Below, piece by piece: positions 1 through 64,000 of a stretch of DNA of 64,000 bases (positions within the stretch are counted from its first letter, which is position 1; each line of letters opens with the position of its first letter). Source of the DNA: Hoeflea sp. BAL378 (GTDB lineage Bacteria > Pseudomonadota > Alphaproteobacteria > Rhizobiales > Rhizobiaceae); assembly GCF_000759435.1 (NCBI RefSeq), contig NZ_JRJG01000038.1, positions 1-64,000 on the forward strand, in the 5' to 3' direction. The position numbers were made by a program, and so were the translations under genes. The notes beneath the pieces were generated by a model. That model was not told the DNA's origin, did not search any database, and saw only the letters and a program-made list of their open reading frames with translations.

Positions 1-1133
1 CGGTCGAGGCCACCGCCTCGACCGGGGGGCAGTTGATGCCGCCGATCATGGGGGCCGCAGCCTTCGTGATGGTCGAGATCACCGGCGCCTCCTATCTGTC
101 GATCATTACCGCCGCCTTGCTGCCGGCGCTGTTCTATTATCTCTCCATCGGCGCGATGGTCCATTTCGAGGCCGGGCGGGTCAATCAGCAACGCAGCGCC
201 CGGGCAAGCTGGCCTGAAATGCGCAGGGCGTTGGTGCGGTTGCCGCCCTTTCTCGTGCCGGTCGCGGTTCTCTTGTTTTCGATGATATACGGCTATTCGC
301 CGATCCTGGCGGGATTCTATGCCTTCCTCGCACTGGTGGTGGTGACCACGGTGCGGAAGGAGACCCGGCTCGACCTTTCGGGATGGATCGACGCGCTGGT
401 CTTCGGCGCGAAGAATGCGGCGCTCATTGCCGTGGCCTGCGCGACGGCGGGTCTGGTGGTTGGCGTCATCGAAGTGTTGGGCGTGGGGCTGAAATTCGCC
501 AGCGCCATCTTCTCGGTTTCCAACGGCGTCTTCTTCGTCACCCTGCTTCTGGTGATGATCGGGTCGATCATTCTCGGCATGGGGCTGCCGACGACGGCGG
601 CCTATGTCATCGTGGCAGCGATCGCAGCACCCCCGCTTGTCAATTTCGGGATGTCGCCCGTCGCGGCGCATCTGTTCGTTCTGTATTACGCCTGTCTGTC
701 GGCGATCACGCCACCGGTGGCGATCGCCGCCTATGCCGCGGCCGGCATCGCCGGATGCGACCCCATCCGCGCGGCACTGCATGCAACCAAGCTCGGCAGC
801 GCCGGATTCATCATTCCCTTCGCGTTCGCCTATTACCCCGGCCTCCTGCTGCAAGGCTCCTGGGGCGACATCGCCGGCGCCATCCTGGTGGGGACCATGG
901 TCATTTTCGGATTGGCGATCGCGATCATCGGCTGGTTCACCCGGCCGATGTCGCTTGCCTGGCGCGCAGCCTTCGGCCTGGCAAGCCTGATGATGCTCTA
1001 CGTCACGCCCTGGACCACCGTGGTCGGCGTGATCGCCTTCGGCGCGTTGATCACCGGTGTCTACCTGTCGCGGCCGAAAGAGGGCGAAGCTCAGAAAGAA
1101 TCCGTCCCTGTATTTGAAGGGACAGAGAAATGA
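1..1133 (+). CDS. TRAP transporter fused permease (4TM/12TM, TAXI type), C-terminal part
   Basis: The reading frame is open from the first bases, so the gene starts upstream of the window. It encodes the C-terminal ~377 residues of a large TRAP permease. The entry segment VEATASTGGQLMPPIMGAAAF is typical of the fused DctQM-like permeases that work with TAXI-type binding proteins. Many hydrophobic membrane segments follow, including a GLPTTAAY motif and an ITPPVAIAAYAAAGIAG motif characteristic of DctM-like domains. It would import an organic acid using a sodium or proton gradient across the inner membrane. Its own binding protein should lie upstream, outside the window. The DctP protein immediately downstream belongs to a different, three-part TRAP system, so two TRAP systems stand side by side. 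The substrate cannot be told. Confidence 0.9.
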   Translation, partial: VEATASTGGQLMPPIMGAAAFVMVEITGASYLSIITAALLPALFYYLSIGAMVHFEAGRVNQQRSARASWPEMRRALVRLPPFLVPVAVLLFSMIYGYSPILAGFYAFLALVVVTTVRKETRLDLSGWIDALVFGAKNAALIAVACATAGLVVGVIEVLGVGLKFASAIFSVSNGVFFVTLLLVMIGSIILGMGLPTTAAYVIVAAIAAPPLVNFGMSPVAAHLFVLYYACLSAITPPVAIAAYAAAGIAGCDPIRAALHATKLGSAGFIIPFAFAYYPGLLLQGSWGDIAGAILVGTMVIFGLAIAIIGWFTRPMSLAWRAAFGLASLMMLYVTPWTTVVGVIAFGALITGVYLSRPKEGEAQKESVPVFEGTEK

Positions 1134-1197
1134 GGCCTGCGGAGGGCGGGAATCATGAAGTCCAAAGTCATGACGAGTTATGGAAACGGGAGATGAA

Positions 1198-2277
1198 ATG
1201 ATGAAAAACATAAAGCCTTCGATGTTGCGTGGCAGGTTGCTGGCCGGTGTGTTCGGCATGGCGCTCTGCCTGAGTGCAGGCCCGGCTACGGCGCAGGACG
1301 TGCGCTGGACCATGGCGACCTATTCGGGTGGTCACTGGTTGGATTACGGCGTGACGAATTTTGTCCGCCTCGTGGACGAGATGACCGACGGGCGGGTCAA
1401 GATCGACATCTCGCAGCCGGGCACGATGGGCAGCGCCCTCAAGGTTACCGAGACGGTGCAGAACGGCATTACCCAGGTCGGCCACAACTGGCCGGGCTAT
1501 GACTGGGGGGTCGACACCGCCGGCGCGCCGTTCGGGGGCTGGGCCGGCGGCCTGACGCCCGAGGAGCAGCTCCTGTGGATGTACAAGGCCGGCGGCGCCG
1601 AAATGCTGGCCGAATGGCGCTTGGAGAAGTTCGATGTCGTGAGCTTCCCTTGTGCGGTGGCCGAGACGGAGGTCTTCCTGCATTCGCACAAGCCCGTGCG
1701 CACGCTCGAGGACTTCAAGGGCCTCAAGATCCGCACGGCCGGCGCCTGGGCCGACATCGCGGCCGGGCTCGGCGCATCGACCGTGGTGCTTGGCGGCAGC
1801 GAGGTCTTCAGCGCGCTGGAACGCCATGTCGTGGACGCGGTCGAATGGGGCGGTCCTGCCCTGAACGTCTCCACCGGATTCCGGACCATTTCGAAATACA
1901 TCGTGGTTCCGGGGATCCACCAGCCGTCGAGCCTGCAGGAATGCATGTTCAACAAGGACGCCTGGGCGCAGCTCTCGCCCCATGACCAGAACCAGATCAA
2001 GCTGGCGGCCGAACTGAACGCCTTCGATACCTTCCTCCAATATGGCGACGAGGATGTCGACGGCTGGAACACGCTGACGGAGGGCGACAACGAAATCGTC
2101 ACTCTCGACCCTGAGTTCATTGAGGCGGCCCGCAAAGCCTCCTACGAATGGGCCGACGGCAAGGCTGCGGAAAACCCTTGGTTCAAGCGGGTCTATGACA
2201 GTCAGCGCGCGTTCCAGAAGCGCTATTCTCGCTGGAGCGAGTTCCGCATTCCGATCGGTGCTGCCAGCGTCGAGTAA
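1198..2277 (+). CDS. dctP: TRAP transporter substrate-binding protein, DctP type
   Basis: Periplasmic solute receptor of a tripartite TRAP transporter. A signal peptide is visible: basic MMKNIKPSMLRGR, then a hydrophobic stretch, with likely cleavage after ATA at about residue 32. The mature part shows the DctP signature FKGLKIRTAG, which contains the arginine that binds carboxylate ligands in this family. Length (about 359 residues) is normal. An ATG also exists at 1180, but GGGAG at 1188-1192 is placed for ATG 1198 or 1201. It is followed by a strong hairpin and then the two permease genes, the usual P-Q-M order. A carboxylate substrate is likely from family knowledge; its identity is unknown. 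Confidence 0.92.
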   Translation: MMKNIKPSMLRGRLLAGVFGMALCLSAGPATAQDVRWTMATYSGGHWLDYGVTNFVRLVDEMTDGRVKIDISQPGTMGSALKVTETVQNGITQVGHNWPGYDWGVDTAGAPFGGWAGGLTPEEQLLWMYKAGGAEMLAEWRLEKFDVVSFPCAVAETEVFLHSHKPVRTLEDFKGLKIRTAGAWADIAAGLGASTVVLGGSEVFSALERHVVDAVEWGGPALNVSTGFRTISKYIVVPGIHQPSSLQECMFNKDAWAQLSPHDQNQIKLAAELNAFDTFLQYGDEDVDGWNTLTEGDNEIVTLDPEFIEAARKASYEWADGKAAENPWFKRVYDSQRAFQKRYSRWSEFRIPIGAASVE

Positions 2278-2340
2278 GCCTGGACAAGGCGTGTCCGGCG
2301 CGCCCGTCCCGCGAGGGCGGCCGCGCCCCTCAGCCAACCC

Positions 2341-2370
2341 GACCGGGCCGGTCTGCTGACCGGCCCGGTC
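2341..2370 (+). terminator. Intercistronic GC-rich hairpin between dctP and dctQ
   Basis: Perfect 12-bp inverted repeat GACCGGGCCGGT / ACCGGCCCGGTC around a 6-nt loop (CTGCTG). No T-run follows, so it more likely protects the upstream dctP mRNA or partly attenuates transcription than ends it. This fits the usual excess of binding protein over permease. Confidence 0.6.
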
Positions 2371-2437
2371 ACGACAACGGCAATCGCTGTCTGCGCATCG
2401 CAAACGGTGGATCAACGATGGATGGAACGAGGCTTCG

Positions 2438-2953
2438 ATGAAGGCTGTGAGGGTTATTGAGAGGATCACGGATGCGACTGCCGTGATCGGGGTGGTGATG
2501 ATCGTCCCGCTGATCGGGTCGATGGTCTACGAGGTGGTCAGCCGCTACGTTTTCCGGGCCCCGACAGCCTGGGCCTATGAAACAAGCTACATGCTCATGG
2601 CGGCGGTTTTCGTGTTCGGCATCGCCTATACCCTGAAGGTGCGCCAGCATGTTTCGGTCGACATCATCGACGAATTCATCGGCCGGAAGGGCCGCGCCGT
2701 CATCGACCTGCTGGGCTATTGCCTGCTCCTTCCCTGCGTGGCCTGGATAAGCTGGAAGCTGTGCGGGAATGCGGTTCATGCCTTCCAGACCGGCGAGGTG
2801 ACGGGAGAGTCGTCCTGGAACCCTGTCGTCTGGCCGCACCGCAGCGCAATCGCCGCGGGTTTTGTCATCTTCACGCTGCAGATCGTCGCCGAAGTGATCC
2901 GCGCGCTCAGCTATCTCCTTGCCGCTCCTTCGCCGGCGGAGGCGATGGAATGA
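2438..2953 (+). CDS. dctQ: TRAP transporter small permease, DctQ type
   Basis: Small inner-membrane subunit (171 residues) of the TRAP system, which packs against the large permease. About four hydrophobic segments are visible, with the family pattern YEVVSRYVFRAPTAWAYE near residues 30-50 and ALKVRQHV-like sequence (TLKVRQHVSVD) after the second helix. It lies 160 nt after dctP and its stop overlaps the start of dctM (ATGA at 2950-2953), showing translational coupling. Confidence 0.9.
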   Translation: MKAVRVIERITDATAVIGVVMIVPLIGSMVYEVVSRYVFRAPTAWAYETSYMLMAAVFVFGIAYTLKVRQHVSVDIIDEFIGRKGRAVIDLLGYCLLLPCVAWISWKLCGNAVHAFQTGEVTGESSWNPVVWPHRSAIAAGFVIFTLQIVAEVIRALSYLLAAPSPAEAME

Positions 2954-4275
2954 TGGATCTCGGCCTCTGGATGTTCCCGGCACTGTTCCTGCTGATCATA
3001 CTGGGATTCCCCATCGCCTTCTCGATGATGAGCGTCGCGCTTGTCTTCGGATATCTCCGATTCGATGATGCTGTTGTCTTTCAGCTCGTCTCCAAGGTCT
3101 ATGACGTCTCCGGGAACTATGTTCTCGGGGCCATTCCGCTGTTCATCTTCATGGGCGCGATGCTCGAGCGCTCGGGGATCGCGGAGCGGCTGTTCGACGC
3201 AATCCATTTGTGGACCCGCCGCATTCCCGGCGGCCTGGGCGTTGGCGCGGTGGTGATGGCGACGATCTTCGCCGCGGCCAGCGGCGTGGCGGGCGCGACG
3301 GAAATCGTTGTCGGCATGCTGGCGATCCCGCCGATGGTGAAGCATGCCTACGACAACCGGCTGATCGCGGGAACGATCTGCGCCGGGGGATCGCTGGGCA
3401 CGATGATCCCGCCGTCGATCACGGTGCTGGTTCTTGCCCCGATCGCCAACCTGCCGGTGGGCGATCTGTTCGCCGGGATCATGCTGCCGGGCATCCTGAT
3501 GTCAGGCATGTTCATCCTCTACATCATCGTCAATAGCTGGGTCGGGCCCAACCGGGCGTCGCGGCGCCTGATCCAGGACGAGGGCCCCGCGCTCAGCGTT
3601 TTCGCCATCCTCAGCATGACGGTGCTGGCGCTGCTTCCGCCTGCGGCACTGATCTTCATGGTGCTCGGCACGATCCTCATGGGATGGGCGACGCCGACGG
3701 AAGCGGCGGCCTGCGGCGCGTTCGGCAGTTTCCTGCTGGCGCTGATGCACGGGCAGATCACCTGGAAAGTGATGGTCTCTTCGCTCTACAGCACCCTGAA
3801 AATCACGGCGATGATCATGTTGATCATTCTCGCCGGCAATATGTTTGCGGGCGTTTTCTATGCTTCGGGGGGGATGCACGCAATTCAGGGCGTCCTTGAT
3901 CAATATGGCCTGGCGGGATGGCCGGCGATCGTGGCAATCCTGGTCCTGACCTTCCTCGGCGGGTTCATCCTGGATCTGATCTCGGTTGTGCTGCTGGTCA
4001 TTCCGGTGGCGATGCCGCTGGTCAAGCTCTACGGGATCGACCCGCAATGGTTCTGCATCCTGTTCCTGGTGACGCTTCAGACCGCCTATATCACGCCACC
4101 GATGGCGCCTTCGATCTTCTACATGCGGGCGATCGCGCCGCCGAGCATCACGCTCATGGATATGTATCGCGGCGTCATTCCCTTCATTGTGCTGGAGCTG
4201 ATGGTGCTGGCGATGGTGGTGGTGTTCCCGCAACTCGCAACATGGTTGCCCCAGGTGATCTATGGATACAAGTAA
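2950..4275 (+). CDS. dctM: TRAP transporter large permease, DctM type
   Basis: Ion-coupled transport subunit of the TRAP system, about 441 residues and almost wholly hydrophobic (roughly 11-12 membrane segments). Family motifs include LGFPIAFSMM near the N-terminus, AAASGVAGATEIVVGMLAIP and GTMIPPSITVLVLAPIANLPVGDLFAGI in the middle, and TAYITPPMAPSIFYMR near the end. The start is ATG 2950 or 2953, overlapping the dctQ stop. The open frame extends further upstream inside dctQ, but that stretch is not hydrophobic and is not DctM-like. The next gene overlaps its end by 14 nt. Confidence 0.93.
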   Translation: MMDLGLWMFPALFLLIILGFPIAFSMMSVALVFGYLRFDDAVVFQLVSKVYDVSGNYVLGAIPLFIFMGAMLERSGIAERLFDAIHLWTRRIPGGLGVGAVVMATIFAAASGVAGATEIVVGMLAIPPMVKHAYDNRLIAGTICAGGSLGTMIPPSITVLVLAPIANLPVGDLFAGIMLPGILMSGMFILYIIVNSWVGPNRASRRLIQDEGPALSVFAILSMTVLALLPPAALIFMVLGTILMGWATPTEAAACGAFGSFLLALMHGQITWKVMVSSLYSTLKITAMIMLIILAGNMFAGVFYASGGMHAIQGVLDQYGLAGWPAIVAILVLTFLGGFILDLISVVLLVIPVAMPLVKLYGIDPQWFCILFLVTLQTAYITPPMAPSIFYMRAIAPPSITLMDMYRGVIPFIVLELMVLAMVVVFPQLATWLPQVIYGYK

Positions 4276-5134
4276 GCCTGAGGCGAGCGCCGCGGCGCTC
4301 CCGCTCTACAGCATTCACGCGATCCGCTACGGGCATCTTGAACGGCGCTCCTCCGAGAATTTCCTGGGAGGCGACAGCCACGATGTCGCGATGCCTCTCG
4401 ATTATTATGTCTGGGTCATCAAGGGCGACGACGGGCGGGCCATCCTCGTCGATACCGGGTTTTCCAAGGCGACAGGTGAGAAACGAGGACGGCAGATCCT
4501 GAGGCCGGTGGCCGAAGGATTGCGCGCGCTTGACGTCGATCCGGGCACGGTCGAGCATGTCATCATCACCCACATGCATTACGATCACGCGGGAAACCTG
4601 CCGCTCTTTCCCAAGGCGACGTTCCATATCCAGGAACGCGAGATGTCGTTCTGCACCGGGCGTTGCATGTGCCAGGATATTTTCCGCCATCACTTCGAGG
4701 CCGAGGATGTCGTGGAAATGGTACGGCGGCTTTTCATCGGACGGGTCGCGTTCTGCAACGGCACGCAGGAGATTGCTCCGGGCCTGTCCGTGCACCTGGT
4801 CGGCGGCCATACCGACGGCCATCAGGTTGTGCGGGTTCATACCGCGCGGGGCTGGGTGGTGCTGGCCGCGGATGCATTGCATTTCTACGCCAATCTGGAG
4901 CGGAGAATACCCTTTCCGGCCTTCTACAACCTGGCCGACATGCTGGCTGCATTTGACGAGTTGCTGCGCCTGGCGGAAACGCCGGACCACATCGTGCCCG
5001 GCCATGACCCCGAGGTGATGGCGCGCTATCCTGCGTCATCGCCCGGCATGGAAGGGTGGATCGCCCGGCTCGACGCCGATCCGGTTTGCGCAGACGTCAA
5101 GGCTCTTCCCGCAGGCTATAGCGGCATAGGCTAA
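4262..5134 (+). CDS. MBL-fold metallo-hydrolase (N-acyl homoserine lactonase-like family)
   Basis: Metallo-beta-lactamase-fold hydrolase, 290 residues, no signal peptide. The dinuclear metal site is complete: H104-M-H106-Y-D108-H109, H183 in GGHTDGH, an Asp in LAADALHFY and a His in VPGHDPEV. The layout resembles quorum-quenching lactonases (AHL lactonase/AttM family), whose members also open gamma-lactones. It overlaps dctM by 14 nt and so belongs to the TRAP operon, which points to hydrolysis of the imported compound (for example a lactone or ester) rather than quorum quenching. That role is inference. Confidence 0.82.
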   Translation: MDTSKPEASAAALPLYSIHAIRYGHLERRSSENFLGGDSHDVAMPLDYYVWVIKGDDGRAILVDTGFSKATGEKRGRQILRPVAEGLRALDVDPGTVEHVIITHMHYDHAGNLPLFPKATFHIQEREMSFCTGRCMCQDIFRHHFEAEDVVEMVRRLFIGRVAFCNGTQEIAPGLSVHLVGGHTDGHQVVRVHTARGWVVLAADALHFYANLERRIPFPAFYNLADMLAAFDELLRLAETPDHIVPGHDPEVMARYPASSPGMEGWIARLDADPVCADVKALPAGYSGIG

Positions 5135-5188
5135 TACACTTTGTTTCAGGCAGGAGGTTTGTCTAGATCTTGCTGCGGAGGAAACGCC

Positions 5189-5221
5189 ATGACGATCCCG
5201 GGAGCCTTCGGCTCGGTTTAA
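5189..5221 (+). CDS. Possible 10-codon leader peptide (MTIPGAFGSV)
   Basis: A very short open frame (MTIPGAFGSV then TAA) has a near-ideal ribosome binding site, GGAGG at 5177-5181, with 7 nt to the ATG. Its 3' half coincides with a small hairpin (GAGCC-TTC-GGCTC at 5202-5214) followed by GGTTTAAA. It lies between the MBL-fold gene and the aldehyde dehydrogenase gene. It could be a translated leader, an attenuator, or the remnant of a lost gene start. No homology is recognised. Confidence 0.3.
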   Translation: MTIPGAFGSV

Positions 5222-5324
5222 ATCTCGGTCTGCCCGGCCCGGGGTCAGCCGTAGCCTGCAACCGATGCAGTCAACCGTCCGGACCAACTGAATGGCCGCG
5301 GCGCCACGATAGGGAGTGATGAGA

Positions 5325-6827
5325 ATGTCGGAAGCGAAAAGCGATCTGTCGCCGGAATGGACGCAAGACGGTCCCGAGGCAGGGTCGGCGGGCTTTGTCG
5401 GCAAGATGCTCATCGGCGGCGAGTTGGTGGAGGCTGAAAGCGGGGCCTGGCTCGAAAGCTTCAACCCGGCCGATGAGAGCTATCTCGGCAAGGTGCCGAT
5501 GGCCGGGGAAGCCGATGTGGCGCGCGCGGTTGCGGCGGCACAGGCCGCGCAGCCGGGCTGGGCGGCGCTGTCGATGGAGCAGCGGGGGAACTATCTTCTT
5601 GCGTTCTGTGACAGGCTGGAAGAGCGGTCCGACGAAATCCTGCGCATCGAGGTGGCCGATACGGGCAACACGATCAAGCCGATGCGCAACGACCTGATCA
5701 ACGGGCTGCAGCGGCTGAAATACTTCATCGGCCTCGCCTATGAGTTGAAGGGCCACAGCATTCCCTCGACGGCGGGCAATCTCCATTTCTCGATCCGTGA
5801 GCCCTATGGCGTCTGCGGGCGGATCCTCGCCTTCAATCACCCGATCTATTTTGCCCTGTGCGGCATTGGCGCGCCTTTGATGGCGGGAAACGCGATCATC
5901 CTGAAGCCGTCCGAGCAGAGCCCGCTTTCGGCGGCGATCTTTGGCGAGGTCGCCAGCCAGGTGCTGCCGAAGGGGATCCTCAGCGTCGTCACCGGCGGAC
6001 GCGAGACCGGCGAGGCGATCGTGCGGCATCCGAAAATCAAGCGGCTGTCCTTTGTCGGTTCGGCACCGACCGGTATGGCAATCCAGCGCGCCGCGGCCGA
6101 GGTGGCGGTCAAGCATGTGACGCTCGAACTTGGCGGCAAGAACCCGTTCATCGTTTTCGCCGATGCGCCGATCGAGAAGGCCGCCAAGGCGGCGGTCAGC
6201 GGCATGAATTTCGGCTGGCAGGGCCAGTCCTGCGGATCGACAAGCCGGTTGCTGGTGCAGGATTCGATCTATGACCAGGTGCTCGACCTTGTCGTGCGCG
6301 AAGTGAAAGCCATCCGCGTGGGCGATCCGTTTGACGAAGCAAGTCAGATGGGACCGATCAACTCGCCGCCGCACTACCGCAAGGTGCTGCACTACATCAA
6401 TGCGGGCAAGGAGGACGGGGCACGCCTGGCCGCCGGGGGCAAGCGGCCCGCAGGCGAGGGGTTTGCCAAGGGGCTGTGGATCGAGCCGACCGTGTTTGCC
6501 GATGTGAAACCCGGCGCCCGGATCGCGCAGGAGGAGATCTTCGGCCCGGTCCTGTCGGTCATGCGCTGGTCCGATACCGAGGAAATGATCGAGATCGCCA
6601 ATGGCGTCGATCTCGGACTGACGGCCGCGGTCTGGACCAACGACATCAGCGCCGCCATGCGCACGGCGCAGCGGCTGGAGGCCGGCTATATCTGGATCAA
6701 CGGGGTCGGCTCGCATGTGCGGGCGATGCCCTATGGCGGATACAAGAACAGTGGCATCGGCCGCGAACGCGGGCTCGAGGAACTGATCTCCTACACCGAG
6801 GAAAAAGCGATCCACATCATGCTCTGA
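5325..6827 (+). CDS. NAD(P)-dependent aldehyde dehydrogenase
   Basis: Soluble enzyme of the aldehyde dehydrogenase superfamily, 500 residues (normal length), oxidising an aldehyde to the acid with NAD(P)+. The catalytic pair is present: E268 in LELGGKNPF and C303 in GQSCGSTSR. Coenzyme-site sequence FNHPIYFAL and the C-terminal YGGYKNSGIGRERGLEELISYTEEK are typical, with similarity to betaine-aldehyde-type members. GTG 5316 and ATG 5319 are also in frame, but AGGGAG at 5311-5316 favours ATG 5325. It follows the TRAP/MBL operon after 190 nt and precedes the epimerase gene, so it probably acts on the same imported compound. Confidence 0.88.
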   Translation: MSEAKSDLSPEWTQDGPEAGSAGFVGKMLIGGELVEAESGAWLESFNPADESYLGKVPMAGEADVARAVAAAQAAQPGWAALSMEQRGNYLLAFCDRLEERSDEILRIEVADTGNTIKPMRNDLINGLQRLKYFIGLAYELKGHSIPSTAGNLHFSIREPYGVCGRILAFNHPIYFALCGIGAPLMAGNAIILKPSEQSPLSAAIFGEVASQVLPKGILSVVTGGRETGEAIVRHPKIKRLSFVGSAPTGMAIQRAAAEVAVKHVTLELGGKNPFIVFADAPIEKAAKAAVSGMNFGWQGQSCGSTSRLLVQDSIYDQVLDLVVREVKAIRVGDPFDEASQMGPINSPPHYRKVLHYINAGKEDGARLAAGGKRPAGEGFAKGLWIEPTVFADVKPGARIAQEEIFGPVLSVMRWSDTEEMIEIANGVDLGLTAAVWTNDISAAMRTAQRLEAGYIWINGVGSHVRAMPYGGYKNSGIGRERGLEELISYTEEKAIHIML

Positions 6828-6948
6828 CCCGCGGCAACGCAGATCTTGAGCAGGGCGTGGAGAAGCTGAGGGACAGCGCCCAGCCACGCCGGTGACGGAC
6901 AAGGTCGTCCGGGGGACCGGGCGCATAACGGCAGAAGAGGAACTGGAC

Positions 6949-7944
6949 TTGGACAATGGAGTAAAAATCAGTGGCAACAAGTTTGTCATTACCGGCGGCG
7001 CCAGCCAGGTCGGATCGGAGATCACGCGCCACCTGCTGAAAGCGGGCGCGAGTGAAGTCGTCCTGTTCGACAATTTTGCCCTGGGCACGCCGGAGGCGGT
7101 GGCGGACCTGCTCGACGACAAGCGGGTGGTGCTGACACGGGGAGACGTGTTGCGGACCAATGAGCTGTTCGACGCGCTCGACGAGGCGGCCGGCATCTAT
7201 GCCCTTGCGGGGTTCCTGACCAAGCCGCTGACGCTGAACCCGGCCCTCGGCCTTGCGGTGAACGTCCAGGGAATGCTCAACGTCTTCGAGGCCTGCCGCT
7301 ATCGCGGCCGCCCGAAGGTGCTGTTCTCCTCCTCGGTCGCCGTCTATGGCGAAACCAAATCGGCGCTGACGGACGAAGCCGATGCGTGGAACTGGTATGG
7401 GCAGCAGCCCGGCGCGGCGCTCTACGGCGCCTCGAAAATCATGGGCGAGAACCTCGGCCGGCTTTATCACGACCGCTACAAGGTTCCGTCGATCTCGCTG
7501 CGCTATGCCTCGGTCTATGGCGAGCGGCAGCACCGGCGGGCGGTCAACTCCGCCTATATCATCGATACGATCGACAGCATCCGCAGGGGCGAACGCCCGA
7601 CCATTCCCGATGACGGCAGCGAGGTGCATGATTACATCCATATCCATGACATCGCCACCGCGAACCTGATGGCGATGGAAGCCGATGTCTCGCGCGAGTC
7701 GATGACGGTGGCAACCGGCACATCGACGTCGTTGAACACGCTGGTCGACACGATCCTCAAGGTGATGGGTTCGGACCTGAAACCCGAACACCGCAAGGCC
7801 GACAATGCGATTCGCGCGACCGTCTCCAGCACGCTGAAATTCACGCCCGAGAAGATCAAGAAAACGCTTGGCTGGAAGCCGGAGATCAGCCTGGACGAAG
7901 GCATCCGCCGCATTATCGCATGGCTGGATGCGGAGAAGGCCTGA
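6949..7944 (+). CDS. NAD(P)-dependent epimerase/dehydratase family protein (extended SDR)
   Basis: Extended short-chain dehydrogenase of the sugar-nucleotide epimerase type. It shows the nucleotide-binding VITGGASQVGSEI, the SSSVAVYGE strand and the catalytic YGASK (YxxxK). The region YASVYGERQHRRAVNS is typical of UDP-sugar epimerases, but related enzymes oxidise free sugars or sugar acids. No ATG start is visible. TTG 6949, preceded by GAGG at 6937-6940 (8-nt spacing), gives MDNGVKISGNKFVITGG. A GTG at 6892 would add 19 residues but lacks a good ribosome site. It is the last gene before a strong terminator. Substrate unknown; a role with the upstream aldehyde dehydrogenase is inferred. Confidence 0.85.
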   Translation: MDNGVKISGNKFVITGGASQVGSEITRHLLKAGASEVVLFDNFALGTPEAVADLLDDKRVVLTRGDVLRTNELFDALDEAAGIYALAGFLTKPLTLNPALGLAVNVQGMLNVFEACRYRGRPKVLFSSSVAVYGETKSALTDEADAWNWYGQQPGAALYGASKIMGENLGRLYHDRYKVPSISLRYASVYGERQHRRAVNSAYIIDTIDSIRRGERPTIPDDGSEVHDYIHIHDIATANLMAMEADVSRESMTVATGTSTSLNTLVDTILKVMGSDLKPEHRKADNAIRATVSSTLKFTPEKIKKTLGWKPEISLDEGIRRIIAWLDAEKA

Positions 7945-7973
7945 GTTAACGGACGGGTCCGATCGGCCGACAC

Positions 7974-8015
7974 ATCGAGGGCCGGGGCGCTGAGTTCAGA
8001 GCCCCGGCCCTCGAT
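7974..8015 (+). terminator. Strong stem-loop terminator after the epimerase gene
   Basis: Perfect 15-bp inverted repeat (left arm ATCGAGGGCCGGGGC at 7974-7988, right arm at 8001-8015) with a 12-nt loop, 30 nt after the stop codon. No T-run follows, as is common for GC-rich alphaproteobacteria. Confidence 0.7.
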
Positions 8016-8586
8016 CGTTGGAGTGCGCTGTCAGCGACCGCGCTTATGAAGTGAGGCGATGCGGCTGCTTTTCTCGACGTGCGGTATTTTTGAAGAACCT
8101 GCACAGATCAGAAGGGCGCCGGCGGGTCTGCCAAGCGCATTTGTGCCGCCGGCAATGATCCTTTCACCATGCCAAATTTTTGTAGACAGACGGGCGCGGT
8201 TGCCCCGACCTGGTCGGCGGCGACAGGCTGCGGATCGGGACCGATCCCGTGAGCCGGAAAGCAACTAGATACGCTCGCTTCAGTTTCGCCGCATGCGCCT
8301 TCAGGCGCTACTGCGAAACAAATAGCATAATAAATCCAATGATCTGTTCGAATCGCTCCGAACCCGAACCGCAGATCTACCCTGGCGATGTCAAATCCCC
8401 CGGGCGTCGGACTCCGGTTTCACTATTCGAAAAACAAGTGTCTCGAAGCAAGCAGGAGCGGATGATCAGAACTAACACGCATACTGGAATGACGAGATAC
8501 TCTGACACCTCGCCACGCCAGATGATAGCAATTGCCTCGGTTCAGTATCCAAGGAATACACGCTTCTAAGGGAGGAAGGCACAGGC
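8016..8586. other. Intergenic region upstream of the TcuA-like gene
   Basis: About 570 bases without a convincing gene, visibly less GC-rich than its surroundings between about 8270 and 8570. Short open frames (8059-8268, 8249-8569) lack ribosome sites and recognisable sequence. A GTTCG-N8-CGAAC inverted repeat lies at 8346-8363. A possible promoter, TTGCCT at 8532-8537 and AATACA at 8555-8560 (17-nt spacing), precedes the next gene; its implied start point is close to the ribosome site AGGGAGGAAGG (8570-8580). Confidence 0.4.
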
Positions 8587-10080
8587 ATGAATGGTCAGAA
8601 CGAATACGATGTCATCGTCGTGGGCGGCGGAAACGCCGCGCTCTGTGCGGCATTGTCTGCTGTCGAAAATGGTGCGCGCGTGCTTGTGCTCGAACGGGCG
8701 CCGGAGGAAGAGCGGGGCGGCAACACGGCCTATACGGAAGGGCTGATGCGGTTCGCCTACAACGGCACCGACGACATCGTCGCCCTGTCTCCGGACCTGT
8801 CGGAAGAGGAGAAGAACAGCGATTTCGGAGTCTACACGGAAGATACGTTCTTCGACGACATGGCGCGGGTGACCGAGATGCGCACGGATCCGGATCTGTG
8901 CGAGATCCTGGTGCGCCAAAGCAATTCGGTCATGCATTGGCTGCGCGAGCAGGGCCTGAAGTTCCTGCCGCAATTCGGGCGCCAGTCCTTCAAGGTCGAT
9001 GGGCGGTACAAGTTCTGGGGTGGCGCCACCCTGGCCGTCGTGGGCGGCGGGCGCGGGATGGTCGACTTCCTGTTTTCCGCGGCGGAACGCAGGAACGTCG
9101 ACATCGTCTATGACGCCTGGGTGCGGGACCTGATCCACGATGATGACGGCGTGCATGGCGTCATCGCCCGCGTCAAAGGCAAGACGACGCATTTCCATGG
9201 AAAAACCGTTGTTCTTGCCTGTGGCGGGTTCGAGGCAAATGCGGAATGGCGCACCCGGTATCTCGGACCGGGCTGGGACCTCGCCAAGGTTCGCGGCACC
9301 AAGTACAACACCGGCGACGGTCTCGACATGGCGCTACGGATCGGCGCGCAGCCGCGCGGTAACTGGTCCGGCTGCCACGCCGTCGGCTGGGAACGCTATG
9401 CGGATGAGTATGGCAGCTTCGAGGTGATCGACGACTACGAGCGCGACAGCTATCCCTTCTCGATCATGGTGAACGCCGACGGCAAGCGCTTTCTCGATGA
9501 AGGCGCCGACATCCGCAACTACACTTATGCGAAGTACGGCCACATCATCATGAAGCAGCCGCAGCAGTTCGCCTGGCAGTTGTTCGATTCCTCGGTGACG
9601 CATCTCTTGCGGCCCGAATACCGGTCGCGCCGGGTGACCAAGGTCATCGCCAATACGATTGAGGAACTGGCCGAGAAGATCGATGACGTGAACACCGAGC
9701 AGCTCATCAGGACGCTCAAGGACTTCAATGCGTCGGTCAAGAAGGACGTGCCGTTCGATCCGACACTGAAGGACGGACGCTGCACCGTGGGGCTGGACCA
9801 GCCGAAATCAAACTGGGCCGTCGGCCTGGAGAATCCCCCGTTCGAAGCGTTCTCCGTCACGTGCGGCATCACCTTCACATTCGGCGGGCTGGGGATCACC
9901 AATGACGGCCAGGTCCGCGACGTGAACATGAAGCCGATCAAGGGGCTTTATGCTGCGGGCGAAATGGTTGGAGGCCTGTTTTACTTCAATTATCCGGGCT
10001 CGACCGGTTTGACCAGCGGCTCTGTTTTCGGGCGCCTGGCCGGACGCAGTGCGGCGCAGGCGGCGCTGGGACCGGCATGA
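8587..10080 (+). CDS. tcuA: FAD-dependent tricarballylate dehydrogenase-like flavoprotein (TcuA-like)
   Basis: Flavoprotein of the fumarate-reductase/succinate-dehydrogenase family, 497 residues. The N-terminal FAD motif YDVIVVGGGNAALCAAL is clear, and C-terminal GGLGITNDGQV, LYAAGEMVGG and YPGSTGLTSGSVFGRLAG are hallmarks of this family. Overall it looks most like TcuA, which oxidises tricarballylate to cis-aconitate; other 3-oxosteroid or fumarate-reductase-like members are the alternative. The downstream MmgE/PrpD and aconitase genes would use cis-aconitate or a relative, which supports the call. No TcuB electron-transfer partner or TcuC permease is adjacent, so electrons must leave another way. 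Ribosome site AGGGAGGAAGG precedes the ATG. Confidence 0.75.
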   Translation: MNGQNEYDVIVVGGGNAALCAALSAVENGARVLVLERAPEEERGGNTAYTEGLMRFAYNGTDDIVALSPDLSEEEKNSDFGVYTEDTFFDDMARVTEMRTDPDLCEILVRQSNSVMHWLREQGLKFLPQFGRQSFKVDGRYKFWGGATLAVVGGGRGMVDFLFSAAERRNVDIVYDAWVRDLIHDDDGVHGVIARVKGKTTHFHGKTVVLACGGFEANAEWRTRYLGPGWDLAKVRGTKYNTGDGLDMALRIGAQPRGNWSGCHAVGWERYADEYGSFEVIDDYERDSYPFSIMVNADGKRFLDEGADIRNYTYAKYGHIIMKQPQQFAWQLFDSSVTHLLRPEYRSRRVTKVIANTIEELAEKIDDVNTEQLIRTLKDFNASVKKDVPFDPTLKDGRCTVGLDQPKSNWAVGLENPPFEAFSVTCGITFTFGGLGITNDGQVRDVNMKPIKGLYAAGEMVGGLFYFNYPGSTGLTSGSVFGRLAGRSAAQAALGPA

Positions 10081-10088
10081 GCGAAGTT

Positions 10089-10114
10089 GGGCGCGCGGCG
10101 GAAGCCGCCGCCCT
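10089..10114 (+). terminator. Stem-loop after the TcuA-like gene
   Basis: Inverted repeat around CGGCGG-AAG-CCGCCG (10096-10110), about 16 nt after the stop, followed by CCCTTT. A plausible weak terminator separating this gene from the LysR gene on the same strand. Confidence 0.4.
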
Positions 10115-10262
10115 TTACCCCAAAGGTTTTGGGGGTTAGGGTTTCCGACTGGACGCTTGGACAAAGGCGCGTCCGGGGCTGACGGGCACCAGTTAGAAGC
10201 GGCCCGGAACAAGGATTTCTGGCGCGGGTGGATGCGCTGGCGGGTCGGGGAATGGAGTAACC

Positions 10263-11183
10263 GTGCAGCTTCGTCAAATACGTTATGTGCTGGAGGTCAA
10301 TCGCTGCGGCAACAACATTTCAGCCGCGGCGGAAGCGCTGCACACGTCGCAGCCGGCGATCAGCAAGCAGATCCAGTTGCTCGAATACGAACTGGGCTTC
10401 AATATCTTCGAACGCACCCGGAACCGCGTCGTGGGCCTGACCGATCCCGGGCAGGAGGTGCTGAAGATCGCACAGCGGATCTTCAGCGACATCGAGAATC
10501 TGCGTTCCATCCGCGACGATTACGACAACCTGCAGCAGGGGCGCCTCGTCATCGCCACGACGCATACCCATGCGCGCTATATCCTGCCAAAGGTGATCAA
10601 CGCCTTCCTGAAACGTTATCCCCGGGTGCAGATCGGCCTGTTGCAAGGCAACCCGACCGAAATCTGCGAGATGATCGAAAGCGGCGTCGCCGATCTTGCG
10701 ATCGGCACGGAGGCGATGCGGTCGTTTCCAAGCCTGGCGGTGCTGCCGTGCTTCGAGATCAAGCGCAGCGTGATCGCGCCGAAGGACCATCCGATCCTGA
10801 CGGTGGAGCCGTTGACTCTGGAGGAGATCGCCAAATATCCGGTGATCGCCCATGATGCGTTCAGGAGCGGCCAGTGGAAGATCCTCGATGCCTTCGTACG
10901 GCGCGGGATCGAGCTGAACATCCCCTTTACCGCCGTCGACGCCGATATCGGCAAGACCTATGTGGAGCTTGGCCTTGGCATCGCCATTCTGGCGACCGTT
11001 GCGGTAGACCCGCTGCATGACGGCGATCTGCGCGCGCGCGATGCGAGCCACCTGTTCGAATCGAGCACCACCGCGATCCGGTTCAGGAAAAGCGCCTATC
11101 TTCGCCGCTACATCTATGACTTCATCCAGACCATGGCGCCGAACATGACCAAGAAGGTGGTTCAGTCCCACCAGCGGAGTTGA
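10263..11183 (+). CDS. LysR-family regulator, CysB-like
   Basis: Transcription regulator of 306 residues. N-terminal winged helix-turn-helix: LRQIRYVLEVNRCGNNISAA then EALHTSQPAISKQIQLLEYELG. The linker and effector domain start, LQQGRLVIATTHTHARYILP, closely matches the CysB/Cbl subgroup. In CysB that Thr-rich loop binds acetylserine or sulfate-like anions; here an anionic carboxylate is a reasonable guess. Start is GTG 10263 with GGAG 6-9 nt upstream. It sits between the TcuA-like and MmgE/PrpD genes on the same strand, so it probably controls this tricarboxylate block. The location parallels TcuR, the LysR activator of tcu genes, but subgroup identity differs. Confidence 0.9.
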   Translation: MQLRQIRYVLEVNRCGNNISAAAEALHTSQPAISKQIQLLEYELGFNIFERTRNRVVGLTDPGQEVLKIAQRIFSDIENLRSIRDDYDNLQQGRLVIATTHTHARYILPKVINAFLKRYPRVQIGLLQGNPTEICEMIESGVADLAIGTEAMRSFPSLAVLPCFEIKRSVIAPKDHPILTVEPLTLEEIAKYPVIAHDAFRSGQWKILDAFVRRGIELNIPFTAVDADIGKTYVELGLGIAILATVAVDPLHDGDLRARDASHLFESSTTAIRFRKSAYLRRYIYDFIQTMAPNMTKKVVQSHQRS

Positions 11184-11204
11184 ACGATCTGTCCATGGCG
11201 GCCG

Positions 11205-11232
11205 GGGCGGCTGGTCAAATTCTTGGCCGCCC
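11205..11232 (+). terminator. Candidate stem-loop after the CysB-like gene
   Basis: Inverted repeat GGGCGGC / GCCGCCC with a 14-nt loop, starting 21 nt after the stop codon. No T-run. It is a modest terminator candidate. Confidence 0.35.
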
Positions 11233-11459
11233 GCAAGCGCGCCAGGCCCGCCGACTAGACACGCAACCTATAGCGCTATGATGTATTGTTGGATTGTCTG
11301 CGGACGGTCCACTCCCTACTCTCTGACCCAGAACCGCGCGACCGAACCCTGGCAAGCTGCAGGGTCCGCGTCGCTCTCATCGCTTTCGTGCAAGACGCTT
11401 GGCGGCTGCTGCGGCGGTTTGGACGATGCGTTTGAATGCTGCGCTGGAGAGGGTGCCGA

Positions 11460-12833
11460 ATGGAAGAGACAGAGGGTTTCCAACTCACGCGGTTTCTGCA
11501 TGAACTCGCTCCGCGAGACATTCCGGACGATGCGCGGGTCATGGCGAAAGCCTGCATCCTGGACGCATTCGGCTGCGCCTTTTTCGGATCGACGCAACCC
11601 TGGTCGCAGATCCTTGCAGCCGAGCTTGCAAGCGATGGAGGCGATGGGGCGGCGACGGTGATCGGGCGCGCGCTGCGCCTTCCGGTGACGGCGGCGGCAA
11701 TCTGCAACGGCACCGCGATCCACGGATTCGAACTCGACGACCTGATCGCGGAATCGATCATTCATCCTGCCGCGGCAGTGGTGCCGGCGGCGCTGGCCGC
11801 GGCCGAGGCGAACGGCGCGCGCGGCGATATCCTCGTCAAGGCCGTCGTGGCGGGCTACGAGACCATGCACCGGATCGGCCTCGGGATGGGCACCGAACCC
11901 GCGGGGCGCGGGTTCCACACCACCAGCCTCACGGCGCCGACCGCTGCGGCGATGGCCGCCTCGATCGTCATGGATCTGCCGCTTGACCAGTTGCGTTCGG
12001 CGGTCGGACTGTCGGCCTCGGCGGCGGGCGGCATCAAGAATTTCGCGGCGGGAAACGGCGGCGGCATGGTGAAGCGTCTGCATCTGGGGCGCGCGGCAGG
12101 CGAGGGGGTGCGGTCGAGCCGCCTTGCCGCGGCGGGCTTCATGGGGCCGCCCGGCGCCATCGACGGCAAATTCGGCCTTCTGCCGGTCTATGGCGGCAGC
12201 GGCGCGAACCCCGCGCGTCTGGTCGCGGATCTCGGCAGCACCTGGGCCATAAACCAGGTGTGGTTCAAGGGCTACCCGATCTGCGGATGGATTCATTCCG
12301 TGATGCAGGTGCTGCTGGATCTGCGCGGCGACGGCCCGTTGGACCCCGAGGATGTTGAGCAGGTGATTGTCGGCGTCAGCAGCTATGCGGCGCGCAACAA
12401 CGGCGAGAAGGCTCCCACCGACACGATGGGCGCGCAATACAGCATCCCCTTCTGCTCCGCCGTGGCGCTTCTGGGAGATCCGCGCGATCCCGACAGCTTC
12501 CGGACCGAAGCGGTCGCGGATCCGCGCACGCGCGCGCTTGCACAGCGTGTCGATCTGGTTGTCGATCCCGATGTGGAGGCCGTCTATCCCGCGAAGTTCG
12601 GCGCGCGCGTTTCGCTGCGTCTCAGGAACGGCACGGAAAGGCAAGGCATGGTGATGGAATGCCACGGAACCCCGGCGGATCCGTGTTCGGCGGATGAATT
12701 GCGCGACAAGTTCCTGCTGCTGGCCTGCAAGCGGATCTCCGTGAGCCGCGCCGAGGAAATCGCCGACCTTGTCGAGAACCTGGAAAATCTCGAATCCGTC
12801 ACTGACCTGGCGCTGCTGCTTGCTGCGGACTGA
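11460..12833 (+). CDS. MmgE/PrpD family protein
   Basis: Cytosolic lyase/isomerase of the MmgE/PrpD family, 457 residues (usual length 440-480). Family members include 2-methylcitrate dehydratase (PrpD), cis-aconitate decarboxylase and iminodisuccinate epimerase. Typical stretches are CILDAFGCAFFG near residue 35, GTAIHGFELDDL near 90, SAAGGIKNF near 190 and KGYPICGWIHSVMQ near 275. The frame opens at 11436, but GGAGAGGG at 11446-11453 indicates ATG 11460. It lies 37 nt before the aconitase gene, so the pair is probably co-transcribed. Sequence alone does not separate dehydratase, decarboxylase and epimerase activities; a tricarboxylate substrate is inferred from neighbours. Confidence 0.87.
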   Translation: MEETEGFQLTRFLHELAPRDIPDDARVMAKACILDAFGCAFFGSTQPWSQILAAELASDGGDGAATVIGRALRLPVTAAAICNGTAIHGFELDDLIAESIIHPAAAVVPAALAAAEANGARGDILVKAVVAGYETMHRIGLGMGTEPAGRGFHTTSLTAPTAAAMAASIVMDLPLDQLRSAVGLSASAAGGIKNFAAGNGGGMVKRLHLGRAAGEGVRSSRLAAAGFMGPPGAIDGKFGLLPVYGGSGANPARLVADLGSTWAINQVWFKGYPICGWIHSVMQVLLDLRGDGPLDPEDVEQVIVGVSSYAARNNGEKAPTDTMGAQYSIPFCSAVALLGDPRDPDSFRTEAVADPRTRALAQRVDLVVDPDVEAVYPAKFGARVSLRLRNGTERQGMVMECHGTPADPCSADELRDKFLLLACKRISVSRAEEIADLVENLENLESVTDLALLLAAD

Positions 12834-12869
12834 CAGCGTCCGCCAAATTTGCATGTGAAGAGGAAGATC

Positions 12870-15614
12870 ATGACCAATCCGTTTGACACGATTGCGCGCC
12901 AGCCTATCGACCTTCCCGGCAAGGGGCGGCTGGATTTCTATTCGGTCCCTGCGCTCGAAGCCAATGGGGTAGGTGCGGTGTCCCGCCTGCCGGTGGTGTT
13001 GCGCGTGGTTCTGGAATCGGTGCTGCGCCATTGCGACGGACGGACCATAACCGCCGATCAGGTGCGTGCGCTGGCGAACTGGAAACCAAATGCCGTGCGC
13101 ACCGAAGAGGTGCCTTTTACCGTCGGGCGTCTCGCGCTCAACTGCGCCGCCGGCATCCCGCTGCTCGGCGATGTGACGGCAATCCGCGGCGCGATGAACC
13201 GGCTTGGGCTGCCGGTGGAAAACGTTCAGCCGGAAGTCCATGTCGACATGGCGCTCGACCACACGCTGACCGTGGACTATTACGGCAATGCCAGCGCGCT
13301 GTTGCGCAACATGGAACTCGATATCGAACGCAACTACGAGCGCTACCGGTTCGTCAAATGGGCGATGCAGGCCTATGACGGCATCCGGCTTTTTCCGCCC
13401 GGCGCCGGCATTCTGCACCAGTTGAACCTCGAATTCCTGGCGCCCGGGTTCCTGACGCGCGACGGCGTCGCCTTCCCGGACACGATGGTGGCGACCGATT
13501 CCCATACCTGCATGATCGCGGGTCTGGGCACGGTCGGCTGGGGCGTTGGCGGAATCGAGGCGCAGGCCGCGCTGCTGGGGCTGCCCAATTATTTCCTCAC
13601 GCCCGATGTCGTGGGCGTCCACGTCACCGGCGCGCTTCGCGATGGCGTGACGGCGACCGATCTTGTGCTGCATGTCACGGAAATGCTGCGCGAGGCCAAG
13701 GTGGTCGGCAAGTTCGTCGAATTCTTCGGGGAGGGCGTCGGACGCCTGTCATTGCCCGACCGGGCGACGATCTCGAACATGGCGCCGGAATATGGCGCGA
13801 CGATCGGCTATTTTCCGGTTGACGAGCAGACATGTCGCTATCTGCGCCAGACCGGCCGCGACGAGGCGACCGTGGCCGCCACCGAGAAGTTCTACCGCGC
13901 CCAGGGGTGTTTCGGCGCCGCCGAAGCGGGGTCGGTGGAGTACAGCCGTGTCGTCGACCTCGACCTGACCAGGGTCGAGCCTTGCGTGGCCGGGCCCAAG
14001 CGGCCGCAGGACCGTGTGCCGCTCGGCGCGCTCGCCAGGGAATTTACCGGTCTTCTGGAACGGCCCGCAGCGGAAGGCGGCTACGGACGGTCGAAGGCGC
14101 CGGCGGACGCGAAATCTCGGGACGCCCACACGGTGGCCGATGGCGATGTCGTCATTGCGGCGATCACATCCTGCACCAATACCTCGAACCCCTCGGTGAT
14201 GCTGGCGGCGGGACTTGTGGCGAAAAAGGCCGTCGAGCTTGGGCTGAAGATGCGGCCCTCGGTCAAGACGTCGCTGACGCCGGGGTCTCGCGTGGTCAGC
14301 AAGTATCTGGAAGCGACCGGCCTGCAGGATTATCTCGACGAACTGGGTTTCGCGGTGGTTGGCTATAGCTGCGCGACCTGCGTCGGCGCATCGGGGCCCA
14401 TAGACAGCGCGCTCGAAGAAGAGATCAACGAGAACGGGACGGTTGCCTGCGCGGTGCTGTCGGGCAACCGCAATTTCGAGGCGCGTATCCATCCGGCGGT
14501 TCGCGCCTCCTTCCTTGCAAGTCCGCCGCTGGTGGTCGCGTTTGCGCTGGCGGGCACCGTCAACATCGATCTCACCCACGAGCCCCTAGGCCATGCGGCA
14601 GGGACCGGCGAGCCTGTCTATCTGTCCGACATCTGGCCCACCCAGGAGGAGCTGGCGCAGGCCCTGGCCACTGCGGCGGATCCGGCTTTCTACCGGGACA
14701 TCTATGATTCCGACTTTGAATCCAGCAATCCCTATTGGGCCGAAATCCCCCAGGCAACCGGAAGCCTTTATCCCTGGGAGCCGGAGTCGGAGTACCTCAA
14801 GGAGCCGCCTTTCCTCGACGACGATCTGCGGGTCTCCACGCTGGCCGAGATCAGGGGCGCGCGCAGCCTGGTCATTCTGGGAGATTCGGTCACCACCGAT
14901 CATATCAGTCCGATCGGGACGATCGGGATAAGGACCCCGGCCGGCAAATACCTTGCCGCCCATGGGGTCGCGCCAGGCGCCTTCAACAATTATGGGGCGC
15001 GCCGCATGAACCACGAGGTGATGATCCGGGGGGCCTTCGCCAATGTCCGGCTGCGCAACCTGATGGTTCCGGGGATCGAAGGCGGCATGACGCTGCACCA
15101 GCCAGATCGCGAACAGATGACGGTGTTCGACGCCGCCATGCGCTACCGCGAGGAACAGGTGCCGCTGATCGTCATGGCGGGCGAGGAGTACGGCACCGGC
15201 AGCGCGCGCGACTGGGCGGCCAAGGGGACCCGGCTGCTGGGCGTCCGTGCGGTCATCGCCAGCAGTTTCGAGCGTATCCACCGCAGCAACCTCGTGGGCA
15301 TGGGAGTCCTGCCATGCCAATGGCCCGAGGGGGTCAATGCCCAGACGCTGGGCCTTACCGGCGCGGAGCGTTTCGACATTCTCGGCATTGACGACACCGC
15401 AGCTCCGGGCCAGCCGCTTCGTCTCGTCATTGCGCGGGACGACCGGGAGCCGGAAACAGTTCCGATCATGCTCCGGGTGGATACGCCGATCGAGTTTGAC
15501 TATCTGCGCGAAGGCGGACTCATTCCCTTCGTGCTGAAGAAATTGATCGACAAACCACGCCCGGCGCCGGCGCGCGAAAAAATCTCTGCTTTCGCGGGAA
15601 GCCAAAGGGGCTAG
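12870..15614 (+). CDS. acnA: Aconitate hydratase, AcnA/IRP1 type
   Basis: Full-length [4Fe-4S] aconitase of 914 residues, interconverting citrate, cis-aconitate and isocitrate or homologous compounds. The three cluster cysteines are visible at C435 (SCTNTSNPSVM), C501 and C504 (YSCATCVGASG), the same positions as in E. coli AcnA. The C-terminal swivel domain carries GEEYGTGSARDWAAKG and ASSFERIHRSNLVGMGVLP. ATG 12870 is preceded by AAGAGGA; an earlier in-frame ATG at 12849 is less likely. Its place in an accessory catabolic cluster, not beside other TCA genes, suggests a dedicated isozyme, possibly acting on an unusual substrate. Several active-site-region residues look standard, so ordinary aconitase activity is also possible. 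Confidence 0.93.
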   Translation: MTNPFDTIARQPIDLPGKGRLDFYSVPALEANGVGAVSRLPVVLRVVLESVLRHCDGRTITADQVRALANWKPNAVRTEEVPFTVGRLALNCAAGIPLLGDVTAIRGAMNRLGLPVENVQPEVHVDMALDHTLTVDYYGNASALLRNMELDIERNYERYRFVKWAMQAYDGIRLFPPGAGILHQLNLEFLAPGFLTRDGVAFPDTMVATDSHTCMIAGLGTVGWGVGGIEAQAALLGLPNYFLTPDVVGVHVTGALRDGVTATDLVLHVTEMLREAKVVGKFVEFFGEGVGRLSLPDRATISNMAPEYGATIGYFPVDEQTCRYLRQTGRDEATVAATEKFYRAQGCFGAAEAGSVEYSRVVDLDLTRVEPCVAGPKRPQDRVPLGALAREFTGLLERPAAEGGYGRSKAPADAKSRDAHTVADGDVVIAAITSCTNTSNPSVMLAAGLVAKKAVELGLKMRPSVKTSLTPGSRVVSKYLEATGLQDYLDELGFAVVGYSCATCVGASGPIDSALEEEINENGTVACAVLSGNRNFEARIHPAVRASFLASPPLVVAFALAGTVNIDLTHEPLGHAAGTGEPVYLSDIWPTQEELAQALATAADPAFYRDIYDSDFESSNPYWAEIPQATGSLYPWEPESEYLKEPPFLDDDLRVSTLAEIRGARSLVILGDSVTTDHISPIGTIGIRTPAGKYLAAHGVAPGAFNNYGARRMNHEVMIRGAFANVRLRNLMVPGIEGGMTLHQPDREQMTVFDAAMRYREEQVPLIVMAGEEYGTGSARDWAAKGTRLLGVRAVIASSFERIHRSNLVGMGVLPCQWPEGVNAQTLGLTGAERFDILGIDDTAAPGQPLRLVIARDDREPETVPIMLRVDTPIEFDYLREGGLIPFVLKKLIDKPRPAPAREKISAFAGSQRG

Positions 15615-15684
15615 CCCGAGCGCTTGCGCAGGCTCTCTGGCGTCACGGCATGGGGCCGAGCCGGCCTGGTAAGGCGCCGTCGCC

Positions 15685-16587
15685 TCAGCTCTGCAACTGG
15701 CGCGAAAAATCGCAGCTTTCGCGCGCCAGTTCGGCGACGCGCGCCGCGAAGGCGTTCGGGAGATCCTTGCGGTAGCTGACAACATAGGGAATGTCCGGCA
15801 ATTCGGGCTCCGTCGGTATGATCGCAAGCTTCCCCTCGGCCACCAGCGGTTCGAAACACAGCAACGGAAGGTAGGTCACGCCGAGACCGGCCACCGTCAT
15901 GCCCAGCAGCGCGATCAGGCTGTCGCTGGAGAATTGCCGCCGCACGACCGCGGCTTCCGACTGCAGCCAGTTGGCGACCCAGAGGCCGGTGCCGGACCGG
16001 TTCCCCTGCACCAGGATCGTGTGTTCGGTCAGTTCCTCGATCGAGACGCGGCGGGGGGCGCCGACCAGCTTCGGACTGCCCATCCAGACGTTCCTGACCC
16101 GCGCAAGATGCAGGGACGTGACATGCGGGCTGGCAAAGGCATCCGGCACGATGATGACGTCGAGCTGGCCCTCCGTCAGCCGGTCGTGAAGGTTGCGGCC
16201 GAGATCGACCTCGGTCTCGATCACGACATTGGGATGCGCCGCGCGCAGCGCGAAGATGAACCGGGGCAGCCAGGTCAAAGCGCTCAGTTCGGTGACGCCC
16301 AGCCGGAGCAGCCGGGCCGGAACGTCGTCCTGCCGGGCGATAGAAGCCGCGCGCTGGCGCAGAGCCAGCATTTCCTCGGCGAGCGCCAAGAGCTGCTCGC
16401 CCTTTTCGGTCATCACCGCATTGCGCTGGCTGCGATCGAACAGCGTGACCCCGGTATCGAGCTCCAGCTCCTGTATCCGCTTCGATATCGCCGACTGGGT
16501 GGTGTTCAGCCTGGCCGCGGCCCGTTCGAAGGTGCCGAGCTGGCCGATCCAGTAGAGGCCCTCAAGTTGTTTCAAGGTAATGATCAC
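15685..16587 (-). CDS. LysR-family regulator divergent from aconitase X
   Basis: Regulator of 300 residues. Helix-turn-helix region: ITLKQLEGLYWIGQLGTFERAAARL, then NTTQSAISKRIQELE; an effector-binding domain follows. The open frame continues 75 codons upstream, but the LysR domain begins at about GTG 16587 (coordinate high end), preceded closely by GGAGG. It is convergent with acnA and divergent from the aconitase X operon, the classical arrangement for a LysR regulator of its neighbour. A symmetric T-N11-A palindrome in the shared promoter region (16693-16713) is its likely binding site. Confidence 0.88.
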   Translation of the reverse strand: MIITLKQLEGLYWIGQLGTFERAAARLNTTQSAISKRIQELELDTGVTLFDRSQRNAVMTEKGEQLLALAEEMLALRQRAASIARQDDVPARLLRLGVTELSALTWLPRFIFALRAAHPNVVIETEVDLGRNLHDRLTEGQLDVIIVPDAFASPHVTSLHLARVRNVWMGSPKLVGAPRRVSIEELTEHTILVQGNRSGTGLWVANWLQSEAAVVRRQFSSDSLIALLGMTVAGLGVTYLPLLCFEPLVAEGKLAIIPTEPELPDIPYVVSYRKDLPNAFAARVAELARESCDFSRQLQS

Positions 16588-16692
16588 AGCCTCCGTCCCG
16601 GCTCGCGGCCGGAGTTGGGTAAGTTCGCAGCGGTAGGCGACTGCCGCCTCCCACAGCAGCATACACATTCCTTCAGCGAATGAAAATCGATG

Positions 16693-16713
16693 CAAATATA
16701 TCGTTTTTATTTG
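16693..16713. promoter_or_regulatory. Candidate LysR box in the AcnX/LysR divergent promoter
   Basis: Perfect inverted repeat CAAATA-N9-TATTTG whose centre (16703) is also the centre of a T-N11-A core (T16697, A16709), the LysR consensus. It lies in an AT-rich patch of the 242-bp divergent region, 117 nt before the aconitase X start codon and about 105 nt before the LysR start. Confidence 0.6.
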
Positions 16714-16829
16714 TGTATCGCGGACCCTATCACTGTCTGAGATCACCATCCGGCCGAGCGATTTCGGCCGAGGTTTCCGGGCGGCATGGCCTGTCCTGTC
16801 GTCGACAAGCAATTCAAGGAGTGCCGCCT

Positions 16830-18149
16830 ATGGTTCTGACCGAAGAAGAGCAGCGGATGCTCGACGGTGACAGTGGCACCGCCGTCAAGAAGGCCATGGA
16901 AATCCTGGTGGCCCTGGGCGAAAGCTTCGGGGCCGAACGGCTGGTGCGCACCAACAACGTCCATATGGCGGGCTCCTCCGTGCTGGTGGCCGAAGAGGCA
17001 GGGACGCGCTTTGTCGAGGATATCCGTGCGCAGGGTGGAAATTTCGTCACGCGGGTGACAACCAATCCGACGGCGATCGATCCCACGAAATGGAAAGAGA
17101 TCGGGATTCCCGAGTCGGATGAGGTGATGCAGAGGCGTCTGACGGCAGCCTATGCCGGGATGGGAGCGAATTCCTGCAATTCCTGCATTCCCTATCTCGT
17201 CGGCAACAATCCGCGCTTCGGCGAGCACATGGCGTGGGGCGAATCCTCGGCGGTGGTGTTTGCGAATTCCGTATGCGGGGCTCGGACGAACCGCGAAGGC
17301 GGGCCCAGCGGCCTTGCCTCGGCGCTGACCGGACGAACGCCGGAATATGGCTTCCACCTCAAGGAAAACCGGTATGGAAGCTTCCTGGTGAAGGTCGAGG
17401 CTCCGCTCAACGACATGACCGATTACGGCACGCTGGGGTGCTTTGCCGGCAAGATCGCCGGACAGGACACGCCGGTCTTTACCGGCATTCCCGACAATCC
17501 GACGATCGAGCAGTTGAAGGCGCTGAGCGCGGCGCTGGCCTCTTCCGGCTCGGTGAGCATGTTCCATGCCGTCGGCGTGACGCCCGAGGCGCCGACGGTC
17601 GAAGAGGCTTTCGGCGGCAAGGATCCGGAGAAGGTGATTGTTTTCGGCGAGGCGGAGAAGGCCGAGACCGAGGCCTTTCTCAACAAGGAGCCGACCGATC
17701 ACGTCGACTGGATCCTGGTGGGCTGCCCGAACGCCACGGTGCAGGAGATACGCGAGGTCGCCGATGCGCTCGTGGACAAGAAGGTGCATGCCGACGTCGC
17801 GCTTTGGGTCACCACCTCGGGCGCGATGTACGCGATGGCGGAACGCGTGGGCTATGTCGAGACCATCGAGAAGGCCGGCGGGACGGTGGTCCGGGAAACC
17901 TGCCCCTTCCTTGCGCGAAGCCGCGTGATCGCGCCCGCGAAGGGGTACAAGACCCTGACAACCAACTCGGCAAAGATGGCGTTCTACGCGCCGGGACAAT
18001 TCGGGCTGTCCACCCATTACGGAAACCTCGATCGGGTCATGAAGGCCGCGATCAACGGTGTGTGGAGCTTGAGATCATGGATGGCAGCAAACTCATTCTC
18101 AAGGGCCGCAAGATTGTCGCCGGCAAGGCCAGCGGCGAGGCCATCGTGA
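16830..18149 (+). CDS. Aconitase X catalytic (large) subunit
   Basis: AcnX large subunit (DUF521/aconitase X catalytic domain), 439 residues. Characterised relatives dehydrate cis-3-hydroxy-L-proline or mevalonate 5-phosphate, using an iron-sulfur or metal site. Family blocks are present: NSCNSCIPY with C116 and C119, AWGESSAVVFANSVCGARTNREGGPSG with C149, and the ETCPFLARSR block with C358. ATG 16830 has AAGGAG upstream. The conserved domain seems to end near residue 415; the last ~24 codons (rich in Ser, Arg and Ala) overlap the small-subunit gene in another frame, which is unusual. Context with RraA and AcnA suggests a tricarboxylate-like substrate instead of hydroxyproline; this is inference. 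Confidence 0.9.
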   Translation: MVLTEEEQRMLDGDSGTAVKKAMEILVALGESFGAERLVRTNNVHMAGSSVLVAEEAGTRFVEDIRAQGGNFVTRVTTNPTAIDPTKWKEIGIPESDEVMQRRLTAAYAGMGANSCNSCIPYLVGNNPRFGEHMAWGESSAVVFANSVCGARTNREGGPSGLASALTGRTPEYGFHLKENRYGSFLVKVEAPLNDMTDYGTLGCFAGKIAGQDTPVFTGIPDNPTIEQLKALSAALASSGSVSMFHAVGVTPEAPTVEEAFGGKDPEKVIVFGEAEKAETEAFLNKEPTDHVDWILVGCPNATVQEIREVADALVDKKVHADVALWVTTSGAMYAMAERVGYVETIEKAGGTVVRETCPFLARSRVIAPAKGYKTLTTNSAKMAFYAPGQFGLSTHYGNLDRVMKAAINGVWSLRSWMAANSFSRAARLSPARPAARPS

Positions 18150-18550
18150 CCAGGGAAGCGATCAGCTTCAATGGCGGCGTCGACAACATGACGGGGATCG
18201 TCACCGAGCCCGGGCACGAGCTGGAAGGCCAGAACATCGCCGGCAAGGTGCTGGTGTTCCGGACCGGCAAGGGGTCGACCGGCGGTTCCTACAAGATCTA
18301 CGACATGGTCTCGCGCGGGACCGCGCCAGTGGCCTTCGTGCAGGTGCAGTCCGAGGGAATCACCACGATCGGCGCCATCATCGGCAGTATCCCGGTCGTG
18401 GCGTCGCTGGACCAGGATCCGACCCAGGTCATCCGGACCGGTGATTTCGTTGAACTCGACGCAGAGGCGGGAACCGTGGTGGTGACGCGCCGCGCCGTCG
18501 ACAGTGTTTCCGGCGCTGACCTCACCCAGGGGGCAGAGCATGGCGGATAA
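18077..18550 (+). CDS. Aconitase X swivel (small) subunit
   Basis: AcnX small subunit (DUF126 swivel domain), 157 residues. It has the family sequence GKASGEAIV, SFNGGVDNMTGIV and GKVLVFRTGKGSTGGSYKIYDM, including the conserved serine S67 of the GSTGGS loop, followed by RGTAPVAFVQVQ. It completes the active site of the large subunit. ATG 18077 lies 9 nt after GGAG (18064-18067); GTG 18062 is an alternative start. It overlaps the large-subunit frame by 73 nt and the next gene by 11 nt, so the three genes form one tightly coupled unit. In some organisms both AcnX parts are one polypeptide; here they are separate. Confidence 0.88.
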   Translation: MDGSKLILKGRKIVAGKASGEAIVTREAISFNGGVDNMTGIVTEPGHELEGQNIAGKVLVFRTGKGSTGGSYKIYDMVSRGTAPVAFVQVQSEGITTIGAIIGSIPVVASLDQDPTQVIRTGDFVELDAEAGTVVVTRRAVDSVSGADLTQGAEHGG

Positions 18551-19187
18551 TGCAGGGCGCGTCCCGATGTCGGAGGCCGATCTGGTGCATGCGTTCCGGG
18601 GCCTGCCGACGGCTGTCATCAGCGACAACCTCGACCGGCTGCCGGGGCCGGTCGGATTGCGGGCCTTCCATTCCGGAACACCGCTGGTGGGGCGTGCGCT
18701 CACGGTGCGGACCCGGGTGGGCGACAATCTGGCGATCCACCAGGCGCTGGAGCTTGTAAAGCCCGGCGACGTGATCGTCGTTGACGGTGGCGGCGACGTC
18801 AGCCGTGCGCTGGTTGGCGAGATCATGAAGGCGATCGCCGAGAAAAAAGACGCTGCGGGCTTCGTCATTGATGGCGCCATTCGCGACAGCGCGGCTTTCG
18901 CCAGCTCGGATTTTCCCTGCTACGCGCGGGCTGCCATCCATCGCGGCCCCTACAAGAACGGTCCGGGCGAGGTCAACGTGCCGGTCTCGATCGGCGGCTG
19001 CGTCATCTCTCCCGGCGATATCATCGTGGGTGACGAGGACGGGATTGTGAATTTCGCACCGGCGAAAGCGGAAGACCTGCTGGCCGCGGTGAAGGCGTTT
19101 CTCGTCCGCGAAGAAGAGATCATGCGATCCATCGCGGATGGGACCTACCAGGGCGCCTACGGTGTCAAGGCAACATCCATTACATGA
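18540..19187 (+). CDS. RraA family protein (HMG/CHA aldolase-like)
   Basis: 215-residue member of the RraA/class II HMG-aldolase family. These metal-dependent enzymes cleave 4-hydroxy-4-methyl- or 4-carboxy-4-hydroxy-2-oxo acids to pyruvate plus an oxo acid, and often decarboxylate oxaloacetate; some members only inhibit RNase E. The catalytic signature is kept: GGGDVSRALVGEIM around residues 83-96 and DGAIRD with R115 and D116. The presence of these catalytic residues favours an aldolase over an RNase E inhibitor. ATG 18540 is inside the end of the AcnX small-subunit gene. Placed after a hydro-lyase, it is a good candidate for the chain-cleaving last step of the pathway. Confidence 0.85.
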   Translation: MADNAGRVPMSEADLVHAFRGLPTAVISDNLDRLPGPVGLRAFHSGTPLVGRALTVRTRVGDNLAIHQALELVKPGDVIVVDGGGDVSRALVGEIMKAIAEKKDAAGFVIDGAIRDSAAFASSDFPCYARAAIHRGPYKNGPGEVNVPVSIGGCVISPGDIIVGDEDGIVNFAPAKAEDLLAAVKAFLVREEEIMRSIADGTYQGAYGVKATSIT

Positions 19188-19197
19188 GGAGACCAGT

Positions 19198-19569
19198 GTG
19201 AGCCAGAAAAGTGAATTCCACAAACTCGACGATCCGAGCGACGGACTGTTTCGGGAACTTGGAACCGGCCTGACGACCCATATCTTTTCGGGCGAACACG
19301 CCATGCTTTCGGTGGTCGTGATCGAACCGGGCTGTGTCGGCACGATGCATCATCATCCGGAAGAGCAATGGGGCGTCCTGCTGGAAGGCAGTGCGATCCG
19401 CTACCAAGGCGACGAGGAGATCCCGGTGAGCAAGGGTGATTTCTGGCGCACGCCGGGCAATGTTCCGCACACGATGCGGGCGGGTCCCGATGGCGCGCGC
19501 GTGCTCGACATCTTCAGCCCGCCGCGCCCCGAATACCGCAAGCCCGGCAAGGGTTTTGCCGCCGGCTGA
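19198..19569 (+). CDS. Cupin domain protein
   Basis: Small beta-barrel protein of 123 residues with a single cupin domain. Metal-ligand pattern GTMHHHPEEQWGVLLEG (three histidines and a glutamate) and the second motif FWRTPGNVPHTM are intact, so it probably binds a divalent metal. Start is GTG 19198 with GAGGAGA 7-13 nt upstream. It is the last gene of the AcnX-RraA operon, 10 nt after rraA. Such cupins can be isomerases, decarboxylases or ligand sensors; the function here is not known. Confidence 0.82.
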   Translation: MSQKSEFHKLDDPSDGLFRELGTGLTTHIFSGEHAMLSVVVIEPGCVGTMHHHPEEQWGVLLEGSAIRYQGDEEIPVSKGDFWRTPGNVPHTMRAGPDGARVLDIFSPPRPEYRKPGKGFAAG

Positions 19570-19578
19570 CGCCGGCCC

Positions 19579-19605
19579 GGCGCCTGAGCGACATGTTCAG
19601 GCGCC
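19579..19605 (+). terminator. Stem-loop after the AcnX operon
   Basis: Perfect 9-bp inverted repeat GGCGCCTGA / TCAGGCGCC around a 9-nt loop, 9 nt after the cupin stop codon. Followed by TGTCTC, so no long T-run. Confidence 0.55.
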
Positions 19606-19938
19606 TGTCTCAAGGTCGGGCGCCGTGGACCGCATTTCTGGCGCCGCCACCCGCATATAAGCCCTGAAATTCCGCGACATGATCGTGACGGCTGGTCGCA
19701 AGCGAGCCTCTTCGTTGTGCAGAACCCGCGTCCCCCCGATAATTCCGGGATGCGGGACCACCTGCACCAGTCCTCCGCTCCAATCCACCGATTTCCCGAG
19801 ACGGCTACTCTGCAAACCCGGTGCGCCGAGACGGTTGCGCCCGGCATTTTCCCGCTTGCTCGTCGGTGCCTCGCCCGGATTTCGCGCCCGGATGAACCGG
19901 CGTGTCAATCTGCGATGGAATGGACCATGAATGCTCAA

Positions 19939-19952
19939 TGCAATCGATTGCA
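19939..19952. promoter_or_regulatory. LacI-family operator O1
   Basis: Perfect palindrome TGCAATCGATTGCA with a central CG, typical of LacI/GalR operators. It lies 68 nt before the binding-protein start codon. The LacI-type repressor encoded at 24556-25584 in the same operon is the obvious candidate protein. Confidence 0.7.
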
Positions 19953-19959
19953 ATTGCGC

Positions 19960-19975
19960 TTGCAATCGAGTGCAA
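19960..19975. promoter_or_regulatory. LacI-family operator O2 overlapping a likely promoter
   Basis: TTGCAATCGAGTGCAA, a palindrome with one mismatch and the same half-site as O1, centred 22 bp (two helical turns) from it. The first TTGCAA (19960-19965) with AACTAA at 19983-19988 (17-nt spacing) could be the -35 and -10 elements, so repressor binding here would block the polymerase. Confidence 0.6.
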
Positions 19976-20019
19976 AGCGTGGAACTAATCGCTTGGGCAC
20001 ATTTTATTGGGAGATCAAA

Positions 20020-21039
20020 ATGAAGCTACGCACCACACTCGCAGCGCTTGCTGCGTCGGTAATTTCCATCGCATCCGCAGGGGCTGAAGAATTCACCATT
20101 GGCCTGTCCAATGGCTGGGTCGGGTCCGAATGGCGGACCCAGATGATTGAAGAAGCGGAGGCCGCCGCCGCCGCATGGGCTGAAAAGGGCGTGACCGTCA
20201 AGGTTGTCGTCCAGAGCGCAAATGTCGACGTGCCGGGGCAGATCGCCCATGTGCGCAACTTCCTCAACCAGGGCGTGGATGCGGTCATCATCAACCCCAA
20301 CAGCCCGACCGCCTTCGATCCGGTCTTCGCCCAGGCAAAGGAGGCCGGCGTGCTCGTGATCTCCACGGACGCCGAGGTTTCGTCGCCTGACGCCATGTAT
20401 GTCGGGATCGACCAGCAGGCCTGGGCCGAGGCGGGCGCCGCATGGCTCGCCAAGACGCTCGACGGCAAGGGCAAGGTGGTGGCCATCAACGGTGTCGCCG
20501 GCCACCCGGCCAACGAGATGCGCGTTGCGGGTTACCGCAAGGTCTTCGGCGAGCATCCCGGCATCGAGATCGTCAACGAAGTGAACGCGAACTGGGACCA
20601 GGCGCAGGGCCAGCAGGCGATGCAGAACCTGCTCGCCACCTATCCCGACATCGACGGCGTCTGGGTGCAGGACGGCATGGCCGCCGGCGCATGGCGCTCG
20701 ATCCAGGATTCCCCGCAGGCCGGCAAGATCGCCGCGACCGGCGAGATCCGCAAGGACTTCATCGATCTCTGGGTCAAGGACGACCTGAATTCCGGCGCGT
20801 CCGTCAACCCTCCCGGCGTCATGGCCAGCGCGCTGAACGTGGCCGTGCTGATGCTTCAGGGTCGTGAACTGAAAGAGCCTGCGACTGCCGGCCAGTACGG
20901 CAACGCCATGTATCTGCCGATTCCGTTCATCGATGCGTCGAACCTTCAGGAAGTGGCGACCGAGCTTGAAGGCAAGCCGGGCTTCTATTCCTACACCAGC
21001 GCCTTGAGCATTGAAGAGGCGGAAGCGCTGTTCAAGTAG
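20020..21039 (+). CDS. Sugar ABC transporter substrate-binding protein (ribose type)
   Basis: Periplasmic binding protein of the type 1 fold (Peripla_BP_4, RbsB-like), 339 residues. Signal peptide MKLRTTLAALAASVISIASAGA precedes the mature start EEFTIGLSNGW. Family features are NQGVDAVIINPNSPTAFDPVF and STDAEVSSPDAMYVGIDQ. The frame extends upstream to 19717, but TGGGAG at 20008-20013 and the signal peptide fix ATG 20020. It heads an operon with an RbsA-like ATPase, two RbsC-like permeases and a LacI repressor. The sugar is not identifiable from sequence; downstream enzymes suggest a hexose, amino sugar or glycoside. Confidence 0.92.
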   Translation: MKLRTTLAALAASVISIASAGAEEFTIGLSNGWVGSEWRTQMIEEAEAAAAAWAEKGVTVKVVVQSANVDVPGQIAHVRNFLNQGVDAVIINPNSPTAFDPVFAQAKEAGVLVISTDAEVSSPDAMYVGIDQQAWAEAGAAWLAKTLDGKGKVVAINGVAGHPANEMRVAGYRKVFGEHPGIEIVNEVNANWDQAQGQQAMQNLLATYPDIDGVWVQDGMAAGAWRSIQDSPQAGKIAATGEIRKDFIDLWVKDDLNSGASVNPPGVMASALNVAVLMLQGRELKEPATAGQYGNAMYLPIPFIDASNLQEVATELEGKPGFYSYTSALSIEEAEALFK

Positions 21040-21056
21040 CGTCTGCTGAACATCAG

Positions 21057-21083
21057 GCCGGCCCCTCAGCGGGCCGGCTTTTT
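21057..21083 (+). terminator. Hairpin with T-run between binding-protein and ATPase genes
   Basis: GCCGGCCC / GGGCCGGC stem (21057-21064 and 21071-21078) with 6-nt loop, followed by TTTTT. This is a proper intrinsic terminator shape inside the operon. Partial termination here would give more binding protein than membrane components. Confidence 0.75.
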
Positions 21084-21108
21084 CTCAAACTGAATCAGGG
21101 TGGATGTC

Positions 21109-22617
21109 ATGCCGAGACTTCGTCTTGAGGGTGTGTGCAAGCGCTATGGAGCGACCGTCGCCCTGGGCCGCGGCGATCTGAGCCTCATGCCGGGGGAAGT
21201 GCACGTCCTGATGGGATCCAACGGATCCGGCAAGAGCACGCTCAGCAAGATCATTGCCGGCAGCGTGCGTCCCGACGAGGGGGTGATCGAGTGCGACGGC
21301 TCGATCGTCACCATCCCGAGCCCGCGGGCCGCGAGGGATCTCGGCATCGCCGTGTTTTACCAGGAATTGAGTCTGGCTGCGCATCGCAGCGTGGTCGAGA
21401 ATATCTGCTTGCCCGGACTGGGCCACGCCAGGGGCCTGTTCCGCAACCGCGCCGAGATGACGGCCGCCGCGGAACCCTTCATCGAACCGTTCGAAAGTGT
21501 TCTCGGCGAAGGCTTCGGGCTCGACGTGCCGGTCGGGCGTCTGCGCGCGGATCAGCGTCAGCTTGTCGAAATCATGAAGACGCTCGCCGCCAGGCCGGAC
21601 ATCCTCATTTTCGATGAGCCGACATCGGCGCTGGATCGTGCGCAGGTCGAGTGTTTCATGGCGGTGTTGCGCAAGCTCAAGGCCGACGGCAAGAGCATCA
21701 TTTTCATCTCGCACCGCATGGACGAGATCTTCGAGATCGGCGACCGGGTGACGATCATCCGCGACGGGGAAACGGTCCGCACGTCGGTTCTTGCCGACAC
21801 GACGATGGAAGAGATCCTGCGCACCATGACGGGCGAGGAAGCGACCGGACCCGCGGCGCCCGCCGTTTCCGCTGCGGTGAAGACGCCCCAACGCCCGACG
21901 GTAAAGCTCAAGGTGTCAAATCTCGTGGCGCCCGGCGTGAACAATGTCTCCTTCGAGGTGGCGGCAGGCGAAATCCTGGGCTTCGGCGGTCTGCACGGCC
22001 AGGGGCAATCCGCCGCGCTGCGCGCGCTTTTCGGCGCGGCACAATCCCGGTCCGGTGACATCGAGGTCGGAACGACCAGATTGACGGGCAATTCCCCGCG
22101 CGCCTCCATTCGCAACGGCCTTGCCTATGTGTCCGGGGATCGCGCCCGCGACGGCGTGATCGAGGGACGGTCGATCCTCGAAAACACCGTGCCCATCTAC
22201 GCTCTGAAGAACCACCTCTTCGTCGCCTCGCCCCGGTCGCTCGGAGCCAAGGCGCAACAGGCGCTCGAGCAGTTGCAGACCAAGTATCAGACCCTGTTCC
22301 ACCCGATCAACTCGCTGTCGGGGGGCAACCAGCAAAAGGTGGTTGTCTCGCGCTGGCTGATGGCCCCGCCCGAGGTCATGCTGCTGGACGACCCGACCAA
22401 GGGGATCGATATTGCTTCGAAAGCAGAGCTGTTCCGGGTGCTGCGGGAGCTCGCCGCCGCAGGCATGGCGATCTTGCTCTATTCCTCGGAGGATGCCGAA
22501 TTGCTGGAGAATTCCGATCGCGTGCTGGTGTTCAACAATGGCCGCACCGTGCGTGAACTCGTGGGCGACGAGCGCACGCGCTACCATCTCTACCACGCTG
22601 CCTACGAGGCCGCGTGA
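21109..22617 (+). CDS. Sugar ABC transporter ATP-binding protein (RbsA/MglA type)
   Basis: Duplicated ABC ATPase of 502 residues on the cytoplasmic face of the importer. The first half has a complete Walker A (GSNGSGKST) and Walker B ([12 protein letters not shown]). The second half has the degenerate Walker A typical of this subfamily (GGLHGQGQSAAL), a canonical signature LSGGNQQKVVVSRWL and Walker B MLLDDPTKGID. GTG 21100 is also in frame; ATG 21109 starts the conserved domain. Its stop codon overlaps the first permease start by one base. Confidence 0.93.
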   Translation: MPRLRLEGVCKRYGATVALGRGDLSLMPGEVHVLMGSNGSGKSTLSKIIAGSVRPDEGVIECDGSIVTIPSPRAARDLGIAVFYQELSLAAHRSVVENICLPGLGHARGLFRNRAEMTAAAEPFIEPFESVLGEGFGLDVPVGRLRADQRQLVEIMKTLAARPDILIFDEPTSALDRAQVECFMAVLRKLKADGKSIIFISHRMDEIFEIGDRVTIIRDGETVRTSVLADTTMEEILRTMTGEEATGPAAPAVSAAVKTPQRPTVKLKVSNLVAPGVNNVSFEVAAGEILGFGGLHGQGQSAALRALFGAAQSRSGDIEVGTTRLTGNSPRASIRNGLAYVSGDRARDGVIEGRSILENTVPIYALKNHLFVASPRSLGAKAQQALEQLQTKYQTLFHPINSLSGGNQQKVVVSRWLMAPPEVMLLDDPTKGIDIASKAELFRVLRELAAAGMAILLYSSEDAELLENSDRVLVFNNGRTVRELVGDERTRYHLYHAAYEAA

Positions 22618-23594
22618 TGAGCCTGCCCTCCCACGCCATGCCCCACCAGCGTTCGGTGTTCGAGCGCTTTCCGTTTATCCCGGCGCTGGGGATCCTGGCG
22701 GTCCTGTTGCTTCTCAACGGAATTGCCGAGCCCAACAGCATGTCCTTTGGCGCCATCACGGGGCTCACCAAGACCTATCTGGCCCTGATGTTCCTCGCCG
22801 TGGCGCAGTCCCTGGTCGTCTTCTCGTCGGACATTGACCTGTCGGTGGGCGCGATCCTGTCTCTGGTCAATGTCGTGGTCGTCGTCCTGATCGAGCGGCT
22901 CGGCGGCGGCGCCGATGCGGTGCTGCTGTCCTGCCTGGTCGGGGTCCTGGTCGGCACACTCGCCGGCGTCTTCAACGGCTTCGTGGTCGTCGGGCTGCGG
23001 CTGCAGCCGATCGTGGCCACTTTCGCGACCGGGATCGTGTTCACGGGCCTTGCCCTGTGGGTGCTGCCGGTCGCCGGCATGCCGGTGCCGCAATCGTTCT
23101 GGCGCACCTATGGCGGCAGGATCTGCGACATTCCCTTCGTGTTCTACGTCGTTGCCGCCCTGGGACTGCTGATTTGGCTCACGGTCAGGACCAAATACAT
23201 CATCCAGTTGATGGCGGTCGGCGACAACCGGCTCGCCGCCTACCAGAGCGGCCTGCCGGTCACGCGCATCCGCATCAAGGCCTTTGCGCTGTGCGGCATG
23301 CTGTCGGCGGTGGCCGCGCTCTGCATCATCGGCGACACCGCAAGCGGCGACCCGGTGGTGGGCAACGCCATGACGCTCTACAGCGTCGCCGCCGTGGTGC
23401 TGGGCGGCACGGCGCTTTCGGGCGGCTCGGGCTCCATGCTCGGGTCGGCCATCGGCGCGCTGATCATCGGCCTGATCAACTCCTTCGTCTTCTTTGCCGG
23501 CGTGTCGTCGGAATGGCAGAATTTCGCCCAGGGCGTCGCGGTGCTTGTCGCGCTCATGGCGGGCGTCCTGATTACAAGGAGGATCAGCAAATGA
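22617..23594 (+). CDS. Sugar ABC transporter permease 1 (RbsC type)
   Basis: Inner-membrane permease of 325 residues with about 8-10 hydrophobic segments and RbsC-family blocks: SSDIDLSVGAILSLVNVV, GLRLQPIVATFATG and VLGGTALSGGSGSMLGSAIGAL. Overlaps the ATPase stop by one base and the second permease by 4 nt (ATGA), so translation is coupled. The two permeases probably form a heterodimer channel. Confidence 0.92.
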   Translation: MSLPSHAMPHQRSVFERFPFIPALGILAVLLLLNGIAEPNSMSFGAITGLTKTYLALMFLAVAQSLVVFSSDIDLSVGAILSLVNVVVVVLIERLGGGADAVLLSCLVGVLVGTLAGVFNGFVVVGLRLQPIVATFATGIVFTGLALWVLPVAGMPVPQSFWRTYGGRICDIPFVFYVVAALGLLIWLTVRTKYIIQLMAVGDNRLAAYQSGLPVTRIRIKAFALCGMLSAVAALCIIGDTASGDPVVGNAMTLYSVAAVVLGGTALSGGSGSMLGSAIGALIIGLINSFVFFAGVSSEWQNFAQGVAVLVALMAGVLITRRISK

Positions 23595-24559
23595 GCGGGC
23601 TGTCCACCTCGATCGCCGATCTGGCCAGGACCCCGCTGGTGGTTGCGCTGGGCCTGATCCTTGCTCTGCTCGTGCTCGGCGAACTCCTGTCTCCCGGCTT
23701 TGCCTCCGCCTCCCAGATCATGCGTCTGCTGATCGTGGCCTCGATCCTCGGCGTGGTCGCGGCCGGGCAGAACCTGGTCATTCTCGGCGGCCGCGAGGGG
23801 ATCGATCTCTCTGTCGGCGGCGTGGTGTCGCTGAGCGCGGTGATCGCCGGCAACATGATGCAGGGAAGCGACGCGGGCATCATTCCCGCGATCCTCGCCT
23901 GCCTGGCGACGGGCGCCTTTTTCGGGCTGCTCAACGGCCTCGGCGTCACGCTGCTGCGCATTCCGCCGCTGATCATGACGCTCGGCATGCTCGGCGTCCT
24001 GCAAGGGTTGCTTGTGGTGGTGCGCAGCGGCATTCCCTCGGGCCTTGCCGCCCCGGGTCTGGCCCGTTTCGTGACCCAGCCCTTCCTGTTCGGCGTGCCC
24101 GGGATGATCTGGCTCTGGGGCGCAATCGGCGTGCTCATGGCGCTGCTGCTCCGGCGGACGCTGTTCGGCTACCGCGTCTATGCGATCGGCTCGAACGAGA
24201 CCGCCGCCCGGATGGCGGGTGTGCCGGCCGACCTGATCCGCGTCAGCCTGTTCGTCTTCTCGGGCATGTTCGCGGCCGTCGCAGGCTTCTGCATCATTGG
24301 CTATTCCGGCTCGTCGTTCTCCAATGTCGGGGCGCAGTACATGCTGGCCTCCATCATTGCCGTGGTTCTGGGCGGCACGCCGCTCTCGGGCGGCAAGGGC
24401 GGCTACACCGGCACCATGGCCGGCGCGGTTCTGCTGATCCTTCTGCAGAGCATTCTCACCACCTTGAACATCGAGGAGGCTGGCCGCCAGTTCGCCTTCG
24501 GCGCGACCTTGCTCGTGCTGATGCTCTTTTACGGTCGCGGCAAGGCCCTGAGAGGATGA
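23591..24559 (+). CDS. Sugar ABC transporter permease 2 (RbsC type)
   Basis: Second RbsC-type permease, 322 residues, strongly hydrophobic. Characteristic blocks are LVILGGREGIDLSVGGVVSLSAV, LLRIPPLIMTLGMLGVLQG and ASIIAVVLGGTPLSGGKGGYTGTMAGA. AAGGAGGATCAG upstream of ATG 23591 is a strong ribosome site inside the preceding gene. Its stop overlaps the LacI start by 4 nt. Confidence 0.92.
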   Translation: MSGLSTSIADLARTPLVVALGLILALLVLGELLSPGFASASQIMRLLIVASILGVVAAGQNLVILGGREGIDLSVGGVVSLSAVIAGNMMQGSDAGIIPAILACLATGAFFGLLNGLGVTLLRIPPLIMTLGMLGVLQGLLVVVRSGIPSGLAAPGLARFVTQPFLFGVPGMIWLWGAIGVLMALLLRRTLFGYRVYAIGSNETAARMAGVPADLIRVSLFVFSGMFAAVAGFCIIGYSGSSFSNVGAQYMLASIIAVVLGGTPLSGGKGGYTGTMAGAVLLILLQSILTTLNIEEAGRQFAFGATLLVLMLFYGRGKALRG

Positions 24560-25584
24560 GCGCGCCGGTGCGACCCAATCTCAAGGACATTGCGCAACGG
24601 GCCGGGGTCTCGACCTCCACGGTGTCGCGTGCCCTGAGCGGGTCGAGCCTGATCGCCGAAGCGACGGTGGACCGGATCCGGGCTCTCGCCGATGAATACG
24701 GCTATCGCCCGAATGTCAGGGCGCGCAATTTCCGCACCCAGAAGACCATGGCGGTGCTGATCGTCGTCCGCGACATCGGCAACCCGTTCTACCTGGAGGT
24801 TTTCAAGGGCGTCGAGCGCGTCGCCCGGCAGGCCGGCTATTCGGTGCTGATGGCGAATACCGAGAACGACAAGGAACGCGAAGTCGCCTATTTCGAGATG
24901 CTCAGCGACGGTCTCGCGGACGGCATGATCCTGATGACCGGCGCGGTTCCCAAATCCGTCCGCGATCACAGGCCCGGCCACGACAACGTGGTCGTGGCGC
25001 TGGAAATGGTCGAAGACTTCAACGTGCCGCAGATCCTGATCGACAACGAGGCGGCGGCGGTCACGGCGGTCGAGCACCTGATCGGGCTCGGCCACACCCG
25101 CATCGCCCATATCGCCGGGCCGATCCCCGAGGGCATGAGCATCCGCAGGCAGAAGGGATACTGCCTCGCCATGCAGGCAGCCGGACTTGAAATCCCTGCG
25201 GGCTACCTGTGCCGGGGCGATTTCACCCTGCAGAGCGGAGAGCGGTGCGCCCGGGCCCTGCTCAACGCCGAGCCCCGGCCTACCGCGATCTTTGTGGCCA
25301 ATGACGAAATGGCATTCGGCGTGATCCGCCAGGCGTATCAACTGGGCCTGAGCGTGCCGGCGGACCTGTCCGTCATCGGCTTCGACAATATCGCCTTCAG
25401 CGAAGCGTTCCTGCCTTCCCTGACCACCATCAGCCAGCCGCGTCTCGATATCGGCGAGCGCGCCATGTCGGTTCTGCTCGATCTGATGAACGACAAGACT
25501 CCTCCCGCCGATCCCACCATCCTGCCGACCCAGCTTATGGTTCGCGAAACGACAGCGGCGCCCCATCCCGCCGCGCAAGATTGA
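24556..25584 (+). CDS. LacI-family transcriptional repressor
   Basis: 342-residue regulator. N-terminal LacI helix-turn-helix: NLKDIAQRAGVSTSTVSRAL followed by the hinge region and RARNFRTQKTMAVLIV. The effector domain is of the periplasmic-binding-protein type, with NPFYLEVFKGVE, HIAGP and IFVANDEMAFGV as in LacI/PurR relatives. It overlaps the permease gene by 4 nt and is part of the operon it probably represses. Its likely operators are the paired palindromes at 19939-19952 and 19960-19975. The inducer should be the imported sugar or its phosphate. Confidence 0.93.
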   Translation: MSAPVRPNLKDIAQRAGVSTSTVSRALSGSSLIAEATVDRIRALADEYGYRPNVRARNFRTQKTMAVLIVVRDIGNPFYLEVFKGVERVARQAGYSVLMANTENDKEREVAYFEMLSDGLADGMILMTGAVPKSVRDHRPGHDNVVVALEMVEDFNVPQILIDNEAAAVTAVEHLIGLGHTRIAHIAGPIPEGMSIRRQKGYCLAMQAAGLEIPAGYLCRGDFTLQSGERCARALLNAEPRPTAIFVANDEMAFGVIRQAYQLGLSVPADLSVIGFDNIAFSEAFLPSLTTISQPRLDIGERAMSVLLDLMNDKTPPADPTILPTQLMVRETTAAPHPAAQD

Positions 25585-25601
25585 AGAAAGAGATCCTGAT
25601 C

Positions 25602-26855
25602 GTGAGTACTCCCGCAAGACAGACCCTCCGTATCGGCATTATCGGAACCGGGTTCATCGCCGAGTTCCACCTGCGCTCCATGGTGGGCGTACGGAATGTG
25701 AGCGTGGCCGGCGTCTACAGCCGCAATGCGCAGAACCGGGAACGCTGTTCGAAACTCGCCACCGATCTCGAGCTCGGGCCCTGCAAGCCCTTCGAGACGC
25801 TGGAGGCCATGCTGCAGGACGACACGATCGATGCAGTCTGGATCCTGTCGCCCAACCACACCCGGCTCGACATCATGCGCACCATCCACGCCGAGGTGAC
25901 GGCGAAGCGCTCCAGGGTGTTCGCGGTTGCCTGCGAGAAGCCGCTGGCGCGGACCATTGCGGAAGCGCGGGAAATGCTCGAGCTGGCGGAATCGGCCGGC
26001 CTCAATCACGGCTATCTCGAAAACCAGGTGTTCTGCACGCCGGTGCTGCGCGGCAAGGAGATCATCTGGCGGCGCGCGGCCTCGGTGACCGGCCGCCCCT
26101 ATCTCGCGCGGGCGGCGGAAGAGCATTCCGGACCGCATGCGCCCTGGTTCTGGCAGGGCGACAAGCAGGGCGGCGGTGTTCTGTCGGACATGATGTGCCA
26201 CAGTGTCGAGGTGGCCCGGCATCTGCTGACCGAGCCCGGCGCCAAGCGCAAATCGCTTCGCGTCAAATCCGTCAACGGCACCGTCGCCAACCTCAAATGG
26301 ACGCGGCCGAAATATGCGGAGCAACTGGCGGAGCGTTATGGCAAGGCCGTCGACTACCGCAACCGGCCGTCCGAGGATTTCGCCCGCGGGACGATCCTGC
26401 TCGAGGACGAAGAAGGCAATGAACTGGTGATCGAATCGACCACCTCCTGGGCCTATGTCGGCGCCGGCCTCAGGATCCAGCTCGAACTGCTCGGGCCGGA
26501 ATATTCGATGGAGTTCAATTCGCTCTCCACCGGGCTCAAGGTGTTCATGTCGCGCGAGGTCACGGGCGCGGAAGGAGAGGACCTGGTCGAGAAGCAGAAT
26601 GCCGAACAGGGGTTAATGCCGGTCCTCGAGGACGAGGCGGGCATCTACGGCTATACCGACGAGAACCGGCACATGACCGAATGCTTCCGCAAGGGCGAGA
26701 CGCCGGCCGAAACCTTCCATGACGGCTTGGCCGTCGTGGAGATCCTGATCGGTCTCTATCGGTCGGCCGAAATCGGACAGACCGTGCATTTCCCCGCGAC
26801 CGATCTCGATGACTATGTCCCCCTGGTCGCCCGTCGCCAGAGTCCGCAGGACTGA
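25602..26855 (+). CDS. Gfo/Idh/MocA family oxidoreductase
   Basis: NAD(P)-dependent sugar or polyol dehydrogenase, 417 residues. N-terminal Rossmann motif IGIIGTGFIAEFHL, the conserved CEKPLARTIAEA block carrying the catalytic lysine, and the GGGVLSDMMCHSVEVARHLL block with the active-site histidine. TTG 25581 is also in frame inside the lacI stop, but GTG 25602 with GAAAGAG upstream fits the family start better. Larger than average members (~340-390) owing to insertions after residue 220. In an operon with an SIS protein and a kinase it may oxidise the sugar ring, as in 3-keto-sugar or inositol-type pathways; the exact substrate is open. Confidence 0.87.
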   Translation: MSTPARQTLRIGIIGTGFIAEFHLRSMVGVRNVSVAGVYSRNAQNRERCSKLATDLELGPCKPFETLEAMLQDDTIDAVWILSPNHTRLDIMRTIHAEVTAKRSRVFAVACEKPLARTIAEAREMLELAESAGLNHGYLENQVFCTPVLRGKEIIWRRAASVTGRPYLARAAEEHSGPHAPWFWQGDKQGGGVLSDMMCHSVEVARHLLTEPGAKRKSLRVKSVNGTVANLKWTRPKYAEQLAERYGKAVDYRNRPSEDFARGTILLEDEEGNELVIESTTSWAYVGAGLRIQLELLGPEYSMEFNSLSTGLKVFMSREVTGAEGEDLVEKQNAEQGLMPVLEDEAGIYGYTDENRHMTECFRKGETPAETFHDGLAVVEILIGLYRSAEIGQTVHFPATDLDDYVPLVARRQSPQD

Positions 26856-26887
26856 CTTCCGTCCGCCCAACAACAGGCCCCGATCTG

Positions 26888-27925
26888 ATGACCATCATGC
26901 CCGGCCCGACCCGGATGAAGTCGGAAATCCTGTCCGTCCCCCAAGTCGTTGCGGGACAGATGGATGCATCGCTCGACGCCTATCTGGCGTTTGGGAACCG
27001 GCTGGCGTCGCTCGATCCCAACCTGGTCGTCACCTGCGCGCGCGGCAGTTCCGACCATGCGGCCACCTACTTCAAGTATCTGGTGGAAATCTGTCTCGGC
27101 GTGCCGGTCGCCTCGATCGGGCCTTCGGTATCGTCGGTCTACCGCACCCGCTGGAAACTTGAGGGGACGCCGGTCATCGCCATATCCCAATCCGGCGGCA
27201 GCGATGACCTGAGGCTGTTCATGGAGGCCGCGACACGGTCAGGCGCCATCAGCGTGTCGCTGACGAACGACGTGGCATCTCCGCTCGCAAGGGCGACAGA
27301 TACGGTGCTCGACATGTCGGCGGGTCCGGAATTGGCGGTAGCGGCGACGAAGACCTACATCGCCTCCCTGGTGGCGCTGGCTGCGATCATGGCCGGCTGG
27401 TCGAGGGACCCTTCGATGACCGAGGCGCTCAGGGCGCTGCCCGATGACCTCGACAGGGCGCTGACCTGCGACTGGTCGGCCGCGCTGGAAAGGTTCCGAA
27501 ATCCCGGCAGCGTGTTCGTGACCGCGCGCGGGCCGGGGCTCGGCATCGCCAACGAAGCCGCTCTCAAGTTCAAGGAAACCTGCCTGATCCGGGCGGAGGC
27601 TTTCAGCGCCGCGGAAATGATCCATGGGCCCTTGGCGCTGTCCGGACCATCGCTGACGGCGCTTGCCTTCCTGACGGATGACGGCGGTCGGGAGGGCATC
27701 GAGGGCGGGGTGGCGCGGTTGCGCGAAACCGGGTCGACGGTGTTCACGGTGGACAATGAAAAGACCGGGGCGCATGTTCTGCCGAGCGTGAAGACCGGGC
27801 ACCGGCTCCTGGATCCGATCGCCCAGATCCTGAGCTTCTACCTGTTCGTCGAAGAGTTGGCCGTCAGCCTGGGCCTCAACCCCGATGCCCCGCAGCATCT
27901 CAACAAGGTGACAGTGACACGATGA
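26888..27925 (+). CDS. SIS-domain sugar-phosphate isomerase/deaminase (GlmS-like, NagB-II type)
   Basis: Two SIS domains and no glutaminase domain, 345 residues. First domain: VVTCARGSSDHAATYFKY and AISQSGGSDDL; second: FVTARGPGLGIANEAALKFKETCLIRAEAF with MIHGPLAL. The C-terminal tail PQHLNKVTVTR matches the end of the GlmS isomerase domain, whose lysine reaches the active site. This is the architecture of type II glucosamine-6-phosphate deaminases and related fructosamine-phosphate deglycases. With a kinase directly downstream (4-nt overlap), an amino-sugar or glycated-amine route is plausible. Confidence 0.87.
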   Translation: MTIMPGPTRMKSEILSVPQVVAGQMDASLDAYLAFGNRLASLDPNLVVTCARGSSDHAATYFKYLVEICLGVPVASIGPSVSSVYRTRWKLEGTPVIAISQSGGSDDLRLFMEAATRSGAISVSLTNDVASPLARATDTVLDMSAGPELAVAATKTYIASLVALAAIMAGWSRDPSMTEALRALPDDLDRALTCDWSAALERFRNPGSVFVTARGPGLGIANEAALKFKETCLIRAEAFSAAEMIHGPLALSGPSLTALAFLTDDGGREGIEGGVARLRETGSTVFTVDNEKTGAHVLPSVKTGHRLLDPIAQILSFYLFVEELAVSLGLNPDAPQHLNKVTVTR

Positions 27926-28899
27926 TCATACGCGTCTGCGATCTGGGCGGAACCCACTGCCGCATCGGTCAATATGTCGACGGGCGCCTCGATGCGGCCT
28001 CGGTCGCCCGCTTCCGCAATGCCGATCATGCCTCCTTTGCGGCGCTGATGACGCATTATCATGCCAGCGCCGGCGTGGCGCCCGCGGACAGGCTGGTCAT
28101 CGCGCTCGCCGCGCCGGTCACGGGCGATGTCGTCGCCCTGACCAACCTCGACTGGACCATCGACCGGCAGGAGATCAGCCGGGCGGTGGGTGTGCCGGAG
28201 GTTTTCCTGATCAACGATTTCGAGGCCCTGGGCCACGCGTTGTCCTCCCCGCAGGCACTGCAGTCGGAAAGCCTGCAGGAGGGAACCCGAACTGCCAAGG
28301 GCACGCGGCTCATTCTGGGGGCGGGGACCGGTTTCAACTGCGCGGCGCGCCTGACCGACGGTTCGGTCGCGATCTGCGAGGCCGGGCATTCGACCTTCGT
28401 GGCGGAGACGGAACTCGATCGCGCTCTTCAGGCGCGGATCTCGCAGAAGCACGGCCGCTGCTCGAACGACCGGGTGCTGTCGGGCTCAGGCCTGGCTGAA
28501 ATCTACCTGACTTTGTGCGAGCTGGAGGGCCGCACGCCGCGTTACGCGACCAGCCAGCAGATCGTTCCGGCGGCTCTCGCACAGGAGGATGACCTTGCCG
28601 TGCGCGCCTGCGAGGAGTTTGTCCGCATGCTGGGCCGCGCTGCGGGCGATCTGGCGCTGGTGTTCCTGGCGAACGGCGGTGTCTATGTCACCGGCGGCAT
28701 GGCGCACGCGCTGCAGGGCTTCATGGTCGGCTCCGAAAGCCGTTTCCTGCAGGCTTTCAAGGCGAAGGGGCGCATGACCGAGAACATGGAGACAATCCCG
28801 GTTCATCTTGTGCTGGATGACAACGCCGCCCTGCTGGGGTGCCATGAATTTCAAGCGTCCATGTCACGGGCGGTGCCGGTGGCGGACCACCGAGGATAA
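27922..28899 (+). CDS. Glucokinase-family (Glk) sugar kinase
   Basis: ATP-dependent hexokinase of the bacterial glucokinase family, 325 residues. Phosphate-binding motif CDLGGTHCRIG at the N-terminus, sugar-binding TNLDW and INDFEALGHAL, and the second nucleotide motif LGAGTGFNCA. The usual catalytic Asp (in INDFEA) is present. It ends the sugar ABC operon and would phosphorylate the imported hexose or amino sugar, preparing it for the upstream SIS enzyme. Convergent with the following minus-strand gene, 20 nt away; no terminator is obvious in that gap. Confidence 0.88.
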   Translation: MIIRVCDLGGTHCRIGQYVDGRLDAASVARFRNADHASFAALMTHYHASAGVAPADRLVIALAAPVTGDVVALTNLDWTIDRQEISRAVGVPEVFLINDFEALGHALSSPQALQSESLQEGTRTAKGTRLILGAGTGFNCAARLTDGSVAICEAGHSTFVAETELDRALQARISQKHGRCSNDRVLSGSGLAEIYLTLCELEGRTPRYATSQQIVPAALAQEDDLAVRACEEFVRMLGRAAGDLALVFLANGGVYVTGGMAHALQGFMVGSESRFLQAFKAKGRMTENMETIPVHLVLDDNAALLGCHEFQASMSRAVPVADHRG

Positions 28900-28919
28900 C
28901 GAGCCGACCTGCGGCCGCC

Positions 28920-30968
28920 TCAAAGCCGGGAACAGAGCCTGTAGCCCTCATAGATGGCGGAATAGACGTCGCGGCTGGCGACTGCATCGCCGATCCGGTG
29001 CAGAATGAAGCCGCCGCCGGGTTTCCTGTCTTCGATCTCCAGTGTCTGTCCGATCATGGAGCGGATATCGGTCACGCCCTGGTTCCTGGACCGGTCCCTG
29101 AGATCGGTGTAGAGCGTGTCCACCGGCACGGTGCCGTTCTCGATGATGATCTGTTGCGCGAGATGGGTGCTCTCCCGATCGGTGAGCTCATTTCTGAACG
29201 TCGCGAGCATGCCATTGCCCTGCCGGACGACTTTGATCAGCCTGACCTGAACCTTGGTTTCGATCTCCAGCTCCGCGACGTGCTTTCGAAACCCTGTCTT
29301 GTCCTGATAGGTCATCTCGACGGCGAGGGCTTCATCCGGCGTGGCGATGGTGACCTTCATGCCCTTGCGCGCGAGATCAAGCGCACAGGAAGGCGCGGCC
29401 TGCCGGCCGGTTCCGTCATAGACGAGGATGTCCTGCTTTCCCGGCACCAGCCCGGACAGCAGATCCCAGACCGTATCGCACAATTCGGCCCCCTCCAGCC
29501 ATTCCGTGTCGGGGATGCCGCCGGTCCCCACGATGACCGCGTCAGGGCTCTCGGCAAGAACAGCGGCGCTGTCGGCATAAATGTTGGTGCGGACATCAAC
29601 GCCAAGGCGGGCAAGCTCGCGCTCGCGCCACTCGACAATGCCGATCAGGTCCCGGCGGTCCGAAGCGGCCGCGGCAATCAACACTTGTCCGCCAAGCTTC
29701 TGCGCAGCTTCGAGCAAAATGACGGCATGCCCGCGCTCCGCGGACACGCGCGCTGCCTCGAGGCCGCCGGGACCTCCGCCGATGACGACCACCTTCTTGC
29801 GGGTTTCGGCAGGTTCAACGACATGCGGCCAGACCGTTTCATGGGCGGTGGACGGATTGTGGATGCAGTGGACCTTCTTGTACAGGCAATAGGACGCCCC
29901 CACGCAGGGCCGGATCCGGTCTTCCTCTCCCCGTTCAATCTTGCTGACGAGATGCGGATCGGCGATGTGGGCCCGGGTCATGCCGACCAGATCGACGACA
30001 TTCTCCCGAATGGCGTGCCTGGCGGTGGCCACATCGCGGATTCCGCCCGCATGAATCAGCGGAAGCTTCGTGCAGGCCCTGAAATTGGCGACTTCGGCGA
30101 GATAGGGCGCGTTTTTTTGAAACAGTCCCGGCATGTTGTGCTCGGACAGGGCCAGATCCGTGTCCATGCGGCCGTAAATAGTGTCGAAATAGTCGAGCGT
30201 GCCTTCGCTCTGAAGGAGCTCGGCGGTCTTCACAGCCTCCTCAAATGACAGCCCGCCTTCGGTCGCCTCGTTGATGACGAACCGGATGCCGACCACGGCC
30301 CGGTCGCCGACCGCCCTGCGGATCGCCTCGTGAACCATGATCCCGAAACGGGCGCGGTTTTCCGTGGAGCCGCCGAAGGCATCGCTGCGACGATTGGTGA
30401 GCGGGGAGAGGAACTGGCCAATGAGGTGACCGCCGGTGACCGTCTGGACGCCATCAAGACCACCTTCCATGGCCCGGGCGGCGGCCTCGGCATAGTCCCT
30501 GATCACGCGCTCGATGTCGGCCAGGTCCATCTCCTTGGGGAAATTGCGGTTTCGGGTTTCACGCACCCGCGACGGCGCCAGTGCGGGCAACCAGTTGCCG
30601 CCGAAGGCCGTCGCCCGTCTGCCGAGGTGGGACACCTGGGTCATCACCGCCGCTCCGTGGCGATGGATGCGCTCCGAAAGCTGTTGCAGATGCGGAATGA
30701 TCCGGTCGTTCGACAGGTCCAGTTGCCCGCCACCCCAGCTCGAATCGACAGAGGTCATCGCGGAGCCGCCGATCATCGTCATGGCGACCCCGCCTTTGGC
30801 CTTTTCCTCATGGTAGCTTTGATACCGCTCCAGAGGCAGGCCGTGGTCGTCGAGCATCGACGCATGGCTGGTGCTGACGATGCGGTTTTTCAGTACAAGC
30901 TGCTTCAGGCGGAAAGGCTGCAGAAGCGGATCGGTTTTCGCAGCGAGGTTCGGCACAGGGTCGGTCAT
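28920..30968 (-). CDS. NADH:flavin oxidoreductase (Old Yellow Enzyme/TMADH-like fusion)
   Basis: Large flavoenzyme of 682 residues: N-terminal FMN-binding TIM barrel (LKNRIVSTSHASML, TQVSHLGRRAT, HLIGQFLSPLTNRRSDAFGGS) and a C-terminal disulfide-reductase-like FAD/NAD domain (VVVIGGGPGGLEAARVSAERGHAV). Relatives include trimethylamine dehydrogenase, 2,4-dienoyl-CoA reductase and N-methylproline demethylase. Of the four [4Fe-4S] ligands, three candidates are visible (C355, C361, C368), but the expected second cysteine is A358 and the last spacing is short. Demethylation or N-dealkylation of a methylated amine is a reasonable guess. An upstream in-frame start at 31019 is unlikely. Confidence 0.85.
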   Translation of the reverse strand: MTDPVPNLAAKTDPLLQPFRLKQLVLKNRIVSTSHASMLDDHGLPLERYQSYHEEKAKGGVAMTMIGGSAMTSVDSSWGGGQLDLSNDRIIPHLQQLSERIHRHGAAVMTQVSHLGRRATAFGGNWLPALAPSRVRETRNRNFPKEMDLADIERVIRDYAEAAARAMEGGLDGVQTVTGGHLIGQFLSPLTNRRSDAFGGSTENRARFGIMVHEAIRRAVGDRAVVGIRFVINEATEGGLSFEEAVKTAELLQSEGTLDYFDTIYGRMDTDLALSEHNMPGLFQKNAPYLAEVANFRACTKLPLIHAGGIRDVATARHAIRENVVDLVGMTRAHIADPHLVSKIERGEEDRIRPCVGASYCLYKKVHCIHNPSTAHETVWPHVVEPAETRKKVVVIGGGPGGLEAARVSAERGHAVILLEAAQKLGGQVLIAAAASDRRDLIGIVEWRERELARLGVDVRTNIYADSAAVLAESPDAVIVGTGGIPDTEWLEGAELCDTVWDLLSGLVPGKQDILVYDGTGRQAAPSCALDLARKGMKVTIATPDEALAVEMTYQDKTGFRKHVAELEIETKVQVRLIKVVRQGNGMLATFRNELTDRESTHLAQQIIIENGTVPVDTLYTDLRDRSRNQGVTDIRSMIGQTLEIEDRKPGGGFILHRIGDAVASRDVYSAIYEGYRLCSRL

Positions 30969-31225
30969 CGGGTTTCCAAGGAAAACGAGAGGGCTAAGTC
31001 GAACATCGGGCACACCCACCCTAGGCAGGGGGGAGACGCGGCGTTCAGCCAGCTTCCGCGAAATCCGCGCAGATCCAAAGGCCGAATAAATCTTGGAGGG
31101 GTATGCGCCAGGCGAATACCCCTGGCGACCACGGATCGCTCGCCGGCGCCTGCACCGGGCGTGATGGGCATGTCGGCGGGAAGCCGGTCAGAAACCGAAA
31201 CGAAGCCAAGTGCCTGAACCAAGGA

Positions 31226-31245
31226 CGGACCGCTTCAGCGGTCCG
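31226..31245 (-). terminator. Stem-loop at the end of the GcvA-like LysR gene
   Basis: CGGACCGCT / AGCGGTCCG inverted repeat with a minimal loop, overlapping the LysR stop codon (31235-31237). It may separate this gene from the oxidoreductase gene downstream on the minus strand. No T-run. Confidence 0.4.
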
Positions 31246-32188
31246 GCGATAGCTCCGACAGAAAGCCGGAGAGTTCGGCGATATCGGTGCTCATTTCATG
31301 GACCAACCAGTTGCGAATGTCGTCCACGATCGGCCTTGGAGACTGGGATTTCAGCCGGACGAGCTGATGCACCTTGCCCGTCCTTGTCATGCGATCGGCC
31401 ACGGGCACAAGCGTGCCCTTGAGCAGGTGCCGTGCAATCACGCTGATCCAGCCCAGCGCAATGCCCTCACCGGCAAGAGCGGCCTGGAGCACCACCGCAT
31501 AGTCGGAGAACTCCAGCCATACGCCTTTCATGGCGTTTCGATTGGCCAGGCCGCCGCAGAGCGCCCGCCAGTGCTGCTGATCGTGATCAGTGAGGTGAAG
31601 AAACGTATGACCGGTCCCGTCGCTGGCCGGATCAAGCGGTCCGAATTTCTCCAGATAGGCCGGGCTGCAGACAGGAACGATGATCTCCGGGGCGAAATCC
31701 CATCGAAGAAAACGGGTATCCTCGACCGGAAGGATGCGGGTCGCGAGATCGGTATTGTCAGGCACGCCGCGCAAGAGGCCGGCAACGAGATCAAAGCGAA
31801 GATCGACCTTCGGGAAGGCCTTCTGGAAATCCTGCAGCTTCGGAACCATCCAGTGCAGGACGAAGGAGCTGGAGAATGAAAGCGTCACGCTCGGGCGCAT
31901 CACCTTGTTGCGCTCCTGAAGATCGAGCACCTTGTTCTCGATCCGGTCAAGACTGTCGCCGACAACCGCGTGGAGTTCCCGCCCGTCGTCCGTAAGGGTC
32001 AATCCGCCCGGCGAGCGCTCGAACAGGATGATGCCGAGGCTCGCCTCCAGCTCTGCGATGCCGCGGCTTACCGATGGCTGCGTGAGGTTGAACTCCCGCG
32101 CTGCCGCCGAAAAGCTGCCGGCGCGGGCCGCGGCGTCAAAGATGAGCAGCTTTCGGCTGGACGACAATAAGCGGGAGATACGCACCAT
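31235..32188 (-). CDS. LysR-family regulator, GcvA/TrpI-like
   Basis: 317-residue regulator. The N-terminus LLSSSRKLLIFDAAARAGSFSAAAREFNLTQPSVSRGIAELEASLG is the helix-turn-helix of the GcvA-like LysR subgroup, followed by LFERSPGGLTLTDDG and the substrate-binding domain. It lies 266 nt upstream of the flavin oxidoreductase gene on the same strand and is its most likely regulator. The start codon overlaps a palindrome (32187-32201) and no ribosome site precedes it, so the mRNA could be leaderless or the gene autoregulated. Confidence 0.88.
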   Translation of the reverse strand: MVRISRLLSSSRKLLIFDAAARAGSFSAAAREFNLTQPSVSRGIAELEASLGIILFERSPGGLTLTDDGRELHAVVGDSLDRIENKVLDLQERNKVMRPSVTLSFSSSFVLHWMVPKLQDFQKAFPKVDLRFDLVAGLLRGVPDNTDLATRILPVEDTRFLRWDFAPEIIVPVCSPAYLEKFGPLDPASDGTGHTFLHLTDHDQQHWRALCGGLANRNAMKGVWLEFSDYAVVLQAALAGEGIALGWISVIARHLLKGTLVPVADRMTRTGKVHQLVRLKSQSPRPIVDDIRNWLVHEMSTDIAELSGFLSELSPDR

Positions 32189-32201
32189 ACGGTCAGCGTA
32201 T
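32187..32201. promoter_or_regulatory. Candidate LysR box at the start of the GcvA-like gene
   Basis: Symmetric ATACG-N5-CGTAT with a T-N11-A core (T32188, A32200). It covers the first base of the LysR start codon, which suggests negative autoregulation. Confidence 0.4.
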
Positions 32202-32336
32202 ACCGCTCCGGGTCTTTTTCAAGCTCCTTGCTTCCATGCTTTTTGAACGTTGGTCGCCGAGACAGTCTCCCCAGTTTCGGGAAAACGAACAGCAGTCAGG
32301 TCCATGACCTGTCGCAGCGTCTCGCATAGGAAACGC

Positions 32337-33221
32337 CTATAGATATTCCGATGCGGTCTTCCGGATACAATCGACCATGGCCTTTTCCGCCCGGGACAGC
32401 GCGGTGTTGCGCAGCGTCAGGAGCGACACCGGCAATTGCGGCGAATCGATCAAAGGGCGTTGCTGGATGCCTGGGAACATCACCCGGGGCAGAAGCTCGT
32501 CAACGACCGCCACCCCCAGTCCGGCCCGGACGAAAGCCGCCGCCGGAAGCGATGAATCGATTTCGATGTCGGGCCTGAATCCGGCGCCCGCGCGCCGTGC
32601 CGCCGCCACCAGCTCGTCATAAGGGCGGGTGCGACTGCGGTAGGAGATTACCTGCTCGTTCTGCAGGTCGACAAAGTTCACGGCCTCGCGGGCGCACAGC
32701 GGATGCGCCTCGGGCAGCAGGCAGCGGAATGAAATTTCGCCGATCCCCTCAACCTCGATATCGGGGGGCAGTGCATTGTCCAGCGCCACAGCCAGCGCGG
32801 CGTCACCGGAGCGCAGCATTTCGATCATCGATGCCAGGGGGGCAATATAGGTCCGGAGCAGGACTTCCGGATACTGCGCCCGGTAGGCCGCAAGGGCCTG
32901 GGGCAACAGGGCCATGCCCGCAGGCGCGCCGGCGGCGATGCGAACCAGCCCGGTGCGGCCCAGCCGCAGGTCGGCGGTCTTGCGCCGCATCCCCTCCAGC
33001 CCCGCGAACAGGCGTTCGGCTTCGGGGTAGAGTTCCAGCGCCTCGGGCGTGGGGTGCAGCCGTCCCTTCTCCCGGTGGAACAGTTGAAAACCCAGTTCGT
33101 CCTCTGTGTGGATCAGGATCTGGCTCAAGGCCGGCTGCGAGGTGTGCAGCAGCCGCGCGGCGCCGGTGATGGTGCCCGCACGCATGACGGCCGTAAAGAC
33201 TTCCAACTGCCGCGCCCGCAT
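32337..33221 (-). CDS. LysR-family regulator divergent from the hydantoinase operon
   Basis: 294-residue LysR protein: MRARQLEVFTAVMRAGTITGAARLLHTSQPALSQILIHTEDELG is the DNA-binding domain, followed by LFHREKGRLHPTPEA and a typical effector domain. ATG 33221 follows a GGGGGCAG stretch on the minus strand; TTG 33224 is one codon earlier. It is transcribed away from hyuA, with a 429-bp shared region that contains a perfect T-N11-A palindrome at 33555-33569, so it probably activates the hyuAB-dehydrogenase operon. Confidence 0.9.
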   Translation of the reverse strand: MRARQLEVFTAVMRAGTITGAARLLHTSQPALSQILIHTEDELGFQLFHREKGRLHPTPEALELYPEAERLFAGLEGMRRKTADLRLGRTGLVRIAAGAPAGMALLPQALAAYRAQYPEVLLRTYIAPLASMIEMLRSGDAALAVALDNALPPDIEVEGIGEISFRCLLPEAHPLCAREAVNFVDLQNEQVISYRSRTRPYDELVAAARRAGAGFRPDIEIDSSLPAAAFVRAGLGVAVVDELLPRVMFPGIQQRPLIDSPQLPVSLLTLRNTALSRAEKAMVDCIRKTASEYL

Positions 33222-33650
33222 CAATCTGCCCCCATAGGTCCTGCTTATATCTTACAGCGATTTCGGCGTTTGATTCAATCTGGGCATGCCACTTTGGTAA
33301 ACCGGCTTAGAAGGGCGGCGGCGGGCATGGCCGTGATCATTCTCGGTGGGGGTCTCATGGGCGTCGCCTGGGTAGTCTTCCTGGCTCGGCGCGTGCGCCA
33401 CCTTTCCCACCTGCCGTCGACGCGTCGCTCCCCGGACTCTTGGAGCCAGGCCGAGAGACCTGCCTGACCGCGGTGGGGAGTTGCGTGCCAGCGGCCATCT
33501 GCGGCTGGCAGAGGTCGTCTGCAAGCGGTTCCGAAGCACCTGTTCTAAAAGTCTATAAGCATTCCTTATGCAGGATGCCGCGATGCGACTTGGACATCGG
33601 AGCCGCTTTTTGATGGGGTCACCGGGACACATTGGAAAAGGTTTTAGCTC
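33222..33650. other. Divergent promoter region (LysR / hyuA)
   Basis: 429 bases without a supported gene between the minus-strand LysR and plus-strand hyuA. It holds a LysR-type palindrome at 33555-33569 and a looser CTG-N11-CAG repeat at 33241-33257 just upstream of the LysR start. An open frame that crosses 33054-33467 is mostly antisense to the LysR gene and has no support. Confidence 0.5.
33555..33569. promoter_or_regulatory. LysR box upstream of hyuA
   Basis: Perfect inverted repeat ATAAG-N5-CTTAT, which is also a T-N11-A core (T33556, A33568), 81 nt before the hyuA start codon. This is the position expected for an activating LysR site; the divergent regulator at 32337-33221 is the candidate protein. 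Confidence 0.65.
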
Positions 33651-35702
33651 ATGAACAGCAGCGCTCCGCTGGCAGACTGGAAGATCGGCGTCGATATCGG
33701 CGGCACCTTCATGGATTTCTGCGCCCTTGAGACCCGGACGGGGCAGATCGCCTCGCTGAAGGTCTTGACCACCCCGGACAATCCGGGCGCGGAACTGCTT
33801 GTCGGATTGGACCTGCTCCGGGAGCGCGAAGGGTTGGACCCGACGGCGATCAGCCGCTTCGTGCACGGGACCACGGTCGGGATCAACACCATCCTGCAAC
33901 GCGCCGGCGCGCCGCTCGCGCTGATTACCAATGCAGGCTTCGAGGATGTGATCGAACTGGCCCGCCTGGGGATGCCGGAGATGTATTCGCTGTTCTGTCA
34001 CCGGCCGGAGCCGCTGATCGCGCGGGACAGGATTTTCGGCATTCCGGTCAGAATGCGCGCGGACGGAAGCGAAGTGATCGCCCCGGACGCAGCGGCGGTT
34101 CGCCAGGCCGTGGCCAAGGCGCGTCAATCCGGCGCCGAAGGCATCATCATCGCATTCCTGCACAGTTGGCGCGACGGCCGGCACGAGGCCACGGTCAAGG
34201 CCATGATCGAGGCCGAGGCGCCGGATCTGTTCGTGTTCACGTCGTCCGATGTCTGGCCGGTGATCCGCGAATACGAACGCACGTCGACCGCGATCCTGAA
34301 CGGCTATGTCCATCCGCGCGTTTCCGGCTATATCGCCGCTTTGGAGAACCAGTTGGCCGCGCGCGGCGTGCCCGCGCGGGCGCTGCTGACCAAGTCCAAC
34401 GGCGGCCTGATGACCGCCAGCGAGGGACGCCGCAACTGCGTCTCGATGCTCCTGTCGGGGACCGCCTCGGGCGTGATCGGCGCTGCCTGGCTCGCACGCC
34501 AGGCGGGCGAGCAACGCATCCTTACCCTCGACATCGGCGGCACCTCTTCGGATTTCGCGCTGATCGTCGACGGTGGCGTGCAATACGGAAGCGATGCGCT
34601 GATCGGGGAATTCCCGCTGCACATTCCTTCGGTCTCTGTCAGTTCCATCGGCATCGGCGGCGGATCGATCGCCACGGTGGACAGCCACGGACTTCTTCGC
34701 GTCGGTCCGGAATCGGCCGGTTCGCTTCCCGGCCCGGCGGCCTATGGGCGGGGCGGCACGCAGGCGACGGTGACCGACGCCATGGTCGTCTGCGGCTGGC
34801 TCGGTCATTCGGACATGGCCTACGGCCAGTTGAAGATCGATGCCGCGCTGGCGCGCAAGGCTGTCGGCGCATTGGCGGACAGGCTTGGCCAGACCGCGGA
34901 AGAGGCCGCGCAGGCCATTCTGGACGTCGCGGTGTCGGAAATGTTCGTCGAGGTGGAGAAACTCTCCTCGCGCGAAGGCGTCGATTTGCGGGATTTCGCC
35001 TTGATGCCCTTCGGCGGCGGCGGGCCGATGCTCGCCGCGTTCCTCGCGCGCGAACTCAAGATGACCCGCGTGCTGGCGCCGCGCCGCCCCGGGGTGGTTT
35101 CAGCGCTCGGCGGACTGGTTGCGGACATGCGCGGTGACTTCATCCGCACCATCTTCACCGAACTCGACGCAGAGGTATCCGGACAGCTTGGCATCGCCTT
35201 CCGCGAACTGGCGGAAGAGGGACATGAATGGCTAAAGGCACAAGGCTATTCCGGGGTCGCCGATCTCAAGCTGACGGCCGACATGCGGTATGCCGGACAG
35301 AGCTACGAGATCGAGACGGTACTCGATCCCGACTGGCTGAAGGAGCCCGCCCGCATCGCGGACGCGTTTCACGCCAACCACCGGCTGATCTACGACTACG
35401 ACGATCCGGAGGGCCGGGTCGAGATGATCAATCTGCGGCTTTCGGCGATAGGGGCTGGGCCGAAGCCGAACTTCCCCGAAGAGGGCGAAGCCCCGTCGGA
35501 GGCCCGTCCGACGCGGCACGTTCCGGTCTATATTGGCGGAGTTCGCGACGTGCCGCTTTACGATCGGATCCAGCTCTCGGGGGGCGCCACCTTCGACGGG
35601 CCGGCGATCATTGCCCAGGAGGACACGACGTTCATTGTTCCGGAGGGCGCGCAGGCCCGGGTGGATCGCCACCTCAACATCCATCTCAATTTGGCAAAGT
35701 GA
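33651..35702 (+). CDS. hyuA: Hydantoinase/oxoprolinase family protein, subunit A
   Basis: 683-residue ATP-dependent amidohydrolase subunit of the HyuA/acetone-carboxylase beta family. Phosphate-binding motifs of the actin-like ATPase fold are seen in IGVDIGGTFMDFCAL near residue 10, FVHGTTVGINTILQR near 70 and LTLDIGGTSSDFALIVDGGV near 290. It acts with subunit B to open hydantoin, 5-oxoproline or related cyclic imides at the cost of ATP. Subunit B follows 5 nt downstream. The redox genes after it suggest that the ring-opened amino acid derivative is then oxidised. Confidence 0.9.
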   Translation: MNSSAPLADWKIGVDIGGTFMDFCALETRTGQIASLKVLTTPDNPGAELLVGLDLLREREGLDPTAISRFVHGTTVGINTILQRAGAPLALITNAGFEDVIELARLGMPEMYSLFCHRPEPLIARDRIFGIPVRMRADGSEVIAPDAAAVRQAVAKARQSGAEGIIIAFLHSWRDGRHEATVKAMIEAEAPDLFVFTSSDVWPVIREYERTSTAILNGYVHPRVSGYIAALENQLAARGVPARALLTKSNGGLMTASEGRRNCVSMLLSGTASGVIGAAWLARQAGEQRILTLDIGGTSSDFALIVDGGVQYGSDALIGEFPLHIPSVSVSSIGIGGGSIATVDSHGLLRVGPESAGSLPGPAAYGRGGTQATVTDAMVVCGWLGHSDMAYGQLKIDAALARKAVGALADRLGQTAEEAAQAILDVAVSEMFVEVEKLSSREGVDLRDFALMPFGGGGPMLAAFLARELKMTRVLAPRRPGVVSALGGLVADMRGDFIRTIFTELDAEVSGQLGIAFRELAEEGHEWLKAQGYSGVADLKLTADMRYAGQSYEIETVLDPDWLKEPARIADAFHANHRLIYDYDDPEGRVEMINLRLSAIGAGPKPNFPEEGEAPSEARPTRHVPVYIGGVRDVPLYDRIQLSGGATFDGPAIIAQEDTTFIVPEGAQARVDRHLNIHLNLAK

Positions 35703-35707
35703 TCCCG

Positions 35708-37693
35708 ATGTACGACAAGATGACGCTCCAGGTTTTGGCAAACCACGCCCGCGCTGCTGCCGAGAACATGGCTCTGGCGCTGCACCGCACGGCGCATTCA
35801 GCCTTCGTCAAGGAGACCCAGGATTTCACGGTCATGCTCATGGACGTGGCCGGTGACACATTTGCCGTGCCGATGGACTTGGGCGCAACATGGTATCCCG
35901 GCCTGACCTATGGCCGCGCCATTGACATGGTGCAGGACTACCGCCCGGGCGACGTGGCTTTCACCAATGATCCCTATGCCTGCTTCGTGGCGACCCATAC
36001 GCCGGACACGCATCTGTGGAAGCCGGTGTTCTACGAAGACGAGATCGTCGCCTGGACCGGCGGCCACATCCATAACACCGACATGGGCGGGGCGGTGGCG
36101 GCTTCGCTGTCGCGCTCCCTGACCGAGATATACCAGGAGGGCATCCGTTTCCCGCCGATGAAGCTGGTGCGCGAAGGCGTGTTTGACGACATGATATTGC
36201 GCATCATGGAAACCAATGTGCGCAAGCCGTCGCTCAACATCGGCGACATCAAGGCGCTGGTCGGCGCCCTGAACACCGGCGAGCGCAAGGTCCACGCCAT
36301 GCTGGAGCGGTTTGGCAAGAAGGGGTTCCTGTCCGGCGTTGCCGCGCTCAAGGACCAGTCGGAGGCGCAGGCCCGCGAAATCCTGCGGGGCATCCCGGAT
36401 GGCGACTATGTCTTCGCCGACTACGCGGATGAGGACAGTGATTTTGCCAATCCCTGCCGGCTGAAGCTTACCCTGCGCATTCGCGGGGACGAGGCGGTGC
36501 TCGATTTCACCGGCTCCGACCCGCAGCTCGGCTCTTCTCTCAACGTGCCCTCGGGGGGCGACCCGCGGCACACGGTGCTGATGGTGGGCGTCTACTACGT
36601 GCTCTACACGCTCAATCCCCGCCTCTTGCTGAACACGGGGTTGACGAGGCCCTTCACCTGTATCGCGCCCGAAGGCACGGTGCTGAACCCGGTGTCGCCG
36701 GCGGCAGTGGGGATGCGGTCGCTCACCTGCGCGCGGCTGCGTTCGGTCATTTTCGGGGCGTTCTCCCAGGCGATTCCCGACCGGATGCCGGCGGCGCCTG
36801 CGGGCAACAACTGCATCATCAACGTCAAGAGCCATGACGAGCGCACGGGGATGGCGATCATCGCGGCAGTGAACCCGGTGGTGGGAGGCGGCGGCGGAAT
36901 GCCCAGCCGCGACGGCACCAACGGTTCGGGCGCCGATGCCGCCTATCTCAAGAACACGCCGATCGAGATCACCGAGACCGAGGTGCCGGTGGAATTCCTG
37001 AAATACGGTCTGGCGCAGGATTCAGGCGGACCCGGCCGCTGGCGCGGCGGGCTGGCAACCGACATGGCTTTCCGCGTCTTCGCTCCCGACACGCGGATCA
37101 CCGCGCGCAACCGCGACCGCTCCCGCTTCCGCCCCTGGGGCGTGCTCGGCGGACGCGCCGCGGGCCTGTCCGACATGGTGGTCAATCCCGGCACGGCCGA
37201 CGAACGGCGGCTCGGCAGCATCGACACGGCGATATTGCAGCCGGGGGACGTGCTTGAGGTCCGCTCGGCCGGCGGCGGCGGACGCGGTGACCCGATGCTG
37301 CGCGAGCCCTGGCGGGTGGCGAAGGACGTGGCGCGGGGCTATGTCTCGGAACCGGCGGCACGAAGCGAGTATGGCGTGGTGCTGACAGGCGGAGAGGTGG
37401 ACGAGCAGGCAACCGCCGCGTTGCGGTCCAAAGCGATCCCGCACAAGGGGCATTTTCACTTCGGCCCGGAGCGAAACGCCTATGAGACGCAATGGAATGA
37501 TGCCGCCTATGACCTGTTGACCACCTTGCTGGCGGCGCTGCCGATCCACTGGCGGTTCTTCGTCAAGACCGAGATCTTCCGCCGGATGCCCGGTCGGGCA
37601 GGCGCCGAAGGCGTTCGCGCCGCCTTTGAAGAAACCTGCGCGCGCTTTCCGGACCTGCCGCGCCCCGCGGCATTGGCTGCGGCGGCCGAGTGA
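35708..37693 (+). CDS. hyuB: Hydantoinase B/oxoprolinase family protein, subunit B
   Basis: 661-residue HyuB-type subunit. Family blocks include FVKETQDFTVMLMDVAGDTFAVPMDLGA near the N-terminus, GDVAFTNDPY, GGHIHNTDMGG (metal-binding His and Asp) and VLRSAGGGGRGDP-like sequence (VRSAGGGGRGDPMLREPW) near the end. The frame is open further upstream, but the domain begins at ATG 35708, directly after hyuA. Its stop overlaps the next gene by 4 nt (GTGA). Confidence 0.9.
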   Translation: MYDKMTLQVLANHARAAAENMALALHRTAHSAFVKETQDFTVMLMDVAGDTFAVPMDLGATWYPGLTYGRAIDMVQDYRPGDVAFTNDPYACFVATHTPDTHLWKPVFYEDEIVAWTGGHIHNTDMGGAVAASLSRSLTEIYQEGIRFPPMKLVREGVFDDMILRIMETNVRKPSLNIGDIKALVGALNTGERKVHAMLERFGKKGFLSGVAALKDQSEAQAREILRGIPDGDYVFADYADEDSDFANPCRLKLTLRIRGDEAVLDFTGSDPQLGSSLNVPSGGDPRHTVLMVGVYYVLYTLNPRLLLNTGLTRPFTCIAPEGTVLNPVSPAAVGMRSLTCARLRSVIFGAFSQAIPDRMPAAPAGNNCIINVKSHDERTGMAIIAAVNPVVGGGGGMPSRDGTNGSGADAAYLKNTPIEITETEVPVEFLKYGLAQDSGGPGRWRGGLATDMAFRVFAPDTRITARNRDRSRFRPWGVLGGRAAGLSDMVVNPGTADERRLGSIDTAILQPGDVLEVRSAGGGGRGDPMLREPWRVAKDVARGYVSEPAARSEYGVVLTGGEVDEQATAALRSKAIPHKGHFHFGPERNAYETQWNDAAYDLLTTLLAALPIHWRFFVKTEIFRRMPGRAGAEGVRAAFEETCARFPDLPRPAALAAAAE

Positions 37694-38022
37694 GCACGGT
37701 GGCTTCCTCGGCTGAACAGGGTCGGCTGATCCGCCTCGCCGAGGGCAATCGGGCGCCGCTGAATTTCCATCTCGACGGCGTCGAGCGGCAGGCAATGCAG
37801 GGCGATAGCGTCCTGACCGCCGTGCTGCTGTCCGCCGGCAGCCTGCGGAGCGCCGAATTCGGTGGCGAGCGGCGCGCGGGCTTCTGCCTGATGGGAGCCT
37901 GCCAGGATTGTTGGATGTGGCAGGAGGACGGGCCGCGTCTTCGCGCCTGTTCCACCCCTGTCAGAGAAGGGATGCGTCTGCTGACGGATCCGCCGAAAAC
38001 CTGGCCGGGTGACCTGTCATGA
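37690..38022 (+). CDS. (2Fe-2S)-binding protein, HcnA/opine-oxidase gamma-like subunit
   Basis: Small ferredoxin-like subunit, 110 residues, with a complete plant-type cluster motif: C66-x4-C71-x2-C74-x12-C87. Such proteins are the gamma subunit of heterotrimeric amino-acid dehydrogenases (HcnABC, octopine/nopaline oxidase, D-hydroxyproline dehydrogenase) and pass electrons from FAD to the respiratory chain. Start is GTG 37690 overlapping the hyuB stop; its own stop overlaps the next gene by 4 nt. Coupling to hyuAB is tight. Confidence 0.87.
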   Translation: MSTVASSAEQGRLIRLAEGNRAPLNFHLDGVERQAMQGDSVLTAVLLSAGSLRSAEFGGERRAGFCLMGACQDCWMWQEDGPRLRACSTPVREGMRLLTDPPKTWPGDLS

Positions 38023-39386
38023 CCCGGGTGATGATCGTCGGCGCCGGACCGGCGGGGATTCGCGCCGCCGCTGAAATCGCCGGAGCCGGGCTCCGCCCTG
38101 TGGTTGTCGACGAAGGCGCTCGCGCCGGAGGGCAGATCTACCGCCGTCCGCCGCAGGAGTTCTCGCGCCCCGCGAAGGTGCTCTACGGCAGTGAAGCAGG
38201 CAAGGCGGTTGCGCTGCACGGGCTGTTCGATGCGCTTGTCGCGGAGGGCCGCGTCGACTATTTGCCAAACCGCACGGTCGTGGGCCTTTCGGATGGCATC
38301 GCGCATCTGGTAGGGCCTGAGGCCGGGGAAAGTTCCGCCTTCGACCGGCTGATCCTGGCCACCGGCGCGATGGACAGGGTAGCCCCGGTGCCGGGCTGGC
38401 AAGCGGCAGGTGTCTATACGCTGGGCGCGGCGCAGATCGCGCTGAAGGCGCAGGGCGTCGGGCTGGGGCGGCGGATCGTGCTGGCGGGCTCCGGACCGCT
38501 TCTGACCCTGGTCGCGGCGCAGCTCCTGAAGGCCGGTTCCGACGTGGTGGCCGTGCTGGACACCGCGCCCCTGGCGTCGCAGCTCCGTGGCGGAGTGAAG
38601 ATGGCGCTGGCGCGGCCGGCAGTCACCGCGCGCGGCATGTTGCTTCGCGCCCGGCTCGGGTCACGCTACCGCGCGGGCGTGAGGCTGGATCGGATCGGGA
38701 TCGGCCCGAACGGTCCCGAAGCGCTGCATTGGCGCGATGCGTCCGGACGCAGCCATTCCACCCCATGCGATGCCGTCGCGCTCGGCTGGCACCTGCGGGC
38801 CGAGACGGCGCTGGCCGATCTTGCCGGGGTTGCTTTCGACTGGTCCGAGACATGGGCGCAATGGCTGCCGCGCACCGATGGCGAGGGCCGGGCTGGCACG
38901 GGCCTGTATCTTGCCGGAGACGGGCAGTGCATCCTTGGCGCAGACGGCGCCGAGCTTGCCGGGCGAGTCGCGGCTCGGGCCTGCCTCGCCGATCTCGGCC
39001 TGCCCGCCGACCCTGCCGCACAATCGCGGGACCTCAAGCGTCTGGGCAGGATGCGCCGCTTTGCCGAAGGCATCGCCCTGGCCTTTCCCTGGCCGGCGCA
39101 GATGGTGCGCGGTCTGCCTGACGACACCGTGCTCTGCCGCTGCGAGGGCGTGACAGCCGGCGAGCTGCGCGCCACGGTGCCATTCTCGGGCGCCGAGGCG
39201 AACCGCGTCAAATCGCTGGGTCGCGTCGGAATGGGGCGCTGCCAGGGGCGCTATTGCCAACTTGCCGGCGCCGAACTGATCGCCGCGGCTGCGGGGCTCG
39301 GTCCCGCCGAGGTCGGGCGGCTGCGGGCACAGCCACCGGTGCGTCCGGCCCCGGTCGCCGCCCTTGTCCGCCGCGGCGACGACTGA
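38019..39386 (+). CDS. FAD/NAD(P)-dependent oxidoreductase, HcnB/opine-oxidase alpha-like subunit
   Basis: 455-residue subunit with a disulfide-reductase-like FAD domain (RVMIVGAGPAGIRAAAEIAGAGLRPVVVDEG, ILATGAMDRVAPVPGW) and a C-terminal BFD-like [2Fe-2S] domain with C373-x-C375-x32-C408-x4-C413. This is the alpha-subunit architecture of opine oxidases and hydrogen cyanide synthase. Partner gamma subunit is directly upstream. The substrate-oxidising beta subunit (DAO/HcnC type) is not adjacent; DAO-family genes at 42727-44040 and 54721-56046 are possible partners in trans. Confidence 0.88.
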   Translation: MTRVMIVGAGPAGIRAAAEIAGAGLRPVVVDEGARAGGQIYRRPPQEFSRPAKVLYGSEAGKAVALHGLFDALVAEGRVDYLPNRTVVGLSDGIAHLVGPEAGESSAFDRLILATGAMDRVAPVPGWQAAGVYTLGAAQIALKAQGVGLGRRIVLAGSGPLLTLVAAQLLKAGSDVVAVLDTAPLASQLRGGVKMALARPAVTARGMLLRARLGSRYRAGVRLDRIGIGPNGPEALHWRDASGRSHSTPCDAVALGWHLRAETALADLAGVAFDWSETWAQWLPRTDGEGRAGTGLYLAGDGQCILGADGAELAGRVAARACLADLGLPADPAAQSRDLKRLGRMRRFAEGIALAFPWPAQMVRGLPDDTVLCRCEGVTAGELRATVPFSGAEANRVKSLGRVGMGRCQGRYCQLAGAELIAAAAGLGPAEVGRLRAQPPVRPAPVAALVRRGDD

Positions 39387-39475
39387 GGCTTCGTCCGATC
39401 CGGCCGGATGCCGGTGTCGCGCGGCGGTTGGAAACGGGCGGAGGCAGGGCGGACTACCCTCAAGACCGCAGGCCG

Positions 39476-40114
39476 TCAGTCCCGCGCATCGACGTAGATA
39501 GTGGACCGGGAGACGCCCAGATAGGCGCTCACCGTGTCGACCGCGCGCCGCATGTCCATGAAGCCTGCAGCTTTCAGATCCTTGACGAGAGCCTTGCGCT
39601 CGTCGGCTTTCAAGGAGCGCGGCGTCTTGGAGCGGCGCGCGGCATACTGCTCGATGGCGTCGTGCAGCGCCTCCACATTCGCCGGGCTCAGGGATTCCAT
39701 GGGCGGCCCCTGGACATCGACCTTGGTGAATTCGGTGATGGCGCTCTGGACAGTGTTGAACAGCGTGAGATCGAGATTGAGACAAAGCGCGGCAACGTAT
39801 TCGCCGCCAATGCCGCGAATTCCGATCGAGGTGCTCTTGGCCCGGCGGCCGTCGCGAAACGCATTCGCATAATTGGCAATCACCTGCGGAAAGTCCCGAT
39901 CCCGTATGCGCGCCAGGCCCAGCTCGGTCGCGGGATCGCCAATTTTGCGTTCGGACAGGTTGTTGTAGATCGCCATGATCGCATTCCTGGGATGTGTCAG
40001 GTCGTGCACCACAACTTCGCAAAACGGCGAGAGAGTTTCGGCCAGTCCCCTGGCGATATGGTCGAGTTGTTCGAGCAAGGCATGGTCGCCCTGTTGGGAC
40101 CGCGTCGTCTTCAT
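39476..40114 (-). CDS. YheO/DauR-like PAS-HTH transcriptional regulator
   Basis: 212-residue regulator with an N-terminal YheO-type PAS-like sensor (LAETLSPFCEVVVHDLTHPRNAIMAIYNNLSERKIGDPAT) and a C-terminal helix-turn-helix (RRAVDTVSAYLGVSRSTIYV). DauR, a characterised relative, represses D-arginine catabolism. It is divergent from a polar amino-acid ABC transporter operon, so regulation of that operon by an amino-acid-like ligand is likely. Its promoter region contains an 11-bp long-range inverted repeat (40138-40222). Convergent with the alpha-subunit gene. Confidence 0.87.
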   Translation of the reverse strand: MKTTRSQQGDHALLEQLDHIARGLAETLSPFCEVVVHDLTHPRNAIMAIYNNLSERKIGDPATELGLARIRDRDFPQVIANYANAFRDGRRAKSTSIGIRGIGGEYVAALCLNLDLTLFNTVQSAITEFTKVDVQGPPMESLSPANVEALHDAIEQYAARRSKTPRSLKADERKALVKDLKAAGFMDMRRAVDTVSAYLGVSRSTIYVDARD

Positions 40115-40561
40115 TTCAATTCCCTCCGCTGGCTGGCAGCTTGTACCGATCGGACCTGGGCTACGTCATCTTGTTCTGAAAACAGGCCCAGATTCACTAT
40201 AAAAAACTGTCCGGTACAAGCTCTGTTAACGGTTACGGGGCCGCCAGGAAAGCCGGAATTGGACAATTAGTCCAGATCTGCACATTTTGTCTTGAATATG
40301 GCGTTGACCCGGATTAGCAATGGTTTCGGCCATAGCTCCATTGATAACGACAGCGGCTCCGGCCGGATCGTGAGGGAAGCCATGCAGCGTTCGTTCGGGC
40401 GCCTGCATGCTTCGGACTCCTTGCCATCCGGTCACGTCGCGGCCGTGTGTGTGGGAAGGTCATGCAGGAGCAATTCTGCGCACTCGCCGTGGCGTGTCGC
40501 GCGCCACAAACGCAAATCTTGGGACACGCTGTCCGCTCAATAATGTAACCAGGGGAATATC
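40115..40561. other. Divergent promoter region (YheO-like regulator / amino-acid ABC operon)
   Basis: 447 bases without a supported gene. AT-rich around 40190-40210. It carries nested inverted repeats between 40138 and 40222. An open frame at 40292-40543 has no ribosome site and no recognisable sequence. Confidence 0.5.
40138..40222. promoter_or_regulatory. Long-range inverted repeat, candidate regulator-binding region
   Basis: AGCTTGTACCG at 40138-40148 is repeated in perfect inverted form at 40212-40222, about 74 bp centre to centre. Inside it CTGGGC (40156-40161) and GCCCAG (40186-40191) form a second inverted pair in the same order relative to the outer arms. It begins 24 nt upstream of the YheO-like gene. 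Confidence 0.5.
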
Positions 40562-41305
40562 ATGAATTTCAAGACCGCATTGCTCTCGCTGGCGCTGATG
40601 CTGGGATCCGTTCCCGCCCACGCCGATGTCGTCTACAAGGTCGGATCGACCCCGACCGGCGTTCCGTTTACCTTCCTCGACGCCGAGACGAACACGATCC
40701 AGGGCATGATGGTCGACCTCATCGCAGAGGTCGGCAAGGATGTCGGCTTCACGCCCGAGATTCAGGCCATGCCCTTCTCGACGCTGGTGCCCTCCCTGTC
40801 GTCCGGAAAAATCGACATCATTGCGGCAGCGATGTCGGCCACGCCCGAGCGCGGCAAGGTCGTCGACTTTACCAATGACGTTTACCGCTACGGCGAAGGC
40901 CTGATCGTGCCGAGCTCGGATGCCACGGACTACACCAGCCTCGAGGATATCAAGGGCAAGCGCATCGGTGCGCAGATCGGCACGAACTACCTCAACGTGC
41001 TCCAGGCTTCCGGCCTGTTTGCCGAAGTCAGGGCCTATGATGCGCTTCCCGACGTGCTGCGCGATGTCGCGAACGGCCGGGTCGACGCGGGCGTCGGCGA
41101 CTACCCGATCCTGGGCTACCTGCTGTCGCAGGGCAAATACACCGACGTGCGGCTGGTCAAGTCCTACGTCCCCAGCGTCGTGGGCTCGGTGAACATTGCC
41201 GTCAAGAAGGGCAATGCCGAGCTGCAGGACAAGATCAACAAAAGCCTTGCAGCGATCAAGGAAGACGGCCGTCTGGACAAGATCCTGGCGAAGTGGGGTC
41301 TTTGA
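40562..41305 (+). CDS. Amino-acid ABC transporter substrate-binding protein
   Basis: Periplasmic binding protein of family 3 (SBP_bac_3), 247 residues. Signal peptide MNFKTALLSLALMLGSVPAHA, then DVVYKVGSTPTGVPFTFLDAET. The conserved region GKIDIIAAAMSATPERGKVVDFTNDVY contains the Ser/Arg pair that holds the ligand's carboxylate and amino groups. ATG 40562 is preceded by CAGGGGAA. First gene of an operon with one permease and an ATPase; the single permease implies a homodimeric channel. Confidence 0.92.
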   Translation: MNFKTALLSLALMLGSVPAHADVVYKVGSTPTGVPFTFLDAETNTIQGMMVDLIAEVGKDVGFTPEIQAMPFSTLVPSLSSGKIDIIAAAMSATPERGKVVDFTNDVYRYGEGLIVPSSDATDYTSLEDIKGKRIGAQIGTNYLNVLQASGLFAEVRAYDALPDVLRDVANGRVDAGVGDYPILGYLLSQGKYTDVRLVKSYVPSVVGSVNIAVKKGNAELQDKINKSLAAIKEDGRLDKILAKWGL

Positions 41306-41326
41306 TTGAAATAGACGGTCAGGACC

Positions 41327-41983
41327 ATGCTAAACTTCATTGAGCAATCGGAACTTTACCTGCCAGTCCTGCTGCAGGGCGTGTATCTCACAGTCCTTGT
41401 CACGCTTGGCGGCTTCGTTCTGTCCACCGTTCTTGGCCTGGTTCTGGCATTCATGAGAGTGAGCGGCATCCGCTCACTCTCAGCCATCAGCCGCGTCTTT
41501 GTGATCGTGGTTCGGGGCATTCCCGCCCTTGTCACGCTGTTCTACATCTACTTCGTGTTCCCCGACCTGGGGCTGTCGCTGAGCGCTGTCCAGGCGGCGA
41601 TCCTGGGCCTGGGCATCGCCTACTCCCCCTATATGGCCGAGGTGTTCCGCTCCGGCATCGAAGCGATCGATCGCGGGCAGTCGGAAGCCGCTCTTTCGAT
41701 CGGCATGGGGTGGGGCATGGTCATGCGTCGTGTCATCCTGCCGCAGGCCATCAAGGTGGCTCTGCCTCCCTACGGCAGCACGATGGTCATGCTCTTGAAG
41801 GATTCGTCGCTGGCATCGACCATCACCGTTGCCGATCTCTCCCTGCAGGGCAAACTGCTGGCGTCGTCGACCTTCGAGAACACCACCATCTTCACGCTGG
41901 TAGCACTTCTCTATCTGGCGATGAGCCTTCCGCTGACCGCGTTCAACGGATGGCTCGAAAAGAGCCTGAGGCAACCACGATGA
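41327..41983 (+). CDS. Amino-acid ABC transporter permease (HisM/GlnP type)
   Basis: 218-residue inner-membrane permease with about five hydrophobic helices. It has the polar-amino-acid permease signature [19 protein letters not shown] and the EAA loop [29 protein letters not shown], which contacts the ATPase. 21 nt after the binding-protein gene and overlapping the ATPase by 4 nt. Confidence 0.92.
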
Positions 41984-42717
41984 CTCTCATTTCGCTTTCG
42001 AACGTCCGCAAATCCTACGGGCCCCATGAAGTCATCCGTGACGTGTCCACGTCGGTTGCCAAGGGGGAGGTTCTCTGTCTCATCGGCCCATCCGGATCGG
42101 GCAAGTCAACGCTGCTTCGCTGCATCAACGGCCTCGAGGACTATCAAGGCGGTGAAATCCTGGTGCATGGCGCAAGGGTCGACCGCAACGATCGCAACGG
42201 CATTCGCGGCATCAGGACGCGGGTGTCGATGGTGTTCCAGCGCTTCAATCTGTTCCCGCACCGCACGGCGCTCGAGAATGTTGCGGAGGGGCCGATCTAT
42301 GTGAAGGGCGAACCGCGCGCCGAAGCGCTTGAGCGGTCGAGGGACCTGCTGGCGCGCGTCGGGCTGGCGGACAAGATCGACGCCCATCCCGCACAGCTCT
42401 CCGGTGGCCAGCAGCAACGTGTGGCAATTGCCCGCGCGCTTGGCATGAAGCCCGACGCCATCCTGTTTGACGAACCGACATCGGCGCTCGACCCGGAGCT
42501 GGTCGGCGAAGTGCTGGGCGTGATGCGCTCTCTTGCCGATGAAGGCATGACCATGGTTGTGGTCACCCACGAAATGGGCTTTGCCCGTGACGTCGCCGAT
42601 CGCGTAATCTTTCTCGACGGCGGCGTGCTTCTTGAGGATGGGCCTCCCCAAGAGGTGCTGGTCCGCCCGCAAAACCCGCGAACGCAGGATTTTCTGCGTC
42701 GCATCCTTCCATCGTGA
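41980..42717 (+). CDS. Amino-acid ABC transporter ATP-binding protein (GlnQ/HisP type)
   Basis: 245-residue ABC ATPase. Walker [11 protein letters not shown]-loop [10 protein letters not shown], signature [15 protein letters not shown], Walker [15 protein letters not shown] and the H-loop VVTHEM are all intact. The C-terminus [14 protein letters not shown] is typical of amino-acid importers. ATG 41980 overlaps the permease stop; the longer open frame upstream is inside the permease gene. Confidence 0.93.
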
Positions 42718-42726
42718 GCTATCAAA

Positions 42727-44040
42727 ATGTCCAGTTTGAATGCGCCGTTCTTTTCTCCTGACGCCGTCGACACGCCTTACTGGTGGGATGCGGCGATGCC
42801 TGATGCCGCAGAGGCCGCCGCGATTCCCGCCAAGACGGAGGTCGCCATCATCGGTGCAGGCTTCACCGGCCTGAATGCCGCGCTGGTGCTGGCGCGGGCC
42901 GGCAAGCAGGTCTCCGTCTTTGAGGCAGATGCACCAGGGTGGGGCGCCTCCTCGCGCAACGGCGGTCTGCTCGGTCCCGGCTGGGCGTTCTTCGACACCG
43001 GCATGGGCTACAACGAAAGCGTCGCGCGCCGGGTGGTGGAGGAGAGCTTCCTCTCCCTGCAGCACGTCAAGGACGTTGTCGCCGCCGAGAATATCGACTG
43101 CGACCTGAAGGTTGTCGGCTATTTCAAGGGCGCCATGACCCCGCGCATCTATGATGGGCTCGGTCGCTACATCGACCGCATTCAGAAGGTGATCGACTGC
43201 GACGCCTATCTCGTCCCCCGGTCCGAACAGCATGCGGAGATCGGCACCGACCTCTATCACGGCGGCATCGTCATGCCGGGCTATGCCGGCATCCATCCCG
43301 GAAAATATGTCAAGGGTCTCGCCCAGGCCGCCGAGCGGCTCGGCGTGAAGATCTACAGCAATGCCCGCGTGACCGATCTTCAGCCGAAATCAGGCGAGTA
43401 CAGCTTCAAGGTCCGGGGCCGCGACGTCACTGCGCGGCAGGTCCTGATGGCAACCAATGGCTACAGCGGCTCGCTGCTGCCCTATCTCAAGCGTCGCATC
43501 ATCCCGGTTGGAAGCGGCATCATCGCCACCGAACCTCTACCGCCCGAAGTAATGGATCGCCTGATGCCGAAGCGGCGGATGCTCGCCGGCAGCCAGCGCG
43601 TGGTCACCTACTATCGGCCTTCGCCCGATGGAACGCGTGTCATCTTTGGCGGCAGGGTGCTCGACATGAGCGGCAGGCCCAAGGTCAACACGGCCAATGC
43701 AGCCTATATCCGAAGCCTGATGCTCAAGGTGTTTCCCGAACTTGAGAAGACCAGGATCAGCCATTACTGGCATGGGCAGCTCGGCTTCACCTTCGATCAT
43801 TTCCCGCATGTCGAGCAGATCGACGGCATGTATTTCTCGGGCGGCTACAATGGCACCGGCGTGGCGCGCGCGAGCTGGCTGGGAAGCAGGGTGGCGCACC
43901 AGATGCTGGGCAGCGACCTCGGCAAGACGGTCTATTCGGACCTCAAGTTCAACTCCCGCCCCTTCTTCAACGGCAAGCCGTGGTTCCTTCCGCTGGCGGT
44001 CTGGTACTACGGCATGCTCGACAAATGGGACCAGCGTTAA
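42727..44040 (+). CDS. FAD-dependent amine oxidase (PuuB/DAO family)
   Basis: 437-residue flavoenzyme of the D-amino-acid-oxidase superfamily. FAD motif VAIIGAGFTGLNAALVLARAGKQVSVFEAD, followed by WGASSRNGG where the cofactor is often attached, and C-terminal FSGGYNGTGVARASWLG. The closest recognisable type is gamma-glutamylputrescine oxidase (PuuB) and other secondary-amine oxidases, which give an aldehyde. It follows the ABC ATPase by 9 nt, so it acts on the imported amine or amino acid. The semialdehyde dehydrogenase at 46722 would oxidise the product. Confidence 0.87.
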   Translation: MSSLNAPFFSPDAVDTPYWWDAAMPDAAEAAAIPAKTEVAIIGAGFTGLNAALVLARAGKQVSVFEADAPGWGASSRNGGLLGPGWAFFDTGMGYNESVARRVVEESFLSLQHVKDVVAAENIDCDLKVVGYFKGAMTPRIYDGLGRYIDRIQKVIDCDAYLVPRSEQHAEIGTDLYHGGIVMPGYAGIHPGKYVKGLAQAAERLGVKIYSNARVTDLQPKSGEYSFKVRGRDVTARQVLMATNGYSGSLLPYLKRRIIPVGSGIIATEPLPPEVMDRLMPKRRMLAGSQRVVTYYRPSPDGTRVIFGGRVLDMSGRPKVNTANAAYIRSLMLKVFPELEKTRISHYWHGQLGFTFDHFPHVEQIDGMYFSGGYNGTGVARASWLGSRVAHQMLGSDLGKTVYSDLKFNSRPFFNGKPWFLPLAVWYYGMLDKWDQR

Positions 44041-44053
44041 GGCCGGCAGGCCA

Positions 44054-44083
44054 AGGGTCGCGCATGCCGGGGGCCGCGACCCT
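44054..44083 (+). terminator. Stem-loop after the amine oxidase gene
   Basis: Perfect 9-bp repeat AGGGTCGCG / CGCGACCCT with a 12-nt loop, 13 nt after the stop codon; no T-run. The remaining gap to the next gene (to 44338) shows nothing else that I can identify, so the hydroxyacid dehydrogenase may have its own promoter there. Confidence 0.5.
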
Positions 44084-44338
44084 CGGCATGCAGGCCGGGA
44101 ATGCCGGTCATTGTCCCCGCGAGGACGCAACCCCAAGTCCGTTCAGGAGTCCGTCCCCGCGGTGCGGCACAGGCGCGCTCCACATCGTCTTCGGCTGAGG
44201 CCGGCATCCCAGAGACCACCCGCATGATTTGCTTAATCGATCGCCCAGACCGCACTTTCTATCTGATTTTCGCGGTCATACGGCACCGGTCCGGAGGATC
44301 TCCCGATTACCATGCCGCGAGGATGAGAAAGGCCGCCC

Positions 44339-45262
44339 ATGACGCTGCTCTGTAACCTGGACTCTGCCCGCGCCGCTGCCTTTGCGGCGGTTTTCGAGCG
44401 CGCCTTGCCGGAGATCCCGCTCTCGCTGGACCCGGCCTCCGTGGATCCTGAAGAGGTGCGCTATCTTCTGAGCTGGCAAGTGCCGGCGGATGTCGACCGC
44501 TACCCCAATCTCGAGATCATGTTCTCGACGAGCGCCGGCATAGATCAGATCGCTTTCGACACTCTGCCGGCCAATGTGAAGCTCGTCCGCATGGTCGAGG
44601 ACGGCATCATCCGCATGATGCAGGAATATGTCGCGCTCTCGGTCCTGATGCTGCATCGCAATTTCGTCGGCTACAAGGATCAGCAGGCCAAGGCTATATG
44701 GCAAGTCATAGCCCAGCCGCAAGCCGCCGAAAGGCGTATCGGCGTGCTCGGCCTCGGGGTTCTCGGGCAGGCGGTTCTCGAACGCCTCGCGCCGTTCGGC
44801 TTTGAGCTCTCCGGTTGGAGCCGCAGCGCCAAGCACATCGCCGGCGTGACCTGTCTCAGCGGCGAGGAGGGCTTTGCGAAGCTGATCGCCACCAGCGATA
44901 TCCTGATCTGCCTTCTGCCGCTCACCGGGGAGACCACCGGCCTGCTCGATGCCGGGCTGCTCGCCCGATTGCCGCAAGGCGCCTCGCTCGTCCAGGTCGG
45001 TCGGGGAGCGCACCTCGATCACCAGGCCCTGCTCGATGCGCTGGACCGGGGCCACTTGTCGGCCGCCGTGCTCGATGTCACCGAGCCCGAACCATTGCCG
45101 GCCGCCCACCCTTTCTGGTCGCACTCCAGGATCGTGCTGACGCCGCACATCGCCAGCATCACCCAGCCCACCACCGCGGCACTAGCCGTGAGCGACAACA
45201 TTCGCCGACATCTTCAGGATCAGGATCTCATCGGTCTTGTCGACCGCACCCGCAACTACTGA
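44339..45262 (+). CDS. ghrA: D-2-hydroxyacid dehydrogenase (glyoxylate/hydroxypyruvate reductase A-like)
   Basis: 307-residue NAD(P)H-dependent reductase. Rossmann motif [17 protein letters not shown] with GWSRS after the second strand (favouring NADPH), and the catalytic Arg, Glu and His in [21 protein letters not shown] and LTPHIASIT. The short N-terminal region and overall layout match the GhrA subgroup. It would reduce glyoxylate, hydroxypyruvate or another 2-oxo acid. It starts a second transcript with the cupin, tartrate-dehydrogenase-like and aldehyde dehydrogenase genes. Confidence 0.87.
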
Positions 45263-45280
45263 ACAACCAAAGGAAGACTC

Positions 45281-45634
45281 ATGACCGGCATTCACAGGAT
45301 TGACCACAACCCGACTTTCGCGCCGAAGGAATCGGTGGCTGCGCCCGACCGTCTGATTTCGGGCGATCCGCATTTCAAGAGCTGGCCGATGGATGAGGCC
45401 AAGGACGGCACCGTCAAGACGGGCGTCTGGGAGGGAACGCCGGGCGTCACCCACTCGATCAAGGGCGATACGTTCGAATTCTGCCATCTGCTCGCAGGCG
45501 TTATCGAACTGACGCCCAAGGACGGCGAACCGGTCGTCTATCGCGCCGGCGACAGCTTCGTCATGAAGCCGGGCTTCGTCGGCGTCTGGAAGACGATCGA
45601 GACCGTGCGCAAGATCTACGTCACCGTCACCTGA
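45281..45634 (+). CDS. Cupin domain protein (Cupin_3/EutQ-like)
   Basis: 117-residue single-domain cupin. The sequence GVWEGTPGVTHSIKGDTFEFCHLLAGVIELTPKDGEPVVYRAGDSFVMKPGFVGVWKT follows the Cupin_3 (DUF861) pattern found in ureidoglycolate-lyase-like and EutQ-type proteins. The metal ligands are less complete than in the cupin at 19198. 18 nt after the ghrA-like gene with AAAGGAAG upstream. Function unknown; often beside amine- or polyamine-oxidation genes. Confidence 0.82.
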   Translation: MTGIHRIDHNPTFAPKESVAAPDRLISGDPHFKSWPMDEAKDGTVKTGVWEGTPGVTHSIKGDTFEFCHLLAGVIELTPKDGEPVVYRAGDSFVMKPGFVGVWKTIETVRKIYVTVT

Positions 45635-45661
45635 CCGGCGCGCGCGAAAAGGGTTGATGAC

Positions 45662-46705
45662 ATGAAAAGCTACGACATCGCTCTCATCCCGGCAGATGGC
45701 ATCGGTCCGGACGTGGTGGACGCCGCCTGGGCGGTGTTGAGCAAGGTGGCAGCGCAGAGTGGTTTCGGGCTTTCCGGAACCACTTTCCCCTGGTCCTGCA
45801 CCTACTACAAGGAGACCGGCCAGATGATGCCGGGCGACGGCATCGAAACCCTGCGCTCCTTCGACGCCATCCTGCTCGGATCGGTCGGCTGGCCGGCGGA
45901 AGTGCCGGATTCGGTGTCCTTGCACGGCCTTCTGCTGACGATCCGCAAGGCTTTCGATCAGTATGCCAACATGCGGTCGCACCGGCTGCTGCCGGGCGTC
46001 AACGGGCCCCTGAAGGCGACGGATTTCGACCTCCTGTGCATTCGCGAGAACACCGAAGGCGAATATTCCGGCGCGGGCGGGCGGGTCCATCAAGGGACGC
46101 CCTCGGAAGTGGTCGTCGAAACCTCGATCTTCACCCGGCGCGGCGTCGAGCGCATTCTTCGCCATGGTTTCGAACAGGCGCGGCAGCGGAGCGGGCGCCT
46201 GGCATCCGTCACCAAGTCGAATGCGCAGCGGCATTCCATGGTCTTCTGGGACGAAGTCACCCGCGAACTTGCCGCAGAATATTCCGATGTCGAGGTGACC
46301 TCCTACCATGTGGACGCGCTGGCGGCGCGCCTGATCATGGCTCCGGAAAGCCTCGACGTCATCGTCGCCTCCAATCTCTTCGGCGATATCCTCACGGACA
46401 TGGGCGCCGCAATCCAGGGCGGGCTGGGGTTCGCCGCATCGGCGAACATCAATCCGGACCGCTCGGTGCCGTCGATGTTCGAACCGGTGCACGGCTCCGC
46501 CCCCGATATCGCTCATCTGGGCATCGCCAACCCGATCGCCACCATCTGGTCGGGCGCGATGATGCTCGAGCATCTGGGCGAAAGGCCGGCGGCGGGCCGG
46601 GTGATGAACGCCATCGCGGCGGCGACCGGAAAGGGCATCGGGGCCACGCCGGGCAAGGACAAGACTTCGGCAATCACCGCAGCAGTGCTTGAAGCGCTGG
46701 ACTGA
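45662..46705 (+). CDS. Tartrate dehydrogenase-like enzyme (isocitrate/isopropylmalate dehydrogenase family)
   Basis: 347-residue beta-decarboxylating dehydrogenase, NAD- and metal-dependent. N-terminal PADGIGPDVV, substrate-binding block GLLLTIRKAFDQYANMRSHRLLPGV, IRENTEGEYSGAGG, catalytic Lys and Tyr region and SNLFGDILTDMGAAIQGGLG, then FEPVHGSAPDIAHLGIANPIATIWSGAMML. The SVGWPAEVPDSVSLHGLL segment is typical of tartrate/D-malate dehydrogenases and not of LeuB. It oxidises tartrate, D-malate or a related 2-hydroxy-3-carboxy acid. Its genomic setting with amine oxidation genes is unexplained. Confidence 0.85.
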   Translation: MKSYDIALIPADGIGPDVVDAAWAVLSKVAAQSGFGLSGTTFPWSCTYYKETGQMMPGDGIETLRSFDAILLGSVGWPAEVPDSVSLHGLLLTIRKAFDQYANMRSHRLLPGVNGPLKATDFDLLCIRENTEGEYSGAGGRVHQGTPSEVVVETSIFTRRGVERILRHGFEQARQRSGRLASVTKSNAQRHSMVFWDEVTRELAAEYSDVEVTSYHVDALAARLIMAPESLDVIVASNLFGDILTDMGAAIQGGLGFAASANINPDRSVPSMFEPVHGSAPDIAHLGIANPIATIWSGAMMLEHLGERPAAGRVMNAIAAATGKGIGATPGKDKTSAITAAVLEALD

Positions 46706-46721
46706 CATCAGGAGAATTGAG

Positions 46722-48176
<1,455 letters not shown>

Positions 48177-48237
48177 GGTCGGCCTGACGCCCGCGTCCTG
48201 ACACTCTCTCCAAGCTGTTGTCGGTCAAAAGCACAAG

Positions 48238-48266
48238 GATCCGCCCCGGGCATGTCGGGGCGGATC
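48238..48266. terminator. Bidirectional stem-loop terminator
   Basis: Perfect 11-bp repeat GATCCGCCCCG / CGGGGCGGATC around a 7-nt loop, in the gap between convergent genes (plus-strand dehydrogenase ends at 48176, minus-strand EamA ends at 48308). It can serve both. Confidence 0.65.
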
Positions 48267-48307
48267 TTCGCGTTATGGAGAGGCAATTGAGCTTTCCGCT
48301 CGAGCCG

Positions 48308-49210
48308 CTAGATCTTTTTGCGCCCCATGACGGTGATTGCACCGCCGGCCAGAACAAGCGGCAGCGCCACGAGGAAGGCCGATGAAATTGGTTGATTGAA
48401 GAGCAGCAGGTCGGCCAGAAGCGGCCAGATGATCGCGAAATAGTCGAAAGGCGCCAGGAAGGATGCTTCCGCATTGCGAAACGCCACCGTGCTCGCGATC
48501 TGCGCCAACCCGCCGAACAGTCCGGCCAGGACCAGCAGCACGAACCCCGTCAGGTCCGGCATCACCCAGCCGAAGGGCAGGGTCGCAAGCCCGCATGTCA
48601 TCGAGGTCACGATGAAGTAGAAGGCGATGGCGCCTGCGCTCTCGGTGCGGTTCAGGCGCCGGATCATGATCAGTGCGAACGCGGTCAAGACACCGGTGAG
48701 AAGACCCAATATATAGCCCGCCAGCCGGTCGCCGGAAATCTGGCCTCCGCTCAGTTCGGGCCAGAACAGCACCAGGACGCCGGCGAAACCGATGACCACC
48801 CCGCTGGCCCGTCCCGCCGTCATCCGCTCTGACAGGATGAAGACGCCGGCGATGGCCGTGAAGATCGGCGCCAGATAGCCGAGCAGCGTCGCCTCGGCGA
48901 GCGGCAGGCGGGCGATTGCGGCGAAGGACGTGAACATGGCCGTTGCGCCGAGAGCGGAGCGGAGCAGGTGGCCGAGGGGCCGACGCGTTGCAAGTCCGGA
49001 CGGAAGCTCCGACCGCAGCCAGAGGAACAGGACCAGGGGTATGAGGGCAAACAGCGACCGGTAGAAGACGATCTCACCGAGCGGGATCGAACCTGACAGG
49101 CTCTTCACACAGACCGACATGGCCGCGAAAAGCAGTCCTGCCAGCACTCTCAGAGAGGCTCCCAGCCAGGGCCGCTCCTCAGGGTGCGAAACGGCGCCGG
49201 GCACACTCAT
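48308..49210 (-). CDS. EamA/DMT-family transporter
   Basis: 300-residue membrane protein with about ten hydrophobic helices in two EamA repeats. First repeat: LAGLLFAAMSVCVKSLSGSIPLGEIVFYRSLFALIPL; second: ILGLLTGVLTAFALIMIRRL through LVALPLVLAGGAITVMGRKK. Members export amino acids or metabolites. AAGGAAA lies before the ATG. Last gene of a minus-strand group after the aldehyde dehydrogenase. Confidence 0.87.
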   Translation of the reverse strand: MSVPGAVSHPEERPWLGASLRVLAGLLFAAMSVCVKSLSGSIPLGEIVFYRSLFALIPLVLFLWLRSELPSGLATRRPLGHLLRSALGATAMFTSFAAIARLPLAEATLLGYLAPIFTAIAGVFILSERMTAGRASGVVIGFAGVLVLFWPELSGGQISGDRLAGYILGLLTGVLTAFALIMIRRLNRTESAGAIAFYFIVTSMTCGLATLPFGWVMPDLTGFVLLVLAGLFGGLAQIASTVAFRNAEASFLAPFDYFAIIWPLLADLLLFNQPISSAFLVALPLVLAGGAITVMGRKKI

Positions 49211-49337
49211 CTGGCTTTTCCTTGATAGCTCATGGCGGACAAACGGCCGGGCGGGAATTGGCGCAGGTCACGGCCGGACCCGACGCGTGAGGATCTAGCG
49301 TCCGGATGGGCGTAGCGGCGGCGATCCGGGTGAACGC

Positions 49338-50795
49338 CTAGTCGAAATAGCCAAGGATCGATTTGACTTCGAGATATTCGGCCAGGCCTTCCGGGCCGTA
49401 TTCGCGCCCGTTGCCGGACTGCTTGTAGCCGCCGAACGGCGCCTGCGGGTCCCAGGCCGGATAATTGAGATGAACCTGGCCGGACCTGATCTGTGCGGCA
49501 ACGTCCTTTACGACGGACATGTCCTTGCCCTGCACCTGCGCGCCAAGGCCGTAGACAGTGTCATTGGCGATGTCGATGGCTTCCTCGATCGTGTCATAGG
49601 GGATGATGCAGAGAACCGGTCCGAAGATCTCCTCCCTGGCGATCTGCATGTCCGTCCGCACTTCGGAAAAGATCGTCGGTCTTGCATAAAGCCCGGCCGT
49701 CAGCCCGTCCGGTCTGCCTGCGCCGCCGGTGAGCAGCTTCGCGCCTTCGGCAAGGCCGGTCTCGATCATCATCTGCACACGGTTGAATTGCGCCTGGTTG
49801 GCCATCGCACCATGGGTCGTTGTCGGAGAAAGAGGATCTCCGACCACAATTTCCGACGCGGCCCGGGCGGCGATCGCTTCCACCTCGGGCAGCAGGGCCC
49901 GGGGAACGATCATGCGCGTCGGCGCGCTGCAGGATTGACCGAGATTGCGGAACGCCGAGGCGACGCCGAGCGAGACGGCGCGCTCGAGATCCGCATCGGG
50001 GAGGATGATGTTGGGGGACTTGCCGCCGAGTTCCTGCGCCACCCGCTTGACGGTCGGCGCGGCGGCCTGGGCCACCAGGATGCCGGCGCGGGTCGAGCCG
50101 GTGATGGAAATCATGTCGACGTCGGGATGGGAAGCCATCCTCTGCCCGACGACCGGGCCGTCGCCGTTGACAAGATTGAAGACACCGGCCGGAAAGCCCG
50201 CTTCCTCGACAGCCTCCGCGAAGAGCAAGGCATCGAGCGGCGCAAGCTCGCTCGGCTTCAGGATCACGGTGCAGCCCGCGGCCAGGGCGGGGGACACCTT
50301 GGCGGTGATCTGGAACAGCGGCCAGTTCCAGGGCGTGATCAGCCCGCACACGCCGATCGGCTCGCGGACGATCGCCGTATGGCCGCGCTGCTCGAGAAAC
50401 GGGAAGGACAGAAGGACGTCGCGCGTGGTTTTGACATGCGCAAGCGCGAGCGGCACCTGGGCGGTGCGCGCATAGCTGATGGCGGCGCCCATTTCCGCCG
50501 TCAGGCACTCGGCGAACAGCTCGCTGCGGCTTTCCAGGATCGACAGCAGGCGGGTGAGCAGTTCGGCGCGTTCTTGCGGCGTGGTGCGCGACCAGGCCCG
50601 GAAGGCGCGGCGCGCCGCAGCCACAGCCCTGTCGACATCCTGCGCGTCGCCCAACGCGATATGGGCAATCACGTCCCCGGTGGCCGGGTTGGTGACGGCG
50701 CCTTTCTCGGCGCCCGATGCCTCCACCCAGCGCCCGTCAATGAAGAACTGCCCCAGCCTGTTGTGGGCGACGAGATGTTCGAGAGCTGCGGTCAT
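49338..50795 (-). CDS. Aldehyde dehydrogenase family protein
   Basis: 485-residue aldehyde dehydrogenase. The catalytic cysteine sits in NLGQSCSAPTRM and the Glu in VAQELGGKSPNI; the C-terminal FGGYKQSGNGREYGPEGLAEYLEVKSIL is typical. Start at 50795 is supported by GAAGGA about 9 nt upstream; the open frame extends another 28 codons without support. It lies 124 nt after the DSD1-like gene on the minus strand. Specificity is unclear. Confidence 0.88.
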   Translation of the reverse strand: MTAALEHLVAHNRLGQFFIDGRWVEASGAEKGAVTNPATGDVIAHIALGDAQDVDRAVAAARRAFRAWSRTTPQERAELLTRLLSILESRSELFAECLTAEMGAAISYARTAQVPLALAHVKTTRDVLLSFPFLEQRGHTAIVREPIGVCGLITPWNWPLFQITAKVSPALAAGCTVILKPSELAPLDALLFAEAVEEAGFPAGVFNLVNGDGPVVGQRMASHPDVDMISITGSTRAGILVAQAAAPTVKRVAQELGGKSPNIILPDADLERAVSLGVASAFRNLGQSCSAPTRMIVPRALLPEVEAIAARAASEIVVGDPLSPTTTHGAMANQAQFNRVQMMIETGLAEGAKLLTGGAGRPDGLTAGLYARPTIFSEVRTDMQIAREEIFGPVLCIIPYDTIEEAIDIANDTVYGLGAQVQGKDMSVVKDVAAQIRSGQVHLNYPAWDPQAPFGGYKQSGNGREYGPEGLAEYLEVKSILGYFD

Positions 50796-50919
50796 GGGTC
50801 TATATCCTTCATGGCGAAACAGGCGCCGACTGTCGGCGGAAATCGGGGATGGCCGAAATGTCACGGGATGGTTGGCCAATCAAAATTCTTGCGAAGCGCT
50901 GGGATCATCGCGCGACGGA

Positions 50920-52098
50920 TTACCAGCCGCGCATGCGGGTCCAGCGCGCCTGGATGGCGGGGCTTTCGCCCTTCACGACACTGTAGAAATCGTGCTGGGC
51001 CGCCATGGCGCAGGCATGGTTTGGCAATATCCGCACCCTCGCGCCGATCGGCAGGTCCGGCATGGCTTCGGTCGATCCCGGGCGAAGGGCCAGAATGCCG
51101 TGTTCCTGGCTTGCCTGGGCGACGATCACGTCGTCATAGACACGGCCTTTCTCGTCGCAGACGATGCCGTAGCCCTGGTCGATCTTCTGGCTGGAGGTCC
51201 CGCGGTCGCGCGACAGGGCCATCCAGCCCGCATCCACCAGGATCCAGCCCTTGTCCGGCTTGGCGCCGACGACGGTGGCAAGCACCGAGATCGCCAGATC
51301 ATCGAGCGTGCAGACGCCGACGCCGTGCTGGACAAGATCAAAGAACATGTAGACGCCGGCGCGCACCTCGGTGACGCCGTCAAGATTCTCGGCAAAATGC
51401 GCCGTCGGCGTGGAGCCCAGGCTGACGATCGGGCAGGCGTGGCCGTGTGCCCTGAGGATGTCGGCGGCGCGCACGGTGGCGGCGCGTTCGTTCTCGGCGG
51501 CCGCCACCAGCGCTTCCCGGGTGTTCAGCGCGTAGGATTCGCCTGCATGCGACAGCACGCCGACGAGATCCACCCCCGCGGCCTTCATCCGGTCGGCAAC
51601 GGCGATGAGGGCCGGATCGGCCGGTTTCAGACCGCCGCGATGATCGTCGACGTCGAGTTCGATGAAGGCGGATGGGGTGACGCCGGTCTTCCTGCCCGCT
51701 TCGCCAAGCGCATCCGCCTGGTCCACCGTGTCGAGGAGAAATTTCACATTGGCCCCGGTGCGACGGCTGAGTTCGAGCCCGCGCACGGCTGCGGCCGGAG
51801 AGACGCCCACGGCATAGGTGATGTCCTTGAAGCCATAACCGGCGAAATATTCGGCCTCGGCCAGGGTCGAGACCGTGATCGGGCCCGGCTCCCCGGGATA
51901 GATCCGCCGGGCGACATCGATGCTCTTGGCGGTTTTCATGTGCGGGCGCAAAACGGCGCCGAATTTGCCGACATGATCCGCAAGCCGCTTGATGTTGCGA
52001 TCGAGCTTGCCCTGGTCGAGCAGCAGCGTCGGGGTGATCAGGTCGTCTATGGTCGCGGCTCCGCCCTTGGTCTGGGGGTCAACCTGCTTGGTGTCCAT
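50920..52098 (-). CDS. DSD1-family PLP-dependent enzyme (D-serine dehydratase/D-threonine aldolase-like)
   Basis: 392-residue fold-III PLP enzyme with an alanine-racemase-like barrel. K55 in RPHMKT is the predicted PLP lysine. H361 and C363 in PNHACAM correspond to the zinc ligands of eukaryotic-type D-serine dehydratases. Relatives include D-threo-3-hydroxyaspartate dehydratase, D-threonine aldolase and 3-hydroxy-D-aspartate aldolase (BhcC). It does not closely resemble BhcC. ATG 52098 has AGGA 8 nt upstream. Placed 10 nt after the GNAT gene on the minus strand. A beta-hydroxy D-amino acid substrate is likely. Confidence 0.84.
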   Translation of the reverse strand: MDTKQVDPQTKGGAATIDDLITPTLLLDQGKLDRNIKRLADHVGKFGAVLRPHMKTAKSIDVARRIYPGEPGPITVSTLAEAEYFAGYGFKDITYAVGVSPAAAVRGLELSRRTGANVKFLLDTVDQADALGEAGRKTGVTPSAFIELDVDDHRGGLKPADPALIAVADRMKAAGVDLVGVLSHAGESYALNTREALVAAAENERAATVRAADILRAHGHACPIVSLGSTPTAHFAENLDGVTEVRAGVYMFFDLVQHGVGVCTLDDLAISVLATVVGAKPDKGWILVDAGWMALSRDRGTSSQKIDQGYGIVCDEKGRVYDDVIVAQASQEHGILALRPGSTEAMPDLPIGARVRILPNHACAMAAQHDFYSVVKGESPAIQARWTRMRGW

Positions 52099-52108
52099 CG
52101 TCATCATC

Positions 52109-52957
52109 CTAACTGAAAGATTGGTTCGCAACCGCGTACATGTGGAAGGGGGCGACCGGGGCGGGTGTGGTTCCATGTACCATCGACACGGCCTCGCCGG
52201 CCAACGGGAGCCCGAGCTCTCGGAGCCAGTCGCTCAATCCGTCATCGGCATACACATCGATGCGGACGAACCGGCCGCGCAGTTTGACAAGGTGCGCGCA
52301 GATCAACCGTCTTGCGTCCTCAATGCTGGCGGCGGCGACGGGGCCAACCACGTATCCGCGTCCAAACCGCCGGCAGATGGCATAGCCGGCGATCTCTTGA
52401 TCGCGCACGAGCACGAGACCCTCGCCGGCGCCGAGAAGCGCGGCGACCAGATGCTGGCGCGGCATTCCGATCGCCCGTTCATCGAGGGCCTGGATTGCTG
52501 CCAGGTCGTCGGCCGTCGCCGGGCGGATGTCGTCGCTCCGGTCGATCTGCGGAACGTCGGCCAGGATCCCCTGATGCTGGTGCACCATGCCCCAGGGCTC
52601 GAAGCCGCGGCGGCGATAGAGCGGCAGCCCCTGTTCCGTGGAATTGAGAAGGACGTTTCGGCCTTTGGTTGATTGCAGCAACGCGTCGAAGAGCCGCGAC
52701 CCATGGCCGCCGCCCTGCGCTTTGGCCGTCACGATGATCATGCCGGCGGTGGCGTACCGCGCTCCATAGCACCACCAGAGAGCCGTCCCGAGAACCTCTC
52801 CGTCCCGTTCGAGAACCACGCCTTCACCGACCTGAGCGGCAAACTGCCAGTCCTCCAGCCGGTAAGGCCAGGAAAACTCCTGGGAAAGTTTCAGGGCGCC
52901 TTCGAGATGCCGGTTGTCCAGCTTCACCAGCGCAATTTCGCAGCTTTCATTGCTCAT
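52109..52957 (-). CDS. GNAT-family N-acetyltransferase (two domains)
   Basis: 282-residue protein with an N-terminal GNAT domain (VVLERDGEVLGTALWWCYG, MIIVTAKAQGGGHGSRLFDALL as the acetyl-CoA loop) and a C-terminal acetyltransferase-like half (LVLVRDQEIAGYAICRRFGRGYVVGPV) of the double-domain type. The longer open frame to 53113 has no support before MSNESCEI at 52957. First gene of the minus-strand group; it could N-acetylate an amino compound linked to the DSD1-like enzyme, but the substrate is unknown. Confidence 0.82.
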   Translation of the reverse strand: MSNESCEIALVKLDNRHLEGALKLSQEFSWPYRLEDWQFAAQVGEGVVLERDGEVLGTALWWCYGARYATAGMIIVTAKAQGGGHGSRLFDALLQSTKGRNVLLNSTEQGLPLYRRRGFEPWGMVHQHQGILADVPQIDRSDDIRPATADDLAAIQALDERAIGMPRQHLVAALLGAGEGLVLVRDQEIAGYAICRRFGRGYVVGPVAAASIEDARRLICAHLVKLRGRFVRIDVYADDGLSDWLRELGLPLAGEAVSMVHGTTPAPVAPFHMYAVANQSFS

Positions 52958-53301
52958 GAGTGTCCAGGTATCCGCCCTATCGGAAGCCGCGTCATGCTCC
53001 ACTTTGAAGTCAGGAATGTTCAGCCAGTTTCCCCGCGCCGCCACACATTTCTGTGCTTTTTTGACCTGGCTATTTGGTGGATTAATCTGTTTTCCGCGAC
53101 AGGGCGGCATCACCTGTGCAGGCCATTCTGGTCTAAGAGGACCAGCGTATCAACATGCTCGATGGTGCGTCATTGCGCGCGTCCGGCGTGAGTCATGGAT
53201 CATGGTCCGGGCCGGGCGGTGGATTGGCGAGGTCTTTGCTGCGCACGAAGTCCGGGGCGCCAAGGGACGCGCCCCTGTTGAGCTCGGCAGAGGGACCAGC
53301 C
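52958..53301. other. Divergent promoter region (GNAT / ornithine-cyclodeaminase family)
   Basis: 344 bases without a supported gene. A possible promoter reads TTGACC (53061-53066) and TAATCT (53083-53088), plus strand. Downstream is an 18-bp palindrome at 53128-53145. Confidence 0.4.
53128..53145. promoter_or_regulatory. Palindrome, candidate GntR-type operator
   Basis: CTGGTC-N6-GACCAG, perfectly symmetric, about 45 nt downstream of the possible -10 at 53083 and 157 nt before the ornithine-cyclodeaminase start. The TGGTC/GACCA halves resemble FCD-type GntR operators, though the spacer is long. No GntR gene lies in this window. Confidence 0.4.
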
Positions 53302-54243
53302 ATGATCTATATAAGCGAGGAAGACTCCGCGGCGCTGATTTCGCACGAAATCGCCTATGAGGCCGTTCGCGCAGCACTTGTGGCGGCCGTGAGCGCCGAG
53401 GGGCGCGTCTTTCCTGCCGTGCTGGGCCGTTCCGCTTCGCCGACCAACACCTTCTCGATCAAGTCGGGCTCCTCGGACCATCTGACCGGCGTGAAGGTCG
53501 GTTCGTTCTGGTCCAAGAACCCCGAACGCAGGTTGCCGCGCCACAATTCGACGATTGTCCTGCTCGACCAGGAGATCGGCCGACTGAGCGCCGTCGTCGA
53601 GGCGGGGACCGCAAATGCCTACAGGACGGCCGCCGCCGATGCCGTGGCGGCCGATCTCCTGGCCCGCAAGGATGCCCGGACGCTGACGATATTCGGGGCC
53701 GGAAACCAGGCGCGCTACGAGGTCCTGGCCCTCGCGCGCATCCGCCCGATCGACATCGTCCATGTGGTCGCCCGGCCTTCGGAGCGGCGCGACGCCTTCG
53801 TGGAGCTGTTGCGGGCGAACGGCCTGAATGCGCGGGTCGCCGCGGCAGAGGAGGCGGTGTCCTCGTCGGATATCGTCGTTACCGCAACGCCGGCGCGCGA
53901 AGCCCTGTTCGAGGCAGGCTGGGTCCGGCCCGGCACGCACGTTGCCAGCATGGGCTCGGACGCTCCTGGAAAGCACGAACTGCCGACCCAACTCATGGCA
54001 ACCGCCGATCTGTTTTGCGACCTGCCGTCGCAATCGGTCATGATCGGGGATTTTCAGCATATCCGCGATCGGGTCGCCAATGGCGAAATCGCCCTTACTG
54101 CCATCGGCGACGTCATCAAGGGGACTGCAGCCGGACGCAAATCCGACGACGCGATCACGGTCTTCGACAGCTCCGGGATCGCACTGCAGGATCTCTACAT
54201 CGCCGATGCCCTGATCAAGGCAAGGATGCAGAGCGCCACCTGA
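53302..54243 (+). CDS. Ornithine cyclodeaminase/mu-crystallin family protein
   Basis: 313-residue NAD(P)-dependent enzyme. The Rossmann motif is TIFGAGNQARYEVLAL, preceded by EAGTANAYRTAAADAVAADLLA with the conserved Arg, and GTHVASMGSDAPGKHELP follows. Relatives are ornithine cyclodeaminase, ketimine reductase, alanine dehydrogenase and iminosuccinate reductase (BhcD). ATG 53302 with AGAGGGA upstream; the open frame begins at 53155 but that stretch is not family-like. Divergent from the GNAT-DSD1-ALDH group, so it may act on the imine or oxo acid formed there. Confidence 0.88.
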   Translation: MIYISEEDSAALISHEIAYEAVRAALVAAVSAEGRVFPAVLGRSASPTNTFSIKSGSSDHLTGVKVGSFWSKNPERRLPRHNSTIVLLDQEIGRLSAVVEAGTANAYRTAAADAVAADLLARKDARTLTIFGAGNQARYEVLALARIRPIDIVHVVARPSERRDAFVELLRANGLNARVAAAEEAVSSSDIVVTATPAREALFEAGWVRPGTHVASMGSDAPGKHELPTQLMATADLFCDLPSQSVMIGDFQHIRDRVANGEIALTAIGDVIKGTAAGRKSDDAITVFDSSGIALQDLYIADALIKARMQSAT

Positions 54244-54720
54244 CCGGTTCACTCCGGCAGGTTCGCCGTCCATTTACGCAGGCATGGACCATGGGCCTTT
54301 GACCGGTAGCGAACCCGCAGGAGCCTGCGTCCGGCCTGCGCAAGACACGTCGCGGTGACTCCGGATCTGGCTCAAACCAAACTACGACGGCACGTGCCCG
54401 AGCCCCTCCGTGGGCGCCTGCATCCATAGGCATGGCTTATGAGGTGACCTGTAACCGGTCTTGGACAGCTTGCCCCTGCGCTGTTTGACTTCAGCATTCA
54501 GGAATACGGGCGAGAGGAAAGCCATATGCATGTCATCGTTCCGGGTCGCGGATAGATGGAGACAGCCCCGGCCTGTTTCCGGCCCGAGGCGGCGCCTGCC
54601 TCACGTTGTTGGTGTTCGACGGGGTCGGTGCGTGGGCGACGCGATGGCGGAACCCGTCGCGAGGGGCAAACGCGAGACTTCCCTTCCGGCATTTCCTATC
54701 GGCCGGTTGACGGTGCGGGT
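54244..54720. other. Intergenic region between convergent genes
   Basis: 477 bases with no supported gene; open frames here (for example 54461-54724) have no ribosome site. A compact palindrome CGCAGG-AG-CCTGCG at 54316-54329 may be part of a terminator for the plus-strand gene. Nothing else is seen. Confidence 0.4.
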
Positions 54721-56046
54721 CTAGAACTTCGCGACCTTGCCCCATTGGCTCTGCCGGAAACGGTCGAGCCGGTATTGCGCGACCTCGGTGATCGGCGGCC
54801 GCCCCAGCGCCAGATCGGCGACAAGGTGGCCGACCCCGGGGCCGATGCCGAAGCCATGCCCCGACAGACCGGCGGCAAGAATCAGCCCGCCAATCCCGAC
54901 ATCGGCGTCGATCACCGGCACGCCGTCGGGGGTGGTGTCGATATAGCCGGCCCAACTCGCCTGCACCGGACTGTCGCGCAGGGCCGGCAGCAGGCGGCGT
55001 GCGCGGCGCAAGGTCTCCGCGACCAGCGCCTGCGAGGGGCGCGGATCGAGAATGCGCATCCGCTCCATCGGCGTCTCCCGGTCCATCGCCCACCGCGCGC
55101 GGGTCTCGAACCCGCTGCGCCATCCCTGCAGCCCGCCCGGGCGCAGCGCGCGCCAGCGCTTGGCGAACATCGGCAGGAAATCCTTTGCGCCCATCATGGC
55201 GCCGGGGGTCAGGTCGAGGTGTCCGCGCCCCGAAATCGCAAGCGTATGGCCTCCGTCGCCACGCCTTGTGACGGAGACCGCAGCCGTGTGCAGGGCGCTC
55301 GGCACGCCCTCGGCCCCCGGCGCTACCGAGAGGATCGAACTGCGGATGGCCGCCTGGGGAAAGGTGACGCCCAACTGATGCAGGAAGCTGCCGGCCCAGG
55401 CGCCGCCCGCCATCACCACCTGTCGGGTCGCGATCACGCCGCGCTCGGTGATCACTCCGCAAACCGCACCCGCCGCCAGTTCGAGCCCGCGGGCTGCACA
55501 GTTCTGCACGACCCGGCCGCCGTGCTTGCCGACGCCCTTGGCGATCAGCGGCGCGGCCCGCGCCGGATCGGCAATGCCATCGGTCGGCGACCAGACGCCG
55601 CCGAGCCAGCTCCGGCCGGTGGCCGCGCCGCGCCCGGTCGCCTCGGCCGCGCCCAGCATGCGCGTGTCGATACCCTCGCCGCGGGCGAACCGGCCCCAGG
55701 CGGCCCAGCCCTCAAGCTCGGACTCTGTGTTGGACAGGTACAGAAGCCCGCAGCGGCGAAAGCCGAGATCCTCGCCGATGTCGGCGGCCATCTCCTCCCA
55801 CAGCGCAAGGCTCCTGGTCGACAGCGGGAGCTCGCGCGCGTCGCGGTTCTGCTGCCGGCACCAGCCCCAGTTCCGGCTCGACTGTTCGGCGCCGACCAGG
55901 CCCTTTTCCAGAAGCACGACGGACTTGCCGGCCCTTGCAAGCCAGTAGGCCGCACTGACGCCGACGATTCCCGCGCCGATGACGACGCAATCAGCGGATG
56001 CAGGCAAGACGTCGGGTGTGGAAATCTGCATCAGGGGAGCGGGCAT
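54721..56046 (-). CDS. FAD-dependent oxidoreductase, DAO superfamily
   Basis: 441-residue flavoenzyme. FAD motif CVVIGAGIVGVSAAYWLARAGKSVVLLEKG, then AEQSSRNWGWCRQQNRDARELPLS, a block common in amino-acid/opine-oxidase-like DAO proteins, and C-terminal GLILAAGLSGHGFGIGPGVGHLVADL. Start ATG 56046 has GGAG 5-8 nt upstream on the minus strand; ATG 56058 is an alternative. Divergent from an Lrp/AsnC gene, the usual layout for an amino-acid-responsive operon. Candidate missing beta subunit for the HcnAB-like pair at 37690-39386. Confidence 0.87.
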   Translation of the reverse strand: MPAPLMQISTPDVLPASADCVVIGAGIVGVSAAYWLARAGKSVVLLEKGLVGAEQSSRNWGWCRQQNRDARELPLSTRSLALWEEMAADIGEDLGFRRCGLLYLSNTESELEGWAAWGRFARGEGIDTRMLGAAEATGRGAATGRSWLGGVWSPTDGIADPARAAPLIAKGVGKHGGRVVQNCAARGLELAAGAVCGVITERGVIATRQVVMAGGAWAGSFLHQLGVTFPQAAIRSSILSVAPGAEGVPSALHTAAVSVTRRGDGGHTLAISGRGHLDLTPGAMMGAKDFLPMFAKRWRALRPGGLQGWRSGFETRARWAMDRETPMERMRILDPRPSQALVAETLRRARRLLPALRDSPVQASWAGYIDTTPDGVPVIDADVGIGGLILAAGLSGHGFGIGPGVGHLVADLALGRPPITEVAQYRLDRFRQSQWGKVAKF

Positions 56047-56207
56047 CGGGGTCTCCATTCGATGCCGGGAGACTACCCGCGCCGCAGGAGCGGCATGTGC
56101 TGGATGCCGATACCGATCCGGCATTTTCTGTTAAATAGGCTTGACAGCATGAGGGCTCCGCCTTCTCACAGAGAATTCAGCGCCGCCCGAGCCGGAAGGA
56201 CGTAGAG

Positions 56208-56702
56208 ATGAATGCCCGCCTCAAACTGGACCGGATCGACCTCAAGATTCTCTCGGAATTGCAGCGCAATGGCCGGATCACGAATGTCGACCTGGCGGAG
56301 CGGGTGAACCTGTCCCCCTCACCCTGTCTGATGCGGGTGAAGAAGCTGCAGAAGGCGGGTTATATCACGGGCTACACCGGCCAGATCGACGTCGCCAAGC
56401 TCGGCGAGACCTTGACCGTCTTTACCGAATTCACGCTGAAAAACCATCGCCAGATCGACTTTGCCCGCTTCCAGGAAGCGGTGGGCAACATCGATAGCTG
56501 TGTCGAGTGCCATTTGATTTCCGGCGGCTACGACTACCTGGTCAAGTTCGTGGTGTCGGGAATCAGCGACTATCAGAACATCATCGAAGGGCTTATCGAC
56601 CGCGATGCCGGGATCGACAAATATTTCAGCTTCGTCGTGATCAAGACCCCCTTCGTCAAGAACCAGCTCCCGCTGACGCGGCTTTTCGCCGACCGGATCT
56701 GA
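56208..56702 (+). CDS. Lrp/AsnC-family transcriptional regulator
   Basis: 164-residue regulator: helix-turn-helix LDRIDLKILSELQRNGRITNVDLAERVNLSPSPCLMRVKKLQKAGYI and a C-terminal RAM (amino-acid-binding) domain ending in SFVVIKTPFVKNQLPL. GGAAGGA lies 8 nt before the ATG. The 161-bp region shared with the divergent DAO gene contains TTGACA at 56141-56146 on the plus strand. Members sense an amino acid and often activate a divergent oxidase (compare PutR, BkdR), so this protein probably controls the DAO gene. Confidence 0.92.
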   Translation: MNARLKLDRIDLKILSELQRNGRITNVDLAERVNLSPSPCLMRVKKLQKAGYITGYTGQIDVAKLGETLTVFTEFTLKNHRQIDFARFQEAVGNIDSCVECHLISGGYDYLVKFVVSGISDYQNIIEGLIDRDAGIDKYFSFVVIKTPFVKNQLPLTRLFADRI

Positions 56703-56733
56703 TTGGCGCCGGGCGGACGCCCATGGCTGGATG

Positions 56734-58398
56734 TCAGCGGTTCGAGAATGCGGCGAGCAGTTCCGGGTCCTGCTCCAGGCCCGAGAGCCAGCCGGTATCG
56801 AGTTGCGGCACCGAGGAAATCAGCAGCCGCGAATAGGGATGCCGGGCATCGGACGCCATCCGCGCCGCAGGGAGCGCCTCGACGACTTCGCCCTTGTACA
56901 TCACCAGGACATCCTGACAGATCGCCTGGACCGTCGACAGGTCATGGCTGATGAAGATGTAGCTCAGCCTGAGTTCGCGCTGCAGTTCCTTGAGGAGGTC
57001 GAGGATGGCGGCCGCCACCACCGAATCGAGCGCCGACGTGATTTCGTCGCACAGGATCAACTCCGGTTCTGCGGCAAGCGCCCGGGCAAGATTGATCCGC
57101 TGTTTCTGCCCCCCGGAGAGTTCCCCGGGCAGACGGTGTCGCAGCGCGGCGGGCAGACGCACCATGTCGAGCAGTTCGATCACCCGCGCTTCCCGCGCCC
57201 GTCCGGTCATGCCGTGATAGAAGGTGAGGGGCCGACCGAGGATTCGCTCGATCGAATGCGCCGGGTTGAGCGCCGTATCGGCAAGCTGGAACACGATCTG
57301 CATGATGCGCAGATCCTCCTTCGAGCGATCCGCAAGCGCGAGCTGCTGTTTCTTGCCGTCGAACAGGATATGGCCCCCATAGGCCGGGACGATCCCGGCG
57401 ATGGCCCGCGCCAGGGTCGACTTTCCCGAACCGGATTCGCCGATCACGCCCAGGTTGCGGCCGCGCTCCAGCTTGAAGCTCACATTCTTGAGGATCTTGA
57501 TCTGCGGCTCGCCGTTCATCACCAGGCCGTAGCCCGCAAACAGCCCGTCGACCTCGATGACCGGCTGCTCCTTGGGATCGCGTTCGAAGGCGGCGTGGAC
57601 CTGGGTCACCGGCTTGAACGCAGCCAGCAACTCCTTGGTATAGGGATGGGCGGGAGCATCCAGGATCTGCTGCGTGGCACCCTCTTCCTGGATTTCACCG
57701 TTCTTGAGCACGATGAGCCGGTCGGCGATCTGGGCCACAACGGCGAGATCGTGACTGACATAGACGCCGGATATGCCGCCCTTTGCCATCACCGACTTGA
57801 AGGCGCGCAACACCTCGATCTGGGTGGTGACATCGAGCGCGGTGGTGGGTTCATCGAAAATCACGAGCTGCGGATCGCCGATCAGCGCCATCGCCGCCGA
57901 CAGCCGCTGCAACTGTCCGCCGGAGACCTGGTGCGGATAGCGATTGCCGATGTTTTCCGGATCGGGCAGCGCCAGGGCCCTGAACAGGCCGACCGCCTTT
58001 TTCTCCGCCTCGGATCGTGACATCAGCTTGTGGATCGCCGAAATCTCGATCACCTGCTGCATCAGGCGCTGGCTCGGATTGAAGGCCGCCGCGGCCGATT
58101 GCGGCACATAGGACACCGCTGTCCCGCGCAGGTTCGCGCGGGCTTTCTCATTCATCGCGGTGATGTCGCTGGTTCCCACGCGAATATGGCCGCCGGTGAT
58201 TTCACAGCCGGTGCGGGTATGGCCCATCAGAGACAGCGCGATGGTGGTTTTGCCGGATCCGGATTCGCCGATCAGCGCGACGATCTCACCCGGCGCGATA
58301 TCGAAACTGACGCCCCTGATGATTTGCACCCTGCGGCCGGCATCTGTGGTGGCGCCGATCGTCAGATCGCGGACGGAAACGAGGGGAATGTCAGTCAT
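56734..58398 (-). CDS. Peptide/nickel-type ABC transporter ATP-binding protein (fused DppD-DppF)
   Basis: 554-residue ATPase with two complete ABC domains. Domain 1: GESGSGKTT, signature VSGGQLQRLSAAM, LVIFDEPTTALD. Domain 2: GESGSGKST, signature LSGGQKQRINLARAL, LILCDEITSALD. This fused form replaces separate DppD and DppF. GGAG lies 6 nt before ATG 58398; ATG 58401 is one codon earlier. It is the last gene of the transporter operon. Convergent with the Lrp-type gene. Confidence 0.92.
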   Translation of the reverse strand: MTDIPLVSVRDLTIGATTDAGRRVQIIRGVSFDIAPGEIVALIGESGSGKTTIALSLMGHTRTGCEITGGHIRVGTSDITAMNEKARANLRGTAVSYVPQSAAAAFNPSQRLMQQVIEISAIHKLMSRSEAEKKAVGLFRALALPDPENIGNRYPHQVSGGQLQRLSAAMALIGDPQLVIFDEPTTALDVTTQIEVLRAFKSVMAKGGISGVYVSHDLAVVAQIADRLIVLKNGEIQEEGATQQILDAPAHPYTKELLAAFKPVTQVHAAFERDPKEQPVIEVDGLFAGYGLVMNGEPQIKILKNVSFKLERGRNLGVIGESGSGKSTLARAIAGIVPAYGGHILFDGKKQQLALADRSKEDLRIMQIVFQLADTALNPAHSIERILGRPLTFYHGMTGRAREARVIELLDMVRLPAALRHRLPGELSGGQKQRINLARALAAEPELILCDEITSALDSVVAAAILDLLKELQRELRLSYIFISHDLSTVQAICQDVLVMYKGEVVEALPAARMASDARHPYSRLLISSVPQLDTGWLSGLEQDPELLAAFSNR

Positions 58399-59255
58399 CA
58401 TTCGCTCCTGTCGCGGATCTTGATGGGAAGGTTGTCGATGAACATGTTGACTGAAATGGTCAGCGAGGCGATCGCGATCGAGGGGAAGACCACCGCGGGG
58501 GAACTGAGGGACAGGCCCTCGATATTCTCACGCACCAATGCGCCCCAGTCGGCATTGGGCGGCTGAACGCCCAGACCGAGGAAGGACAGCCCGGACAGCA
58601 CCAGGACGATGAAGACGAAGCGGAGCCCCAGATCGGCCAGGACCGGACCGATGATGTTGGGGAAGATCTCGTGCAGGATCAGATAAGACGTGCGCTCGCC
58701 GCGGGCCCGGGCGACGGTGACGAAATCCATCGTGTTGACATTGACCGCCAAAGCCCGCGCAAAGCGATAGGCGCCGGGCAGGTAGATCGCGGCGAGCGTC
58801 AGGATCAGCACCGGAATGGACGAGCCCACGGCCGCGACCACGACGAGCCCGAACAATAGCGACGGGATGCCGTTGAACGCATCGAGCATGCGCGACAGGA
58901 GGATGTCGAACCAGCCGCCGATCACCGCCGCCGCCATCCCGAAAATCACGCCGGTGGTGCAGGCGAGCGTCACCGAAGCGAGCGAGATGCCGACTGTGTA
59001 GCGCGCGCTCATCAGGATGCGCGACAGCATATCCCGGCCCAGATAGTCGGTGCCCAGCCAGAACTGGTGGCTCATCGGGCCGAAATAGTCCCAGTCGACG
59101 ATCTCGCCGATGGGATAGGGCGTCAGCCAGGGAGCGAAGATCGCCACCAGCGCCCACAGGACGATGATCGTCAGGCCGATGCGGCCGATCCAGTTGAAGG
59201 AATACCCGAGATTGCGCGGCGTCGGCAGTCGGAGAGTGAGCATCTTCTCGGTCAT
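58398..59255 (-). CDS. Peptide-type ABC transporter permease (DppC-like)
   Basis: 285-residue inner-membrane permease with about six hydrophobic helices. DppC-family blocks are WLGTDYLGRDMLSRILMSARYTVG near residue 70, the EAA loop DFVTVARARGERTSYLILHEIFPNIIGPVL and FLGLGVQPPNADWGALV. The start overlaps the DppB-like stop by one base and its stop overlaps the ATPase start. Confidence 0.92.
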   Translation of the reverse strand: MTEKMLTLRLPTPRNLGYSFNWIGRIGLTIIVLWALVAIFAPWLTPYPIGEIVDWDYFGPMSHQFWLGTDYLGRDMLSRILMSARYTVGISLASVTLACTTGVIFGMAAAVIGGWFDILLSRMLDAFNGIPSLLFGLVVVAAVGSSIPVLILTLAAIYLPGAYRFARALAVNVNTMDFVTVARARGERTSYLILHEIFPNIIGPVLADLGLRFVFIVLVLSGLSFLGLGVQPPNADWGALVRENIEGLSLSSPAVVFPSIAIASLTISVNMFIDNLPIKIRDRSE

Positions 59256-60214
59256 CAGTGACGTAGCCTCGGGTTTGCAAGGATGGCAATCATGTCCGCC
59301 AGCGTGATCAGCGACAGGTAACTGATGCAGAAGATCATCGCGCAGGACTGGATCAGCGGCAGATCACGGGTCGAGACGGCGTCGACCATCAGTTTGGCGA
59401 TGCCGGGATAGTTGAAAATGGTCTCGACGATGATCACGCCGCCGACCAGGTAGCTCAACGACAGGGCGACCGCGTTCGCAATCGGGCCCAGGGCATTGGG
59501 CAGGGCGTGCCTGAGCACCATCCGGCTGCGCGAGGCGCCCTTGAGCAGGGCCATCTCGACATAGGGCGTGTTGATCGTGTCGATCACCGCAGCGCGGGTC
59601 ATCCGGATCATCTGCGCCGAGACAACGCAGCTCAGGGTGATGACGGGCATCGCATAGCCGCGCAGCATGGCGCCCCAGGAGTCCACCTCCACGCCGTAGC
59701 TCAGGGCCGGCAACCAGCCGAGCCAGACCGCGAAGATCAGCACGGCGAGGGTGGCGATCATGAATTCGGGGACTGAAATCACCGAGATCGTCAGGATGGA
59801 TACGACCCGATCGAAGAGGGAGCCGCGCGCCATGGCGGCGCCGATCCCCAGGCTCAGGGCGATCGGTACGGTAAACAGCGTGGTCACGCCGGCCAGTTTG
59901 AGCGAACTGATCAACCGGCCTCCGATCAACTGACTGACCGGCATGTTGTTAACGTAGGAGGTTCCAAGGTCCCCCGTGGCCAGCCCCGCCAGCCACGACA
60001 GGAACCGGTAGATCGCGGGCTCGTTCAACCCCATCGCTTCGCGCAGCCCGGCCACGGCTTCCGGCGTCGCCGCCTGTCCCAGCAGGATCTGGGCAACGTC
60101 TCCGGGCAGGAGGTCGGTGGCAAAGAACACCGCGAACGACACGATGACCAATGTGATCAGTGCAATTCCTAGGCGCTGGGCGACCAGGAAATAGGGGATG
60201 AACGAAGCGGGCAA
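59255..60214 (-). CDS. Peptide-type ABC transporter permease (DppB-like)
   Basis: 319-residue permease. N-terminal FLVAQRLGIALITLVIVSFAVFFATDLLPGD, EAA-type loop PYVEMALLKGASRSRMVLRHALPNALGPI, and VGGVIIVETIFNYPGIAKLMVDAV, all standard for DppB/OppB. It forms the channel with the DppC-like protein. It follows the binding-protein gene on the minus strand after a 69-nt gap that holds a strong hairpin. Confidence 0.92.
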   Translation of the reverse strand: MPASFIPYFLVAQRLGIALITLVIVSFAVFFATDLLPGDVAQILLGQAATPEAVAGLREAMGLNEPAIYRFLSWLAGLATGDLGTSYVNNMPVSQLIGGRLISSLKLAGVTTLFTVPIALSLGIGAAMARGSLFDRVVSILTISVISVPEFMIATLAVLIFAVWLGWLPALSYGVEVDSWGAMLRGYAMPVITLSCVVSAQMIRMTRAAVIDTINTPYVEMALLKGASRSRMVLRHALPNALGPIANAVALSLSYLVGGVIIVETIFNYPGIAKLMVDAVSTRDLPLIQSCAMIFCISYLSLITLADMIAILANPRLRH

Positions 60215-60237
60215 ATGACACCTTCCTGTTGCGGATG

Positions 60238-60269
60238 GATCCGCGGGAAGCCTGTGGCTCCCGCGGATC
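60238..60269 (-). terminator. Intercistronic hairpin between binding-protein and permease genes
   Basis: Perfect 11-bp repeat GATCCGCGGGA / TCCCGCGGATC; the loop can fold further by GCC/GGC pairs. No T-run follows on the minus strand. It probably stabilises or attenuates the mRNA so that the binding protein is made in excess. Confidence 0.6.
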
Positions 60270-60283
60270 GCTATGGTCAGGGA

Positions 60284-61897
60284 TCAGGCTTCCAGCCAGA
60301 CGTGCTCGGCGAAAACATACCCCATCATGCCGCCGAGCGGGTTCGATTTCAGCCCGCCCAGTTTCGACGAGACTGCATCGACATTCGAGATGTAGGCGGG
60401 AATGACCGTGCCGGCGTCGTTGGAGATCATCTCCTGCATTTCCCAATAGATCTCGGTCCGCTTGGTTTCGTCCAGCGCACCGCGGGCTTCGACCATCATC
60501 TTATCGAATTTCTCCGATTTGTACTGGCTTTCGTTCCAGGGCGCATCCGAGGCATAGAGCAGAGAGAACAGGATGTCGGGGGTCGGGCGGGGGTTGATGT
60601 TGCCGAAGTGGACCGGCGCCTTCAGCCAGTAGTTCGACCAGTAGCCGTCCGAAGGCATGCGCTGCACGTCGAGGTTCATGCCGATCTGGGCGCCGGCCTG
60701 CTGCACGACGACCGCCATATCCACCGAGGAGCCTGCGGCCTCGGAGGCAATGACAGGGATCGTCTGGCCGAGAAGACCCGCCTTGTCGAACAGGCTTTTC
60801 GCACGCTCGGGATCGTAGTCCCTCGGCTTCAGGTTCGGGTTGTGATAGCGGCTCGCCGCCGAAATGGGCTGGTCATTGCCGATTTCGGCAAAGCCGCGGA
60901 GCACCGATTTCTGGATCGCCTCGCGGTCGATCAGGTATTTCATGCCTTCGATGAAGCCCGCCTTGCTGCCCGGATCCAGGTCGAGACGGATGTTGAGGTC
61001 GGTGTAATTGCCCGAGGTCGAGACCGAGGTGCGCACCGTGTCGTGACCTTCGAGCATGCGCAAGGAACGGGGGTTGATCGCGGCGGCCAGATGAATATCG
61101 CCCGACAGGAGCGCATTGACGCGGGCATTGTTGTCGGTGATCGCGAAGAACTCGAAACTGTCGAGATAGGGGCCTTCGGACTTGAAGTAGTTCGGATTCT
61201 TCACCGCGACGGATTTCACGCCCGGCTCGAAGGTCTCGCAGAGGAAGGCGCCGGTGCCGTTGGCCTTGGCGAAATCGGTGGTGCCGTCGGCGATGATCAT
61301 GAAGTGGTGCAGCGCAAGGATCGTCGGCAGATCGGCGTTGGCCGTGGCGAGCACGATCTTGACCGTGGTGTCGTCCAGCTTCGAGACTTCGGTGATCTGC
61401 TTGGCGATCGAGTTGACCTTGGAGCCGACGGCCTCGTCGAGATGACGCTTGAGCGAATAGATGACGTCATCGGAATTCAGCGTATGGCCGTCGTGGAACA
61501 GAACGCCTTTCTTCAGCTTGACCTCCCAGGTCACGGCGTCATCGGTCGAAATGCTGTCGGCCAGCTCCATCTCGACCTCGCCTGCCTCGTTGAGGAAGGT
61601 CAGGCGGTTGTAGAAGGCGCAGCAGCGCACATAGTCGGTCGACAGCGAGGCCTTCGCCGGATCGAGCGTATCGGCCGTGGAGGACGACCAGCCGGCCGCC
61701 TTCAGATGGCCGCCGGAGACCGGGGTCGCTGCGACAGCGCGGCCCGCACTCAACAGCAGCGAGCCTCCCGCGGCGATGCCGACGCCGGAAGCCAGCATCA
61801 TTTTCAAAAGCTCGCGGCGCGACGCACCCCGGCGGATTGCATGTTCGACCATCGCATCATCACGGCCAGTCCAATTGGTAGGAATTTTATTGGTCAT
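60284..61897 (-). CDS. Peptide-type ABC transporter substrate-binding protein, Tat-exported
   Basis: 537-residue family 5 binding protein (SBP_bac_5). The N-terminus carries a twin-arginine signal: SRRELLKM with R27-R28, a hydrophobic stretch and likely cleavage after AVA at about residue 56. The mature part has DTLDPAKASLSTDYV, VTWEVKLKKGVLFHDGHTLNSDDVIYSL and TGAFLCETFEPG. ATG 61897 has AGGAAA 6 nt upstream. Tat export means that it folds in the cytoplasm first, which is unusual among DppA-like proteins but known in alphaproteobacteria. Substrate could be a peptide, opine or glycoside-like compound. Confidence 0.9.
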   Translation of the reverse strand: MTNKIPTNWTGRDDAMVEHAIRRGASRRELLKMMLASGVGIAAGGSLLLSAGRAVAATPVSGGHLKAAGWSSSTADTLDPAKASLSTDYVRCCAFYNRLTFLNEAGEVEMELADSISTDDAVTWEVKLKKGVLFHDGHTLNSDDVIYSLKRHLDEAVGSKVNSIAKQITEVSKLDDTTVKIVLATANADLPTILALHHFMIIADGTTDFAKANGTGAFLCETFEPGVKSVAVKNPNYFKSEGPYLDSFEFFAITDNNARVNALLSGDIHLAAAINPRSLRMLEGHDTVRTSVSTSGNYTDLNIRLDLDPGSKAGFIEGMKYLIDREAIQKSVLRGFAEIGNDQPISAASRYHNPNLKPRDYDPERAKSLFDKAGLLGQTIPVIASEAAGSSVDMAVVVQQAGAQIGMNLDVQRMPSDGYWSNYWLKAPVHFGNINPRPTPDILFSLLYASDAPWNESQYKSEKFDKMMVEARGALDETKRTEIYWEMQEMISNDAGTVIPAYISNVDAVSSKLGGLKSNPLGGMMGYVFAEHVWLEA

Positions 61898-61958
61898 TGC
61901 GGCTTTCCTGTTGCTAGGGGCCCGGTTGCTTCTCCTGGCGGTCCGGGCGGTGGTAAAT

Positions 61959-62690
61959 TCAGACGTCAAACGCCTCTTCGGCGGCGTCGGCCAGCTCGAT
62001 CAGCGCGTGAAAATGATAGTCGGGCTCGGTGAAAGCCTCCGGCTCGATCGTGGCGCCGTAGCCGGCCTGCGCGTGGCGGCGCTGGATCCAGGCGTTGGTC
62101 ATGCCGAGCGCCCGCGATATCCCGATGTCGTGATACTGGCTTTGCGCCGTGTGCAGGATATCATCCTTGTCGCCGCCATCCTTCGCAACATGCTCGAAGA
62201 CCTGGTGAAAGAAGGCCGGGTCGGGCTTTTCGGTGCCGGTATCGTCCGTGGTGAAGCCTGCCCAGAACGGAAAACCCAGCTTTGCCTCATATTTCTCGAA
62301 GGCCCAGCGGCGCGCGTTGGTCATGGCGATGAGCTTGTAGCGGGCCTTGAGCTTCATCATCGCCGCAACCGAGTCCGGGAACGGGCTGGCGTCGCCGACC
62401 CGGTCAATCATCAACTGGCGATACGCTTCCGTGTCGGGCAGATCGAAGGCCGCCGCGATCTTCGAATAGCAGCGCCCCAGATCGTCCGGGTAGCGCCCCG
62501 CCCCCGGCTCGTAGCGGGCGTCACGATAGACCGAGAGCGCGGCCTCGCCATCGATCTCACGGCCCTCGAGCGCGGCGATTTCGGCCAGCCCGCCCTTGAT
62601 CGCACCCTCGAAGTCGATCAACGTGCCCACCACATCAAATGTGACGTAGGAAAATGCGGTCAGTGGTTTTACGGCGGGTTCTCTCACCAT
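61959..62690 (-). CDS. HAD-family hydrolase, haloacid dehalogenase type II-like
   Basis: 243-residue hydrolase. Motif I is FDVVGTLID with the nucleophile D19; motif II is in MTNARRW; motif III/IV region has EKPDPAFFHQVF and HTAQSQYHDIGISRALGM. The cap inserted after motif I is helical as in type II haloacid dehalogenases. It is 61 nt upstream of the binding-protein gene on the same strand, so it may be first in the operon. Could dehalogenate a 2-haloacid or dephosphorylate a small molecule; the second-position residue (V21 where phosphatases usually have Asp) favours dehalogenase-like chemistry. Confidence 0.82.
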   Translation of the reverse strand: MVREPAVKPLTAFSYVTFDVVGTLIDFEGAIKGGLAEIAALEGREIDGEAALSVYRDARYEPGAGRYPDDLGRCYSKIAAAFDLPDTEAYRQLMIDRVGDASPFPDSVAAMMKLKARYKLIAMTNARRWAFEKYEAKLGFPFWAGFTTDDTGTEKPDPAFFHQVFEHVAKDGGDKDDILHTAQSQYHDIGISRALGMTNAWIQRRHAQAGYGATIEPEAFTEPDYHFHALIELADAAEEAFDV

Positions 62691-63386
62691 CGCGGCAGTC
62701 CTCTCTGCAATCGGCCGCGCTTGGCGGCATTGCCTTTTGCCTGGGGTTCAGACCGCCCATCGGGTGCGTTTTGCATCCGCAACAGGGTCGACGTCCCCTA
62801 TTTGTTTTTTTGTTTCGGTGTTTTCACCGTTCCCATCCACTTCAGTTTCATCCCGGCGATCCTGTTAATTTCTCCGAAACGGGGTGGATCCGCAGCAGAT
62901 TCTTCCGAAATCGGGTGTTCGGCGGTATTTCGCTCCACCCGGACTGTCGCCTCGCCCGCCGCGCCCAGGATCGACGGCCGCAAGACATGCGGCAGGGCGG
63001 GGGACCCGGGCCACCCTGAAGCCTGGTCGCTGCCGCGGCGATGACAGATGGAAACTGTGAATTGCGGGGCGTGCCGGGGAACCGCACAACGGTTCCGACC
63101 CGGTAAAAGCTGCTGCCGCTCCGTGCGAGGTCAGTCAGGCACCCCGGGGCGAGTCTGGAATAGCGGGCCCGGCAGGAGCGGCGTCCGATCCGCCCTGCGC
63201 CACCCGCCGCGACATCCGCAGGACTGGGAAGCGTCAGACGCTCCGGCGACGGCACTCAGCGGGCCCGATGCCGGGTCCGGTTAATTCCGGACCGGATCGA
63301 GGCGCATCTCCGTTGTTCATTTGCCCGGGAAAGGGTGCGCGCGCGCACTGCGGCGCCATCGGCGACCCTTTGCGATAGCGGCCCCG
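62691..63386. other. Intergenic region upstream of the HAD-peptide ABC group
   Basis: About 700 bases with no supported gene. Minus-strand side near 62790-62830 is AT-rich and likely holds the promoter for the HAD/ABC operon; a CGGTG-TTTT-CACCG repeat lies at 62816-62829. A GGAACCG-N5-CGGTTCC hairpin at 63078-63096 may relate to the end of the aminotransferase transcript. Confidence 0.45.
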
Positions 63387-64000
63387 TCAGCCCAGGATCG
63401 CGCGGATTTCCGGATCTTCCAGCGTCAGGTCCAGGACCTTGCGGGTGCGGTCGACGATGGCGTCGATTTCGTCCAGTGTGCAGCACAGCGGCGGCGCATA
63501 GCCGAAGACGCCCTGCGCGAATGACCGGATCACCAGTCCCTGCTCCCAGGCGCGGTCAAACAGCCGGGTCGCGGGCTGCAGCGCCGCCGGCAGCGGCGTC
63601 TTCTTGTCCTTGTCGGTGACGAGTTCGACGGCGCCCAGCATGCCGCGCCCGCGCACGTCGCCCACCAGGGGATGGTCGCGCAGGGTTTCGAGCCCCTCCA
63701 TCAGCCGCGCGCCGGCCTTGCGGCCGTTGTCCAGCAGCCCGCCATCATAGAGCGCCAGAACCGCCAGCGCGACCGCGGCCGAGACCGGATGCGCCGAGTA
63801 GGTGAAGCCGTGGCCGACCGCCTTGGCGCCCGCGCCGTCTGCAATGGTCTCGTAGACATGATCGGACATCAACACCGCGCCCATCGGCGCGTAGCCCGAG
63901 GTCAACCCCTTGGCGATGGTCATCAGGTCCGGCACGATGTCCTCGTCAGAGCTGGCGAAGAGCGGCCCGGTGCGGCCAAAACCGGTGATCACCTCGTCGG
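63387..64000 (-). CDS. Class III aminotransferase, C-terminal part
   Basis: The C-terminal ~204 residues of a PLP-dependent class III aminotransferase; the gene continues beyond the window end. DEVITGFGRTG and IAKGLTSGYAPMGAV contain the PLP-contacting Asp and the Schiff-base Lys. GHGFTYSAHPVSAAVALAVL and DVRGRGMLGAVELV follow as usual. Members act on omega-amino acids, diamines or beta-alanine with pyruvate or oxoglutarate. It is on the same strand as the HAD/ABC group but 700 nt away, so separate transcription is likely. Confidence 0.9.
   Translation of the reverse strand, partial: DEVITGFGRTGPLFASSDEDIVPDLMTIAKGLTSGYAPMGAVLMSDHVYETIADGAGAKAVGHGFTYSAHPVSAAVALAVLALYDGGLLDNGRKAGARLMEGLETLRDHPLVGDVRGRGMLGAVELVTDKDKKTPLPAALQPATRLFDRAWEQGLVIRSFAQGVFGYAPPLCCTLDEIDAIVDRTRKVLDLTLEDPEIRAILG

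Follow-up and report, generated by a model that had tools for sequence, protein, structure and literature searches.

An island of genes at the beginning of contig NZ_JRJG01000038.1 of Hoeflea sp. BAL378 may form an accessory unit for the catabolism of a branched carboxylic acid of the substituted-succinate type, with two adjoining cassettes serving one pathway (probability about 0.45). The grouping of these genes is not due to chance, according to counts and controls. The window analysed comprises positions 1 to 64,000 of the contig, forward strand. Genes were identified with Pfam and NCBIfam profile models and their cut-offs, and then through orthologue loci in relatives (GTDB), retrieved by a scan that finds only contigs sharing exact peptide patterns with the query and a follow-up scoring at most six or at most four candidates per genome.

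A sequence-only reading had listed TcuA, an MmgE/PrpD enzyme, AcnA, a two-subunit AcnX, RraA, a cupin and two LysR regulators at 8587-19569. Profile matches confirmed all of them (Table 1), and codon-position GC was of the coding-gene type in 16/16 genes tested. The unit is nevertheless larger than that reading had it: its start lies further upstream, near 1180, because the window's order from DctP to AcnA (DctP-DctQ-DctM-MBL-ALDH-SDR-TcuA-CysB-PrpD-AcnA) is kept in the relative G712; parts of it were also found in G622, G930 and Shinella. The DctM frame overlaps DctQ, and the true DctM start is therefore probably downstream. LysR-AcnX-RraA-cupin (15685-19569) constitutes a second cassette, present in Bradyrhizobium without the remaining island genes; the starts tabulated for the two AcnX subunits and LysR2 are the most likely ones. 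The ABC transporter after 19717 was set aside as the uptake system, since it runs on into a separate sugar-type operon with LacI, Gfo/Idh/MocA, SIS and glucokinase genes.

Table 1. Genes of the island, with window coordinates and the matches that identify them.
Gene product	Position	Strand	Basis
DctP, TRAP transporter binding protein	1180..2277	+	PF03480; 61% identity, same order in G712
DctQ, TRAP small permease	2438..2953	+	PF04290; 50% in G712
DctM, TRAP large permease	2719..4275 (open frame)	+	PF06808; 60% in G712
Metallo-beta-lactamase (MBL)-fold hydrolase, lactonase-like	4262..5134	+	PF00753; 63% in G712
Aldehyde dehydrogenase (ALDH)	5316..6827	+	PF00171; 74% in G712 and G930
Extended SDR, NAD-dependent epimerase/dehydratase family	6892..7944	+	PF01370
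TcuA, FAD-dependent tricarballylate-type dehydrogenase	8587..10080	+	NF006130 574.5 bits, cut-off 369
CysB-family LysR regulator	10263..11183	+	NF009327 388.3 bits, below cut-off 402
MmgE/PrpD-family enzyme, not PrpD itself	11436..12833	+	PF03972/PF19305
Island AcnA	12849..15614	+	TIGR01341 1161 bits, cut-off 945; ATG of MTNPF at 12870
LysR2, divergent regulator of AcnX cassette	15685..16587 (open frame to 16812)	-	PF00126/PF03466; start and ribosome site
AcnX large subunit	16830..18149	+	PF04412; landmark residues
AcnX small (swivel) subunit	18077..18550	+	PF01989
RraA/HMG-aldolase-fold protein	18540..19187	+	PF03737; 80% in Bradyrhizobium L022
Single-domain cupin	19198..19569	+	PF07883; 82% in Bradyrhizobium L022

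In the pathway that we propose, the TRAP transporter DctPQM would import the acid, and the SDR, the MBL-fold lactonase and the ALDH would convert alcohol, lactone or aldehyde precursors to it. The MmgE/PrpD enzyme would set the configuration of an R-succinate or remove a leaving group, TcuA would desaturate the R-succinate to an R-maleate, and a specialised AcnA and the AcnX heterodimer would add and remove water. AcnX would act as the hydratase making the substrate of RraA, the same job as that of unrelated hydratases in aromatic meta-cleavage pathways, and RraA would cleave a tertiary 4-hydroxy-2-oxo acid; our guess is an oxalomesaconate-like substrate. Gene content, order, conservation, the cassette layout, the altered active sites of AcnX and AcnA and the link of this AcnX class to RraA are shown, whereas each reaction, the substrate and the union of both cassettes are inferred; none of the upstream genes points to a particular substrate. 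No pathway joining these genes is described in the open-access literature searched, which did yield papers on AcnX, on the MmgE enzyme and on the aldolase, in agreement with the sequence-only reading, which did not know the combination either. That reading had suggested a route oxidising a tricarboxylate, moving its hydroxyl group and cleaving the chain. An accessory, conserved neighbourhood of a TcuA-type dehydrogenase, members of hydro-lyase families and an RraA-fold protein upholds part of it, but AcnX shares a locus with TcuA and AcnA only here. If the pathway reading is true, a route for branched tricarboxylic acids would become recognisable in genomes.

The first cassette is conserved in relatives. 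TcuA is 71-81% and the CysB-like LysR 57-65% identical in four relatives. The SDR, possibly a hydroxy-acid dehydrogenase, recurs at 70-76%, next to TcuA in G622, where the contig end cuts it, or next to RraA genes in G712 and G930, and the MBL-fold hydrolase has weak NCBIfam lactonase matches, far below the cut-offs. Both domains of the MmgE/PrpD enzyme exceed the Pfam gathering scores (185.4 and 109.5 bits, cut-offs 32.1), and the protein falls far below both cut-offs for the 2-methylcitrate dehydratase PrpD (TIGR02330, 18.8 against 458 bits; NF042438, 47.5 against 950 bits); among solved chains, the closest carry the names B. subtilis IRG1, cis-aconitate decarboxylase and IDS epimerase. TcuA, AcnA, CysB and RraA were all near at the four loci where this enzyme is at least 57% identical, whereas among 20 loci at 28-37% TcuA was near in 1, AcnA in 2, CysB in 3 and RraA in 0. 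AcnA, CysB and RraA were absent nearby at loci with 49% (L099) and 42% (L116) identity, and the TcuA-like match of L099 was 27%. An itaconate/methylsuccinate cluster includes an MmgE/PrpD methylsuccinate isomerase in a CoA-dependent route (PMC12290011). The island would share with it an MmgE/PrpD enzyme serving a substituted succinate, but the scanned island genes contain no CoA-ester gene and have a TcuA-type dehydrogenase instead.

Within the second cassette, AcnX is strongly associated with RraA. RraA lay within 8 kb of 18/21 window-type AcnX genes and of 0/35 others. The 21 loci comprise 22 GTDB loci with at least 73%, minus two where the contig cuts the gene (L023, L024), plus a plasmid locus (L101), and are not all independent (L010 and L101 come from one species; L017 and L018 are near-identical). 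The others comprise 31 controls, most of them from the same order as the window or from other phyla and some with short flanks (L030, L033), and four genes chosen from Betaproteobacteria (three) and Pseudomonas (one). These four belong to a taxon-matched check, which also covered 14 of the carrier genomes: RraA was near AcnX in 13 of them, where 0.37 would be expected by chance from their RraA numbers. The three exceptions among the 21 loci are L014, with an RraA beyond 8 kb, L028, which ends with the contig, and L008, with none within 8 kb. LysR was within 3 kb at 16/21 loci; TctC and LysR are weak links, TctC being near in one and a LysR2-like gene in one of the four other-type AcnX controls.

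The RraA itself had been credited with intact aldolase residues. Its R-D pair does align with Arg123-Asp124 of the P. putida aldolase (3noj), but it misses the NCBIfam CHA-aldolase cut-off (NF006731, 117.9 against 179 bits), which its relatives in Shinella and G622 pass (182 and 184.7 bits). An E. coli-type RraA, the RNase E regulator, was set aside, as the window protein scores below cut-off with NF006875 and TIGR02998 and retains the R-D pair. The hydratase and CHA aldolase of the protocatechuate 4,5-cleavage/gallate lower pathway, whose known hydratases are of the LigJ or GalB types, have a parallel here in a gene of hydro-lyase type next to an RraA-fold relative of CHA/HMG aldolase. The island differs in having no ring-cleavage gene among the genes scanned, an RraA below cut-off and AcnX as the would-be hydratase. 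One G811 locus combines two RraAs, one A-like and one B-like, with a complete CHA aldolase (326.9 bits with NF006731, cut-off 179), a ring dioxygenase of the LigB type and two proteins of the Amidohydro_2 family; the RraA triad recurs in G662. Since no NCBIfam family matches the two Amidohydro_2 proteins of L179 at 1e-10, the meta-cleavage analogy is one of fold and place only.

An island running from the TRAP transporter through MBL, ALDH, SDR, TcuA, CysB and PrpD to AcnA, and an unrelated LysR-AcnX-RraA-cupin cassette, may have landed adjacent by independent events, which we consider somewhat unlikely. The regulators are separate, the cassettes have their boundaries, and the Bradyrhizobium locus L022 has the second cassette and no TcuA, PrpD or AcnA nearby. 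No joint occurrence was found at other loci: TcuA and AcnA are each near 0/21 other window-type AcnX genes, and AcnX is in 0/4 other TcuA-PrpD-AcnA islands. The neighbourhood is nevertheless conserved in relatives, which removes another objection that the sequence-only reading had named. Against independent units, RraA is near TcuA-PrpD-AcnA in 4/4 relatives, a TPP pair with ALDH stands beside both kinds of locus (Shinella, G622 and several AcnX loci), and the RraA types in the G712 and G930 islands are close to those found at AcnX loci. Their types A and B are nearest to the latter (59-62% and 50-56%) within a compared set consisting mostly of RraAs of AcnX loci, and type B relatives that do not adjoin AcnX (G811, G662) come about as close (49-50%). 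The window RraA falls outside types A, B and C; the tree, flagged for long branches, joins it to the Shinella/G622/G712 type without support (83/69). The TPP pair and the PcaC-like and HIBDH-like genes of relatives were not found in the whole 64 kb window.

Plain use of tricarballylate or aconitate, in which TcuA would deliver cis-aconitate, AcnA would feed it into the TCA cycle and the remainder would be accessory, is quite unlikely, even though TcuA and AcnA pass their family models. The island shares a TcuA-family FAD dehydrogenase above the NCBIfam cut-off with tricarballylate catabolism by Salmonella TcuA, but adds an altered AcnA, MmgE/PrpD, a TRAP transporter, a lactonase-like protein, SDR, ALDH and RraA. 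Of these additions, RraA, MBL, SDR and ALDH would be superfluous for that purpose, and the scan, which took in some but not all window genes, revealed no TcuB- or TcuC-like family. Furthermore, a second, higher-scoring AcnA (1378.6 bits) lies on contig C170 of the same genome and is presumably the housekeeping aconitase; the island AcnA as the genome's only aconitase, which the sequence-only reading had named as a possible objection, is hence rejected.

The island AcnA has the three cluster cysteines and arginines aligned with the carboxylate-binding ones. It does not have the full aconitase active-site residue set: the columns of the active-site residues Gln72 and Ser643 (mAcn numbering) hold Asn and Ala in 5/5 island AcnAs, and not in the C170 AcnA or IRP1. 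This count leaves out the truncated L155 (Ser at the Ser643 column, nothing at the Gln72 column) and a second Shinella AcnA (Pro and Ser at these columns), and column N258, whose mapping is uncertain. The protein also misses the cut-off for the 2-methylisocitrate dehydratase AcnD (TIGR02333, 739.5 against 1419.85 bits). An altered AcnA beside a second one in the same cell amounts to a natural experiment in aconitase specificity. AcnA and AcnX, which had been described as two unrelated aconitase types, are distant members of one superfamily.

A sulfonated, sulfosuccinate-like dicarboxylate as substrate, with the split TPP enzyme of relatives acting on sulfopyruvate, is very unlikely. It would fit the CysB-like regulator beside TcuA, also found in 4/4 relatives, the TPP pairs, which match sulfopyruvate decarboxylase subunits below cut-off, a TauD-family gene in L114, and distant TcuAs (57-58%) that neighbour a phosphosulfolactate-synthase-like gene and SsuA-type ABC transporters, one also a sulfate exporter. 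However, ComA-like and SsuA-like queries had no match in the window, L113-L115 or L161-L165, the Shinella annotation contains no such genes, and AcnA keeps the arginines mentioned above.

A known function for AcnX, of the hydroxyproline or mevalonate type, is scarcely credible: it belongs to the same protein family and its best solved match is TkAcnX, of the mevalonate-5-phosphate type, but its residues led us to reject both functions. In columns taken from the TkAcnX alignment only, it keeps the three cluster cysteines (110, 283, 342), Glu129, Ser130, Lys361, Tyr365 and the small-subunit Ser-Thr, and should thus bind a carboxylate with a beta-hydroxyl. PMC8184944 assigns a phosphate contact to Asn53 and a C3LHyp contact to Asp203. 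These columns hold Val and Ala in the window and in 20/20 complete orthologues, Ala also in the partial L023, and the small-subunit Leu27 and Val64 columns hold Asn and Gly in the window and 21/21. The latter pair is also present in L026 and L030, where RraA was not seen (L030 is short). Moreover, another AcnX is encoded on contig C15 (L118) of this genome and does carry the C3LHyp landmark Asp203. The objection named by the sequence-only reading, an ordinary hydroxyproline dehydratase, thus fails. Its 293 bits against the fused-protein model (cut-off 700) are to be read beside the two-subunit C15 protein, which has the C3LHyp pattern and is also below, at 350.

The window AcnX has the landmarks of neither known function. 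It shares the fold, the active-site glutamate and the lysine/tyrosine with C3LHyp-type AcnX, but has Ala at the Asp203 column, Asn at the Trp35 column, no Cys at the place of Cys510 and a Cys where that type has Ser449. With the type IIb mevalonate-5-phosphate dehydratase (7CNR) it shares two subunits, three cluster cysteines and the carboxylate and C3-OH contacts, but it replaces Asn53, Leu27 and Val64 and has RraA as a neighbour. According to the 2021 structural paper on AcnX (PMC8184944), types IIc to IIf carry no landmark residue of either function and await characterisation; the window AcnX, not placed in that tree, shares this lack and has a strong partner in RraA. It is a doubtful proposal that this class hydrates 4-oxalomesaconate-like acids together with RraA-fold aldolases, standing in for the known hydratases, to which it is unrelated; in this island it would be combined with a route through TcuA and AcnA. 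If true, the aconitase superfamily would gain a reaction new to it, with the same kind of intermediate reached from saturated tricarboxylates and not from aromatic rings. A short list of substrates for assaying the window AcnX is now at hand.

All the gene families that the sequence-only reading had named for positions 8587-19569 of the window were recovered by profile searches (see table). TcuA exceeded its NCBIfam equivalog cut-off (574.5 bits against 369), as did AcnA that of TIGR01341 (1161 bits, cut-off 945), and the AcnX pair consists of a large domain (PF04412) and a swivel subunit (PF01989). The MmgE/PrpD protein fell far below the PrpD model (18.8 of 458 bits), and the solved chains nearest to it are named B. 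subtilis IRG1, cis-aconitate decarboxylase and IDS epimerase. RraA belongs to subfamily PRK06201 (293.6 bits, cut-off 231) and does not reach the CHA-aldolase cut-off. Codon-position GC was normal in 16 of 16 genes tested. PrpD and AcnA lie 15 bases apart; AcnX-S overlaps RraA by 11 bases and only 10 separate RraA from the cupin gene, so that LysR2 and AcnX-LS-RraA-cupin look like a divergent regulator and a single operon. AcnX-L extends 26 codons beyond the stop position (codon 414) of all 20 orthologues examined, and thereby overlaps AcnX-S by 73 bases.

Positions of features in the window and in the loci compared
Sequence	Positions	Feature	Content
Window	8587-19569	Families named by the sequence-only reading	
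Window	15685-19569	AcnX cassette	LysR2, AcnX-L, AcnX-S, RraA, cupin
Window	18069-18149	C-terminal extension of AcnX-L	
Window	19717-28899	Complete-looking sugar-type operon downstream of the cassette	Binding protein, ATPase, two permeases, LacI, Gfo/Idh/MocA oxidoreductase, SIS protein, glucokinase
L098 (Shinella plasmid)	5669-8353	Second AcnA	
L162	11499-18451	Second cluster beside the G712 island	LysR, TcuA (61%), ALDH, two PrpD-like genes
L104	11168-13491	Region with a distant TcuA	
L016 (Paenibacillus xerothermodurans)	8184-13755	AcnX locus	TctC-RraA-AcnX-L-AcnX-S-RraA-PrpD
L102	8987-13688	Region with AcnX of another class	
L034 (Lachnospiraceae contig)	1600-4942	Tandem of two distinct AcnX pairs, of which the second has diverged strongly	

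The 5.48 Mb genome holds a second, higher-scoring AcnA on contig C170 (1378.6 bits against 1161), a second AcnX on contig C15 and two more RraA-fold genes, one of which (contig C204) is 63% identical to a Shinella protein of the CHA-aldolase type; the AcnA, AcnX and RraA of the window are therefore extra copies.

Among 346 genomes of the family, the window's own included, relatives of its PrpD at E 1e-100 were found in three others, at four loci, when the best candidates per genome were scored. The loci of genomes G622, G712 and G930 (PrpD 58-60%) and a Shinella plasmid (57%) all carry TcuA (71-81% identity), AcnA (67-70%) and the CysB-like LysR (57-65%), with one or more RraA genes at each. 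This set is not carried by the fourth family locus (PrpD 42%) or by a Cupriavidus plasmid locus (49%), and at 20 loci with more distant PrpDs TcuA was near one, AcnA two, CysB three and RraA none. In G712, the series DctP-DctQ-DctM-MBL-ALDH-SDR-TcuA-CysB-PrpD-AcnA has the order and relative strand of the window. Genes on the opposite strand intervene at two places: a single RraA separates DctM from MBL, and an SDH_alpha-like gene (PF03313, below cut-off) together with three more RraA genes separates SDR from TcuA. Shinella and G622 have extra genes for TPP subunits, another ALDH, and PcaC-like and 3-hydroxyisobutyrate-dehydrogenase-like proteins; ALDH and RraA excepted, these extra families have no match anywhere in the 64 kb window. 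Distant TcuAs at L104 and L105 have a phosphosulfolactate-synthase-like gene and SsuA-type transporters next to them or close by, a hint that this branch acts on sulfonated substrates.

We aligned the island AcnAs of the window, the Shinella plasmid and loci L113, L114 and L115 with IRP1 and the C170 copy. In all five island proteins the mAcn Gln72 column is Asn and the Ser643 column Ala, and the C170 AcnA and IRP1 retain Gln and Ser at these columns, which we take to be substrate-site residues. The cysteines, the Ser642 column and all arginine columns examined are retained in the island AcnAs, whose specificity we read as putatively shifted. The second AcnA of the Shinella plasmid has Pro at the Gln72 column and adjoins amidohydrolase, isochorismatase and isocitrate-lyase/PEP-mutase genes.

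For AcnX, a scan of GTDB contigs for exact peptide patterns of the query yielded 31 loci, 22 of them with an AcnX-L 73-85% identical to that of the window, by title from 20 Betaproteobacteria, one Bradyrhizobium and one Paenibacillus. With the best candidates scored per genome, the best match in 248 other genomes of the window's order was 43%, and in a phylum sample of 398 genomes only G485 (42%), beyond the window's own, reached E 1e-90. The window-type AcnX gene is rare and patchy, and was probably acquired by transfer. The Paenibacillus xerothermodurans AcnX-L is 80% identical to that of the window, and its locus is likely a transfer between phyla.

Matched to TkAcnX, the window columns are A47, G48, S49, S50, V53, N79, C110, E129, S130, S131, C283, C342, K361 and Y365, identical in all 20 complete orthologues; a partial one (L023) deviates at the second-last column. 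By the residue roles given in PMC8184944, the cluster cysteines and the carboxylate and C3 hydroxyl contacts are kept, and Asn53, which contacts the phosphate, and Asp203, which contacts hydroxyproline, are lost. AcnX-S retains the catalytic Ser and Thr. The window and 21 of 21 orthologues have Asn at its Leu27 column and Gly at its Val64 column, a pair also present at L026 and L030, neither of which has a nearby RraA, L030 having short flanks. Given these kept contacts, lost residues and changed small-subunit columns, the window AcnX should still be able to handle a beta-hydroxyl acid, in what would be a more polar pocket. The C15 AcnX shows the C3LHyp pattern.

We compared neighbourhoods (tblastn limit 1e-8) at 21 window-type and 31 other AcnX loci. 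RraA lay within 8 kb at 18 of 21 versus 0 of 31, TctC at 19 versus 0, LysR within 3 kb at 16 versus 0, and, within 12 kb, a split TPP decarboxylase-like pair at 8 versus 0 and ALDH at 8 versus 3. Since the 31 controls came mostly from other taxa, two checks were added. At the RraA density of 14 carrier genomes (4 to 20 RraA-fold matches each), 0.37 of 14 loci would be expected to have RraA within 8 kb, against 13 observed; and four other-type loci from three Betaproteobacteria and one Pseudomonas had RraA at none, TctC at one and a LysR2-like gene at one. The RraA-AcnX link, which these checks strengthened, is therefore solid, and TctC and LysR, weakened by the added controls, are less informative partners. 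Bradyrhizobium L022 has the same five-gene cassette (LysR2 64%, AcnX-L 85%, AcnX-S 79%, RraA 80%, cupin 82%).

TcuA and AcnA were near none of the 21 window-type AcnX loci, and among the loci compared both cassettes occur together at the window locus only. A search of one open-access library found no description of these genes as one pathway. In 45 rows, a set biased because most came from AcnX loci, both RraA types of the G712/G930 islands, A (59-62%) and B (50-56%), were closest to the AcnX-locus RraAs; the window RraA belongs to neither type. Type B is uncommon, with matches at E 1e-45 in 4 of 247 genomes of the family. Two of its carriers, G811 and G662 (L179 and L180), have three consecutive RraA genes: one of type B (48-49%), one A-like (37-41%) and one more. 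At L179, the locus scanned, this third gene encodes a full CHA aldolase (326.9 bits against a cut-off of 179), and its neighbours encode a LigB-family dioxygenase, a pair of FAD hydroxylases and a pair of Amidohydro_2 proteins. Both HMG and CHA are cleaved by the P. putida HMG/CHA aldolase, which also decarboxylates oxaloacetate (PMC5065237). CHA shares with mevalonate phosphate the groups recognised by AcnX: the carboxylate, the CH2 and the tertiary hydroxyl. By this analogy, our guess is that AcnX might produce the RraA substrate.

Other AcnX classes were also encountered. One, at 11 loci of the window's order (L039-L047, L055, L061), carries, where aligned, Asp in place of Glu129, Thr in place of Ser130 and Ile in place of Tyr365, and Gly at the catalytic Ser column in the 10 small subunits found. 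Another (L102, L119, L117) has Asn at 53 and Leu for Asn79; at L102 it accompanies a dihydroxy-acid-dehydratase-like gene, an FAD oxidoreductase and a TRAP transporter, L119 likewise has IlvD-like and TRAP genes, and in Burkholderia L185 an IlvD-like gene lies close to AcnX.
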